Positions 1 through 64,000 of a stretch of DNA of 64,000 nucleotides are shown here, in pieces. The translations under genes and the position numbers were made by a program. The number at the start of each line of letters is the position of its first letter. Position 1 is the stretch's first letter. The notes beneath the pieces were generated by a model that had not been told where the DNA came from, did not search any database, and saw only the letters and a program-made list of their open reading frames with translations. This stretch comes from Laburnicola sp. R22_1. Taxonomy: Eukaryota; Ascomycota; Dothideomycetes; Pleosporales; Didymosphaeriaceae. The stretch spans positions 2,852,001-2,916,000 of the forward strand of contig JACONQ010000002.1 of assembly GCA_014281115.1 (NCBI GenBank). The letters are read 5' to 3'.

Positions 1-258
1 GAATCCCGCGCGCAGTTTCGGGCCTTGCGTCGTGACGGGTGTGTTTGACCAGGAGCACTGGATTTATTGTAAGTAAGCCCTTGTATATCTCGAGCTGGCG
101 TGTTGCTAATTCAGTGGCAAGGGATTGGACCGGCGCTTGGCGCTGTGATGGCCGTGTTGTTTTACAAGTTTATTAAGATTTTGGAGTATGAGATGGCGAA
201 TCAGCATCAGGATGCTGATGATAAGGATATGGAGAAGAAGTCGAAGGAGGGTGCGTGA
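1..258 (+). CDS. aquaporin (MIP family), 3' end only
   Basis: This is the C-terminal part of a membrane water/glycerol channel; the rest lies left of the window. Reading from base 2, exon 1 (to 68) encodes NPARSFGP, the second NPA signature that forms the pore half-helix in loop E, and ends at WIY. A 53-bp intron (69-121) opens with GTAAGT and closes at CAAG. The TTCAG acceptor just upstream would shift the frame. Using CAAG restores the family continuation WIGPALGAVMAVLFYKFIK, which is the last membrane helix. Exon 2 (122-258) then gives a short charged cytosolic tail (DADDKDMEKKSKEGA) and TGA. Codon use is GC-rich and free of RIP. Identity as a MIP channel is strong; water versus glycerol specificity cannot be judged from this end. 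Confidence 0.9.
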
Positions 259-282
259 AGTTTTTTCTGGGGGAGGGGGAGT

Positions 283-520
283 TTACATAGGTAGGCAAGC
301 AAGTTAGGGTGTTATTATTGTAGGGTTAGTTGTCTTAGAAGCTAGGGGAGGCGTTAGAAAAACTTTAACGCGCTCTAGTTCTAGGGCTTAGCACGTATAT
401 AATATTATATAATATTATATATGCGCTAGTAATGTAATAAAAAAAGCAGTAATTAAATATAGTAGGGCTACTTAAAAACTAATAAGTGGAGGCAGTTTAT
501 ACTCCTGCCCAGAAGAGAGG
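283..520. repeat. repeat R1, copy 1 (inverted partner at 47925-48165)
   Basis: About 230 bp match the reverse complement of 47925-48165. Shared landmarks include the GTAGGCAAG start, the TAATATTATATAATATTATAT tract, the AATAAGTGGAGGCAGTTTAT segment and a CCTAG/CCCAG-AGAG end. Differences are mostly C/T or G/A transitions. It marks the left edge of the transposon block just after the aquaporin. It could be an LTR or another element terminus; the family is not recognised. Confidence 0.7.
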
Positions 521-668
521 TTTTATTTATAGTAGTAGACCTAAGAAAGTATAAAATATACTTAGGATTACTATAGATTTCTACCTATAATTTAAAACTT
601 AACTTTTATATAAGTTAATTATTATTTTAAAAAAGTTATAGTAGAATACGCCTAACTATACTAAAGTA

Positions 669-1268
669 CTTTTTTTGTCATTACCTTTTTCACGCTCTTT
701 TTGATTACTAAGCAGGGGCTCTGCTTTTTTGTCATGTTATTTAAGATGAAAGCCTTTGTCGTGCTACTCCTAGGTAGTTAATTTAATGCTACACATACTA
801 AAGTAGCCCTTAAAGATATAAAATAGTTTAGTTTAATAATATTAGACTTAATTATAAAATATTACGCATATTATATAAGCTATATAGGTAATAAGATATT
901 TATAATTTTAGTAGAGGTAATAATACTATAGATATACTAAGAGTTTACTAATATAGTAAATAATAATTAATTAGAAATACTTATAAAATATTCTGCAACT
1001 AACCTAAATATTAATTTGCTTTTTAGAAAATAATTATTTTATTAGCTACTTTATAGTTTATTTAAGAATAAGCTAAGTATCTTATATAAGTATATTATAG
1101 ATTACTTATAAAAAGGCTAAATATAATATTTAAAGTTACTAGCTATGTGTATTATTAAATTATCTACCTAGGGGTAGAATAATAAAGGCTTTTATCTTAA
1201 ATAATATAATAAAAAAGCAGAGCCCCTACTTAGTAATTAAAAGATTGTAAAAAGGTAATTATAAAAAA
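669..1268. mobile_element. MITE-like element with ~115-bp terminal inverted repeats
   Basis: 669-790 is repeated in inverted orientation at 1154-1268. Shared words include TACCTAGG, GCAGAGCCCCT and TTAGTAAT, with a T-rich tract at one end facing an A-rich tract at the other. The ~360 bp between the arms have no coding capacity. A third, lone copy of the arm lies at 1436-1555. The first arm keeps many CA/TG dinucleotides, while the second is heavily C-to-T mutated. This is the structure of a non-autonomous DNA transposon. The parent family is not identified and no clear target duplication is seen. Confidence 0.55.
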
Positions 1269-1435
1269 AGCGCGTTTAAACTACTAAGTAAGTTTAGTAG
1301 TCTTAGCGCGCACAACTCTTATATACAAAGTTTTTATAAAGAGGCTACTTAGAACTTTAGAGAAGGGATAAAACTTTAGCATAGTAACACTATAGTTATT
1401 TATTCTTTCTTTACTATTCTAATTATTATGTAGCG

Positions 1436-1555
1436 TTAAATTAACTACCTAGGGGTAGCACAACAAAGGCTTTTATCTCAAATAATATAATAAAAAAAGC
1501 AGAGCCCCCTGCTTAGTAATTAAAAAGAGCGTAAAAAAGGTAATAACAAAAAAAA
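1436..1555. repeat. extra copy of the 669-790 inverted-repeat arm
   Basis: It has the same orientation as the 1154-1268 arm and carries TACCTAGGGGTAGCAC, GCAGAGCCCC and AAAGAGCGTAAAAAAGGTAA. It is less RIP-mutated than that arm. It may belong to a second, partly deleted element. Confidence 0.6.
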
Positions 1556-1645
1556 GCATAATTATTATAAATAACACAAGTTAATATATTAATAGGTATA
1601 TACTACTATATTTATAAGTAGAATAAGGGTAATATATACTAGATA

Positions 1646-1838
1646 TGTTGGATAGGCTCTCACTAGTGAAAGGAAAGGAACTGAAAAACGGATTACATTT
1701 GAAGATTGATTCTTATTCTTTGTGTGGATGCTACAGAGGTGTACATGCTCTTGTCTAAGTAGGACCGAAGTAGGATCGAGGCGGTCTATTGGGCATCGTT
1801 GGGCAGCCAATGTATCTACCAATGCCTATAATCCGACA
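1646..1838 (-). repeat. Copia 3' LTR
   Basis: 193 bp, TG...CA ended, 189/193 identical by eye to the LTR at 7500-7692. It is preceded by AGATA. Confidence 0.96.
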
Positions 1839-1907
1839 CTGGAAATCTTTTCTTTCTGGATAGCTTGGTAGTGACTGTGTGTGTCTATATTAACTGTGTG
1901 TAAAGCA

Positions 1908-3791
1908 TTAAACATCAGAGCCTGTTAGCCTCTGTACCCAGCCCTTAACTCGGACTGTCAACTTATTCCTGTTAATAAGGTGCTTAAGGGCGCGGTTTGG
2001 TGATGCCTTGGTGAAAGCGTCCGCAGGATTGTCTTCACCATTAATCCAGCGGATCTTAGTGATCTCGCGACGCTCATATGACTGGCGCAACGCCATGATG
2101 TCGATCATAAGGCGCTTTTCCTTTGTTGTCCCAAGCTTCACTAGACACTCGTACAGCGAGTACGAATCTGTGCAGATAACCAAGGGAATTGCAGGTAGTC
2201 TAAGGCGTTCTGTGATCATCCTCAAGGTGGTTGCAATAGCGATGCCGATGTCAAAACCGTTGACCATGCCATAGATTTCTGAGGCTAGTACGCTTCGTGT
2301 GACGCGTTTGTATTTTGTAGAGCTGTAGTGGATCACATTGCCACAGATTGTAAAGGTGTTATCAACGTCTGTAGACTCATTGACAAGCATTAATACAAAG
2401 CCTAGCTGCGAACTAAGGTCCTTGTTATTGGCAAATGAGCCGTCTACAAAGACCATCAACTTAGCATTGATAAGGTCAACGGGTACGTAGCGCAGACCGC
2501 GGTCGAGGTTCTCCATCTGCCATTTAAGGCGCTTGTTGAGCGCCCTGATGTCCTCATCCGAAGGTTGCTGCGCTTGCGCGGCTACGGACAAATCGAAAGA
2601 AGCCTCTGGTTGGCACGTTGAGGCGATGTACGCCCCGCGGGCGCGCTGTTCCGTGTACTGTTGCGCGCGATCGTGCGCCTTAATGTCCACAAGCTTAATC
2701 TTTCCTCCTTGTCCCTTCTGCTTAAGGTTTAAGATCGCTTCGCCATTTTCCATCGTAAGCGTGCAACCGTTAAAGTCCAGTTGCACGTCTAGCGTTAGGA
2801 CAGTCTTTGGCTTCGATCGGAACTGTGCGTCCTCGAGCTTTTTCTCTTCGAGCGACGAGAATGCGGCTGTCCCAAGCATGAGGGTATCGTCGGTCTGCAT
2901 GCCAACGAGTCCGAAGGCGTCTGCGTCCCCGTTTGTGACCAACAAGCAAGGGTCGTACGTTGATGTGGACATGTCCAATTCCTTACGGTGATGTCCGTGG
3001 TACGTTGTCCACCAATGAACCCCTGCCTCCGCGATCCCATACAGCGGTTTGATCACGTGAAGCAGCGTGCCTTCCGGATATTTTGACACTAGTTCTGAGG
3101 GGAGATGTGCAAGAATCGTCCTCTGGAGATTTGTCTGCGCTTGAGGGTATGCCTGCGTTATATCGCGCAGCTCAACAGTCATCTCACGTTGTACAAGTAC
3201 GGGCGCTAGGGCCATAATCAGACGCTGGCTACAGCGTTGAATAGTTGGAGACTGTGTTAAGATAGCTTCCTTGTCGTGGTCCTGGTAGCCTTGGATGACT
3301 AGACGGGATTTCTCGTAGGGCTTAGTTGTTATTCCTTTGACCTCTCGTACAAGACGCGATTTGAAAATTCGGATCCCGCCGTGCAATTCCTTATCGTACA
3401 GTTCAAACTCGAACACTCCACGGCCTACGAGGTCACTAATCTCTTGATCGTTGGACGCCTTAAAGGGTGCGCCTGGGGTTGTGATGACCCCATCGTTGCG
3501 TAGCTTGATCGCTAGCTCATGGTTGGCCTCCTCCTTCTTAGTTATGTACACATTCGCCTTGCGCTTGTTTTTTGATCCTAGAGGACGGCCTCTCTTGCTT
3601 GGTTGCGCTGCCATAGGTACTTCCACATCTGCAGGTGGCTCATGCAGTGCGTGTGGCGCATCAGGGTCGCTCCAGAGGTGGTCTGGTCTGTAGTATGGCT
3701 TGACAACAGTTGATCTGAATGTTGTTGGACCATTGATTATGTCAACAGTGACGTTGTGGCCATCTATGCTGGCGATTTTATACGGGCTGTT
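1908..3791 (-). pseudogene. Copia reverse transcriptase-RNase H (second part, after in-frame TAG)
   Basis: This is open in the same frame as the upstream Gag-integrase and separated from it only by the TAG at 3792-3794. It has no ATG of its own until MAAQPS near 3614. Counting from the GTG at 3626 it is 572 residues. The RT motifs are KSRLVIQGY, the DITQAYPQA block, PLYGIAEAGVHWW and MQTDDTLML, where QTDD stands in the usual YVDD position. RNase H shows D395 (VFVDGSF), E450 (LASEIYG), D487 (ICTDSYS) and a late NPADAFTK. As it stands it would need stop readthrough to be made as a fusion, so I treat it as the separated half of a broken polyprotein. Confidence 0.9.
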
Positions 3792-6700
3792 CTAGCCGTC
3801 ACTTTCTCTCCAGATTAAAACCTCGCTTTGTAGCGGGAGTGCGAGTACGTCTTTAGTAGCAGGTCCGTTCCGGGTGTTTAGGGCATCCGCAACCTGGCGC
3901 TCTGCAGCGATCTTGCGCAGGGCTTTCGTCGCCTTTTGAATGGCCTCGCTGCGCTTGACCATTGACGGTGACGGCGGTGACTCCGTCGTTATACGTGGGT
4001 ACGCCCCAAAGACCAGCAGAGTCGGGACTAGCCCGTCAGGGCCGGCCGTATCGTTGACGGCTTTCACAGCCATCTGGAGGATCGCCTCGTCGGACATAGT
4101 GCCGGCGAGCTCGACATGGAGTATATCCCATGCGCGGCGTAGGGGCGCATAATACCTCTCAGTCTTGCCTATAGACCAGTGCGCCTCCGTAGGCACTTGT
4201 TTACACGTTACTCCCATAATCTTTGCCTCAGCGCGGAACTCTGCGCTCGCGAAGTTGGTGCCTGCATCGTGTGTAATGATATCCGGCGGGCCTTGGTAGG
4301 TGTCAATCCATAACATCCGTAGTGCCTTCCACGTCTCCTTGGCCGAAATAGCGCTGAGGAACTTCGCGCCTTGAAACGCAGTGGACGCATCGACCACGTG
4401 CAGTACGGGCTTGTTGCCCAGGTACATCACGTCGACAAGGATTTCGTAATTGAAGTAGCGGTCGTCCTTGAGGGTGAACTTAAATCGGCGCGGCGCGGAG
4501 CTATTTAGTTGACAATGATGACAGAACTTTGTGATTTCCTCGAGAGTTCTTTCTTCAAAGTCGTTGTGACCGGCATTTTTCAATAGCTTGACGAGTCGTA
4601 TGACAGCTGGGTGCCCGAACCGGCGATGCAGCCGTCTTAACTCAGTCTCTGTCAGAAACATCGTTGCGCGCTCTCTCTTGTTGAGATGGAACCACGGATG
4701 TCCCCATTTTCGGATCACTGGGGTGCGGTGTTCTCCTTGTACGAGCTCATCCGTGGTGTTGTTGAAATAGACATTCAACCTGTCCATATCCGCAAGGCAC
4801 AGCAGGAACGGTGTGGGCGCTTCAAGCACCTCGAAATCGATTTTCCCGATCTCCGTAGGGACCTGCGCGGTGCCGATAGACGCGGTAACACAGCCCTTGC
4901 CGAATTTGATGGACGCTTTTCCTGCTGTAGATATGTCCATCGTGACCGTTAGGTCTTCTTGTGTCAGCGCGAGGTATTGTTCCCTGCCGACCGTGGATAC
5001 ATTGGCGGCGCCAGTATCGGGCAGGATTCCCTGGTACACGGATCGCGCGTATTGGTCCTTAATGAGAAACTGCGACGCTGGCGTTGACAGTGCACGTCTG
5101 CTGTAAATGTCGTCGCCAGAGATGTGGTGCAGGAATGCTTGATCTGCGAGGCATTGTTCCTTGAAGAATTGTTGTTCGACGTACGCGGCTGTGACGCTAT
5201 TGTCGTCGTCCTCGTCCTCGTAAGCTTCCTCTTCTCTCCAGCCTTCTTGGTTGTACTGGGTCGCGTGTTCAATCCCTTCATACTCCGCGAGGTACACGGA
5301 GAAGTCTGCGGGCGGTTGTGTGTCCGCAAAGTGACATGCGGAAAAAAACTGTGCGCGGGCTGCCTTGCGTTCTTCGTCCGTATGGTTGGTCGACCAGCAG
5401 CCTTCCTTCTGGCAGACAAAACACTTCTTCTTCCAGCGTGGCGTGAATCCACGTGCGCTGTCATAGCTATTAAAGCGCTGACTGCCTCTGTTGCTTGCTT
5501 GGCCTCCTCGGAATCCACCGCTGAATCCACCTCCGCCTCTAAATCCTCCTCTGAATCCCCCTCGATCTCTTCCATTGCTGTTGTAGCGGCGGTCCAGGTA
5601 GTACTGGTCCTCCGTGACCGTATTGCTCCCCATTAGCATTTGTGTCGTGTGCTGACGTGCAAGGTGCGTCTCAATTGCAGACCGTAAGTCTGAAAAGAGC
5701 CCTTCGCAGATTAGGGCTGGCTTAAATAGTGCCATTTCGAGTTCAGGAACTCTACGGCACGCATTGATGACCGTTGTACGCAAAGCATCCTCGCCTTCAA
5801 AGTTCTTCCCAAGCGCGCGTTGGCACAGCTGCAGCTTATCTAGCAGGATCTGCAACACCTCGTGTAGGCCCTTTTTGGGGTTCTCTATTCGTGTGCGAGC
5901 AAAGCTTGTAGTAGTCCAGTCCGTGTAGTAATGCTGATGGTGGACGTTATGGTCAAAATGGTTCTTAATCGCCATGTACGCACTAGCGAAGCTGTTGTCC
6001 CTTTGTACGACCTGGATGTAGAACATCTCTGCGCGTCTAGTGAGAATACGAGGAAACACCGCATGAAACTCTTCCTCTTTGATGTCGACCTGCCAACAGA
6101 TGCTGAAGAAGATCTTGATCTTGTCATCCAGGAGATCGTACGCGTCCCCTGTATACTTCTTGCTGTTGTCCCAGATCTTTGAGAATTGCGTGATCGTGCT
6201 GGCGTTAAGCCTGTTGTTGCGTGACCATCGTGGCGGCAGCGTCTTGTACGGGTCGTGGGGAAGTTCAGGCGGTCTGTAGGGTATGCCAATTGTCGGCTGC
6301 TGCGGAAATGGCGTGATTTCGCGATACGCGGTCGCTGGTGGTCGTGTGTGAGTTTGGGGTCGCCATTGTTGTGATCGGTCGCCTTGTGCCCACTGTTGTC
6401 GAGGTTGATGTCCTCCAAGCGCATCGCTTATGTACGGCGACTCCGGACCGTTAGGGCTCTGGTGTACCAGTTGTGGCTCCTGGCTTCGAGCGCCTTGCCT
6501 TGCTTCGTACTGCTCGCCTTGTTGCAAGCCCTGTGAGACCTGCCACGACGGCGGTGGCTGCATGTGCGATTGCGGTTTCCGTGTACCAGCTACTGGGCTA
6601 GCCTGCTGTGGTTGTTCAGCCTCGGGGGCTATCCGTTGCGTGTTCCTTTGGCGTTCGTACGCTCTAGACCGGTGGTCGAACTTCATCGCTTGAAACTCCG

Positions 6701-7148
6701 CAGGGTCCCATTTGGGGGGGTTTTCCATGGCCAGTGTCTTGTATAGGGAATCTACTACCCTAGCGCGGTTGTTGCCAGTGTAGACTCCCCTATTTCGCAG
6801 CACGGTCTTGAGAGACTTCAGAGTATTTCGCTCAACCTTAAGGAACAGGTCTCTTGTCCATCCTTTAAAGTCCACTTTATAGTCGTCAAAAAGCTCATTG
6901 TCCCAGACCATTGCCACGTTGTAGTCGTGGACCATCTTAGCGACCCAGGTTGTCGTGTGCGTCTCGTTTGCATCCGCCGGTACGGGTACATCCCAGAGAG
7001 ATGTGTTGATGACATCGAGCGCGACTGTGTATGGACAGTCTCTCATAAGATGCTTGGCGGTGAACTTAGCCCAAAGGGAAGGAGCTTGCTCGCGTTCGCT
7101 TGTGCCGTGCTCTGATGGTTCGTTGAGCAGCTGATTCTGAGCATCCAC
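3792..7148 (-). CDS. Copia Gag-protease-integrase polyprotein (first part)
   Basis: 1118 residues before a TAG stop. The Gag part spans about 1-560 with a Gln/Pro-rich middle. An Arg-Gly-Gly-rich RNA-binding stretch lies at ~526-553. A zinc knuckle at 576-589 has the order Cys-Cys-Cys-His (CFVCQKEGCWSTNH) instead of the usual CCHC. The aspartic protease active site is DTG at 711-713. The integrase zinc domain is H841, H845, C876, C879. The catalytic triad is D906 (LVDVMY), D961 (ITHDAGTNF) and E997 (GKTERYY). The product would assemble virus-like particles and integrate cDNA. The reading frame continues past the stop into the RT part at 3791-1908 with no other interruption, so in a functional ancestor this was one polyprotein. 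The stop is most simply a G-to-A or C-to-T transition. Confidence 0.95.
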   Translation of the reverse strand: MDAQNQLLNEPSEHGTSEREQAPSLWAKFTAKHLMRDCPYTVALDVINTSLWDVPVPADANETHTTTWVAKMVHDYNVAMVWDNELFDDYKVDFKGWTRDLFLKVERNTLKSLKTVLRNRGVYTGNNRARVVDSLYKTLAMENPPKWDPAEFQAMKFDHRSRAYERQRNTQRIAPEAEQPQQASPVAGTRKPQSHMQPPPSWQVSQGLQQGEQYEARQGARSQEPQLVHQSPNGPESPYISDALGGHQPRQQWAQGDRSQQWRPQTHTRPPATAYREITPFPQQPTIGIPYRPPELPHDPYKTLPPRWSRNNRLNASTITQFSKIWDNSKKYTGDAYDLLDDKIKIFFSICWQVDIKEEEFHAVFPRILTRRAEMFYIQVVQRDNSFASAYMAIKNHFDHNVHHQHYYTDWTTTSFARTRIENPKKGLHEVLQILLDKLQLCQRALGKNFEGEDALRTTVINACRRVPELEMALFKPALICEGLFSDLRSAIETHLARQHTTQMLMGSNTVTEDQYYLDRRYNSNGRDRGGFRGGFRGGGGFSGGFRGGQASNRGSQRFNSYDSARGFTPRWKKKCFVCQKEGCWSTNHTDEERKAARAQFFSACHFADTQPPADFSVYLAEYEGIEHATQYNQEGWREEEAYEDEDDDNSVTAAYVEQQFFKEQCLADQAFLHHISGDDIYSRRALSTPASQFLIKDQYARSVYQGILPDTGAANVSTVGREQYLALTQEDLTVTMDISTAGKASIKFGKGCVTASIGTAQVPTEIGKIDFEVLEAPTPFLLCLADMDRLNVYFNNTTDELVQGEHRTPVIRKWGHPWFHLNKRERATMFLTETELRRLHRRFGHPAVIRLVKLLKNAGHNDFEERTLEEITKFCHHCQLNSSAPRRFKFTLKDDRYFNYEILVDVMYLGNKPVLHVVDASTAFQGAKFLSAISAKETWKALRMLWIDTYQGPPDIITHDAGTNFASAEFRAEAKIMGVTCKQVPTEAHWSIGKTERYYAPLRRAWDILHVELAGTMSDEAILQMAVKAVNDTAGPDGLVPTLLVFGAYPRITTESPPSPSMVKRSEAIQKATKALRKIAAERQVADALNTRNGPATKDVLALPLQSEVLIWRESDG

Positions 7149-7499
7149 CGCATCCGCGGCGCTTGTATCGCTTTAGTTGTCCGCCATCGTGCTGACGTGT
7201 GTTGACGCGTTGTCGGTGTTGTCTTGCTAGTTGGTCGTTTCCAGCACTTGTTGTGGTCGTACGTAATTGGGTCGTCTGGAGACGCTCGTACTAAATCGGT
7301 ATGCGTTGCTGACGCGCTCTGTGTCCGCGGATCGGCCTGAACCAGCAGCTTAGAGGGAGGTTAAGAGTGCTTCGTGTTATCTCTGCCTCGCTCTGTTCTT
7401 AGCACATATGTCTTGTCCTGAGATTTCTCACGTCGGGGTGTCGACAGTCTGTCTCTTCTACCTTGCTGTCTGTGATCGCCTTAAGCAATTACTGATTAG
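7149..7499 (-). other. Copia leader between 5' LTR and gag
   Basis: About 350 bp of untranslated leader on the minus strand. It is of normal base composition, with no ORF and no recognised primer binding site. Confidence 0.6.
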
Positions 7500-7692
7500 T
7501 GTTGGATAGGCTCTCACTAGTGAAAGGAAAGGAACTGAAAAACGGATTATATTTGAAGATTGATTCTTATTCTTCGTGTGGATGCTACAGAGGTGTACAT
7601 GCTCTTGTCCAAGTAGGACCGAAGTAGGATCGAGGCGGTCTATTGGGCATTGTTGGGCAGCCAATGTATCTACCAATGCCTATAATCCGACA
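7500..7692 (-). repeat. Copia 5' LTR
   Basis: 193 bp. It differs from its partner at four C/T sites (contexts ATTAYATT, TCTTYGTG, GTCYAAG and CATYGTT) and is followed by AGATA. Confidence 0.96.
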
Positions 7693-7792
7693 AGATATAT
7701 ATTTATCGCTCTATTACTATATTATTAAGATTGTTCTAGATAAAGCCCCTACTATTACTTTATACTCTACTATCTATCTAGGTATTAATATA

Positions 7793-9681
7793 CTTTATAC
7801 TCGAGTCGGACACTCTATTAAGTTAGACACTTTGCTAAGACCCTACTAAAACGTACTATTAGCAATAGTATAACGCAATACCTTAACTATATAATAAACT
7901 ACTAGTGTTAAAAAAAGCGTATATATAGCTTATAATCTAGGCTATTAAATAAGACGCAACACTCTCTTAGCAATGCGCTACAGCTATTTATAACGTCTCT
8001 TAAAGTACACTTAGCAACTAACGTGCTAGAAAGATATTTAGACGCGACTACGCACTTAATAAAATAAGACTTACTATAAAAGAGGAGTAGGCGATTGTAG
8101 AGCATATACTCGACCTAGACGCGCGAGGATTTCCGCCTCAGCTCAATGCTATAAAAGATATGGCTGATTCTTTACTGGCTGCACGCCACTATAAGCTAGT
8201 TGGCCAGAGATGGCCTTATGACTTTGTTAAGCGCCAGCTAGAGCTTAAAGTTAAGTTTAATCGAAAGTACGACTATAAGAGAGCTCTCTAGAAGGATCCT
8301 AAGGTGATATAAGACTGGTTCCGGCTTGTGAAGAATATAAAGGCTAAACATAGTATCCTAGACAAGGACACCTACAATTTTAATAAAGCAGGCTTTATAA
8401 TAGACATAATATTAACTAGAGTAGTAGTTATAGGCTCTAAGCGTTGAGGACGGCCAAAGCAGGTACAGCAGGGCAATAGGAAGTGGACAACAGTTATCCA
8501 AGGCATTAATACGATAGGGTGGTGGATCTCACCCTTTATTATCTTCGGGGGCAAGCACCACCTCTTCGCCTAGTATAAGGAGAAGGATCTACCTTATAAT
8601 TAGGTTATTGCAGTCTCTAAGAACGGCTAGACAATAAATAAGCTTAGTCTATAGTAGCTAAAGCACTTTAATAAGCATACAAAGAGGCGTGTTATTAGCA
8701 CAACACGTTTGCTTATTCTTAATAGCTATAAGAGTTACAACTTGTTTAAATTTAAACAGTATTGCAAGAAGAGTAATATTGTTACTCTCTATATGCCCTC
8801 GCATTTGTCGCACCTCTTGCAGCCACTTAATGTGGGCTGTTTCGCGCCTTTAAAAAAGGCGTATAGGCGCCAAGCTAAGGATTTAATGCGTAACCACATC
8901 ACGCACATTACTAAAATCAAGTTTCTGTCTTGCTTTATTGCTGCTTTCAAGGCTTTGTTTACTAAAAGTAATATTAAAGGAGGCTTTTAAGATGCTGGCC
9001 TAGTGCCCTACAACCTAGAAGCTGTAATATTATAGCTTAATATCCGTCTGCGTACGCCTCTACTTTGTACTATTCGTAATAGTATATAGAAGTCGCAAAC
9101 TCCGCAAAATAGTACAAAACTTAGGTCGCAATCGACGCTAGTTAAGCAGAGGATTCAAAGGCATATAGATAGTTCCCCAACTTATATAGTTAAGGCGATG
9201 GAAAAGCTCGTTAAAGGCGCTAAGATAATAGGGCATTCTTTAGTATTAATAACCAAACGCAACGCTAAACTTTAAGCTACTAATAAGGCTGCCACACAAT
9301 ATAAATTATATAAAAGAAAGCAATTGCAGCAAGAAGGAGTCCTTATAGTTAAAGAGAACCAGCGACTAGCTACTCTAAAGGACTTTGGGGTGCGTAGTAA
9401 TGGCAAGAAGGCAAAGAAAAGGGTGCGCACTAATAGAGGCGAACCTGCTTAACAGTGCTATAGACGCTATAGTAAGCCTAGGCACAATAAAAAAACCTAT
9501 AGACAGCTTATAGAAGTAGATTCTAAATAGTTTAGCCTATTTAGACTATTAAAAATAGTTTAGCCTATTTAGACTATTAAAAATAGTTTATATTAACTCT
9601 ATACTATTGTAAATAGTATAGAACTTAGTAGGGTCTTGGCAAAGTGTCTAACTTAATAGAGTGTCCGACTCGAGTGCAAAG
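7793..9681 (+). mobile_element. pogo/Fot-type DNA transposon, family FotA, copy 1
   Basis: An 1889-bp element flanked by TA on each side, with ~57-bp terminal inverted repeats that start CTTTGCACTCGAGTCGG in their better-kept copy. The inner part of each repeat contains TTTGCYAAGACCC. The interior encodes a decayed DDE transposase on the plus strand (separate entry). A second copy is at 43036-44896 in the opposite orientation. The Copia element's right target site lies about 95 bp to its left. Confidence 0.9.
8100..9500 (+). pseudogene. Fot/pogo transposase, RIP-inactivated (FotA copy 1)
   Basis: The frame reads through blocks typical of Fot1/pogo transposases. There is a helix-turn-helix region around 8130-8290 (ADSLLAARHYKLVGQRWPYDF). 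The first catalytic Asp is in LDKDTYNFNKAGF, where the family has MDE-K-GF. The second block is LILNSYKSYNLF, in which the catalytic Asp has become Asn. The third block is HLSHLLQPLNVGCFAPLKKAY, again Asp to Asn. Stops fall at former Gln/Trp codons. The longest open remnant is 8709-8990. It cannot encode active enzyme. Confidence 0.88.
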
Positions 9682-9683
9682 TA

Positions 9684-10701
9684 TGTTAATATTATTTCTA
9701 AAGAAGTACTTACTATTGCTAAAGAGTATACACTATAGTTTTGCACTACTACTACTAATATAGCTACGCTAAAGTTCTATTCTATTTATAAGATACTTAT
9801 CTAGTATAAGAGATAGGTATACTTAACTATTTATAAAACTATCTTTATATACTAATTAGGCTAGTAGCTAGTCTAGTTTATAAAGAATAGTAGCGCTATA
9901 TTTTTACTTTAGTAGACGCGATTACTCCTTATTAGTACTAGAATTCTCTAGTAGGAGATATAAAAAGAAGATAATAAGGTCTTTATTAATAAGCTCTAGT
10001 ATAGTAAGAGCGTCGCATAAATCTATAAAATTCTTCTAGCTATTATTACTATTAAGTTAGCTTATTTAGTGCATAAGTGTAAATAATTAATAATAGTAGT
10101 AGTAATAAGCTAGGTGTGCTATATACGTTATAAGTAAACCTTATATAAGTTAGAAGCTTATAGAGTGTAGGCAAGGTATAAGTAGATTTAAAGTTTAAAC
10201 TATTATTACGTTATTAGATATTTAAAGTTAGTTTTTAATTAGAATTAGGTACTATATATAGTATATAATAACCTTCTATCTTAACCTACTTTAATCTTAA
10301 ACTAAAAAAAAGGTTAAAAAGATGTTTGGCAAGCTAACTATTACTAGCTATAGTACTAATTCTTTTTATAAAGAAGAAGAATAGTAGATTAAGACTATAC
10401 TTAAACTATTATAGGCTTAATAAAAAAATTATAATAATAGTAGTTATTCCTCCTACTATTATTAATACAGAAAAGCGTTTTAAGGTGTTTAATAAAAGGG
10501 GTATAGCCTTAATAAGATTACTATTAAGAATTATTATATATTACTTTTAATTACTAAGTCTTTAAAAGGTTAGTAAAAGTAAAGTTTCTTACTAAGCTTA
10601 ATATCTAAAAGGCGTATTATAAAATAAGAATTAAAAAGATAATAAATAGAAAATAGCTTTCTATATAAGGTACAGATATTTTAAGTATTTAGTAATACTA
10701 T
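9684..10701. other. RIP-mutated sequence, no gene
   Basis: AT-rich, with stops in all frames. Near 10430-10500 there is a fragment resembling the inner part of the LINE-like retroposon 3' region (TACAGAAAAGCGTTTTAAG), without the poly(T) end. Confidence 0.6.
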
Positions 10702-11234
10702 TATTAGATATAAAGGTAACATATTCTATTAGTAGCCCGAATAGATTAGTTCGCTAAATAGGTTTTGCTAAGACTACAACACTTTACTATAAATTATAAT
10801 ATCTTAATAACACAACGCGTTATTATCTAATTAAGAAGGCAGAATTAAGCTTGCCCTTTACGCCTATTAGAATAAGCAAATTTTAAGCCTATAATGCGCT
10901 ACTATAGTATATAATATCCTAAAGTCTACACTAAGCAATTAAATTAATAGAATTATTACCTAAGTAAATACACAATTAGGCATAGTAAAGCTTACTATAA
11001 CTAAAAAGTAGACGCTTATATAGTATATTCTTAATTTAGATTTATAAGAATTTGCACCCTAGCTAGGTAAGGTAAAAGATATAGCTAATAAACTACTAGC
11101 TACGCAGTATAGAGACCCTATAGGATAATGCTAGACCTAGCGCTTTATAAAGCGTATACCTAAGCTTAAAATAGCTTTTAATTAAGTGAAGGACTAATAA
11201 AGAATATAATAGGAAGACTTAGAGGTTATAAATA

Positions 11235-13388
11235 TGAGGGTGCTGAGTATAAGTAGGTTGAAAAGGTGAGATTCGAGCTAGGGTATGTATGTACGTACGT
11301 ACGGAGTCTATATACAGGGCGCGCTAGTGGCCAAATTGGGCACTAGCGTTGGATTTTACGGAGATAGCCAGGTGGCCCTAGGTGGCCCAGTGACACTACC
11401 CCCTCCTCTATAAGGCTTCGTCCTGAAGCTTTTGACTTAACTAAGGTTGCCTGGCAATTGCAGTAAATCTATATAAAGTTTAGTAAACTTTGTTCTTTTT
11501 TTGGCTTAGGTATTATAAAATAAGGAAAAGTTGCGAAATTGTAGGGGTGCGTATAGTAGGGCGTATATGGTGGGTGTGTATGGCAGGGCGTATATAGTGG
11601 GTGCGTACGGCAGTTAACGCGCGCGCTGAGTGTTGATGAGTTGCCTATTGTAATATCTGATTTGTATGGGGATTGGCTGTATAATAGATGGCGCTATGGG
11701 TAGTAAGGCACTAAGGAGCGTGTAATTAATTGGGGGCCTGTATGTATAAAACACTGTAAAACGCGTAATTGACTGGGGCCTGTATGCACAAAACACTGTA
11801 AAAACGCTGTAAAATAGTGTACTTTTTTGACGCCTTTTTAACGTCCTCTTGACGTACTGATGTTAGTGGCGTTAGTTTGGAGAGCTGGGGGAGCTGCGGC
11901 GTAAGCCTAAGTTGGATGGGGAGCTGCCTGTTAACTTATTTGTTTGTATGGGGATTTGGCGGGCAATAAATAGTATTTTGGGTGATAGGCCACTACTTGT
12001 AGTTGAAGTAGTTAACTGAGTTGGCTGAGTTGACTGAGTACGCCTCTGAGTTAATAGAGCGTATGGAGTTGGCTGAGTACGCTGAGGAGGTAGCGGAAAT
12101 ATTGGATTGCGCTAAGGACGTTGGTGAGGCTGCGTAATAGGTGTATGTGCCTGTGGATTCATCTGATTGTATGGAGATTTGGCTGGCGTTTGATGAGAAC
12201 CTGGGCCAGGAGGCATCTAATGGAGCGAGCGACTTGGCGTTGTTGTTGATGGGTACTGGGGTTTGCATGGGCTTGATGTAAGTATTATTGTTGGAATTAG
12301 AGTTGTATGTGGTGGGGTACCTACTGGTGTAGGAGTGTGGGAGAGCTTGGGGAGCTTAGGTTATCTTGTTATATAGTGATTTGGTAGGCGGGAGATGACG
12401 CTGGCTTTGGATCTGCTCTAGTTGCTCTGCTTGGCGTTGACTATATTGGTGGAGCTTGCGTTTGAAGTTGTTAAAGTTGTATGGTAGTGAAGGCTGGGCG
12501 GCAGCTTGCGGTGGAGATATTAATTTATATGAGGATTTGGCTGGCAATAAATGCTGAACACGCTGTGTAAGGCTCTTAAGCTCCTTACCTAGGGCTCTTA
12601 TGGTAAGGGTGTTGGTGGAGCTGGCGAGCTGGCGGAGTTGACGTACGACGTTGGCTTTGACGCTTACTGGTAAGGGTGAGCCTGAGCTGATGGAGCTGGC
12701 TGAGGGCTCGATTTTTATGTTAGTTGTTAAGCTGGTGGAGCTCGCGATTGATGTAAAGTTGCTGGTTGAGCTGGTGGAGCTCGCGTTGATGGTGTTGACT
12801 GTTGAGCTGGCGGAGCTTGTGGGGTAAGTGGGCGCTTAGATTCTAATGAGCCGCCTTACAAAGGTAAGCCTGTCGCTGCTGTGGTGGTTGCTATAAAGTC
12901 GCAAACTTTGTAACTGCTGTAATGGTTACTTGCTTGTAAAGTGAGCCATGCTTGTATAGTCTTTTGCTGAGGGCTCTGTGTGTCTGCGGCCTGTTAAACT
13001 AGAGTATATAATACCTGTTAGTGGGTTACCCTTCTAGGAGCCTACTGACTGAGTAGTGCTGGGGGGCGATGTTGTTGGCGTTTATGTTGAGTACGTTACT
13101 GTCTTGCTCTTTGTATGAGGTGAGCTGGGCCTCCTTCTAGTTAACCTAGGTGATCTGGCCTGCTGGGCACTGTAGCAGTGGTGAGGTTGTTGGCGGGTAA
13201 TCCCCCATAAGGAGAGCTCGAATAGTGTGAGGGTGCTGAGTATAAGCAGGTTAAAAAGGTAAGATTCGAGCTAGGGTACGTATGTACGTACGTATGGAGT
13301 CTATATATAGGGCGCGCTAGTGGCCAAATTGGGCACTAGTGTCGGATTTTACGGAGATAGCCAGGTGGCCCCAGGTGGCCTGGTGACA
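11235..13388 (-). mobile_element. short LTR retrotransposon derivative, probably Ty3/gypsy, non-autonomous
   Basis: Two 161-bp direct repeats (11235-11395 and 13228-13388) are about 93% alike. They read TGTCAC...CCTCA on the minus strand. On that strand a purine tract (GAGGAGGGGGTAG, complement of 11396-11408) sits directly before the repeat at 11235-11395, which makes it the 3' LTR. The flanks carry ATAAATA at 11228-11234 and 13389-13395. The 1.8-kb interior lacks RT or integrase. It is less AT-rich than its surroundings and keeps two minus-strand ORFs in the same frame (12356-12547 and 11993-12268) rich in Ser, Asn and Gln, possibly a gag remnant. It is inserted in FotC copy 1. Confidence 0.8.
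11993..12547 (-). pseudogene. low-complexity gag-like remnant inside the short LTR element
   Basis: Two same-frame open stretches are separated by stops. The first contains SPPQAAAQPSLPYNFNNFKR and QRQAEQLEQIQSQ, and the second many Ser/Asn/Ala repeats. It has no zinc knuckle or enzyme motif. Position and composition suggest a Gag-like origin, but there is no positive identification. Confidence 0.35.
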
Positions 13389-13389
13389 A

Positions 13390-14300
13390 TAAATATATAG
13401 TTTTAGCTAGTAAAGAATATAAAAGCTAAGTATAGAGTGTAGGATAAAAATATCTATAACTTTAATAAGATAGACTTCTAGATAGGAGTTATTAGCTTAA
13501 TAAAGGTTGTAACTAGTTTAGAAAGATATTTTTAACCTACACTTATTTAGCTAGGCAACTATAAGTAGGTTATAGTAATTTAGAGTATTTGCGCTGCTAG
13601 GTATATTGCCTTACCCTTTATTATCTATAAAGGGCAAGTCTATATTTTAGCGTAGTATAAGGAGACTAGTATCCTCTATAATTAGAAGCTCTTAGTCTCT
13701 AAGACTAGCTAAACTAATAATAAGCTTAGAGTTACGTAGTTAAAGCACTTTAACGCGTATATAAGGCCGCGCATAGTAGGGTTATAGAGGTTACTTATTT
13801 TAGACAGCTATAAGAGCTACTGCTTCTAGGATTTTAAGAATTATTACCTAGAATAGAAGATTCTAATACTTTATATACTAGCGCACTTATCTTATATCCT
13901 CTAGCTGCTTAATATAGTTTGTTTTATACTACTAAAGCTAAAGTACTTCTAGTATATATAGGACTTAGCGCGCTAATATATTTTTATATTAATAAAGAGG
14001 GCTTTCTACTAGCCTTTTGTAATATATTTTTTAATATATTTATATTAGAAAACTATAAGAAAGTCTTTAAGGCCTCTAGACTTATTTCTTTAAATGTGTT
14101 AGTAGTAGTAGATCGCCTTAATATGCGTATTTACACTTTACCTTAGAGTACCTTACTAGATACACTATAGTAAGCTAGAACCCTAAGTAATATTCTTAAG
14201 TTTAGATCCTAATTAAAGCTTATACGTGACTCCTTTATTTAGTCTTTACCTAATACTAAATTAAGCTACTTATAGCTTATAAAAGGTGCTAAACTTATAC
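13390..14300 (+). pseudogene. FotC transposase remnant (copy 1)
   Basis: The plus-strand frames carry KNIKAKYRV-like and DKNIYNFNKIDF (first DDE block), LILDSYKSYCF near 13797-13830 (second catalytic Asp kept), and a shifted third block at 13880-13930. The 13919-14146 open frame is part of this decayed gene in a non-native frame. The 5' part lies left of the LTR insertion (10780-11234). Confidence 0.7.
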
Positions 14301-14982
14301 TCTACTATAGTATACTTTAAGAGACCTATATTAAGAAACTTAAGAAGTAAATTAAGGCTCTAATAAAGTGAAAAACGCGTAAAAGAAAGCGCATTTAGAA
14401 AGATAGAACGCTAGGCTTTGCTTAGAAAGTAGATTTAGAAGTAGAAAGCCCTTTTATTAGGATAAAGTTATTAAAAAAGATATAAGGTAGTAGTAAATAA
14501 GAGGTAGATCCTTTAATATAACACTACTATAGAAGGTGCAAAGAGCCTAGATATAACATAAGAACCTATTAGATAGATAAAGAGATAGAGAAGGAGTTAG
14601 ATATTACCCTTAGTAGCTTATTTTTAGATAGTATTAATAGTAAATTAGAGTAATTTTATTATAGCTTACTATAAGGCTAAAAATAATAGGTTAACTTTAT
14701 TTTATAATAGTACACACTTAGTAACTAAAAATTAAATAAAGTACTACTTAAGATATAGTATACTTTATAATAAATTATAATAAGTATACTATATATTACC
14801 TATATATAGTAGGTTATTATATGTTACTATAAAGTAACGTTAGTAGTGTTCTATAATAAGTTATAAGGGACCTCGAAGTTGCTAAGAAAAACTGTCCGGC
14901 GGACTAATTTGTCCGGGCTACTAATAGAATATGTTATTCTTAATAAGATAAGATAGGAAGTAGTATAGTTAATTAAGTTATA

Positions 14983-16148
14983 GTTTTTTTTTGCGACTAA
15001 GGAGTTTCTAATAAAAATATTATAATAATAGCAGTTATCCCTCCTGCTATTATTAATATAGAAAAGCGTTTTAAGATAGTATTAATAAAAAGAGGTTAGC
15101 GCGTTATAAGCGAGCTAAGTGGGCTTATAGCGCCTACTCTAACTAAAAAAAATCTATATATAAAATTATACGTAAGGCTATATTACTATACTGTAGTTTA
15201 GAGTAGAGGAGGTATAAAATAGCGCTAGCACTATAATACTGCAACTATTGTCTTCTCTACTATTATTTTTAAGATTACTAGCAATAGCTATTATATTAGT
15301 AGGTTTGTGCTATTATAAAATATATACTAGATAGGAGCTTATATACTATAGATACACTAACACTCTATCTTTATATTAAGGTTAATTTTAATAAGAAATC
15401 TACTATTGCTCTATTTTCTACTATCTTTCTAAGCCCTAGTACTAATATTAATACTAATACTAATACTAATGCTGCTATTAACATCGCCTAAAAGTATGCT
15501 CTAAAGATCTATTTTCTTGCCGCTATTACTAGGTTTATACTAGAATACCGCTCTATTTAGGATATTATTAATAGAAAGCAAAAGGTATACTTTACTCTAT
15601 ATAAGGTAGTCCTCGTATACTAGTTAGGCTAGTAATAAATTAGTAACTATAGGCGCAATAATAGATATATAGAGTTTCTACTATAGTTCTTTATATTACT
15701 ACTAGTTAGGAAGGTAGTAATAGAGGGTAAGATTAAAGGTAAGGAGAAAGAGAAGATAAAAGTGTTTGTTAATAAGTTGCTAGAGGAGAAAAGTGTTATA
15801 TAGATACGCTAGATCTTTATAGTTATAGTGTTAGATAAGCGTATTATATAAGGATACTATATAAGCAGCATGTAAATATAGCGTAATTACTAATAATAAT
15901 AATACTAAAGCTTAGTTTACTATATACGCTTTAAGTAAATTTAGTAGGCGTTAGAGCGCTTATAAATATTAGAGAGTAAGTGCGTAGTTTATAAACTATT
16001 CTTATAAACTATTATTGTGTTAGCGGAGACTAGTAGACTATATTTTTAGGCGCTGTACTAGAGCGGCCTTTCTATCCTAACCTACGTAGGCTTAAATTAA
16101 AAAAATATATTAAAAAAGGCAATTAACACTAAATAAACAATGCGACCA
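14983..16148 (-). mobile_element. LINE-like retroposon, ~1.17-kb copy 1 (poly-A end at left)
   Basis: Both sides carry the 12-bp duplication AATTAAGTTATA (14971-14982 and 16149-16160). The left end is a T run followed by GCGACTAAGG, which is the complement of a 3' end ...CCTTAGTCGCAAAAAAAA. The right end is TGGTCGCATTG read on the minus strand. A matching copy in the opposite orientation is at 24894-26027. There are no terminal inverted repeats. Long variable target duplications plus a poly(A) end indicate target-primed reverse transcription. No RT frame was recognised, so it may be non-autonomous. Confidence 0.8.
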
Positions 16149-16532
16149 AATTAAGTTATAATCTTATCTATATTAGAGAAGCTTAGCTATTGTAAAAGTA
16201 TCTATCTAGTACTAAGACGTACTAGTACTATTTAGAATAGTATAAGGGTAGTGTAAAATAGTAGTACGCTAGTCTCTTTTAATTTTATAGTAAAAATACT
16301 ATAATTTATACTAACTACTAGTGTATAAAGGCTATATAATTAGATATATCTACCTACTATAATTTATAGTAAAATCATAGTAATATATAGGGACTGTCTA
16401 TCTAACACACCTCCTTAACTTAGTATTATACTAAGCTAGACATATCTCTTATATAAATATACTTTTACTTATAGTCTAAAAGCTTCTATTCTTTATTTTA
16501 GTTTATTAAGGTTAACCTCTTAGTTAGTAATT

Positions 16533-16850
16533 TGTCAGATATGTAAGTATCTTTGATGAGATGAGATGAAAGTGATGGATTTGATAATGAATTGATTGTC
16601 GAGTCATCTCTCCCAGAGAAGCTCAGCTATCGTACGCAATATCTATCTAGCGCTAAGACGCACTAGTAAAAGTGCGGAGTAGTGTAACAGTAGTACGCCA
16701 GTCTCCTTTGTATATTTCACAGTAATCTCACAGTGAAATCACTTTAAGTTACACCAACTGTCGTCATAAGGAGACCATGTGATCGGACGCACGTGACTAC
16801 TGGATTTTATAGTGAAATCACAGTGATTTCCAGTGACCTAATATCTGACA
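16533..16850. mobile_element. intact solo LTR (Copia-E family)
   Basis: 318 bp starting TGTCAGATAT and ending ATATCTGACA, flanked by the 5-bp duplication TAATT (16528-16532 and 16851-16855). It has normal base composition amid RIP-mutated DNA. It interrupts the 3' end of the old Copia coding frame: removing it plus one TAATT rejoins a minus-strand reading KDIKGRITN-x-EVNLNKLK. It belongs to the same family as the mutated LTR pieces at 10702-16407. Confidence 0.9.
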
Positions 16851-17903
16851 TAATTCTTCCTTTAATATCTTTAAGTCTAAGTTAATTTACAAACTTAGTC
16901 TATTTACTAGCTAGTCGAGTCTTAGTAAGACTATCTACTACTATTTCTTCTAATTATTAGTGCTAGACTTTAATAGCTCTATATACTACTTCTTATTAAA
17001 GATAATAATTATATACATTAATATACCTATGCTTAGTTTATAACTTAGTAATTTCTTTAGTAACAAGTTAAGTAGTTTATTAATTATCGCAATTAATAGT
17101 AATTGTTAATAGGGAGAGTTTAATCTTTAGTTTATAAATTAATTAAGTAGTAAAGAGTGCCTCCTTTATAACCTATAAGAGTCCTAGTAGCTTAGCTTTA
17201 GTTATTAAAGTAGTAACTATATTTTACTTATTTGTTTTCTAGGCTATAAGACTACTAAATAGCTTACTATATATAAGCTATTTCTATTAAGAGTTATCTG
17301 CAAGCTTACAACCTTTAGGTATCTACTTCTTTATATTATAGCCTTAAGAGTATTATCTGCAAATAACGCGTCGCTTACAACCTTATAGGTATCTACTTCT
17401 TTATATTATAGCCTTAGTAAAGATTAAAAAAGGTGTTTAGTAAGCCGACTAAAGGATAGGTATAGTAGTACGTAGTTAGCGGCGATATAATAGTTATTAC
17501 TAGAATTTAATAGGAAGTACAATAATTAGGAGCTTACAAAAGTAATATCTAGTTGCGTAGTTACTATAGCGTAGAGAATTAATTCTATCTTCTACTAGTA
17601 TTAATTAATTTCTACTTTTAAGGCAAAACCTTTATAAGGTAGTAGTTTAACTGCTAATATTAGTATATTATATATAAGGTTAGTTTAATCTATAAGTTAA
17701 CTAATCTTGTCTTTATAGGACGCCTATAATAGCTAAAGTTATTTTCTTGTACAGTCTTTAATAATTTTAATTCTTAGAAACTACTAAAGATTATTACCTC
17801 TAGTAAGGGTAAACTTTATACTTATTTTTTTATTACTATGTTAGTAGCGTATTTCTAATCCCTTAAGTAGACGATAATAAGGTTGTCTATATAGAAGAAA
17901 ATA

Positions 17904-18040
17904 GCTTAGCGAGCTTATAACGCGCTAATCCTTTTTATTAACACTATCTTAAAACGCTTTTCTGTGTATACAATAGTAGGAGAAATATATGCTATTATTA
18001 TAATATTTTTATTAGAAACCCCTTAGTTGCAAAAAAAAAC
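17904..18040 (+). mobile_element. LINE-like retroposon, 5'-truncated copy (137 bp)
   Basis: Only the 3' end is present. It starts in the GCGAGCTTATAACGCGCTAA segment and ends ...CCTTAGTTGC followed by an A run. The flanks are a perfect 14-bp duplication TATAGAAGAAAATA (17890-17903 and 18041-18054). It is inserted in the old Copia element. Confidence 0.85.
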
Positions 18041-19879
18041 TATAGAAGAAAATAATAATACTATTTTTAATTATATAGCAAGATTTATATAGAACTATAG
18101 TAAAACTAAAATTCTTAAGAGCACTAATAAATTCTCTCTACTATAGTAGTAGTAAGATTTAAAGACTATATAGTGCCTAATTAGGTATAACCTTATAGTA
18201 TTCTTATATAGAGTTCTCTATCTAGTTTCGCGTAGATAAAGGTATTAGTAATATTATACTAGCTACGTTCTAGGTTATACTAAGCTACTATAGATATAAA
18301 TAGGCAAAATAATTATTCTATAAGGGTTGCGGTATAGGTGTTCTAAATAGTAAGGTAGCATTATTAATCTCTATATACTACTAATCTAGCCTTACACTTC
18401 TAAAATTTATAAGGGCGGTGGTTTCTTTTCTACTATAAGTATGTAGTTAAATTACGCCTTGTTAAGTAGCTTCTTCTTATATTTGCCTCTACTCCCTACC
18501 TATATTCTAGCTAGGAAAACGGCTGTCTATAGCACAGCACGTTAATCTAGCTATTGTAATTTAATAGGAAATTATTTATATTAATTATATTTAAGGCTTA
18601 CTATTAATTAGGTAAGTAGTGTAATAGGTAGGTATAATTAATTTTCCTCCCTTAATAGTGCTCTAAAGTATTATTATTATTCTTATAGGAGTTAGTTATT
18701 AACTTATTCTTATATACAGACTTAGTGTTTTTATATTCTAGTAGTAAAAGTAATAGCTTTACTAATTAGATCTATATAGCAATCTCTTTATAAGTGCTAT
18801 ATATAAAGTTATCTAATAGATTTTTATTTTTACCTAAGAATACTAATTTTTTATTAAAGATAATATCTTAAGTACTGATAACTTTCCTAAACTCAAATTA
18901 TGAGTTTAAGGTAGAATCAACAATACTAGAATTATTATCTCGAGTTTCCCGAAGAAATCTCTCCTTATTAGTCTTAATTAACTTTATTAGCTAGGATTAT
19001 AAGCTATTAAGTAGGTTCTTAAGGCTAGCTATATTCTCGCCTATTACTAAGTAGCCCTTAAAAAATCCTTATATAAATTAGTAAAGTTAAAAGTCTTATA
19101 CTAAAATTTGCAAGCCTCTTTATAGATATTAAAGTAGTCTTTAAGCACTTAGCTATTAGCGGCAATAACACTATTATTAACTAAAAAGCTAAACTACTAT
19201 ATAAGCTCTAATTAAACTTTCTAATTCTTTTTACAAGTATCTACTTTACTTTTAACCTACTAGAGACTTATAGTAAAGTTATTAAATATCTTCTAGACCT
19301 TCTTTAAAATATACTACTACGTCTATAGCTTCTAATTATTATTAGCCCTATTACCCTTATTAATTTAATACTTAAGCGTAATTAATAATGCCTCTAGCTC
19401 TTGCGTGCCCTATATTAATATAGGTTTACTAGGGCCTAGTAATAGTATAAGGCTTAGAGACTATATAAGGCCTAGAAATAGTGTTAGTAGCTATAATATA
19501 GGCGTATTATATATAGAGCTTTCCTATAAGACCTATAATAGTAATAGTAATAATAATATTAATAACTTAGATAGTAATATTAAAATATAAAAGAGCTATT
19601 TATAGTAAGGTATTATTTATAATATAACTTTATAAAATAGTAAAATTAATAAAATAATAAGGTAATAATTTAATAAAATAGCAAGTTAAAATTAATAAAG
19701 GTAAAGTTTTAGAAGATATATAGCCTAATAGCTAATAAAGCTATATTTTAAAACTAACTTTTTAGCAGCTAAATAGGCGCTTCTAAATAACGCCCTATTA
19801 GCTAAGACGCTGCTAATTTTCCTCCTATACGCTTAGCCGCTTACTTAGCATTAGTTTAATAAAACTAACGCCTGTTCTA
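18041..19879. other. RIP-mutated sequence, presumably old Copia interior; no intact gene
   Basis: AT-rich with stops throughout. The short open frame at 19405-19590 is low complexity (Ser/Asn-rich) and not credible as a gene. A non-mutated patch near 18900-18950 keeps some CA/TG. Confidence 0.5.
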
Positions 19880-20165
19880 TTACTAGAACCAAACAGGGCC
19901 TAACTTATAAGTTGGCAGTCGTCTGACTAGGGCACACCTCCCCATGGCCTCGGAGATCCCTTAATTCGGACCCAAGACGAGAAAAACGGAATTGTCGGTC
20001 CGACACGATTCCTTCTAATTCTATTTTGCTTGTTATCTCTCTCTGCCTCTTTACAATGCCATTGTGGATTGTGTCGACTAGATAGTCTCCTTCTACTTTG
20101 GCTCCTCCTAGCGCGGGGATCTATCCTCTTGGGGCGGATGTTGTAAGGGCATATTTGGTTCCGCT
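19880..20165. other. GC-balanced island in the RIP block, promoter-like
   Basis: About 285 bp with normal base composition and a sharp change on both sides. It contains the 13-bp palindrome (19993-20005), then a pyrimidine-rich leader (TCTCTCTCTGCCTCTTT near 20036-20052) and an ATG at 20056 followed by a short frame MPLWIVSTR, then a TAG. This resembles the start of a gene cut off by later insertions. The product is not recognisable. It could also be an unmutated single-copy scrap or a solo LTR whose ends I cannot define. Confidence 0.45.
19993..20005. promoter_or_regulatory. 13-bp palindrome TGTCGGTCCGACA (site 1)
   Basis: Perfect palindrome, here within a longer imperfect one (GGAAT...ATTCC arms). 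It lies 50 bp before an ATG at 20056. The identical word occurs at 37191, 40301 and 57325. Confidence 0.5.
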
Positions 20166-22799
20166 AGTTTAGAGCGTTAGAAAGGCTCTAGTTTACTAAC
20201 TTAGCAAAATTAATATATAATTAGGGCCTTATTTAGTTCTTTTATTAGCGCTAGAAGGCTTTTAGTAATACTAGTTTTAGCCTATTATTAGCTAATTTTA
20301 TATTGTTACTAGCCTTTGTTTGCCCTATATCTAAACCTATTAAGGCTTTCTAGTACCTCTAGTTTAAAAATTAAACTTAGGGGCTTTTTTTTATCTAGTT
20401 TAATATTAAGTACTTTATATAACTATTTAAATAAACTCTAAGATTCTTATAGTAGTAATAGTAGCAGGTGCCCTAGGCAGCCTTATAGCTATATTAGCCT
20501 ATTAATAGTATAATAAGTATACGCTGCTAGGGCATAGAAAGTAAGATTTAGATAAAGGAAGGAAGTAGTAATAGCTAGCTAACTGTCTAGACAACCCTAA
20601 TAGTTATTTAAAGAGTTGTAGCTCTATCTAGCTGTATAGAACAAGCTATTAACTTTTATAAAGTCTTATAGGCTTATTAGCAATAGTAAAATCTCTATAG
20701 AGAAGAAGGTATTAATAATTTTATATATTTGCTTTAATAAGGCGTTCTATATAAGAGGCTTTAGACTAAGAGATTAGAGTTGTCTAAGTAAACTTATAAA
20801 TTTAATAGAGTTTAATAGTAACTCTAGCTATAGACTTATATATATCCCTAGCTTAGTAGAAGTATAAATCTAGAACTCTAAAATAGTAGGCTAAGTAACT
20901 ATAGAAGGGCGCTTAGCCCCTTACATATCTCCTTCCCCCCCTTCTAAAAAAATTCTAGCGTTATATTTTATACTTCCTATAGTAGTAGCACTAATTCCCC
21001 TTTTATGCGCCTAAAGTCTTAAGGATAAATCTAATACTATGTGTGCTAGTAATAGTGCTCTAAGCCTCTAGGAGATTCTAAGCGTACTTTAGCTAAAGAG
21101 AATACTAGGCTTCTATCCCCCTACTTTTAGTAGGGCAACCTAATTATTATATCTAACGCATTTATACTTATATCTTTTAGATTCTATAAGGTAATTTAGT
21201 TATTATATCTAATGTATTTATGTTTATCTCTCTTCGTTTCTATAGCGTAGCCGTCTATTTTAGTTAAGGATTTACGCTAGTGTTGTTTGCTCTAGCTAAG
21301 ATAAATAAAAAGGTTTCTTACCTTAGTTTTACTTTTCTCCTTTACTCTACTACTATATCTATAATACTTCTTATTAATATTGCGCTGTATCTTAATTACT
21401 ACTCTTACTTTTATATTATTTTTGCTATCTTCCTTATTATTAATCTCTATTATAGTTAGAGCTAATAAGCAACGTCTTATAATAGCCCTAATAACTCTAA
21501 GTAAGCGTTTAAAGGCTAGCTTAACTATAGCTTAGTATTCCCCTATAAAGGCCGCAACTTATAGCACTCTTACTTATAATAGTAAGCCTTTACTACCTAC
21601 TCTAAATTTCTATAGTGCTAAGGACTTTAAGGAGTTTATATATAATAAGACTATAAAGAACTATTATAGAGTTAGTTTCTTAGTTCTTCTATATTATTTC
21701 TTACTAATTCTAGGTAGTTCTTTAAAAACTTAAGCTATAATTAAAAGACCCTTAAGACTATCTATATAATATCTAAGGAGTGCGTCTTTAAGGCTGCCTA
21801 TATTTATAAGAAGACTTACTAACACTATCTTAAGTAGCTTGCTTTCTATATATAGAGGCTTATAAAAAAAAGTATAACTATAAGACTTATATAGTTTACT
21901 CTAGCAAATGTTTAGGTAAGATATAATAATTCTTTAGTAAATCTCTTCTTTACTAATTTATATTTTAGATTTAGAATAGCTTATAAAAGGACTTTGCTAA
22001 GACTAAATTTACTAACCTTATTTTAGAATATATTCTATATAGTAATAGTTATACTAGTAAGCCCCTTCTTAAACTCTAGTAAGCTTATCTTAATATCTTT
22101 ACCTATAAGCATAGCTTTGCTATCTAGAGTACTTAAGTTAAGCCTTAAGAGATAGATAATACTAATACTAAGTATTCTAAATAAAATATAGAGCTTTTGC
22201 GTTAGATTTTTATAATTTAGCAAAATACTTACGCTATTCTCTAAGCTCTTTCTAATAAACTTACTATAAGTTCTAGGTTTTTAGAGTTTATTTTCTTTAG
22301 CTAATATTATGCTATAGTTAATTGCTACTTCTATTTTACCTATTCCAGAGCCTCCCTATTAGAATCTAGTTAAGCTTATTCTAGATATTATAGAGACTGT
22401 CTGCGCTAGTAAGATATTAAAAGGACGTAAGATTGCTGCTCTTCTAGAGTGTATTAAGTAGGTTCTAGGTTTTACAACTTAATCCTAATCTAGACAAGAG
22501 CGAGTTTATAGGGAAGGAGTAGTGTTCCTATCTATTCTTTTAAGATATTAGAATTTTTCTATCCCCACATCTAGCCTTATTATAAAGGTCTAGAGGTGTT
22601 TTCTTATATAGTCTATAACTTTATAAGTATAGCTAAGCTATAAGCTTAGCTTAAAAAATGCTTTAATTTCTTTAGTTACGCTATATCTATTCCCTCTTCT
22701 TTATAATGTCTTCCTCTAAATAGCCTTCCCTTCTCTTTTTCCTAATCGCCCTACTTTCTATTACTTAGAACCTATATTATTTTATTATAGGAAGGACAA
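20166..22799. other. RIP-mutated retroelement sequence, not assigned
   Basis: AT-rich. Plus-strand frames around 21590-21700 read NFYSAKDFKEFIYNKTIKNY, which could be a Gag-like stretch, but no diagnostic motif follows. The open frame 22035-22223 is a chance remnant. Confidence 0.4.
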
Positions 22800-25700
22800 T
22801 TCTTTTTTCTTTTACTAGCTTATACTAGAGCTAACGCTTTTAAATAATATGTAGTACTTTCTTATATATTCCCTACTCTTCAAAGTAGTTTATAGTCTTA
22901 TTTTCTACTAATCTTTAAGTAATTAGTAGGGAGGGCTAAAGGTCTAGGCTTATTCTAACCTCTCTTTAGTAAAGACTTTCTAAGTTCTTTACTAGGGATG
23001 CAACTTCTATATTAGAAGCTATAGTATATTTATTAGTTTAGGGAGTTTCTATAGAAGTTTATAAGTAACTCTTTATTATTATTTTAGAATAAAGAGGTAT
23101 ATATTTTCTAGTAATCTAATACCTTTATAGTAAAGAAATTTATAGTAGGTTTCTAAGTTAGATTAGTATTATCTAACTACTTAACTTAGTATAGTAATCT
23201 CTATAGCCTCCTCCTCCTTTAAGTAGGTTTCTTAGCTAAGATGTCTTTTATAACTTATTTCTCTTCTCCTTTAATAATAATAGCCTCTAGTTTCCTATTT
23301 TCTATAGCCTAGCTAAAGAGAGGGTCTTCTTTAGCTAGGCGTAGACAATTTACTAAGAATACTAAGTAAACTCTAAATAGAATATTTAGTTCTATATTAT
23401 AGATGTTTACTACTTGCGTAACTATAAACTTTGTATTTTTCTAGTCTAACTTCTTATTAGGGTAGAAGTTAGATAAGTAGTCCCTATACTAGAGCTAGAC
23501 TTTATCTCCTTTCTTTAATATAGGAGCATCTCTCTAGTGCTAGTTTACTTTCTGCTTCTATTCTTATTAAAACTTAGCTATTTTAGCTTAGATAAATATA
23601 AAAACTTTTTAGAACTTTTATAGCAAAGCTTTAGCAGACTTTACTAGCTATAAATTCTATTAGTAATAATTAATAGCTTTTATTTTCATATTTAGCTTAG
23701 ATAGGTCTATACTATATCTATACTAGAGAAATAATAGTGCTACTCTAGTAGAGGTAGCTTCTTGCCTATTAATAGCTATTTGCGCTATAAGGTAGTATAG
23801 GGCCTAATTCTTTTAGTTCTATTATATAAAGGCGTAGAGGTATACCTTAATTATAGAATTTATATATTTTATAGTGCTATTAGTCTTTAGATGTTTAGAG
23901 AAGGATAATCTTTTTAAATCTTTATTCTTTTATATAGATACCTCTAAAAGTCGCTTATAAATTAACCTCTATAATTAGAGGTTATAGTATTAGAGAGCTA
24001 ATAATAGGCTATAATATAAGAAAGAAACGCCTTTACTATTATTTCTACCTCTAAGTCTAGTAGGGGACTAAAACTATTTCTTTCTCTAGCCTATTACACA
24101 CTACTATTATATTTGTGTTTCTCCTATTTATAGGAAGCTTAATAAAGTTTATAGAGATCTTCGTTTATATCTAGTTTAGAAGGAGGAGAGGTTTTAGTAG
24201 CTCTTATTTTATATTTCTCTATAGCTTAGTTCTTTAATATATATTATAGTTTTTAATAAATTTATAAATAAAGTCTAATATTTTTAGGAAGAAGTATAAT
24301 TTAGCAACTATTTTATAGGTAATCTCTCTTTCTAGGTGCCTAGATATAGGGGAGTTATAGACTATAGTAACTAGTATTATTTATAGGGGTTCCTAGTCTA
24401 GGACCTATCTTTATTTCCTATACTAGAGGTAGCTAGTATTATTAATATTATATTCTTATATAGTAACCTTTAGATTTAGGAAAAAAGGGAAAGTGTGCCT
24501 ATAGTAAAAAATATATTCCTTTACTTCTTTTAATATAAAATCTCCTTTTAAGCTATAAGACTATAGTTTATCTAAGTCTAGGTCTGCTATGGGGTGCGTT
24601 TCTAGTCTAGAGAGGAACTCTTCTAGTAAGTAGGAAGGAGAAGACTAGCATTTCTTGCGTTTAGGCTAGCTTCTTTCTTTCTTAAGGGGGTTAAGCCTTC
24701 TAGGCAGAGCTTATATTGCTAGGGCTATAGATATTTAGAGCCTAATATTTCTATTTTTTAAAGAAATCTTCTTAAAGAGTTAAATTTTATAGGACTTAAT
24801 TTAGTTATTTTTAGTATTAGTAAGTATATTCTACTAATATTATAAAAGGGCATTTATCTTTAAGTTAATAGTTTCTAGTCTATATTAGAATATATCGCAT
24901 TATTTATTTAGTGTTAATTACCTTTTTTAATATATTTTTTTAATTTAAGTCTGCGTAGGTTGGGATAGAAAGGCCGCTCTAATACAGCGCCTAAAAATAT
25001 AGTCTACTAGTCTCTGCCAACGTAATAATAGTTTATAAGGACAGTTTATAAACTACGCCCTCGTCCCCTAATTATCTATAAGTACTCTAACATCTATTAA
25101 GTCACTTAAAGCGTACATAAAAAACCAAGCTCTATTATTACTATTATTAGCAATTGCGCCGCATTTGTGCGTCGCTACGCAGCACACTTATATAACGCGC
25201 TTACTAGCTTACTATCTAACGCTATAACTGTAAGAATCTAACGCATCTATACAACGCTCTCCTTCCCTAGCAACTTATTAATAAACACCTTCTCTTACCC
25301 CTTAACCTTACTTTTATTACTACTATCCTAATTCGTAGTAATATAAAGAACTATAGTAGAAGCCCCATACGTCTAGTACAGCGCCTATATTTACTAATCT
25401 ATTACTAGCCTAACTAGTACACCAGAACCGCCTTATATTAGGTAAGAGATACCTTCTACTTTAACCTATTAACAATCTTCTAGATAGAGCGGTATTCTAG
25501 TGTAGACCTAGTATCTTTAGATAGAGCGTACTTTTAGGCGGCGTTAACTGCAATTTTAGTATTAGGGCTTAGAAGGATAGTGGGAAATAGAGTAGTAAAA
25601 GTCTCCTTAAGGTTAACTTTAATATAAAGATAGAGCGTTAGTGTCCCTATAGTATATAAGCTTCTACCTAGTATATATTACTTATAAGTAGCATAAATCT

Positions 25701-27122
25701 ACTAATATAATAGCTATTACTTCTAGCAATCTTTAGAGATAATAGTGGAGGGAGATAGTTACAGTGTTGTACTAGTTATAGCGCTAGTGCTGTCTTATAC
25801 CTTCCCTACTCTAAACTATAGTATAGTAGTAATATAGCCTTACACAAAGTTTTATATATAAATTTTTTTTAGTTAGAGTGGACGCGCTAAGCCCGCCAAG
25901 CTCGCTTATAACGAGCTAACCCTTTTTATTAACATCTTAAAATGCTTTTCTATGTATATAATAGCAGAAGGGATATCTGTTATTATTATAATATTTTTAT
26001 TAGAACCCTCTTAGTCGCAAAAAAAGCATATTAGAATATTATATTATATTTACTAAGGGTATTAGCCTAGTGTATATATCTTTTATCTAACCTTCTAGAC
26101 TTTATAAAGTATATAAGGTTCTTATAATTAGTATATATAAGCGTGTGATGGATAGCCTAAAGTATATTATACTACTTCTTAGTTGCTTTAATAACTATAA
26201 GTATCTTCTTATTATAGATTATATAGTTTGCCTTTATAGAAGTATATTTAGCAAAGAAGTAGGTAATTAGCCTAAGGACTTCTTTTATATTAAACTGTAA
26301 GAAGTAGACGCTAGAGGCCTAGCCTAAGAAGTTAGCTTTTAATACTCCTTCCTTCTTAGTATTTAAGTAGACTAGCGTAGGCTTAGTGTAGAATACTTTC
26401 TTTAGATAGTTAAAGGCCTACTATTATTTCTACCCCTATAATAAGGGAGTTTCCTTTCTAGTTAATTTTATTAATAGAAATACTACTTCTAAGAAGTTTT
26501 TTATAAACTTCTAGTAAAAGTTAGTAAACTCTAAAAAACTCTAAACATCTTTTATATCTATAGAAGGGGCCTAATTCTAGATAGCTTTAACCTTCTTTAG
26601 GTCTATACTAATTCCCTTTCTACACTTTATAATAAGTCTAAGGTACTTAGTCTTAGTAACTATAAACTTACACTTCTTAATATCTAAGTATAGCTTTACC
26701 TTATCTAACTTCTTTACTACCTATTATACTTTGTCCTAATAGTCCCTTAAAGATTTGCTAGAAAATACAAGAATATTATCTATATAGGTAGAGTAGAAAT
26801 TATCTAAGTACTTTCTTAGAATATAGTTAATATATCTCTAGAAGGTACTTAGTGTATTAGCTAGTCTAAAAGGACTAGCTACTTATATAACCTAAACTAG
26901 ATTTAGAAGACTATTTTCTATTTCTTTTCTTTTACTATTTTTAATTTATAAAAGGCTTAGATTATATTTAGCTTTATTAGCTACTTAGCCTTAGTAAGGA
27001 GCTATAATATCTCCCTAATAAGGGGAAGAGAGTAGCAGTTCTTTTTTTAATAGGGTATTTAACGCCCTATAGTCTATATAAAACTATAGACCTCCTCTAG
27101 GTTTTCTTATAAATAATACTAG
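22800..27122 (-). pseudogene. Ty3/gypsy pol relic (RT, RNase H, integrase), split by a retroposon
   Basis: On the minus strand from right to left: RT start VLFIRKPRGGL-x-FYIDYRALN (27120-27060); the RT catalytic block YIDNILVFSSKS near 26770, where the family YxDD is now YIDN (Asp to Asn); RNase H near 26220-26100 with a block matching the family YDKEMLAIV, then IYTNYKNLIYFI; and, after a LINE-like insertion (24894-26027), integrase C-terminal ILKKGDKVW near 23500 and a degenerate region consistent with a chromo-type tail at 23200-23300. All parts are full of Gln-to-stop changes. The gag/protease part is missing because another LTR begins at 27123. Confidence 0.78.
24894..26027 (+). mobile_element. 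LINE-like retroposon, ~1.13-kb copy 2
   Basis: It matches the reverse complement of 14983-16148 over its length. It ends ...CTTAGTCGC plus A run at the right and is flanked by the 12-bp duplication ATATTAGAATAT (24882-24893 and 26028-26039). It interrupts the gypsy pol relic between RNase H and integrase. The left boundary could be one or two bases off because the target and element share A/T. Confidence 0.82.
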
Positions 27123-27540
27123 TGTGATGGATTAATGCCCGAAGGCGCCGCGGCCCTAAGGTAGGCCGGAGATAACGCTTTATCTCCGGCGCTAGCCTAA
27201 CTAGGCCTAGCACCTGGCGCCTACCGCGCGCCCACTATATAGTAGGCGTGAGTAATTACTAGGATCTCTACGCAGTATCTTACCCATAGAGTTTAATTAA
27301 CTATTATTTTAACTCTAACTATTAATCCTTTATACTATACTGCGTTAATCTTACGTCCTATATAATATCTTATTAGGCCTAGCGATCTAAAGAAGCTAGT
27401 ATTAAGCTAATAAGCAATCTTATAACTTACGCACATTAACTAGCTTACATAATCTTATACTATTAATAGTTACTACACGTTATAAGGATACTAGGGTGCT
27501 ATTTAGTAAACGGGAACTAGATCTGTGTAAGAAGCCTAGT
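27123..27540 (+). repeat. LTR-like start of another element, with GC-rich hairpin
   Basis: It begins TGTGATGGATTAATGCCC and interrupts the gypsy RT. 27123-27245 is very GC-rich for this block. It contains an 11-bp perfect stem (GCCGGAGATAA at 27165-27175 and its complement at 27180-27190) with a 4-nt loop. The right limit is set only by the start of the following coding frame, and no second LTR was found. Confidence 0.5.
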
Positions 27541-27550
27541 GGGTAGACAA

Positions 27551-28800
27551 AATGTCTAGGCCTAATAATAGTAATGTGTCACAACCAATTAGGAGACAAA
27601 CGTCGCACTAGTTAGAGAAGTTGCCTTAGGTACTAGCATACGCAATAATAACCCTAGAAGATATATAGGAGATAGCGAATAAGTAAAAGCAAGTACACCA
27701 CTTGTGCTGCAGCTTGCTATAAGCACCCTAACCTTCGTAGTTATAATTATAGACTATGGCTAGCAATAATAAAATATAGAGTTAGGTTGTGTCTAGTATT
27801 CTAGGCTGGAAACAAGTTTAATAGTCTAGCTAATTCCGTAATATTATTTGTATAACCTTGGAGACTAGTAGTGATTAAGTTAATATAACGCCCATAATAC
27901 TAAAATATATAGATTTGGACATTATAAACTCCTGCCTAGAAATTGCGTACCTTAAGAATAATTACCCGCAATTCTGTGTTACCTTCCCCAAAAATAATAA
28001 TAATAGTAAGGTCTGGCTAGAGTTATAAGAACATAATAATGCTAATAACAATCCCACCTATACCTTTTAGTTAGGCGCAGATCGCCCCAAGGGTGATAGA
28101 CTCGCTCCTATTAAGTATAATACTATTATTAACAATGTTATTAATAGTGATAATAAACTACTTAAGCAAGTAATAGAGGAACCTCACAACTAGGTTATTA
28201 ATATTCTAGCCCTTCTTATCACCCTCTGTAACACTGCTTGCAGCGCAGATAACGACCTTAAGAGCCAAGCTTTATAGTTATAGGAAGCGTCTGCTGCTGC
28301 TATACTAGATATAATAGAGATAGTTAAGTAGCTTATAGTAACCTAGAGCGAGTTAAAGAAATATAAGCAGCTATACAAAATCCAAGACCCTACTAATAAT
28401 AATAATAACGCCACCCCTTAACTTTGCAAAGAACTTAAGGTTAAGAAACGTAAACTCGCTAAGGCACACAAAGGAAATATAGAGTTGTAAGCCTAACTAA
28501 GTAAGCACCTAATTGCTGTTAATAACTAAGAACATCAGGTTAAATTCTTACAATTAGAGTTAGACTAAGCGAGGGCCAAAGTTAAGAAATATAATAGTAA
28601 GGCCGGCAAGTATTACTAGTTATAGAAGGCGGAATAATAGACATTGCGTAACTATTAGTTTAACCGTAACAAAGCTGCTTGTAACTTAAAGAAGCTATAT
28701 TATAACTATAACTAATTAAAATAGGATAAGTAGAATAAAGTCATTAACTTAGTACGTAAAGTTTAATAATATGAGCCCAACTTTTGTAGGTACACAGTCC
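27551..28800 (+). pseudogene. Gag-like coiled-coil protein remnant, RIP-inactivated
   Basis: From the ATG at 27551 one frame stays readable for over 1.2 kb if TAA/TAG at Gln positions are ignored. It begins MSRPNNSNVSQPIRRQTSH, includes YLKNNYPQFCVTFPKNNNN and CNTACSADNDLKSQAL, and has a Lys/Glu/Leu-rich stretch (SELKKYKQLYKI, CKELKVKKRKLAKAHKGNIE) likely to form coiled coil. Such remnants after an LTR are usually Gag or an accessory ORF. I do not recognise a family, and no zinc knuckle is seen. Confidence 0.5.
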
Positions 28801-29038
28801 TAGGTTAAAACACTAATACTTACAGAAATTCTCGTCTATCTAGGTAAGTATCTCCCTAAGGACGGGCAGGTCTATGCCGCGACCCCTCTCTAGCCGCCCA
28901 CAATAGCTAGATATTACAACGCGACCTCTCTTCCTATTGTAAACGTAGCGTATTGTTTATCTAAGATATTACTAAACGAGTTAATTATAATAAGTAATAA
29001 GATAACGTTTACGAACCTTATATCTCTTAAGCTTCTTC

Positions 29039-29165
29039 TATAGCTAACCTCTAAGCTTAATAATTCGAGTGTAGGCTATATTTAGCTCTTACTAAACTAT
29101 ATACTCTATCTTTATAAGTTGTGTAAAGTAGGTTTCTAAATTCTAATAATTAATACATAAGATGT
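29039..29165 (+). repeat. direct repeat with 31802-31928
   Basis: The two ~127-bp stretches share CCTCTAAGCTTARTAAT, ACTATATTTA-type and CCTAATAATTAA-type segments at roughly three quarters identity. They indicate a second copy of the same unidentified element on the other side of the Fot insertion. Confidence 0.55.
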
Positions 29166-29166
29166 A

Positions 29167-30522
29167 ACGTAGTTTACTAGCGAGTAATCCACACTAGTAA
29201 GCGCGCCACCTTTGCCAAGACCCCACCAAATCATTTTATTTATTATTAGACTGCGTCGCAACACTACTTAAAAATATATACTAAGTTAATGCATCTAATT
29301 TAGATTCTTCCTCTTTAACTCCCTAGTAGGTTTGCGTATTATGTCTAGGTTGTCTATAGATGCTATAACGCTGTTAAGTTAATGGCCCTATTGCAGCGCG
29401 ACTAGTACCTAACAATTGTTTACCCTTCTTCTATCTACTAGCGTCCTTAGGAGTGGCTAGCTAAGATCCCTCTACTACTGTAAGTGATCCCTAATACTGA
29501 ATATACCTCCTTTTACGCGATTTTTACCTTATAGTCTCCTTAATTGTCTTGCGAAGGCCTGCAATTTTATCTAACACTAGTACCTAACTATGCATTACAC
29601 TTAGAGCGCCTTTTTTAAGCTTCTTAAGCACCTGCATAGTTAAAGTTAGTGATAAATTAAAGTGATCTCTAATTCTCTTGCGAACTAGTGTTAATTGCGC
29701 CTTAAATTCGCGTAGGTTACTTGGTGTTTTAGACTCCTAGGTGGTAGGCTCTTTAATAGGCAGACTAGGTGTATAGATGCAAATATTAAGGTGCTGCAAC
29801 ACCTTCTCTAAATTTAATAGGACTAGCCTAGCACTGCAAAAACCACTCTTAATTATCTCTATAGAGAAAATCTTTAAAAACGCGGTTTTAAAGGCTAGAA
29901 GGAACTTAATCTTTGTAATATGGGTTATTAGCCAACGCGCTAAGCCTAAGATCTTAGCACTATATGCCTTCTTTAGCGGGGAGAAATAGCCTATATCTAA
30001 TGGCTGCAGTAGGTGTAACAAATGTGGCGGCATATAGAGAGTAATAATCTTATGTTCCTTATAGTAATCCTAGAACTTAATTAAGTTATAGCTTCTATAG
30101 CTATTAATAACTAGCAGCTAATAGGTTCCTTTAGCGCGTCCTTTTATATGCGTGTTAAAGTGTTTTAACTACGCAATACTACGCTTGTTATTTATCTAGC
30201 TGTTCTCGCTAATAGTAATTACCTAATTGCCAGGAATTAACGCGTCTTTGTACTAGATAGAGATGTAACGCTTGCTAGCGTAGATAATAAAGAGAGGGAT
30301 TACCTATCTAGTAGCGCAGATACCCTAGATTACTGTAATTCACTAGCGGTCGCCTAGCTATATTAATTTGGGTTTCGCACGTCTCTCTAATACTGTAACC
30401 ACAAGCTAAGACCCTATAACCCCTATTAGGAAGCCTAATTTATTAAAGTTATAGGTGTCCTTATCTGTAATGCTATACTTAACTTTAATGCCCTCTACAA
30501 GCTTAAACTACGCGTTTATAAC
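29167..30522 (-). mobile_element. Fot-type transposon, family FotB, copy 1 (5' end missing)
   Basis: It starts ACGTAGTTTACTAGCGAG after a TA and matches the other FotB copies up to about 30522 (CTACGCGTTTATAA). Then it breaks off into unrelated DNA, losing roughly 500 bp, including the N-terminal part of the transposase and one inverted repeat. The longest transposase remnant is 29737-30033 on the minus strand, with PPHLLHLLQPLDIGYFSPLK (third catalytic Asp kept). Confidence 0.85.
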
Positions 30523-31500
30523 TGTGAAAAGTGGATAAATAGATAAGAAGGTGATCGAGTTGGTATTGTTAAACTGGTTGATTAATTTCAATAAACTGGC
30601 TACCTAGCAATCTATATACAAAATAATTTAGACTAACGAACACTTAGTTTTGTATAGTTTAATTATGTCTTTAACTTTTATGCGTGCTAGTGTTTTAAAC
30701 TAATGTTTAAACTAGTGTTTTATATGCAATAGTGTTTTATATGCGAGCTATTGTTTTATATGCGAGCTATTGTTTTATATGCAGACTAGTATTTTATATA
30801 TAAGCTATTATATGCAAACTAGTGTTTTATATGCAAACTAGTGTTTTATATGCAAACTAGTGTTTTATATACAAACTAGTGTTTTATATGCAAACTAGTG
30901 TTTTATATGCGAGCTATTGCAAACTTTGTTTTACTATTGCTTAGTTGTGACGTTAACAATAAACGCCTTATTTTAGCATAATTTATTACTCCTTAGTTTA
31001 TTATACGCTAATGTATTTTATATTATAAAACAAGTCTTTTATATGTTATATTTTGTTTTTTAGTAATAAGTAATTTAATACATATAATATTGCCTTGTTT
31101 AGTATATTCTTTTCAGCAATTGCTCAAAATTGTTAAAGCGCTTGATTGCGACAAGTTTGTCAAAAGTTATTAATTTAGAAAAAATAATTACGAGCTTATT
31201 TATATTACGATAGCGTATTTTATAATATTTATTAGGTTAGTTTATATTATATTTTGGTTTTAGTTTTAAGTAAATTAATACATATAATATTGGATTTCTT
31301 ACAATTATCTTTTAGTAAACTTTTTGTGCGTTACTTAAAGTTGACTTTGGCTTTAATTGCAACTTATTGTCGGAACGACTATTTTAGTTTATTTTTAGGT
31401 AGCTTATAGTTATTTATCTATTTATCTTTTATTATAACAGCGAAATTCTAACATGTTATTTTATTATTTATTTTGCTTACTAATATAGTTTTAACAGGGA
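30523..31500. other. AT-rich island lacking the RIP signature, no gene
   Basis: About 980 bp, AT-rich but with abundant CA and TG words (for example AGCAATTGCTCAAAATTG, GACTTTGGCTTTAATTGCAAC), unlike the flanking RIP-mutated DNA. It contains a 19-bp minisatellite (30683-30915). It also holds an internal duplication of about 45 bp (around 31046-31094 and 31252-31297, both with ATACATATAATATTG). I see no coding frame. It may be a young insertion or organelle-like DNA; origin unknown. Confidence 0.5.
30683..30915. repeat. 19-bp minisatellite, about 12 units
   Basis: Tandem units of the type GCAAACTAGTGTTTTATAT alternate with a GCGAGCTATTGTTTTATAT variant. A few are shortened. Confidence 0.85.
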
Positions 31501-32945
31501 TTTACCTTAGGTATTTAGATACGTAAGTATTAGGGATCTACTATAAGCCTAGGTAATAGGATTACTTTGCAAGGAGGTAGTGGATAAGTCTATTATTATA
31601 CCTAACTTATATAGCTAATAGCACGCCTATTATAACATAATTCTAGGGCAAGTAAAGAATATATATAATTAAGCAATAGATTATTAGCAAGTGTATAGCA
31701 AATCTTAATATTTAGTAGATGCTTAATAAATAGGATAGGCTAATTATGGTCTGCAAACTATTAGATATTATAGGGCTAACCACACAGTATAATATATATA
31801 GGTGGCTAGCCTCTAAGCTTAGTAATATAGGTATAGACTATATTTAATTTCTACTAAAGTATATTCTCTATTTTAGTAAGTTGCGTAAAACAGCTCTCTA
31901 AGTCCTAATAATTAACGCGTAGGATATAGTTATTAAGAAGGCAACTTTATACCTCTTTAAGCTGTTATTATAGGGCTATATAATAATTAGTAGAGATCTT
32001 AGACCATTTAAGGGCAATAAAGTCCTTCTTTAATAAATTATAATAGGCTCTTAACTAGACGTTATCTTATTCTATAGTCTAGAGAGAGTCCTTATATAAT
32101 AATATACAACCTTTTAATATCTTAACTTATTCTAACTTTATTATAAACTATTACTCTAACACTTTACAACCAGCCTTAAGTTATTTAAACTCTTATAGCT
32201 TCGTTTAATTGTCTTCTAATTTGTTAGTAATTTATTATACAGTTATTAATAGTGACATAATAATATCCTACTAGAATTTAGGTTTCTAGTTAACAGCGTT
32301 AACAAACTATATATGTCCTTAAACCTTAACTTTGTCTAGCTTTAACCTATCTTCTACACTAGTAATGCTAACGCGAAGTTTACAATCTAGCATATTGCTA
32401 TTAGTATTAGTAATATTAGTAAAGTATATATACTTAGAGAAGTTAGTAGGTAGTAAGCTAGCATAATCTTAATAGTTATATATTATAGTTAGAAGATTAG
32501 GTATGTTAATAAAAGGGTTATTTTTAGTAAAAGGTCTGCCTTTATTAGAAGGTCTGCCTTTATTATTATTATCTATAAACGCCTTATTATAATTTTTAAG
32601 TTAAAAAAGTCCCTTTTTAAAGGTAACTTTGCGCTTATTACATTGTTGCTCTATCTCTAGTAAGTTGTTATCTAACTTATCCTAGTCTATAGGCAGAGTA
32701 CCCTAAGTAGCGCTCTGCTAAGTTAGAACCTCTAGCTAGAACGTAATAGTAGCGAAGTTGTAGGGCTTCTTATAGAAACTAGTGTTATTATTATTATTTT
32801 TATAGCTTAGTCTCGCCATCTTATCTACTATATATAATAGGTTTGTCTCTTAGTAAGTATATAATTTAAATTAATAGTTAAAGTTACAAAGTTAAGGGTA
32901 TAGTAGGATGCTATAGTAAGTTATAGTAGGCAATTTTATATAAGG

Positions 32946-33055
32946 TGTTGTCACTATATACTAGGTACTAGATTTTAGTGCCTTCTGTTTTACTCCTCTC
33001 TGTGTATAGTACGGACTCGACCTTGGTTAGAATCTCCACACGACAAAGATCTTTA
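32946..33055. repeat. LTR-like repeat, copy 1 (partners near 39711-39757 and 63640-63730)
   Basis: A lightly mutated stretch begins TGTTGTCACTATATAC and contains GTGCCTTCTGTTTTACTC, GTACGGACTCGACCTTGG and TTAGAATCTCCACACGAC. The words CTCGACCTTAGTTAGAATCT (reverse complement, at 39725-39750) and ACTTAACCTTAGTTAGAATC (63690s) identify relatives. It is probably a solo LTR. TATAAGGTGTTGT precedes and follows it, which may be a duplication or a second start. Confidence 0.55.
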
Positions 33056-33346
33056 ATATAAGGTGTTGTAACTATAGCCTATGCGTAACTATAAAAGATA
33101 GGATAAGCTTAATATATAAAACCTTAAGACTTTGTATAGTAATGCTAAACTCCCTAGGCTTTTGCTAAAGTAGGTAAGACTTATTAGAATTACTATAAGG
33201 TTTTAAGACTTTTAACTATGCAAAATAAACGCGCCTATAAAGGGTTTACTATTATACTGCACTAGAGCAATTTTCTAAGAGCGTAGGTCTTACTAACTTA
33301 ACTTATAACTATACCCTAGGGTATAAGTTATTTAGATTATTACTAT

Positions 33347-33485
33347 TTACTATTATTACAAAGGTCTTATATATTTAATATTATAGAGGTCCTACGTATT
33401 ATATTCTTCTACTATTATTATAGAGGTCTTATATATTATAAATATCTGCTATTATTATAGAGGTCTTATATATTATAAATAATAG
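33347..33485. repeat. ~38-bp tandem repeat, about 3.5 units
   Basis: Units of the type CTATTATTATAGAGGTCTTA followed by TATATTATAAATAT. Confidence 0.65.
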
Positions 33486-35492
33486 AGGAGATATTATAGC
33501 TAGAGACGTTACTATTATTAGATTTAGGTAATAATATTAATGTTGTCTTATCTCTTATTAGTAAGGTAAATAGAATTATAGTAATTTATAGTAACTTATA
33601 ATAAGTCTAATAGATAGTTATAGGTGGCTTATTTAAGTAAGCTAGGCTTACAATTATTATAATAACTAGATTCGCTTATTAGTAAGCTGCTCTTATAACT
33701 ACTATAATAGTTGCTATATATAAGGCTTGCTAAGCCTATAAATTATTAACTATAGAGAGCCACATTACGTATAAGTAAGTTAATCTCCTAGAAACTATTA
33801 TAGTAGTGCTAGGAGGCTAACGTCTTGCGAGACGTAATCTATATACTACTAAATAAGGTAGTAGCTATTCTTTATCTTTTACTACACCTATTATTAATAG
33901 GTAACCTATAGGTAAGCGTTATTATCACTATTAGTTATATTAGTAATACTCTAAAGAAGATATCTATGCTCCTAATATATAGTATTTAAGAACGTAGAGG
34001 CCTACCCACTATATTTATTAATAGGCATTGTTAATAACGCCCTAGAGACAGGCTGTAAATAGTTAAGCCGCAGCTTAATAATCGCTACTATAGTGTAAGG
34101 GCACTATAGGGATCATTATATTATATATAAAATAACTAGTAGTTAGAATCTAAATATAAGATAGTAGCAATATCTATATAAGATAGGTACGTAGGCAGGC
34201 TATATATATAGTCTTGCTTAAAACCACGCTAGCCCCAAAAGAGAAAATAGCCAAGAATAATGTAAGTAAGGGGGCTGCACCTTAGATTAGTAATAATAAG
34301 AGTTAGATCTGCTAGCTAAGATAAATACTTATTTTAAATATAGAGTTGCGGGATACTAAGTAATAGATATTACTACTAGCTATTATAATAATATAATTAC
34401 CCCTACTAAAGATATTAAGTATTTCTATATTATTCTCTCTAGCTCTATTAACTATAAAGACGCATAACACGTCTACGCTATCTAGATAAATTCTAACTAA
34501 TTATATAGTATTTATAGACATAATAGTTTATATAATAAGTTATCTAAGTATAAAATCTCTAACTCTAATAAGAATAATATATATCGCAGTTAGGACTACT
34601 AGAATAATAATAAGTTATATTTTTAGTAGCTCTTAAGCAAAACTGCGTAAGAAAGTAATAATAATAGTGTATATAGAAAAATCTCGTAGTAGTATAATAA
34701 AAAATAGATAAGTTTAAACTTAACACTAAGCTTAGCCTTAACCTATAGCGTATATAATAGATTTCCGCAGTTGCTATAAATATAGAGCCCTAACTAGACA
34801 AAGTTAAGTAGTTATAGTTTATATATCTTATTAAGCTTACCGCACCCTATAAATAGGCTAAGGCATATTAACTTACTAATATAGAAGCTAGTGTAAGCTT
34901 TATTAGCCCTATATATAGTAAGCAGCACTAAATAAAACTATATAATATTAATAATCCAATTACATTATATCTTACTAATAGTAAGATAGTTAATAAGATT
35001 AGTTAAGCTGTAAACCTTACTATATAGTATAGGACTTATACTAGCACTATTATATATTTTGTTACTATAGTAGAGTGACACAAAAAAAGCGTCTAGTAAA
35101 AAGATACCTTTTTAAAAGTTATATAACTAAGTGAGTTTTAATACTATGTAAATAAAAAGTATACGGTTTTAAAGAGAAAATATAAGGAATTAAGATTAGG
35201 TACTAGTTACGTGCTTACTAAGCAGGGTCCTTAAGGTATCTATCTCTAAACTTAGTGTTTCTAAAAAGTCAATTTTTAAGGCGTTATGACTTTTTTATTT
35301 AGTATGCTACTAGGCTAATATTTTTACTAGCTATTCTAGGCCTAGTGTAGATTACGTAAGAAAAATTTCGGAGTACTTATATAACTTAATTAAGAAATTA
35401 TTTAAGGTTAAAAATCACGTAATTTATTACTAAGATTATAGTATAACATAATATCTTTTGTCTAGTAAATTTTCTCTTTTGTATTTCTTCGA

Positions 35493-36744
35493 ATGAAGCC
35501 AAAATTGTTAAAACTCGAAAGTTAAGTTTCTTTACTTAAAAAAGCAAATACTTCTAATTCTACTATTGCCACTACTCTTAATAAGCCTCTACAATCTATT
35601 AAGACTGCTATTAGACGTATTAATAAGAAAAATAAGGGAGATAACTTATTAAAAGGAGTAAAACAGGGGAGAGTAACTAAGATTACTTCTAGGGAGAAAA
35701 GAGTTATTAATAGAGATTTAACTAAAAGCCCTAAGAAGACAAATAAGAGGCTATTAGAAGAAAATAGTTTTGGCTTTACTAAGAGGAAGTTACAGAGAGT
35801 TTTAAAAGGAGAAGACTATTCTTTTAACATCTCTAAGAAAAAGGCCTATTTAACTAAAGAAAGAGCTAAAAGAAGAGAATTCTGGGCTAAAGAGATAGTT
35901 AAGGAGCTAGAAAATATTAACTTTGCTAAAGTTATATTTTCTGACGAGTCTACTATCCAAAGGGGACATGGTAATAGGCAAGAATATATAAGAAAAAGGG
36001 GAAAATCGAAAATTGGGCCTGAATAGCGCAAAAACCGAACAACTAGTAAGTTATTAATTTTTTTTAAATTCTAGAATTATAGAGCCCTTTTTTCTCTATA
36101 ATTGGGCTATTTTTCTTTTTTTATATCTTTTTTTGAGCTAGTACTAATTCACTGAAAGCGCGAGATATTTCTATCTCAGTCTGGGACTGTATTTGGATAG
36201 GAGAACGTTCTAAACTAGTGTTTTTAAGGGACCCTATTAAAACTAGGACCTTTAATAACACTATATATATACAGGAGTGTTTAAATCCTGTCTTAAAACC
36301 TCTTTTTAAAAGAGGTAAGTAAAGTACCCCTTTTTCTTCTTTTTTTTTTTTTTTTAATATATATAATATATATATATATTAAATTTTTTATAATCTTATT
36401 TTTTATACTAATTATAACTAGGCTGGAAATTTCAACAGGATAATTCGAAGATCCACGGAACTCCACAGGTGAAAAGGTGGTTTTCTAGGAATAAAGTCTT
36501 TGTTTTTGGGCATCCACCCTATTCACCAGACTTAAATCCTATAGAAAACGTTTGGAGTCTATTAAAAGATAGGCTAGGAAAAAGAAATAGGGCTTCTTTA
36601 GGCTTTGGCACTAGTAAATCTAGTGTAGAAGCCTTTAAAAAAGCTATATAAGAGGAGTGGGATTTAATTCCACAGGAGGCTATAGATTATTATATACTAT
36701 CTTTGCCGAAGCGTTATAATGACGTTATAGAGGCTAAAGGATAG
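35493..36744 (+). pseudogene. Tc1/mariner transposase, broken
   Basis: The N-terminal helix-turn-helix region carries KKANTSNSTIATTLNKP and TKSPKKTNKRLLEEN. The three catalytic blocks are present: IFSDESTIQRG (first Asp, ~35940), QQDNSKIHGTPQVKRWF (second Asp, ~36440), and HPPYSPDLNPIENVWSLLK (Glu of the DDE triad, ~36505-36570). The middle part has lost its frame (stops after SKIGPE at ~36024, and a poly(T)/AT microsatellite around 36338-36382). The final open part is 36469-36651. It is not functional. Confidence 0.88.
36338..36382. repeat. poly(T) and (AT)n microsatellite
   Basis: A T run of about 17 is followed by alternating AT, within the broken transposase. Confidence 0.8.
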
Positions 36745-37148
36745 TATACTAAGTACTAGTTATATATTATTTACTAGTTCTATCTAATTGTATAATTTTA
36801 ATTAATTTTTATATTTTTTCTTATAATTATTATTTCTATAAATAAACCTATAATAAAAATTAAGTTAGATAGTTCTTATAGAGTAAACTATAATATATAT
36901 AAGTTATAGAATTTTATCTACGTAGAAAAAAAGTTATATAGGGTTGAAGTTTTAAGAAAAAATTTCCTTAACTTTACTAAGATACCTCTAGTTAGCACTG
37001 ATTACTAAGCTCTTACTAACCTTCTATACTAAATCTCCTAAACCTTCTCCTTAAAACGGTATACTTTTTATTTACATAGTATTAAAACTCACCTAGTTAT
37101 ATAACTTTTAAAAAGGTATCTTTTTACTAGGAGCTTTTTTTGTGTCAC

Positions 37149-37484
37149 CCTACTGTATTAGGTGAGCTGCCTGCACGTCAAGCACCTTTTTGTCGGTCCG
37201 ACAAGTGCGCCAGGATCCTCAATTTTCCAAGTGTCTGGCTGGATTTTGTACGACTGTTCATCAACTACCACCACAACCCCGCCCACCTCCTTGCGGTCCG
37301 GGGTTGTCATGCGTTGAAGGCATCTGGGGAAATCAGCCCCACTTCCCACATCGCGAGACTTATTGTTATAAAGTCAGAGGCTCTCAAGGACGAGACAAAG
37401 CTTGGAGGAGACCATCGTCACTCAGTCTGCTTTCATTCTGAGCGCAACTCTTCTTTCCTGACTTGACCCCCCTCATTTCCAGTC
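37149..37484 (+). promoter_or_regulatory. permease promoter and leader
   Basis: Unique, GC-balanced DNA between the mariner end and the ATG. It holds the palindrome at 37191-37203 and three matches to the CreA carbon-repressor consensus SYGGRG: CCGGGG at 37298, CTGGGG at 37324, and GCGGGG on the complement at 37277-37282. No classical TATA box was picked. Function is inferred from position and motif match only; short CreA sites are common by chance. Confidence 0.55.
37191..37203. promoter_or_regulatory. 13-bp palindrome TGTCGGTCCGACA (site 2, permease promoter)
   Basis: 282 bp before the permease ATG. It is the same word as at 57325-57337 in the maltase promoter. The CGG-T-CCG core resembles paired half-sites of a Zn2Cys6 dimer with one-base spacing, but no known factor is assigned. 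Confidence 0.6.
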
Positions 37485-39210
37485 ATGGATGAATCCAAAG
37501 AAAGTGCCATACACCACGAGGGTGACATCGCCACTCAGAACAACTCCGGAAGGGCCGTGGCCCTCGCCGGTTCGTCTCAGGTCAACGACATGCTCAGAGC
37601 AGCCGAGGCGGCCGCCCTGCGAGAGAAGGACATGTCCATCAGAGAATCCATCAAGGCCTACCCCAAAGCGATCGCCTTCTCCATGATCCTCTCCCTTTGC
37701 CTCGTCATGGAAGGTTACGATACCGCCCTGACCGACGCCTTCTTCTCCCTGCCGCAGTTCCGGCAGAGGTTCGGCGAGCGCCTCAAGGACGGCGACCACC
37801 AGATCACTGCTTCCTGGATGTCCGGCCTCAAGAACGGCGTCCAGGTTGGCCAGATCCTGGGGCTGGTGGTGGCCGGCATTATTGCCGAGAGATACGGCTA
37901 CAAGAAAACCATCATCGGGTCCCTCATACTGCTCATCGGCTTCATTTTCATCTTCTTCTTCGCCTCGCACATTGCCATGCTCTTCGCCGCTGGTGTTCTG
38001 TGTGGTCTTCCCTGGGTATGTGGACCTTGTCCACACCCCCTTTTATAAACGTAAAAAATTAGACATATTTCTGACTTTGTTTTCGTAGGGCGCTTTCCAA
38101 ACCCTCACGACGACGTACGCTGCTGATGTGACCCCAATCCCCCTGCGACCTGTCCTCACGACCTACGTCAACATGTGCTGGGTGATGGGCCAGCTCATCA
38201 GCTCAGGTGTCCTGCGCGGTCTCATCAACCGCCAAGACAACTGGGCGTGGCGTATCCCCTATGCTATCCAATGGGTGTTTCCTCCCCCCATCATCATTGG
38301 TGTTCTCCTTGCCCCAGAGAGTCCCACCTGGCTCGTTCGCAAGGGGCGACTCGACGATGCAAGGAAGGCTCTGAGGCGGCTGACTAGTGCGTCATCTGAC
38401 GAGGAAATCAACAACACGATGGCCATGATCGCCTACACGGACCAGACGGAGAAGGAGTTGGTGGAAGGCGTCTCGTACTTGGATTGCTTCAGGGGCACTA
38501 ACCTGCGCCGCACGGAGATTGCCTGCATGGTCTGGGCTGCTCAAGTTCTGTGTGGTATCTGGTTTGGCGGCAACATAGTTTACTTCCTCCAGCAGGCCGG
38601 TTTCGATCCCGCCAGGTCCTTCGATTTCGGTATCGGCACGAGCGCCCTTGCGCTTGCGGGCACCATCGGGGCCTGGTTCCTGCTCCCACACGTCGGGCGC
38701 CGCAGACTCTATTTAGTTGGTCTGGGTATTATGCTCCTCATCCTGCTGACAGTGGGCTTCATGGGTATCCCGGCTCGCATGGATGCTATCGGTTGGGCCT
38801 CGGGCGCCCTGATGATGGTCTTCGTCGTTACGTATGATCTCACCGTTGGCCCAATTTGCTATTGTCTGGTGGCGGAGATTCCTACCACCCGCCTTCGCAT
38901 CAAGACTGCGGTCTTGGCCCGCAACACGTACAATGTTGTCAGTATCGCGGCCAACTTCCTGAACCCTCCTATCCTCAACCCGGGGGCCTGGAACCTCCGT
39001 GGCAAGGGGGGATTGGTCTGGGCTGTGCCCTGCGCCGCAGCTCTCATCTGGGCCTTCTTCCGCCTACCGGAAACAAAGGGACGCGCGATCTCGGAGTTGG
39101 ACAGCTTGTTCGCGAGGCGTGTTAGCGCCAGGAACTTTGCCAAAGAGGAGATTGCAATCTTGGAACAGGGTCTTGATGACAAATTGAAGGATGAGAAACC
39201 TTTGGTCTGA
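37485..39210 (+). CDS. MFS sugar permease, maltose/alpha-glucoside:H+ symporter type
   Basis: A plasma-membrane transporter that would import maltose or related alpha-glucosides with protons. Exon 1 is 37485-38015 and exon 2 is 38089-39210. The 73-bp intron (38016-38088, GTATGT...TAG) joins LPW to GAFQTL in phase 0. The product is 550 residues, the usual length for this family. It has about 12 hydrophobic helices. EGYDT (76-80) in the first helix and ERYGYKKT (135-142) in the loop after helix 2 are family marks. PESPTWL (253-259) is in the central loop, and PETKGR (504-509), followed by SELDSLFARRVSAR, closes the last helix, as in MAL-type permeases. The frame is intact, GC-rich and without RIP. 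Substrate is inferred from family resemblance and the nearby maltase. Confidence 0.9.
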
Positions 39211-40640
39211 TTGGGGGTAATAGTCTCCATGAATAAGTAATTGTGGGTTGGCTTGGAATTCAGAGATTGTTGACAGGCTCTGGAGTTGCAGCCTTCTCCA
39301 CTGGTCAGCCTCACTCTCTTCGTCACTCCTTCTGTACGCAGAATCGAAGTAGACATCCAACTCAAAGGGGTCTAGAAAATGGGGTGAAGCTAGGCCCCAA
39401 ATAGAGACTTTAACCTTTAAACACCAAATATGCACTGGTCCTGTACATAATGGCGGGTCTTGTCAGGCGAAGCTGGTGATGGAAAATGGTGATGTATGAA
39501 TGAATAAATGCAATTTATTCCGCCCCGGTGGACTAGGCATAGGGCCAAGTACGCTAGGCTATTTACAGTTCTTAAGTTTATCTTCACGTCTCCCAGAAGC
39601 TCCACATTCTTCATCCGCTAGTTGGTCTCGCCTCGTTTGACTCTATATTCCAGGCGGCCTACTTAAATGCCTATTTCTCTAAGTATTTAGTATCCTATTT
39701 TTAGCAGCTAAAGTATTGAACATCTTCGTCGTGTAGAGATTCTAACTAAGGTCGAGCAGCTAAAGTATATAAAACGTGGTGGGCCGGGTATAAGGCTCCT
39801 AACATGACAAACCCCGTGACTAGAGTAAGTTATAGTGATTGATTTTTAATTAATTAAATGCTTTGCTGTGGTTTTATTTAAGTTCTTGTAAGTTACTGAC
39901 GGTTAGGAAAAATGCCCCGCATACTTGGATGCCCCGCATGCTTACAATGTACGTCAATGTATTAGGATTAGATCCGTGCCGAGAACCTAGGAAGGATGGT
40001 GGGAATGAGAGCCCTGATTAACTACACAATGCCTGCCAAGGTCCCTGACAAGACTAGTGGCCCACCATCCAAGTGCCCCGCAGTGGACATGCCAGCACCG
40101 AAACATCTCATGGCACAGCTCGGACTGATGCTTCAGCCTGGCTGAGTCTCCAACCAGGCCACCACTCACACAACTTCCCTCCAACCATCATCGCAGCTCA
40201 GGTAGACACAATGCCTGCGGAGGAGCATGGCAGTTGCCAGTCGTAAATGCGAGTTCACCCGTTATCTGGGGAAGCCAAGTTTCTGGTGTTGCAGCATTTC
40301 TGTCGGTCCGACATATCGTTCGCATTCCCACCCTTCTTTCCCCTGGTGTTGTGGCTTGCCGGGCTGGCGTAAATCAAGACAGTTGCATCATGTAATGCGA
40401 TGACTCGAACACACAATTCAACAAACGCAAGAGACCTCCTGTATTTTCTCAGCTGGTTCATTAATCTGGAAGTGGTTGATCGTACGACTTTCTCATTGTG
40501 TGACTCGTCTACATTTCCAGGGTCGCAACCCCATCACCGTGATGTGATTCCACAGCTGAGCCAATACCGGTTCGCGACACTCGGTCCGACAGCAAGGTTT
40601 ATGCAGCGTAGTCAACGTAGCGTAGTACGGTACAGTTGAC
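39211..40640. other. host intergenic region downstream of the permease
   Basis: GC-balanced DNA with no convincing gene. 39640-39810 is AT-rich and includes a scrap of the LTR-like repeat (39711-39757). GCGGGG-type CreA matches (as CCCCGC) occur twice near 39914-39935 and once near 40075. The palindrome recurs at 40301-40313, followed by a pyrimidine-rich stretch, and a partial copy (TCGGTCCGACAG) lies at 40581-40592. A 10-bp inverted repeat (CGTAGCGTAG near 40616 and CTACGCTACG near 40652) sits at the border with the RIP block. The short open frames here look random. Confidence 0.6.
40301..40313. promoter_or_regulatory. 13-bp palindrome TGTCGGTCCGACA (site 3)
   Basis: A perfect copy in the intergenic region. 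No intact gene starts nearby, so it may have served a gene now lost or act at a distance on the maltase. Confidence 0.45.
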
Positions 40641-41147
40641 CCTTATTGCTCTACGCTACGGCTTGTATAGGCGCTACGTACGTATGGGAGCTACTAGAGA
40701 TGCTAGATTATGCCGCGTAACTGTAGTACAGTTTAAAAAGCTCTTTATAGGCTGTACTATACTAAAATCCTTCCTAATTAGGTAATTAGTAATTATTATT
40801 TAGCATTAAAGTTATTAAAAAGTTGTCCTTTTAGGTAATTAACTTTATAAGGTTAAAAAGGTTACTTTTAATAGCTTTTTAATATAGCTAATTCTTCTAT
40901 AAATATAAAGCCTTAATAGTATAGCTAATTAGACAATTATAATTGCACGTAATTGTATATTTTATAGTACTAAAACACCTCTTATAGTTGCATAATATAT
41001 AAGGCACTAAAAGGCAATTTATAGCTATTTTATATATAATTAGGTATTATTTTTAGCCTATTTTAACCTACTAATAGTATAGGTTATCTATAAGCCTTTT
41101 AATATATTATTATTGCAGCTAAGATCCTTTTATAAGTTATTTAAGTA
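40641..41147. other. RIP-mutated spacer at the left edge of block 2
   Basis: AT-rich, no gene. Base composition changes abruptly after about 40700. Confidence 0.6.
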
Positions 41148-43011
41148 ACGTGATTTACTAGCAAGTAATTCACACTAGTAAGCACGCTACCTTTGCTAAG
41201 ACCCTACTATTACTAATAATACTATTATAATATAACCACCTACTATGTCTTCTAAGCCATCTAATAAAGCTCGGTTACTTATTGCTATTAGAGCTATTAA
41301 ACAAGACCCAAATCTTATAGAGCGAGCAGCAGCAGGGCTATATAACGTTAATTGCAGAACGCTTAATTAAAGACGCAATAGAATAACTACACAATGCGAT
41401 AACCTACCTAAATTAAAGAATTTTACTCTCCTTAAGAAGCAGGCGCTTATTAATCGTATAATTAAGATAAACACGCGTGGATTCCCTCCTACAAAGCTTA
41501 TAATATGCACAATGGCTAATTTACTATGTTAATAGAAAGAAAAGCTATCTATTAGTATTAACTAGATAAATAGGTTTATTAAGCACAGATATAAAGTTAA
41601 AACGCGTTAGTCTTAGTTATATAACAACTAGAGGGTATAATAGAAAGATTCTAAGATTATAAACGCGTAGTTTAAGCTTATAAAGGGCATTAAAGTTAAG
41701 TATATTATTATAGATAAGGACACCTATAACTTTAATAAATTAGGCTTCCTAATAGGGGTTATAGAGTCTTAGCTTATGGTTATAGTATTAGAGAGGCGTG
41801 CGAAACCCAAATTAATATAGCTAGGCGACCGCTAGTAGATTACAGTAATCTAGAGTATCTGTGCTACTAGATAGGCAATCCCTCTCTTTATTATCTATGC
41901 TAGTAAGCGTTATATCTCTACCTAGTACAAAGACGCGTTAATTTCTAGCGATTAGGTAATCGCTATTAGCAAAAATAGCTAGATCAATAATAAGCTTAGT
42001 ATCGCGTAGTTAAAACACTTTAACGCGTATACAAAGGGACACGCTAAAGAAACCTATTAGCTGCTAGTTACTAATAGCTATAAGAGCTATAACTTAATTA
42101 AGTTTTAGAATTACTATAAGGAATATAAGATTATTACTCTCTATATGCCACCACATTCGTCACACCTACTATAGCTATTAGATATGGGCTGTTTCTCCCC
42201 ACTAAAGAAGGCATATAGTGCTAAGATCTTAGACTTAGCGCGTTAGCTAATAACCTATGTTATAAAGATCGAGTTTCTTCTAGCCTTTAAAACCGCGTTT
42301 TTAAAGGTTTTCTCTATAGAGACAATTAAGAGTAGTTTTCGCAGTGCTGGGCTAGTCCCATTAAATCCAAAGGAGGTATTACAGTACCTTAATATTCGCA
42401 TCTATATACCTAGTCTGTCTATTAAAGAGTCTACTACCTGGGAGTCTAAAACACTAAGTAACCTACGCGAATTTAAGACGCAATTAATACTAGTTTGCAA
42501 GAGAATTAGAGATTACTTTAATTTATTACTAACTTTAACTATGCAGGTGCTTAAGAAGCTTAAAAAAGGCGCTCTAAGTGCAATACATAGTTAGGTACTA
42601 GTGTTAGATAAAATTATAGGCCTTCGCAAGACAATTAAGGAGACTATAAGGTAAAAATCGCGTAAAAGGAGGTATATCTAGTAATAGGGATCACTTACAG
42701 TAGCAGAGGGATCTTAGCTAGCCACTTCTAAGGACGCTAGTAGACAAAAGAAGGGTAAACAATTATTAGGTACTAGTCGCGCTGCAATAGGGCTATTAAC
42801 TTAACAGTGTTATGGTATTTATAGGCAACCTAGACATAATACATAAACCTACCAAGGAGTTAAAGAGAAAGAATCTAAACTAGATGTATTAACTTAGTAT
42901 ATATTTTTAAGTAGTGTTGCGACGCAGTCTAATAATAAATAAAATAGTTTAGTGGGGTCTTGGCAAAGGTGGCGCGCTTACTAGTATAGATTACTTGCTA
43001 GTAAACTATAT
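41148..43011 (+). mobile_element. Fot-type transposon, family FotB, copy 2 (full length)
   Basis: 1864 bp flanked by TA. The ends start ACGTGATTTACTAGC with inner CTTTGCTAAGACCCTA. This is the best-readable transposase copy (separate entry). Confidence 0.92.
41245..42910 (+). pseudogene. FotB transposase, RIP-inactivated (copy 2)
   Basis: From the ATG at 41245: MSSKPSNKARLLIAIRAIK and the psq/HTH region QDPNLIERAAAGLYNVNCR; the CENP-B-type HTH block around 41450-41520 (INTRGFPPTKLI); the first DDE block DKDTYNFNKLGFLIGV; the second block LLVTNSYKSYNLIKF, with Asp now Asn; the third block LLDMGCFSPLKKAYSAK, with Asp kept; and a basic C-terminus. Some 20 stops sit at former Gln/Trp codons. This gives the family consensus frame for the copies at 29167, 49050 and 60372. 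Confidence 0.88.
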
Positions 43012-43035
43012 TACTTATTAAGTTATAATAATGTA

Positions 43036-44896
43036 CTTTATACTTAAGTTAATTATTCTATTAAGTTAATTACTTTACTAAGACTCTACTAAGTTCTATA
43101 CTATTTACAATAGTACAGAGTTAACATAAACTATTTTTAATAGTCTAAATAGGCTAATCTATTTAGAATCTACTTCTATAGACTACCTACAGGTTGTTTT
43201 ATTATGCCTAGGCTTACCGCAGCGTCCACAGTGCTGTTAAGCAGATTTGTCTCCATTAGCGTGCACCCTCTTCTTCGCCTTTTGCCTATTACTACACGCC
43301 CCAAACTCCTTTATAGTGGCTAGCTACTAGCCCTCTTTAGCTATAAGAACTCCTTTACACTGCACTCGCTTTCTTTTATGCGATTTATATTGTGTGACGG
43401 CCTTATTAGTAGTTTAAAGTTTGGCATTGCGTTTAGTTATTAATACTAAAGAATGCCCTATTAGCTTAGCGCCTTTAATAAGCTTTTTTACCACCTTAAC
43501 TATATAAGTTAGGAAACTATCTATATGCCTTTAAATCCTCTACTTAACTAGCATTAATTGCGACCTAAGTTCTATACTATTTCGCAGAGTTTACAACTCC
43601 TATATACTATTGTAAATAGTACTAAGTAGAGACGTATGTAGACGGACATTAAGCTACGATATTATAACTTCTAGGTTGTGGGGCACTAGGCCAGCACCTT
43701 AAAAGCCTCCTTTAATATTACTTTTAGTAATTAAAGCCTTAAAATCAGTAATAAAGCAAGATAGGAACTCGATTTTAGTAATGTGCATAATATGGTTGCG
43801 TATTAGATTCTTGGCTTAGCGCTTATACGCCTTCTTTAACAGTGTAAAATAACCTATATTAAGTGGCTATAAGAGGTGCGATAAATATAGAGGCATATAG
43901 AGAGTAATAATATTACTCTTTTTATAGTAATCCTAGAATTCGAGCGAGTTGTAACTTTCGTGGCTATTAATAATAAGTAAACGTACTCCACTAGTAGTAC
44001 GCCTCTTTATATACTTATTAAAGTGCTTTAGCCATTATAGACTAAGCTTATTTATTATCTAGCCGTTCTTAGAGACTGCAATAACCTAATTATAAGGTAG
44101 ATCCTTCTTCTTATACTAGGCAAAGAGGTAGTGCTTATCCCCAAAGATAATAAAGGGTAGGATCTACTACCCTATTACGTTAATGTCTTAGATAACTATT
44201 ATCCACTCCCTATTGCCCTACTGCACCTGCTTTGGCCGTCCTTAATGCTCAGAGCCTATAACTACTACTCTAGTTAATATTATGCCTATTATAAAGCTAG
44301 ACTTGTCGAAATTATAGGTGTTCTTATCCAGGATACTATACTTGGCCTTTATATTCTCCACAAGCCGGAATTAGCCTTGTATCACCTTAGGATCCTCCTA
44401 GAGGGCTCTCTTATAGTCGTACTTTCGATTAAACTTAACTTAAAGCTTTGGCTGGCGCTTAACAAAGTCATAAGGCTACCTCTAGCCAACTAGCTTGTAG
44501 TGGCGTGCAGCCAGTAAAGAATCGGCCATATCTTTTATAGTATTAAGCTAGGGCGGAAATCCTCGCGCGTCTAGGTTAAGTATATGCTGCAAAATTACCT
44601 GCTCCTCTCTTATAGTAAGTCGTATTTTATTAGGTGCGCAGTTACGTCTAAACGTCTTTCTGGTGCGTTAGTTGCTAAGTGTACTTTAAGAGATATTATA
44701 GAGGGCTGTAGCGCATTACTAAGAGAGTGTTATATCTTATTTAATAGTCTAGATTGTAAGCTATATACGCGCTTCTTTTAACGCTAGTAGTTTATTATGT
44801 AGTTAAGGCATCGCGTTGTACTATTACTAATAGTACGTTTTAGTGGGGTCTTGGCAAAGTAATTAACTTAATAAAATAATCGACTCAAGTGCAAAG
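43036..44896 (-). mobile_element. Fot-type transposon, family FotA, copy 2
   Basis: 1861 bp, TA-flanked. The ends start CTTTRYACTYRAG and match copy 1 (7793-9681) in reverse orientation. The transposase relic on the minus strand includes the equivalent of the LLQPLN block near 43860. The open frame 44584-44781 on the plus strand is antisense and not a gene. Confidence 0.9.
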
Positions 44897-44913
44897 TACG
44901 TTATATATTTATA

Positions 44914-47127
44914 ACATATTCTATTAGTAGCGTAGACAGATTAGTCCGCTAGATAGTTTTTCTTAGTAACTTCGAGGTCCCTTATAACTCATTATAGAAC
45001 ACCACTAACGTTACTTTATAGTGACTTATAATAATCTACAATAACTTATAATATACTAAGTTACTATTTAATCTACTTTTTATGTTGTGCAGCCTCTTTG
45101 CGCGGCTGCTGCAGCCGCGTAAAGCTAAGGAGTCTTTCTTGGCAATACGAACTTACAATAAGACTCCCTATAATATATAATATATTATCTACCATACTAT
45201 ACGTAGGCAATATATAGTATACTTATTATGATTCGTAGTGAAGTATACTATATCTTAAGTAGTACTTTATCTAATTTTTAGTCACTAAGTGCGTACTATT
45301 ACAAGATAAAGTTAACCCATTATTTTTAGCCTTATAGTAACCTATAATAAAATTACTCTAATTTACTATTAATACTATCTAAAAATAAGCTACTAAGAGT
45401 AACATCTGACTCCTTCTCTATCTCTTTATCTATCTAACAGGTCCTTAAGTTGTGCCTAGGCTCTTCGCACCTCTCACAGCGGCGTTGTGTTAAGGAATCT
45501 GCCTCTTCCTAACTACTACCTCGCGCCCTTTTTAACAACTTCACCCTAATAGAAGGGCTTTCTACTCCCAAATTTGCTTCCTAAGCAAAGCCTAGCGTCC
45601 CACCTTTCTAAATGCGCTTTCTTTTACGCGTTTTTCGCTTTGTTAGAATCTTAATTTACTTCTTAAGTTTCTTAATACGGGTCTCTTAAAGTACACTATA
45701 GTAGAGCATAAGTTTAGCACCTTTTATAAGCTGTGAGTAGCTCGATTTAGCATTAGGTGGAGACCGAATAAAAGAGTCGCGTACGAGCTTTGACTAGGAT
45801 CCAAACTCGAGGGTATTACTTAGGGTCCTGGCTTGCTATGGTGTATCCAGTGGGGTACCCTAAGGTGGAGTGTGAATACGCCCATTAAGGCGATCTACCA
45901 CCACTAACACATCTAAAGGAACAAGCCTAGAGGCCTTAAAGGCTTTCTTGTAGTTTTCTAGTATAAACATATTAAAAAATACGTTGCGAAAGGCTAGTAG
46001 GAAGCCCTTTTTATTAATATAAAAGACGCGTTAGCACGCTAAGTCCCGCATGTGCTAGGAGTACTTTAGCTTTAGTGGCGCGAAATAGACCATATTAAGT
46101 AGCTAGAGGATATAAGATGAGTGCGCTGGCATACAGAGTGTTAGGATCTTCTATTCTAGGCAATAATCCTTAAAATTCTAGGAGTAATAGCTCTTATAGT
46201 CGTCTAGAATAAGTAACCTCTATAACCCTATTATGCGCGGCCTTATATACGCGTTAAAGTGCTTTAACTACGCGACTCTAAGCTCGCTATTAGTCTAGTC
46301 AGTCTTAGAGACTAAGAGCTTCTAATCGCGGGAGATACTAGTCTCCTTATACCACGCTAAGATGTAGACTCGCCCTTTATAAATAATAAAGAGTAGAGTA
46401 GTATACCTAGTAGCGCAAATACTCTAAATCACTGTAACCTACTTATAGTTGCCTAGCTAAACAAGCGTAGGTTAAGAACGTCTTTCTAAACTAGTTACAA
46501 CCTTTATTAAGCTAATAACTCCTATCTAGAAGCCTATTTTATTAAAGTTATAGATATCTTTATCCTACACTCTATACTTGGCTTTGGTGTTCTCCACTAG
46601 CTAAAACCACGCGTTTATAATCTCTAGGTCTTCCTATTATATCCTCTATTAGTTCTTTGCTTAATTAAAAGCCATTTTAAGCTTAGGTATGCGCTTTACA
46701 AAGCGCTAAGCCTAGCATTATTCTATAGGGTCTCTATACTACGCAGCTAGTAGTTTGTTGGCCATATTTTCTATCTTACCTAGCTGGAGTGCAAATTCTC
46801 GCGAATCTAGATTGAGAATATACTATATAAGCGTCTGCTCTTTAGTTATAATAAGCTTTATTATGCCTAATTGTGTATCTACTTAGGCGGTAATTCCGTT
46901 AATTTAATCGCTTAGTGTAGACTTTGGGATATTATACACTGTAGTAGCGCATTATAGGCTTAAAATTTGCTTATTCTAATAGGCGTGAAGGGCAAGCTTA
47001 ATTCTGCCTTCTTAATTAGATAATAACGCGTCGTGTTGTTAAGACATTATAATTCATAGTGAAGTATTGTAGTCTTGGCAAAAACTGTCCGGCGGACTAA
47101 TCTATTCGGGCTACTAATAGAATATAT
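44914..47127 (-). mobile_element. Fot-type transposon, family FotC, copy 2
   Basis: 2214 bp, TA-flanked. The ends start ACATATTCTATTAGTAGC, with GTCTTGGCAAAAACTGTCC inside the right end. The transposase relic is on the minus strand (for example the first DDE block near 46550-46570). It begins 17 bp after FotA copy 2. Confidence 0.88.
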
Positions 47128-47699
47128 TAGTATTTATATTACTTATTATTAGTAAGAAGTATAGAATCTACGCTTATTATTTACGTTCTCCTTATATTGC
47201 CTTTATACGCCCTAGGGACCTTGCGTAATAGTAAAGATAACTCTAGGTAATTTATAGTCTTATTTTTAGTATTAATATAGTTTTAAAAATACTTTATATA
47301 GTAGCACCTTAGCCTTTTTATACTATATAGGATGCTTTTTCTAGTAGTCTTTATACTAGGCAATACGCAGCTATAGGTGTAATATAGTAGCTATATAGTA
47401 TAGAAATAAATCTAGGTCTATTATAATTTTATTAAAGTATATTATAAGCTTTTCTAGTATAAGCATAACGCCTTATTTAATATACATAGAGTCTATAAAG
47501 TCCTTAATTTAATATACGTGCTTAGTTAGTAACTTATAAAGTTGCTATAGGTTAATAATTATCTACTAGAGTAACTTAAACATACTAATACTAGCTATAC
47601 CTTATAGAGCCTTATAAAGCTTATAAAACTATTATAGCACCTATATTATTATATAGATTTCCTTTTAGTTATTATTAGATAGTATATTAGTTATTATGT

Positions 47700-47733
47700 T
47701 ATATATATATATTATTATTATTATTATTATTAG
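47700..47733. repeat. (AT)n-(ATT)n microsatellite
   Basis: Alternating AT is followed by about eight TTA/ATT units. Confidence 0.85.
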
Positions 47734-47924
47734 GAACCTTTAGAAAGTTAGTAGTATTATATATATATTATATAAACTTGCAAATTAGGTCCTTAAGCTT
47801 CTAGTAACATAGTAATATAAGGTAAATGCTATACTATTTAATACTACTATCCTATACTAAACTAAGCATACTAAAGTTTTAAATTAAGTCCTTATTACCT
47901 AATTATTACTAGGTTATATAGAAA

Positions 47925-48165
47925 AGTCTCTCCTAGGCAGAAGTATAAACTGCCTCCACTTATTAGTTTTTAAGTGGCCCTACTACGTTTAATTACTGCG
48001 TTTTTTTATTATATTACTAGCGCCTATATAATATTATATAATATTATATACATGCTAAGCCCTAGGACTAGAGCGTATTAAAGTTTTTTTAATGCCTCCT
48101 CTAGCTTCTAAAATAATCTATAATAATAACACCTTGCCTACCTACCTGCCTACTATGTTATTAGA
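47925..48165. repeat. repeat R1, copy 2 (inverse of 283-520)
   Basis: Reverse complement of the block next to the aquaporin, sharing AATAAGTGGAGGCAGTTTAT and the TAATATTATATAATATTATA tract. Here it is internal to block 2. Confidence 0.7.
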
Positions 48166-49049
48166 CAATTAATGCCTATCTTTTAATCTTTCGCCGCATT
48201 ACTAAATAATTAACTACTTAGAACCCTTAGATATACACCCTACTACTATAATATATAATAAATTACGCGCGCGCCTACTCCTAATACTAAATAGCACCTT
48301 ACTATTCTCTACTAACAATCTATTAACCAATTAACCTTTAAATACCTAGCTATTACTCTATTTATATCCTATAGAAATTTTATAATATAAGCGCGTACCT
48401 ATATATTCTCTATACCTCTAGCACTTATTAAGTATAGCTATTATTATAGAAGTAATAAGCTATTAATTAGAAATCTAATATTACTTACAGCCATTAATAG
48501 TAATTATTTCTATAAGCTATATAGTAGTATATAGCTACTAGCCTAGACTTTTACTTTATAAAAATATCTATATTCTTTTAGTCCTTATTCTTAATAGTTG
48601 TAAGCATCTTGCACCTAAACTAGTATAAGGTAATTTATATTATAAGGCTTATTTTACTTTTAATTCTAAACTTCTACTTACTAATATCTATATTTTACTT
48701 AATATAGCAATCTAATTCTATAGCAGCTATCTACTTGCTATATAGGTCCTTAGTATAGACTATATAGTTTTTAATATTAAGTAGCATCTAGCTATTATAT
48801 CTAGCTATATTATATCGAGCTATATTATTATTTACGTCTTTTAGGTAGGAGCGCAATATTACACGTCTAGTAGTAATAGCAATAGCATTATTAGAGTAAG
48901 AAATAGATATAGCGCAGACCTTAAAATCTTACGCAATAATTAAATATATTATATAGTAGATAAATAAATACTTAATCTCTAGTTGCAGATTTTATATTGC
49001 GTATACATAGACAACTAGGTGTTATATTATTACTTTAGTATCTAGTATA

Positions 49050-50913
49050 ACGTGGTTTACTAGCGAGTAACCCACACTAGTAAGCGCGCCATCTTTGCCA
49101 AGAACCCACCAAACCATTTTATTTATTATTAGACTGCGTCGCAACACTACTTAAAAATATATACTAAGTTAATGCATCTAATTTAGATTCTTCCTCTTTA
49201 ACTCCTTAGCAGGTTTGCGCATTATATCCAGGTTGCCTATAAATACCATAATGCCGTTAAGTTAATAGCTCTATTATAGCGCGACTAGTACCTAACAACT
49301 ATTTACCCTTCTTCTATCCACTAGCGTTCTTAGGAGTGGCTAGCTAAGATCCCTCTACTACTATAAGTAATCTCTAATACTAGATATACCTCCTTTTACG
49401 CAATTTTCGCCTTATAGTCTTCTTAATTATCTTGTAAAGACCTGTAATTTTATCCAACACTAGTACCTAACTATGCATTATACTTAGAGCGCCTTTTTTA
49501 AGCTTCTTAAGTACCTGCATAGTTAAAGTTAGTAATAAATTAAAGTGATCTCTAATTCTCTTGCGAACTAGTGTTAATTACGCCTTAAATTTACATAGGT
49601 TACTTAGTGTTTTAGACTTCTAGGTAGTAGGCTCTTTAATAGGCAGACTAGGTATACGGATATGGATGTTAAAGTGCTATAACACCTCCTCTAAATTTAA
49701 TAAGACTAGCCCAGCACCGTAAAAACCACCCTTAAATATCTTTGCAGATAAAACCTTCAAAAACGCGATTTTAAAGACTAGGAGGAACTTAATCTTTATA
49801 ATATAGATTATTAGCCAATACGCTAAGCCTAAGATCTTAGCACTATATGCCTTCTTTAGCGGGAAGAAACAGCCCACATCTAATAGCTACAGTAGATGTG
49901 ATAAATATAGTAGTATATAAAGAGTAATAATCTTATATTCCTTATAGTAATCCTAGAACTTAATTAAGTTATAGCTCTTATAGCTATTAATAACTAGCAG
50001 CTAATAGGTTTCTTTAGCGTGTCCCTTTGTATGCGCGTTAAAGTGTTTTAACTACGCGATACTAAGCTTGTTATTTATCTGGCTATTTTTGCTAATAGCG
50101 ATTACCTAATCGCTAGAAATTAACGCGTCTTTGTACTAGGTAGAGATATAACGCTTACTAGCGTAGATAATAAAGAGAGGGATTGCCTATCTAGTAGTAC
50201 AGATACTCTAGATTACTGTAATCTACTAGCGGTCGCCTAGCTATATTAATTTGGGTTTCGCACGCCTCTCTAATGCTATAACTACAAGCTAAGATCCTAT
50301 AACCCCTATTAGGAAGCCTAATTTATTAAAGTTATAGGTGTCCTTATCTATAATGCCATACTTAACTTTAATGCTCTCTACAAGCTTAAACTACGCGTTT
50401 ATAATCTTAGAATCTTTCTATTGTGCCCTCTAGTTATTATATAACTAAGACTAACGCGTTTTAACTTTACGTCTGCGCTTAATAAACCTGTCTGTCTAGT
50501 TAATACTAATAGGTGGCTTTCCTCTCTATAAACGTAGTAAATTAGCCATTATGCGTATTATAAGCTTCGCAGAAGGGAATCCACGCGTGTCTAGCTTAAT
50601 TATACAATTAACAAGCGTCTGCTCCTTAAGAAGAGTAAAATTCTTTAATTTAGATAGGTTATCGCGTTGTGCAGTTATTCTATTACGTCTTTAATTAAGT
50701 GTTCTGCAATTAACGTTATACAGCCCTACTACTACTCGCTCTATAAGATTTAGGTCTTATTTAATAGCTCTAATAGCAATAAGTAACCACGCTTTATTAG
50801 ATGGCTTAGAAGACATAGTAGGTGATTGTATTATAATGGTATTATTAGTAATAGTAGGGTCTTAGCAAAGGTAGTGCGCTTACTAGTGTGGATTACTTGC
50901 TAGTAAACTACGT
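49050..50913 (-). mobile_element. Fot-type transposon, family FotB, copy 3 (full length)
   Basis: 1864 bp, TA-flanked. The ends start ACGTGGTTTACTAGCGAG and ACGTAGTTTACTAGCAAG. The minus-strand transposase relic includes the open fragment 49677-49877 (MGCFFPLKKAYSAKILGLAY). Confidence 0.92.
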
Positions 50914-50915
50914 TA

Positions 50916-52929
50916 TCTTATAATTAACTACCTCTAGTAGAAGGGGCTAATTTGCATGTGTTAACAAATAGTTCTTAGCCTAACCTATTTATTTTTAAGC
51001 TACTTTATCTTTTTTAATATATTTTTAGCATACCTATAGCTTTCTCTTACAGCGTTATACTATATACTAAAAGGTCTGCGATATTTTTCTTCCTAGTATA
51101 GAAAAGCTTATAGCGTTTATAAAATACGTATATAGTATTTATAAAATTATATAGCTTACTAATAATATTACGCTATTAGTATAGTTAATATTACTCTTAG
51201 AAAGAGGCATAGGTAAGGTTTATTTTAAATTTGCTTACTCTAGTACTATATATAAGTGCCTTAATAATTAGGTTAATTTTATATCCTAAGTAGCATATAT
51301 AGTGTTAACTTCTAATGCTAAGGCTAGTTAATAAGTTAATATGTTTAATAAATTTTATAGTTTTTTTTACGACTAAGGAGTTTCTAATAAAAATATTATA
51401 ATAATAGTAGATATTCCTCCTACTATTGTATACACAGAAAAGCGTTTTAAGATGTTAATAAATAGAGGTTAGCGCGTTGGCCCAAGCTCGCTAAGCGAGA
51501 ATAAATTTTTATATTATTATTGCCTATATTATTATATATAAAATAATAGAGTTATTACTTAAAGTTATACTTGCGAATAATTTAAATAATAACTTAGACT
51601 TACGTAGCTACTATATAGTTACTAAAAGTATTATAGAAGGTAATAAGTAGATTACGTTATTAGCATTAAGTATCTAAAATATAAAAAGTTAATATTAAAA
51701 ATTACTAAGTCCCTTATTAATAAGGTTACTAGAGCGAAATAACTAATATATTAATAATGTAGGCAATAACTCTAAGATAGCTTATATTATTTAGTAATAT
51801 CTATAAATTATAACTTATACTTATTTTACTTTGCGCTGTACGTAAAAGCTTTGCAACTTTTTTTTACTTTACTATACTTATTTATATATATTTTAATAGC
51901 GTAATATAGCTAGCTAGTAGAGTGTATAAAAGATTAGTTTAATTCTATATTAAAAGGCTTTAGGAAGCTGCTAATATTACTATTTAAAAGCTAAGATCTT
52001 TAGCAACTACCTAGTTAATAAAGGCACTTTAAAGCTTTTTCTTATGCTATAGCGTATGCAACACTATTAACTACGCGCTAGTAGCTTTATCTATAGATTT
52101 TAAGGCTTTACAGCCTCTATAATAGGTAATAATTTAGTATTTAAATTAACTTTGTGCACTTTTTTAAAGTAGACTTTAATATACACTATACTATTAATAC
52201 GCTAGTAATTAGCTGCCCTTTATATAAGGTAATAGTCCTTATATAGCTATAAGACTAATTTACTAACTATGTTATTCTTTAGGTACTCTAACTTAGCTTT
52301 ATATTACTATATAGATATAGGCGCGCGCTTACCCTTAAATTGTAATTTATAGCAAACTCTATACTTAACTTTACTAAAGGCTAGATAGTAATTATTATAC
52401 TAAAGACGGTTCTAGTTAATATTAAAGGCCTCTTCTATATAATAATCTAGATACTAGATATATAATCTTATTATAACACCTAAAGTACTTTTATATAATA
52501 TAGATAACTCTAATAATATATACTTACTATTAGTAGTAATAGTAAAAGTAGTGTTAAGCCTTTATAATATAGTAGTATATTAAAAGCAATAATTAAGGGT
52601 ACTTTAAAATAATTATAAGGCCTAGAACTATATATTTTGCAATATATTATAGGCAAAAGCTAATAAGTTACTACTTAAGGAGTACTAGAAAATTCTGCTA
52701 TAATAAAGGCCTATTAGGCGCCTTTATAATCTAAGCTTATACTACACTAAAAAGGGCAAAAAATAGCTAAGAATAGCCTCCTAAATACTAAAAGGTTGTA
52801 TTAAAATCTAATAAAAAGGCTCCTATAGAGCTATAACTACGCTATATTTATATATAAATTATAGCTATAATATAGCCTAGGGTGTAGCTACATACGTACA
52901 GTGTATAGAATGTACTACAGGATGTACTA
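50916..52929. other. RIP-mutated stretch at the right edge of block 2, no gene
   Basis: AT-rich with no readable frame. It includes a truncated retroposon at 51357-51499. Confidence 0.6.
51357..51499 (-). mobile_element. LINE-like retroposon, 5'-truncated copy (~143 bp)
   Basis: A T run then ACGACTAAGGAGTTTC..., the complement of the family 3' end, stopping at AGCTCGCTAAGCGAG. The flanks are AATAAATTTT (51347-51356 and 51500-51509). Confidence 0.75.
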
Positions 52930-53044
52930 TTACGCATAGTACGATGCGTTGTCAACGCTGGGTTTATGCCACGCCCGGTGTGCTTCGACTACCTTAGATG
53001 GGCGGAATAATTGCATGCATAAGCTGGCCAACAAATGAGGGGTA
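52930..53044. other. unique host DNA between block 2 and the pogo element
   Basis: 115 bp of GC-balanced sequence. It was probably contiguous with 57321 onward (maltase upstream region) before the pogo insertion. Confidence 0.55.
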
Positions 53045-54843
53045 ACGTGTCCGTGCGCGTGATGCGCGGATTCGCGTGATGCGCGGGCAACACCAAAACG
53101 CCCTACTTTCAATACGCGACAACTCCATCAATATGGATCCAATTCAAGCGGCGATTGATAATATTGAATCAATAGAGCCAGGTGAAACTTTCTCGTACAC
53201 AAAAACTGCTACTAAATATGGTGTTGTACGGTCTACATTAATCCGAAGGCATCAAGGGATAACGCGCCCTACACAAGTCAAGAACTCTAGTCAGCAAAAG
53301 CTCACCCCGCAGCAAGAGCAGGAGCTTGTACAATATATCAAAAGACTTACAGAGAGACATACACCTCCTACTAGAAAAATAATACAGAACTTTGCCTCTG
53401 CTAGGTTACCCACTTTATTAACCAACACAGCATTTATCTTATCTCATAATAGACAGTTGGCATGGACAGCAATCGCCACAAAGCTAATTTAGTAGATAAA
53501 TATCGCCTCTATTTTCACCTTCTACACAGCAAGATTAATTAATATTAGATAGATCCTTGTTATACCTATAATATAGATAAGAAAGGCTTTCTAATTAGTA
53601 TTGTTAGTAAATTAAAGAGGATATTTAGCAGACGAATGTGGGAGAAGAAGGAGGTTAGGGCATCACTCCAAGATAGCAATCGCGCATAGATCACGCTCCT
53701 AGCATGTATCTGCGCTAATAGATCAGCTCTGCCACCAAGCCTTATCTATAAGGCTGCTAATAAGAGCATCTAATTAAGCTAGGTAGAGGATATTAAGGCA
53801 GAAGATTATAAAGTCTTTATTACCTCATTATCCTCTAGCTAGACAAATAACAATATTGGGCTTGCCTGGCTTAAACAGGTGTTTAATCGCTATATAAGAG
53901 AGAAGACCTAATAATCACATTGACTCCTAATCCTAGATAGCCATAGCTCCCACATCACTATAGACTTTATTAACTACTATAATCGGAATAAGATTCTGCT
54001 TGCCGTCCTGCCTCCTTATTTAACTTATACGCTTTAGCCACTTAACATTACGATGTTTAAGTCTCTATTAATAGCCTACTTAATAGAACTGTTAACACAC
54101 CTCTATAGAAGTTAGGGTCTAGCTTCTATTACTAAAGGCAACTTCTTCCCCCTATTCTAGAATGCGTGGAAGGCTTCCTTTAAGGAATTAATAATTCTTA
54201 GCTCTTTTAGGGCAACAGGCATATCACCACCTAATTCGAATATAATCCTTAATAGATTCACTAAATCTTAAGATTTAAGAAAAAGCTCTCTATTATCACT
54301 TAGCGATTATAATTAGAGAAAGGTAGATAGGCTTATACGCTCTGTGGTTAAGGATTAGAGTAGTAGAAATACACAGAAGCTTTGTTAATCGCTCTACTAC
54401 CTATCTGTCCAAAATAAGCTACTTAAGTATAAGATGGATGGGATTAAGCAGGCACTATCTATTAAGGAGAAGCGCAGAAAGAAGGGCAAGACTCTAGATC
54501 TCTAACAGCGTTAGGAGTATTATAGTAGAGCAGTCTTCTAGTTACCAAGGAAGCTAAGGGAGGCACGTGTTCGTTAATCTATTAAGGAGTAGGAGGAGAA
54601 GCAGCAGCAGCTTTAAAAAGTAGAGACAGCAGAGCTAAAGAAGGCAGCTAAGTTATATAAGGAGAAGATCCAGCAGGAGAAGCGTGTTGCGCGAGAGGCA
54701 GCTATAGAGCCAAAAGAGAAAGAGAGCTGAAAAGGCAGCTTAGCGCGCTGCCTAGAAGTCTGCCTATAACGCAGAAAAGGCTCTACAAATATCCTAAAAG
54801 GGTAAAAGAAAGGCCTCTTAGCCATCTCTACAGAGCAGAAAGC

Positions 54844-57055
54844 GGGAATTGATAGGGGGACCACCACTTTTACTAGTGGCACCACCCTGACTAAGCGTCA
54901 CCATGACTAAGCCGCAGACTCCGCATAGCACCCTAGCAACGACTGTTTATGTTCCTGTCACTGCACACTCCACTAGAAATAACACTATTATGGAACCTCC
55001 TTCTGAATCCACTTATCCTGACCAAGAAGCACTTATTTCTTCTGTGCGACAATTCGCTCTTGATCATGGCTATGTTCTCACAATTCGACGCTCAACCGCG
55101 AACAAGAATGTGGTATTAGGCTGCGATCTTGGTAGGAAATACCACGACCGGATTAATGCACCTAACGGTTCCAAGCGTAGAAAGACCTCAACACAACAGA
55201 TTAGCTGTCCTTTTCAGCTTTACGGTGCACGCCGCAGTGATGGAACTTGGGATCTTAAGGTGAGGAACCCGCAACATACACATGGGGCTAACGATTTAGT
55301 AGCACATCCGCACGCGCGAAAATTCACGGCCGAACAAAGGGTAGAGATTGCTCGACTGTCTAGACTTAATGTTAAACCGCAAGCCATTGAAGCCATTCTT
55401 CGAGATAAGAACTCTTCTGCGCTCTTTACTCGCCGCGACATCTATAACATACGTATGGCCAAGCGTATTAAGCAATTAGAAGGGAGATCACCAGTGGAAC
55501 ACCTTATAGATCGACTTCTAAAAGAAGGAAACTAGGAACATAGACTATAGTGTGATAGTAGTATACATATAACATTTCTTATATTCGCGCATAAGAGGTC
55601 AATTGAGTTTGCTAACAAATATAATAGGGTCTTCCTCCTTGACTGCACTTACAAGACAAACTAATACCGCATGCCTCTGCTTCATATTATTAGTGTCGCT
55701 CCAATAAATGCCAGCTTCTTAATTGCATTTTGCTTCATGCAGGACAAATAAGCCAAAAGCTACCTATAGGCTCTACGCTCTTTCCTTTCGCTTCTTAAGC
55801 TGCCTATCGAACCTCCTGTACTGTGTACAGACCGAGATGCCGCACTTCTATCCGCAATTAGCGATAAAGTCCCTTAGTTTCCGCATCTTCTTTGTGTATG
55901 GCACATTTATAAGAATGTCTAAGCAAATTGTAAGAAGGAATTCTCGACAAATAAGGAATACAACAACTTCTTTAGCCGCTAGATTAAGATTTGTACCGCA
56001 CATACAGAGGGGCTCTATGAACAAGCTAAAAGCGAGATAGAGGCGTTCCTTGCAGACAAGCAGTATGTGTTCCGCTACTTGAATAAGACATGGCTTGTAC
56101 ATCGAGAGAAATTTGTGGTGGCATGGTTCTAACAGTGGCTACATCTAGGAAATGCTGCAACCTCACAAGTAGAGGGAGCGCATGCCGCTGTAAAGCACTA
56201 GATCACTAATTCCACAGCTGATATCTTGTTAGTATTTGAGCTTGTGGAGAAGAGTGTTAAAGGGCAGCTTAATGCTCTTACTGCGGCACTTGCTCAGGAC
56301 CGCATTTTTATTCCTGTATTCCCCAGTAAGACGCTTTTTGTTAACATCATTCGCAGGGTCTCAAGGCACGCTATTGTTCTCCTAGTTCAGCAGCATGACA
56401 AAGTTAAACGGGCTACAGGAACAACTCCATTAGCCCGATGTACAAACGTTTTTAGCAGAACAATGGGATTGCCCTGCTCCCATCGAATTTTAGATATATT
56501 GGAGTCGAAATCGGCTATCGAGCTTAAGGAAATACACCCTTTCTGGCGGATTGAGGAGTCTTCTCTTCTATATAGGTACTAAATCTCTCCATATTCCATT
56601 ACATATTCTAATATTCTATTTCGTTTAGGCTAATCCTGGAACCTCGTCTCCTAACATCTACAAAGCAGCGCTGTTCGCCCTTTCCAACCTCTTAAGGCAA
56701 AGCTGAGAAGAGGAGTCCTTCATTATTTGAGGTTGGAGAAGCTAAGGCATTAGAAGGACTATTACGGGGGAGTGGCTTGCCACAAGGATATAAGAAAAGG
56801 CCTCCAACCTGTTCTAATTGCCATATAGAAGGTTATACAAGGACTTAGTGCCCCGTAGGGCGTGGGTAGGGTTGTTGATTTAATTAGTTAATCTATAGAA
56901 TTCTATTTTAAATGTATCTAGCAACTGCGCCTCTGCACATCAATCCTCTATTTGCATTGTCAGGAGCGCGATGTTGTGCGTCTGCGGCTTAGTCATGGTG
57001 ACGCTTAGTCAGGGTGGTGCCACTAGTAAAAGTGGTGGTCCCCCTATCAATTCCC
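54844..57055 (+). mobile_element. Mutator-like element (MULE) with FAR1-type transposase
   Basis: 2212 bp with perfect 76-bp terminal inverted repeats (54844-54919 and 56980-57055, starting GGGAATTGATAGGGGGACC). It is flanked by the 9-bp duplication GCAGAAAGC (54835-54843 and 57056-57064), the size expected for Mutator elements. It is inserted into the 3' part of the pogo transposase gene. Confidence 0.96.
54903..56855 (+). pseudogene. MULE transposase (FAR1 DNA-binding, DDE, SWIM, zinc knuckle), broken
   Basis: The first open part (54903-55535; ATG 54990 is the more natural start because 54903 lies in the inverted repeat) holds a FAR1/WRKY-GCM1-type zinc-binding domain: GCDLG, SCPFQLYGARR, HTHG. 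After a TAG the frame continues with FLLDCTYKTN (first catalytic Asp, ~55650), LCTDREMPHF (second Asp, ~55830), a frameshift, VEGAHAAVKH (~56173) and, in 56226-56582, a SWIM finger FSRTMGLPCSHRI. Near 56807-56855 a zinc knuckle CSNCHIEGYTRT-stop-CP has His changed to Tyr and a stop, both C/T or G/A type. It is not active as it stands. Confidence 0.88.
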
Positions 57056-57318
57056 GCAGAAAGCGTTAGAAACGTCTTATTAATGCTGCAGATATTAGGG
57101 AGGCCTCAGAGGGCGCATCTGCTGCTCCGACCAAATCTACACGCCGCGGCCGCAACGTTAAGCTTCCAGATAGATTTAAATAGTGTAAATAAATTGTAGC
57201 TATTAACTTACTACCCTGCAATAAAATCTCGTAATAATATTAATCGTAGGTGGTTCTATAGCCTCGTTTTCAATAGAGCGTTTTTGGTGTTGCCCGCGCA
57301 TCACGCGCACGGACACGT

Positions 57319-57632
57319 TAATGATGTCGGTCCGACAAGACCAATGCCAACTAAGAGGTCATGCTCCACCCGGATTCCCACAACTGGGGATTTAAAGGAA
57401 AATCGCAACATTCTGGCCGATGGATTGAGCCAAATCCAACTCCCTTCCTGTAATAACGGCACGATAAGATTCTGTAACGTCTCTCGCTGAGCGTTGCTAC
57501 TATTTTACCCTCGAACGCTGAGAAAACTGTTTGCAAGAAAATAATCTGATTTCCGACAATCATTAACTCCTCAATCTTTCATTCTCTCCTTTCTCCCTTC
57601 CCTCCTTCCTTTCGGCCTATATCCAAGCCAAA
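57319..57632 (+). promoter_or_regulatory. maltase promoter and leader
   Basis: 314 bp of unique DNA between the pogo end and the ATG. The palindrome is at 57325-57337, a CreA-type CTGGGG at 57384-57389, and a strongly pyrimidine-rich leader at about 57570-57620, as in many well-expressed fungal genes. Upstream host sequence has been displaced by the pogo insertion. Confidence 0.6.
57325..57337. promoter_or_regulatory. 13-bp palindrome TGTCGGTCCGACA (site 4, maltase promoter)
   Basis: 295 bp before the maltase ATG and only 6 bp inside the host side of the pogo end. Same word and nearly the same distance as in the permease promoter. Confidence 0.6.
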
Positions 57633-59432
57633 ATGACCGTCATCAGTTGCACGAGGCAGTGGTGGAAGCATGCAGTGGTCTATCAGATTTACCCTGCGTC
57701 TTTTTGTGACTCCAACGGCGATGGTGTTGGTGATATCCCAGGCATCATATCCAAGCTAGATTATCTCTCTAGCCTCGGGATTGATGTCATTTGGATCTGT
57801 CCCATGTATGACAGCCCGCAAGTTGACATGGGTTATGACATTGCCAACTATGAAGATGTCTATGAGCCTTACGGCAGCCTCCAAGATATGGAAACCCTCG
57901 TCCGCGAGGCCCATGTTCGAGGTATCCGTGTCATGCTGGACCTTGTCATCAACCACACCTCCGACAAGCATGCATGGTTCCAGGAATCTCGTTCCAGCAA
58001 AACCAACCCCAAGAGAGATTGGTACATCTGGCGACCCGCCAAGTACTCCCCGAGCGGCGAGCGATTGCCTCCCAATAACTGGCGCTGTAACTTTGGCGGT
58101 GGCAGCGTGTGGGAATGGGACGAGGAGACTGGCGAGTATTATCTGCATCTCTTTGCCAAGGAGCAGCCTGATCTCAACTGGGAGAACCTTGAAACTCGAA
58201 AAGCCATTTATGCCTCAGCAATGGAGTTTTGGTTGGAGCGAGGTGTTGATTGCTTTCGAGTTGACACAGTCAACATGTACAGCAAGCCCATCGACTTTCC
58301 AGATGCGCCCACCGTGGATCCAAAGGCGCCATTCCAACCAGCTGGATTGCTCTACTGCAACGGCCCTCGGATGCATGAGTTTCTTAGTGAAATGAATGCA
58401 ATTCTGGCCAAATATGGAGCCATCACCGTCGGCGAACTCCCATGCACTCCTGACATGGCTCAGGTCTTGCACTATGTGAGTGCTGAAGCCAAGCAATTGG
58501 ACATGGTCTTCCAGTTCGATGTGGTTGATGTTGGCTTCGGTCGCACTCACAAGTATGAGACGACTTTCAAGAACTATACCCTCCGTGACCTGAAGGAGGC
58601 CATTGGCAGGACGCAAGGCATTATCCGCGGCACGGATGCATGGACTACCGTCTTTATGGAGAACCATGATCAAGCCCGCACTGTTTCTAGGCTCACCGAT
58701 GACGGGCCTGAGTATAGGGTTGCAGGTGCGAAGCTGTTGGCCTTGATGCAAGCATGCCTCAGCGGAACACAGTACATCTACGAGGGCCAGGAGATTGGGA
58801 CGATCAACGCTCCTAAAGAATCTTATCCCCTTGAAAATTATCTCGATATTGAAAGCCGTCTCTTCATTAAGATGGTAAAGGATCAACACGGAGACAACAA
58901 GGAGGAGCTTGACAAAGCCTTCACTGCTTTGCAGCACTTGGCCCGAGATCACGCCAGAATTCCCATGGTTTGGAACGGAAAAGCTAAGTATGGAGGCTTC
59001 TCGCAGGAGGCCGAGAATGCGGGCAAGGAAGTCCAGGAGCCATGGATGAAGCCTCATCCCTTGGCTCATGAGATCAATGTGGCAGATCAAATGGACGACC
59101 CATCCAGTGTTCTGTCCTTCTGGCGCAAGGCATTGAGATTCCGCCGCGAACACTCTGACCTTCTCGTCTACGGCGACTACCGGGTTCTTCAACTAGATGA
59201 TCCCCAGACGTACATGTTTGTCAAGGAGGCTCATCCAGGCAAGGCCAAGGCCCTGGCTGTTCTGAACTTTACTCCAGTGGAAATAACATGGACGCCGCCC
59301 ACTGCGGAAGAACTTGGCTTCACTGGTTCTAGAGACGCAAAGTTTGTCCCACTCTGGTCTAATTATGAAGGCAAGGACAAGGGCCAGACGTTTGCACCAT
59401 TTGAAGGACGGGTGTACCTTGTGGATGTCTAG
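57633..59432 (+). CDS. alpha-glucosidase (maltase), glycoside hydrolase family 13
   Basis: Hydrolyses the non-reducing alpha-1,4 glucose of maltose and related sugars. 599 residues, one open frame with no intron, and no signal peptide, so it is probably cytosolic and acts after uptake. The GH13 conserved regions are complete. DLVINHTS is at 103-110. The nucleophile is D211 in CFRVDTVN, the acid/base E268 is in TVGELP, and the third carboxylate D346 is in FMENHDQ. The GDGVGDIPGI and QPDLNWEN blocks (29-38 and 178-185) are typical of the oligo-1,6-glucosidase/maltase subfamily. Residue 212 after the nucleophile is Thr, as in yeast maltases; yeast isomaltases have Val, so maltase preference is inferred. 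It lies downstream of the permease in the same orientation and shares its promoter palindrome. Confidence 0.95.
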   Translation: MTVISCTRQWWKHAVVYQIYPASFCDSNGDGVGDIPGIISKLDYLSSLGIDVIWICPMYDSPQVDMGYDIANYEDVYEPYGSLQDMETLVREAHVRGIRVMLDLVINHTSDKHAWFQESRSSKTNPKRDWYIWRPAKYSPSGERLPPNNWRCNFGGGSVWEWDEETGEYYLHLFAKEQPDLNWENLETRKAIYASAMEFWLERGVDCFRVDTVNMYSKPIDFPDAPTVDPKAPFQPAGLLYCNGPRMHEFLSEMNAILAKYGAITVGELPCTPDMAQVLHYVSAEAKQLDMVFQFDVVDVGFGRTHKYETTFKNYTLRDLKEAIGRTQGIIRGTDAWTTVFMENHDQARTVSRLTDDGPEYRVAGAKLLALMQACLSGTQYIYEGQEIGTINAPKESYPLENYLDIESRLFIKMVKDQHGDNKEELDKAFTALQHLARDHARIPMVWNGKAKYGGFSQEAENAGKEVQEPWMKPHPLAHEINVADQMDDPSSVLSFWRKALRFRREHSDLLVYGDYRVLQLDDPQTYMFVKEAHPGKAKALAVLNFTPVEITWTPPTAEELGFTGSRDAKFVPLWSNYEGKDKGQTFAPFEGRVYLVDV

Positions 59433-59519
59433 ATTGGCGAGGAGGATGATAATCAAGAGATGTATCGAGTGCTCGTACGCAATTAAACTTCTACCTTGTC
59501 ACAATGAATAATGAACCAC
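59433..59519 (+). other. maltase 3' flank
   Basis: Only 87 bp of host DNA remain between the stop codon and the start of the hAT element. No clear polyadenylation signal was assigned. Confidence 0.5.
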
Positions 59520-59567
59520 CAGGGCGATGGTCAGTGTGTCCAACAACCCAGTAAAGCAAAAATCGGA

Positions 59568-59650
59568 CCCCTTACTTGACTTGGTTGACAGTACCCCTTT
59601 ACTTGACTTGGTTGACAGTACCCCCTTGCTTGACTTGGTTTACTCGACGA
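59568..59650. repeat. ~26-bp tandem repeat, three units
   Basis: Units of the type CCCCTTACTTGACTTGGTTG followed by ACAGTA; the last unit has diverged. Probably subterminal to the hAT element. Confidence 0.8.
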
Positions 59651-59737
59651 GAGTGCCATTCTTTACTTGGTTGGTTGATATTACTCGACTATTTACCATC
59701 TATATTCGTTTTCCTCTTTCTGCTCCTGGTGGTATAT

Positions 59738-60049
59738 CTACGCCAACATGCCGCTTCGAAACAGGTGCTTCTGGCGTTCGATCGCTGCTACAGTGTCCGA
59801 ACTGAGCTGGTTCCGTTCATCCGTGATGACCTTCTTTGTCTGTGAGAAAACACGCTCACACTTAGCGCTTATTGCTGGATAACTGAACAAGTTAAACGCC
59901 ATCTTAGACAGGATAGTGTAGTCAGATGCATGGCGAACCCACCACTCCAGAGGATCCTCAATATCTAGAACAGCCTTATTAGTCCTCGCCATAAACTTAT
60001 CCAGCTCAGACGTCAGTTTTGCCCGCTTCTTTCCTCGTGTAGCTAACAT
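59738..60049 (-). pseudogene. hAT transposase, C-terminal dimerisation domain
   Basis: An open 103-residue stretch with DPLEWWVRHASDYTILSKMA, then NLFSYPAISAKCERVFSQTK and KVITDERNQLSSDTVAAIE. These are the hallmarks of the hAT dimerisation region (SAxCERxFS). Upstream coding on the minus strand (60050-60370, 62240 onward) is RIP-mutated and interrupted, so this is a remnant. Its better preservation than the rest is notable. Confidence 0.9.
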
Positions 60050-60371
60050 TACAGTAACAGCAAGCCTCTAACAACCCTTACGAGCTTGCTAAAGTAGATT
60101 AAGAGTTACACTATTATTAGCAATAGCCTTCTCCTCTAGCTCCTCCTCCTGTTGTGCTCTGTCTATTAGGTCCACTTCCGCAGCTGCTGCCTTATATTAT
60201 ACAAAACCTTTCTACACTACCCTCTTTACGCCACTAATCTATTACTTATTATAACTTTATTTAAGCTTAAAATAGGTAAACTTGTTAGCTAGATATAGGG
60301 CAACTATATACTAGTATATAGGAGTAGCATCTATAAGATTAAAATATTCCTTAAGCTTAATATAAGCAGTA

Positions 60372-62235
60372 ACGTGGTTCACTAGCGAGTGACCCACACT
60401 AGTAAGCGCGCCACCTTTGCCAAGATCCCACTAAACTATTTTATTTATTATTAGACTGCGTCGTAACACTACTTAAAAATATATACTAAGTTAATGTATC
60501 TAATTTAGATTCTTCCTCTTTAACTCCCTAGTAGGTTTACGCATTGTGTCTAGGTTACCTATAGATGCCATAACGCTATTAAGTTAATAGCCCTATTGTA
60601 GCGCGACTAGTACCTAACAACTATTTACCCTTCTTTTGTCTACTAGCGTCCTTAGAAGTGGCTAGCTAAGATCCCTCTGCTACTATAAGTAATCCCTAAT
60701 ACTGGATATACCTTCTTTTACGCGATTTTCGCCTTATAGTCTCCTTAATTATCTTGCGAAGGCCTATAATTTTATCTAACACTAGTACCTAACTATGCAT
60801 TACACTTAGAGCGCCTTTTTTAAGCTTCTTAAGCACCTGCATAGTTAAAGTTAGTGATAAATTAAAGTAATCTATAATTCTCTTACGAACTAGTGTTAAT
60901 TACGCCTTAAATTCGCGTAGGTTACTTAGTGTTTTAAACTCCCAGGTGGTAGGCTCTTTAATAGGCAGACTAGGTATACGGATACAAATGTTAAGGTACT
61001 ACAACACCTCCTCTAGATTTAATAGAACTAGCCTAGCACCGCGAAAACTACCCTTAATTATCTCTGCAGAGAAAACCTTCAAAAATGCGATTTTAAAGGC
61101 TAGGAGAAACTTAATCTTTGTAATATAGGTTATTAGCTAACGTGCTAAGCCTAAGATCTTAGCACTATATGTCTTCTTTAGTGGGGAAAAACAGCCCATA
61201 TCTAACAGCTATAGTAGGTATAACAAATATAGCGGCATATAGAGAGTAATAATCTTATATTTCTTATAGTAATTCTAGAACTTAATTAAATTATAGCTCT
61301 TATAGCTATTAATAACTAGCAGCTAATAGGTTCCTTTAGCGTGTCCCTTTGTATGCGCGTTAAAGTGTTTTAACCACGCGATACTAAGCTTGTTATTTAT
61401 CTAGCTGTTCTTACTAACAGCGATTACCTAATCGCTAGAAATTAACGCGTCTTTGTACTAGGTAGAGATGTAACGCTTACTAGCGTAGATAATAAAGGGA
61501 GAGATTGTCTATCTAGCAGCATAGATACTCTAGATTACTATAATCTACTAGCGGTCGCCTAGCTATATTAATTTGGGTTTCGCACGCCTCTCTAATGCTA
61601 TAACTACAAGCTAAGACCCTATAACCCCTATTAGGAAGCCTAATTTATTAAAGTTATAAGTGTCCTTATCTATAATGCCATACTTAACTTTAATACCCTC
61701 TATAAGCTTAAACCACGCGTTTATAACCTTAGAATCTTTCTATTGTGCCCTCTAGTTATTGTATAACTAAGACTAACGCGTTTTAACTTTACGTCTGCAC
61801 TTAATAAACCTGTCTGTCTAGTTAATACTAATAGGTGGCTTTCCTCTCTATAAACGTAGTAAATTAGCCATTATGCGTATTATAAGCTTCGTAGAAGGGA
61901 ATCCACGCGTGTCTAGCTTAATTATACAATTAACAAGCGTCTGCTCCTTAAGAAGAGTAAAATTCTTTAATTTAGATAGGTTATCGCGTTGTGTAGTTAT
62001 TCTATTACGTCTTTAATTAAGTGTTCTGCAATTAACGTTATACAGTCCTACTACTACTCGCTCTATAAAATTTAGGTCTTATTTAATAGCTCTAATAGTA
62101 ATAAGTAACCAAGCTTTATTAGATGGCTTAGAAGACATAGTAGGTAGTTATATTATAATGATATTATTAGTGATAGTGAAGTCTTGGCAAAGGTGGCGCG
62201 CTTACTAGTGTAGGTCACTCGCTAGTAAACTACGT
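60372..62235 (-). mobile_element. Fot-type transposon, family FotB, copy 4 (full length)
   Basis: 1864 bp, TA-flanked. The ends start ACGTGGTTCACTAGCGAG and ACGTAGTTTACTAGCGAG. It carries a RIP-inactivated transposase on the minus strand and is inserted in the hAT element. Confidence 0.92.
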
Positions 62236-62237
62236 TA

Positions 62238-64000
62238 TTAATAGTATAGAAATAGTATATTAACACTACGTTAGAGTAATTATCTATAAACTTCCTAGCT
62301 ATCTAGAGCTTCTTAAAGAGTATATCTAGCAACTTAAGAGTCTTATAAAGTAAGCTATATAATTCTTTTAAGCTAGCTTTATTAGCTTAGCCCTCTATAC
62401 ATTTTATTAGATTCTTAAAAGGCTTAAGAATATTAAGAAAGTAGTTAAGATTAGCCTAATCCTACGGAGTTAGGATATCTTATAAGATATTATATTCTTT
62501 AGCACTAACGTAGTAATAGTTAAAAAAGAATAGATTAATAGTGTGGTAGAGTTTTAGAGCTTTTTTAATTATAGAATATATAGAGTTCTAGCGGTTCTTC
62601 CCTAGAATTAATTCGTAATGTCACGTGATTCTAGGCTAGATGTTTAACCAACTACTATATTACGTAATTAATAATTTCTTTAATAAATTTTTTTGCTATA
62701 ATAATAATAATAATTATAATATTAACTAATATAACTATTATATTACTTTTCTATAGTAGATTTTTTTATAACTAGTAAGCTATATACCACCCTCTAGAAC
62801 TTTACTATTACTTATTTTCTTTATACTTCTTCTACTACTACTTACTCTTACCTTTATTATGCTTTTATTTTACTTTTTATTATTTTTATACGCTTGCAAA
62901 ATCTTAACTATTACTAGGAGCTTCTTTTACTATAGCTGCGCGCGCGCTTTAGTAATATATAAAAATACCTTCTTCTTCTCTAATAGTTGCTTACTACTAT
63001 ATTTTAGTCTATCCTTTAGCCTTACTAATAATATAATAGTAAGGAGCTATTATTATTATATAAATATTACTATATTATCGCTTAAGCCTCTATATAAAAG
63101 AATAGCCTTATACTTAAGAATTTAAAATTACATAAAAATAGTATATAGCCTAAATAAATTACTAGGTATAATCTTTAAAATAGTATAATTAATTTAGTTC
63201 TCTAGTAGGCCTGCCTTAACTATATCTTATAATAGGAAGACTAGATAGCTAATATTACCTAGCTAGTTATCTATACTAGTTTTAAATTCTCTAGCAGCTA
63301 TCTAACTATAGGTATTAGATAACTTAATCTTAGAACGCTAGAAAGCTAGCTTGCCGTATATATTAAAAAGTTAAATTTAAAAGACTTAGTGTTATACATA
63401 TTAAAAAGGAAGAATTTTTAAATATTATAAATATTATAAAAGTAGATAGACTTATATAATATGTGTATAGCAAACTATAGTTATAACTTTACGCTCTACT
63501 AGAGCTCTTTAATAATCTACTAGTTAAGAAATAATATATAACTTAGTTATACTAGATAGTAGACTATTTATTAACTACTATTAATAAAATTATTATTATT
63601 TTATATATATTTTATTACTACTACTATATGCTAGATACTAAGTTATAGTGCCTTCTATTTTACTTCTCTTTATATATAGTGCGGACTTAACCTTAGTTAG
63701 AATCTCTATATAATAAAGATCTTTAATAGATTTCTAGCGGATACTACTATTAACTAGAATTCTAATATAGAGATGTTTAATACTGTCTTTGCTATAAGCC
63801 TATAGAATATACTATTTTAGTCACTTTTATTACTAGTTACTTTTATTAATGTATATATAAAAGTTGTAACGTCTATTTACCTATACTAGAAACCTCTATA
63901 TGCTAGAAACATATTAGCGCTAGCGGATATAATAAAGTTAAAACAAATTAATAGAACTCTAAAGTCTTATAATATCTTAGATATAGTGTAATACTAATAT
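62238..64000. other. RIP-mutated stretch to the window end
   Basis: The first part continues the hAT relic. The rest is AT-rich without a gene. The open frame 62859-63125 is Phe/Tyr/Leu-rich and looks like chance in AT-rich DNA. A copy of the LTR-like repeat lies at 63640-63730. Confidence 0.55.
63640..63730. repeat. LTR-like repeat, copy 3
   Basis: RIP-mutated match to 32960-33055 (GTGCCTTCTATTTTACTTCT, GTGCGGACTTAACCTTAG, TTAGAATCTCTATATAA). Confidence 0.6.

What the first reader, a model, noticed from the sequence alone, without database searches (positions are those of the whole stretch)
37191..57337. A 13-bp perfect palindrome is shared by the permease and maltase promoters at nearly equal distance
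TGTCGGTCCGACA is at 37191-37203 (282 bp before the permease ATG) and 57325-57337 (295 bp before the maltase ATG). Identical copies lie at 19993-20005 and 40301-40313, with a partial one at 40581-40592. Four perfect 13-mers in 64 kb is far above chance, and all lie in the unmutated islands, not in transposon debris. The CGG-T-CCG core suggests a Zn2Cys6-type dimer site for co-regulating uptake and hydrolysis. I do not know of a maltose regulator with this site.
Basis: partly seen in the sequence, partly recalled or inferred. Interest (0 to 1): 0.78.

Follow-up and report, generated by a model that had tools for sequence, protein, structure and literature searches.

The report
Private promoter palindrome of maltose genes
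A 13-letter palindrome that occurs only four times in a whole fungal genome sits in the control regions of a sugar-uptake gene and its partner maltase gene, and is probably the landing site of a maltose-responsive regulator whose DNA address in moulds is not known.

Summary
TGTCGGTCCGACA occurs exactly four times in the 63.9-Mb fungal genome, all within 37 kb of this window. All four lie in single-copy DNA. Transposons hide a simpler layout. Rejoining the flanks at an 8-bp and a TA target duplication makes the permease-maltase gap 1,780 bp, with CGGTCCG cores at -305, -407 and -685 of the maltase. The permease promoter has cores at -291 and -191. The fourth perfect copy is in a 240-bp unique fragment 17 kb upstream.

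Best explanation: a cluster-private operator of a maltose (MAL) regulon, read by a Zn2Cys6 regulator. The leading candidate, outside the window, is an intact Zn2Cys6 gene 78 kb beyond the maltase. For 33 of its 120 best-listed relatives the longest-contig length equals that of a maltase relative. Binding is not shown. AmyR and CLR-1 patterns are absent from the scanned promoters, and the yeast MAL pattern occurs once, which chance allows. Against: the candidate's own promoter lacks the site, its history differs from the maltase's, and no relative's promoter DNA could be examined.

The parts
19993..20005 (+). perfect 13-mer palindrome, copy 1, in a ~240-bp single-copy fragment (19904-20143) between two ends of one repeat family
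37191..37203 (+). perfect 13-mer palindrome, copy 2, permease promoter (CGG at -291); 38 bp after the TA next to a transposon
37294..37300 (+). further CGGTCCG core in the permease promoter (-191), flanks not matching the 13-mer
37485..39211 (+). alpha-glucoside permease gene (sugar-porter MFS), exons 37485-38015 and 38089-39211, intact, 550 aa
   Evidence: splice; 83% to an Ilyonectria general substrate transporter
40301..40313 (+). perfect 13-mer palindrome, copy 3; CGG at -685 of the maltase when insertions are taken out, 17 kb away now
40579..40591 (+). partial copy ACTCGGTCCGACA (11/13); CGG at -407 of the maltase when insertions are taken out
40604..52960 (.). insertion block with an 8-bp target duplication GGTTTATG (40596-40603, 52961-52968), hAT-like by that length only; its left end matched 15 and its right end 34 other places in the genome, and other elements are nested inside
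53045..57318 (.). insertion between two TA copies, with ACGTGTCCGTGCGCG terminal inverted repeats (pogo/Fot-like by eye), nested inverted repeat inside
35073..37150 (.). insertion between two TA copies, with GRGTGACACAAAAAAAGC terminal inverted repeats, upstream of the permease promoter
57325..57337 (+). perfect 13-mer palindrome, copy 4, maltase promoter (CGG at -305); 4 bp from the TA next to the insertion
57633..59432 (+). GH13 alpha-glucosidase (maltase), intact single open frame, 599 aa

Best explanation
TGTCGG-T-CCGACA is the private operator of a maltose-utilisation (MAL) regulon of this fungus. Shown: it is unique to the locus, lies in single-copy promoter DNA, and its CGGTCCG core occurs several times in front of both genes. 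Inferred: a Zn2Cys6 activator binds the inverted CGG triplets, with TGT/ACA flanks adding specificity. Several sites per promoter then give maltose-induced co-expression of uptake and hydrolysis. The most likely binder is the MAL-type Zn2Cys6 protein at contig C12:2989215-2990775 (window coordinates 137215-138775, outside the window). Transposons later pushed the sites and genes apart. My split: cis-regulatory operator of the pair about 0.75; read by a Zn2Cys6 protein about 0.65; by this particular protein about 0.4.
For: Exactly 4 copies in 63.9 Mb, all in 37 kb. 5 of 152 genome-wide 9-bp cores are here (0.09 expected), and only these carry the full flanks. The surrounding stretches are single-copy. 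CGGNCCG occurs 6 times in 2,354 bp of unique DNA, against 0.54 expected from GC-rich flanking DNA. The longest word shared by the permease promoter (331 bp) and maltase upstream DNA (991 bp) is 15 bp, TGTCGGTCCGACAAG; 1 of 400 first-order Markov controls reached 15. Two cores stand 100 bp apart in the permease promoter and 102 bp apart in the rejoined maltase promoter. Candidate regulator: intact, Zn_clus E 1.4e-9. For 33 of its 120 best-listed relatives (of 338) the longest-contig length equals that of one of the 120 listed maltase relatives, several with neighbouring locus tags; the permease control gave 2 of 64 against the maltase and 0 of 64 against the regulator. Its zinc cluster and KRKP-RGRLVAQLR linker look much alike in the 14 relatives printed (by eye). 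Two Monosporascus records have a permease relative fused to a downstream Zn2Cys6 protein.
Against: No binding or expression data. The candidate regulator's own promoter has no CGGNCCG but does have two CGC-N9-CG patterns of the yeast MAL kind close to its ATG. It is 94% identical to its F. nematophilum relative, while the maltase is 77% identical to F. nematophilum's and groups with Mariannaea and Neonectria relatives instead, so the two have different histories here. The residue after the first-helix arginine varies among the regulator's relatives (V, F, L, Y), so recognition may vary too. A 1-bp gap between inverted CGG triplets is shorter than in the Zn2Cys6 dimer sites that I recall (6-11 bp). 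Yeast MAL activators read direct CGC/CGG-N9-CGN repeats (passages); here this pattern occurs once, overlapping the partial copy, against 2.6 expected. Eight stretches around six paralogous sugar genes, and the one around the C2 factor, hold no CGGNCCG. Outside the locus the 1-bp gap is not preferred (1 of 30 sites). Orthologous promoters could not be read.
Confidence: 0.6

Rival explanations
1. The word is a real operator, but of a different Zn2Cys6 protein acting in trans (for example a CLR-1-like cellodextrin regulator, or the C2:745353 factor), not the MAL-type gene 78 kb away.
For: The CLR-1 motif CGGN5CGGNCCG contains the same CGGNCCG core (passages). Fusarium graminearum has a promoter motif CGGnCCG, M18, with no functional group in its table row (passage). 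The C2 factor was the better hit of the Monosporascus permease-adjacent regulator (67.3 against 56.7 bits).
Against: The full CLR-1 motif is absent at all six cores. The 13-mer is confined to one locus, unlike a broad regulator's site.
Confidence: 0.25
2. Relic: the permease-maltase pair came from another lineage with its operators, its cognate regulator is missing here, and the sites no longer work.
For: No listed relative of the maltase or permease is as close as the regulator's 94% one: best 85% for the maltase, 84% over most of the permease (87% for a fragment); trees disagree. The locus is full of transposons, two sites have been moved far from the maltase, and no clear second regulator relic was found in the window or 100 kb on either side (three weak matches, E 0.01-0.03).
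Against: Both genes are intact and both keep a perfect site in the proximal promoter; four copies are still letter-perfect beside heavily mutated DNA.
Confidence: 0.2
3. Transposon-related word (end, target site or footprint) or chance.
For: Two insertions lie 4 bp from a copy (target duplication from 40596; TA at 57319-57320), one 38 bp away; two of three within 5 bp has a post hoc probability of 0.001.
Against: Flanks of the four copies are unrelated by eye, apart from AG after two of them. The insertions differ in target duplication and end sequence; the one family near a copy whose copies were counted has dozens of genomic matches, yet the word exists only four times and only here. Chance clustering of four points is about 8e-10.
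Confidence: 0.04

Closest known systems
Yeast MAL loci (Malx3/Mal63 and Yfl052w regulators with MAL permease and maltase)
   Same: Permease and maltase co-regulated by a Zn2Cys6 activator; maltose genes carry several sites per promoter (PMC4172970, passages read).
   Different: Yeast sites are CGC/CGG triplets in direct order 9 bp apart; here one inverted CGG-T-CCG with TGT/ACA flanks.
Aspergillus oryzae MAL cluster (malP, malT, malR)
   Same: Same gene kinds under a Zn2Cys6 regulator (passages); many relatives of the regulator found here appear to share a contig with the maltase (33 of 120).
   Different: MalR's binding sequence was stated to be not known (PMC8180590, passages read; table entry 'Unknown' in PMC5468973, passages read), so sites cannot be compared. 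Here transposons split the locus and the regulator lies 78 kb away. Homology of this regulator to MalR itself was not tested.
CLR-1/ClrA motif CGGN5CGGNCCG
   Same: Contains CGGNCCG (passages).
   Different: The further CGG triplet at N5 is missing at all six cores.
F. graminearum promoter motif M18 (CGGnCCG)
   Same: Same core in a related fungus; no functional group in its table row (PMC2853525, passages read).
   Different: A short genome-wide motif (table row 369, 93, 0.25; column headings not seen); here a 13-bp word private to one locus.
AmyR site CGGN8(C/A)GG
   Same: Starch/maltose regulator reading CGG triplets (passages).
   Different: None in the permease promoter or the 388-bp proximal maltase promoter.

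Membership tests
Fungal MAL regulon (permease + GH13 maltase + Zn2Cys6 regulator) | intact alpha-glucoside permease and GH13 maltase side by side | tested here: met
   1,780 bp apart without insertions. Substrate not tested.
Fungal MAL regulon (permease + GH13 maltase + Zn2Cys6 regulator) | linked Zn2Cys6 regulator of the family linked to this maltase in relatives | tested here: inconclusive
   Family met, but 78 kb away and with a different phylogenetic history
Fungal MAL regulon (permease + GH13 maltase + Zn2Cys6 regulator) | maltose-induced co-expression through shared promoter sites | not testable with these tools
   no expression or binding data
Yeast MAL activator site | CGC/CGG-N9-CGN in several copies per promoter | tested here: not met
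   0 in the permease promoter (331 bp) and in island 1 (240 bp); 1 reverse match in 991 bp of maltase upstream DNA; 2.6 expected by chance in permease plus maltase DNA
CLR-1 site | CGGN5CGGNCCG | tested here: not met
   0 of 6 cores
AmyR site | CGGN8(C/A)GG | tested here: not met
   0 in permease promoter (331 bp) and proximal maltase promoter (388 bp)
Transposon/MITE end | word repeated at element ends across the genome | tested here: not met
   4 copies in genome, all in single-copy DNA

The most novel reading that the evidence does not exclude
TGTCGG-T-CCGACA is the first recognisable operator of the filamentous-fungal MAL-cluster regulators: an inverted CGG pair with a 1-bp gap, used in pairs about 100 bp apart and unlike the yeast direct repeats. 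It would mean that MAL regulators changed their way of reading DNA between yeasts and moulds. In addition, transposons entered this regulon within a few bases of the operators.
Probability: 0.3. Interest if true: 0.7.

Novelty: new variant of a known kind. Interest (0 to 1): 0.52.

Why it matters
Maltose sensing by MalR precedes amylase induction in Aspergillus oryzae, yet a 2021 review states that details of MalR activation and its binding sequence are not known (PMC8180590, passages read). This locus offers a concrete 13-bp candidate, a concrete regulator gene and an internal test (several copies in two promoters). It also shows how transposon invasion can stretch a compact regulon while sparing its operators.

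Tried and rejected
Zn2Cys6 signature search over 264 kb around the locus found nothing, because the regulator's zinc cluster is split by an intron. A PF04082 search of the genome (98 matches, a lower bound) also missed it. tblastn with 14 regulator relatives plus the Monosporascus regulator piece found no clear relic of a second regulator in 264 kb, only three weak matches at E 0.01-0.03. Whether the 19993 fragment was the distal permease promoter could not be settled: it lies between two ends of one repeat family and I found no target duplication linking it to the permease. Paper searches for the core, its spellings and MAL regulators showed no maltose regulator with this site in the listings that I saw (20 of 52, 40 of 79, 4 of 4, 6 of 6, 12 of 18 and 7 of 7 papers); passages of seven papers were read. 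The library holds open-licence papers only. The TGTCGG-N0..20-CCGACA scan shows no preference for a 1-bp gap outside the locus (1 of 30 sites). The 31368 two-mismatch copy is in AT-rich mutated DNA and was dropped. The trees use rows that I picked by hand (32 of 120 maltases, 26 of 120 regulators, 24 of 120 permeases, plus our own), so they are rough.
Full report
The word and its rarity. The window lies in a 63.9-Mb genome on contig C12. A genome-wide search finds four copies, all here and on one strand; the reversed control word has three. TGTCGG-N0..20-CCGACA gives 34 sites; spacing 1 accounts for five, four of them here. The 9-bp core has 152 sites, of which the first 100 are listed; five are in this 37 kb, and no larger group stands in the listed part. 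Given the 152 cores, the chance that all four fully flanked ones fall among these five is 2e-7, and of five or more cores in 37 kb 4e-8. These figures are post hoc but leave little room for chance.

Setting. The region is AT-rich, mutated repeat DNA (repeat-induced point mutation by its look) with islands of normal composition. Five unique stretches around the copies, joined into one query, matched only themselves in the genome (5 matches, 5 of 5 candidates scored). An earlier query that included insertion edges gave 54 matches with 40 of 140 candidates scored: the edge 40604-40660 matched 15 other places and the edge 52786-52960 matched 34. These edges are the two ends of one insertion: GGTTTATG stands on both sides (40596, 52961), an 8-bp duplication as hAT elements make (recalled). 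A second insertion, 53045-57318, has matching inverted ends and TA on both sides. A third, 35073-37150, likewise; its TA ends 38 bp before the permease copy. Copy 1 lies in about 240 unique bases between two ends of one short repeat family; how it once related to the permease is open.

Layout without insertions. Rejoined at the duplications, permease stop and maltase ATG are 1,780 bp apart. Cores CGGTCCG stand at -685, -407 and -305 of the maltase and at -291 and -191 of the permease, so that each promoter has two cores about 100 bp apart (102 and 100). CGGNCCG occurs once per 4.3 kb in GC-rich neighbouring DNA (29 in 126,000 bp), so six in 2,354 unique bases is about 11-fold too many (P 2e-5). 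All six have T at the centre on the coding strand. The permease and maltase promoters share a 15-bp word; of 400 controls 398 had 12 or less and one each reached 13 and 15.

Genes. The permease (550 aa, one intron) is 82-84% identical to proteins of Ilyonectria, Fusarium duplospermum and Plectosphaerella, and 86-87% to two unnamed fragments. The maltase (599 aa) is a GH13 protein, at best 85% identical to an unnamed protein and 82% to Mariannaea, Cylindrodendrum and Neonectria proteins; the next match in its own genome is 48%.

Regulator. None was found in the window. Two Monosporascus records hold a permease relative fused to a Zn2Cys6 protein. Searching the genome with that protein gave two hits: C2:745353 (67.3 bits, 31%) and C12:2989315 (56.7 bits, 26%), the latter 78 kb beyond the maltase on the same strand. 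It is an intact 503-aa gene with an intron inside the zinc cluster. Of the 120 best-listed relatives (338 found) of an alignment of it with the Monosporascus piece, 33 have the same longest-contig length as one of the 120 listed maltase relatives, and several have neighbouring locus tags, such as FZEAL_8530/8532, QQZ08_002052/002053 and K4F52_006583/006582. The permease set gave 2 of 64 against the maltase (one of them two 2,007-base contigs, probably coincidence) and 0 of 64 against the regulator. Equal contig length is a proxy for one contig, not proof. So the maltase and this regulator look like a conserved pair; this permease does not usually appear to be part of it.

What does not fit. 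The regulator's nearest relative is F. nematophilum's (94%, sister in the tree), but the maltase is 77% identical to F. nematophilum's and falls outside the main Fusarium group, with Mariannaea and an unnamed protein (0.99) and then Neonectria and its kin (0.99). The pair and the regulator therefore have different histories here: transfer, or duplication and loss. The zinc cluster and linker look much alike in the 14 relatives printed, with some variation next to the recognition arginine, so a native regulator might still read incoming operators. The regulator's promoter has no CGGNCCG but has two yeast-like CGC-N9-CG patterns. AmyR and CLR-1 patterns are absent from the scanned promoters, and the yeast pattern occurs once there, against 2.6 expected.

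Reading. Shown: a private, repeated, single-copy promoter word tied to two maltose-type genes. Inferred: binding by a Zn2Cys6 dimer, maltose control and the identity of the protein. In yeast, maltose promoters need more than one regulator site (PMC4172970 and PMC6142294, passages read). If that holds here, the maltase, which keeps one site within 312 bp of unique upstream DNA, may have been weakened by the insertions; this is a testable prediction, not a result.

Noticed in passing
C12:2989003-2989018 and 2989041-2989056 (window coordinates 137003 and 137041, outside the window): A 16-bp perfect palindrome GCACAGCTAGCTGTGC occurs exactly twice in the genome, both in the promoter of the candidate regulator, 38 bp apart.
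   Followed up: partly
40592-40603 and 57319-57324: Two transposon insertions with different target duplications lie 4 bp from a copy of the palindrome; two of three insertions within 5 bp of a copy has a post hoc probability of about 0.001, as if bound or open operators attracted them.
   Followed up: partly
1646-7692: A young-looking retrotransposon (copia type by eye) with two long open frames (1908-3791, 3792-7172, minus strand) and 193-nt repeats at its ends 98% alike, in contrast to the mutated repeats around it.
   Followed up: no
29146-30521 (part), 41146-43025, 49048-50915, 60358-62237: Four related copies of one element with TA at its ends, about 90% alike, in both orientations.
   Followed up: no
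54842-54919 and 56980-57057: A perfect 78-nt inverted repeat nested inside the insertion upstream of the maltase, with a 210-codon open frame (54903-55535) inside.
   Followed up: no
P0170 and P0173: Two Monosporascus records join a permease and a Zn2Cys6 regulator in one predicted protein, probably two neighbouring genes fused by the annotation.
   Followed up: yes
57633-59432 and C12:2989215-2990775: Maltase and regulator give conflicting trees, suggesting transfer or hidden paralogy of the permease-maltase pair.
   Followed up: partly
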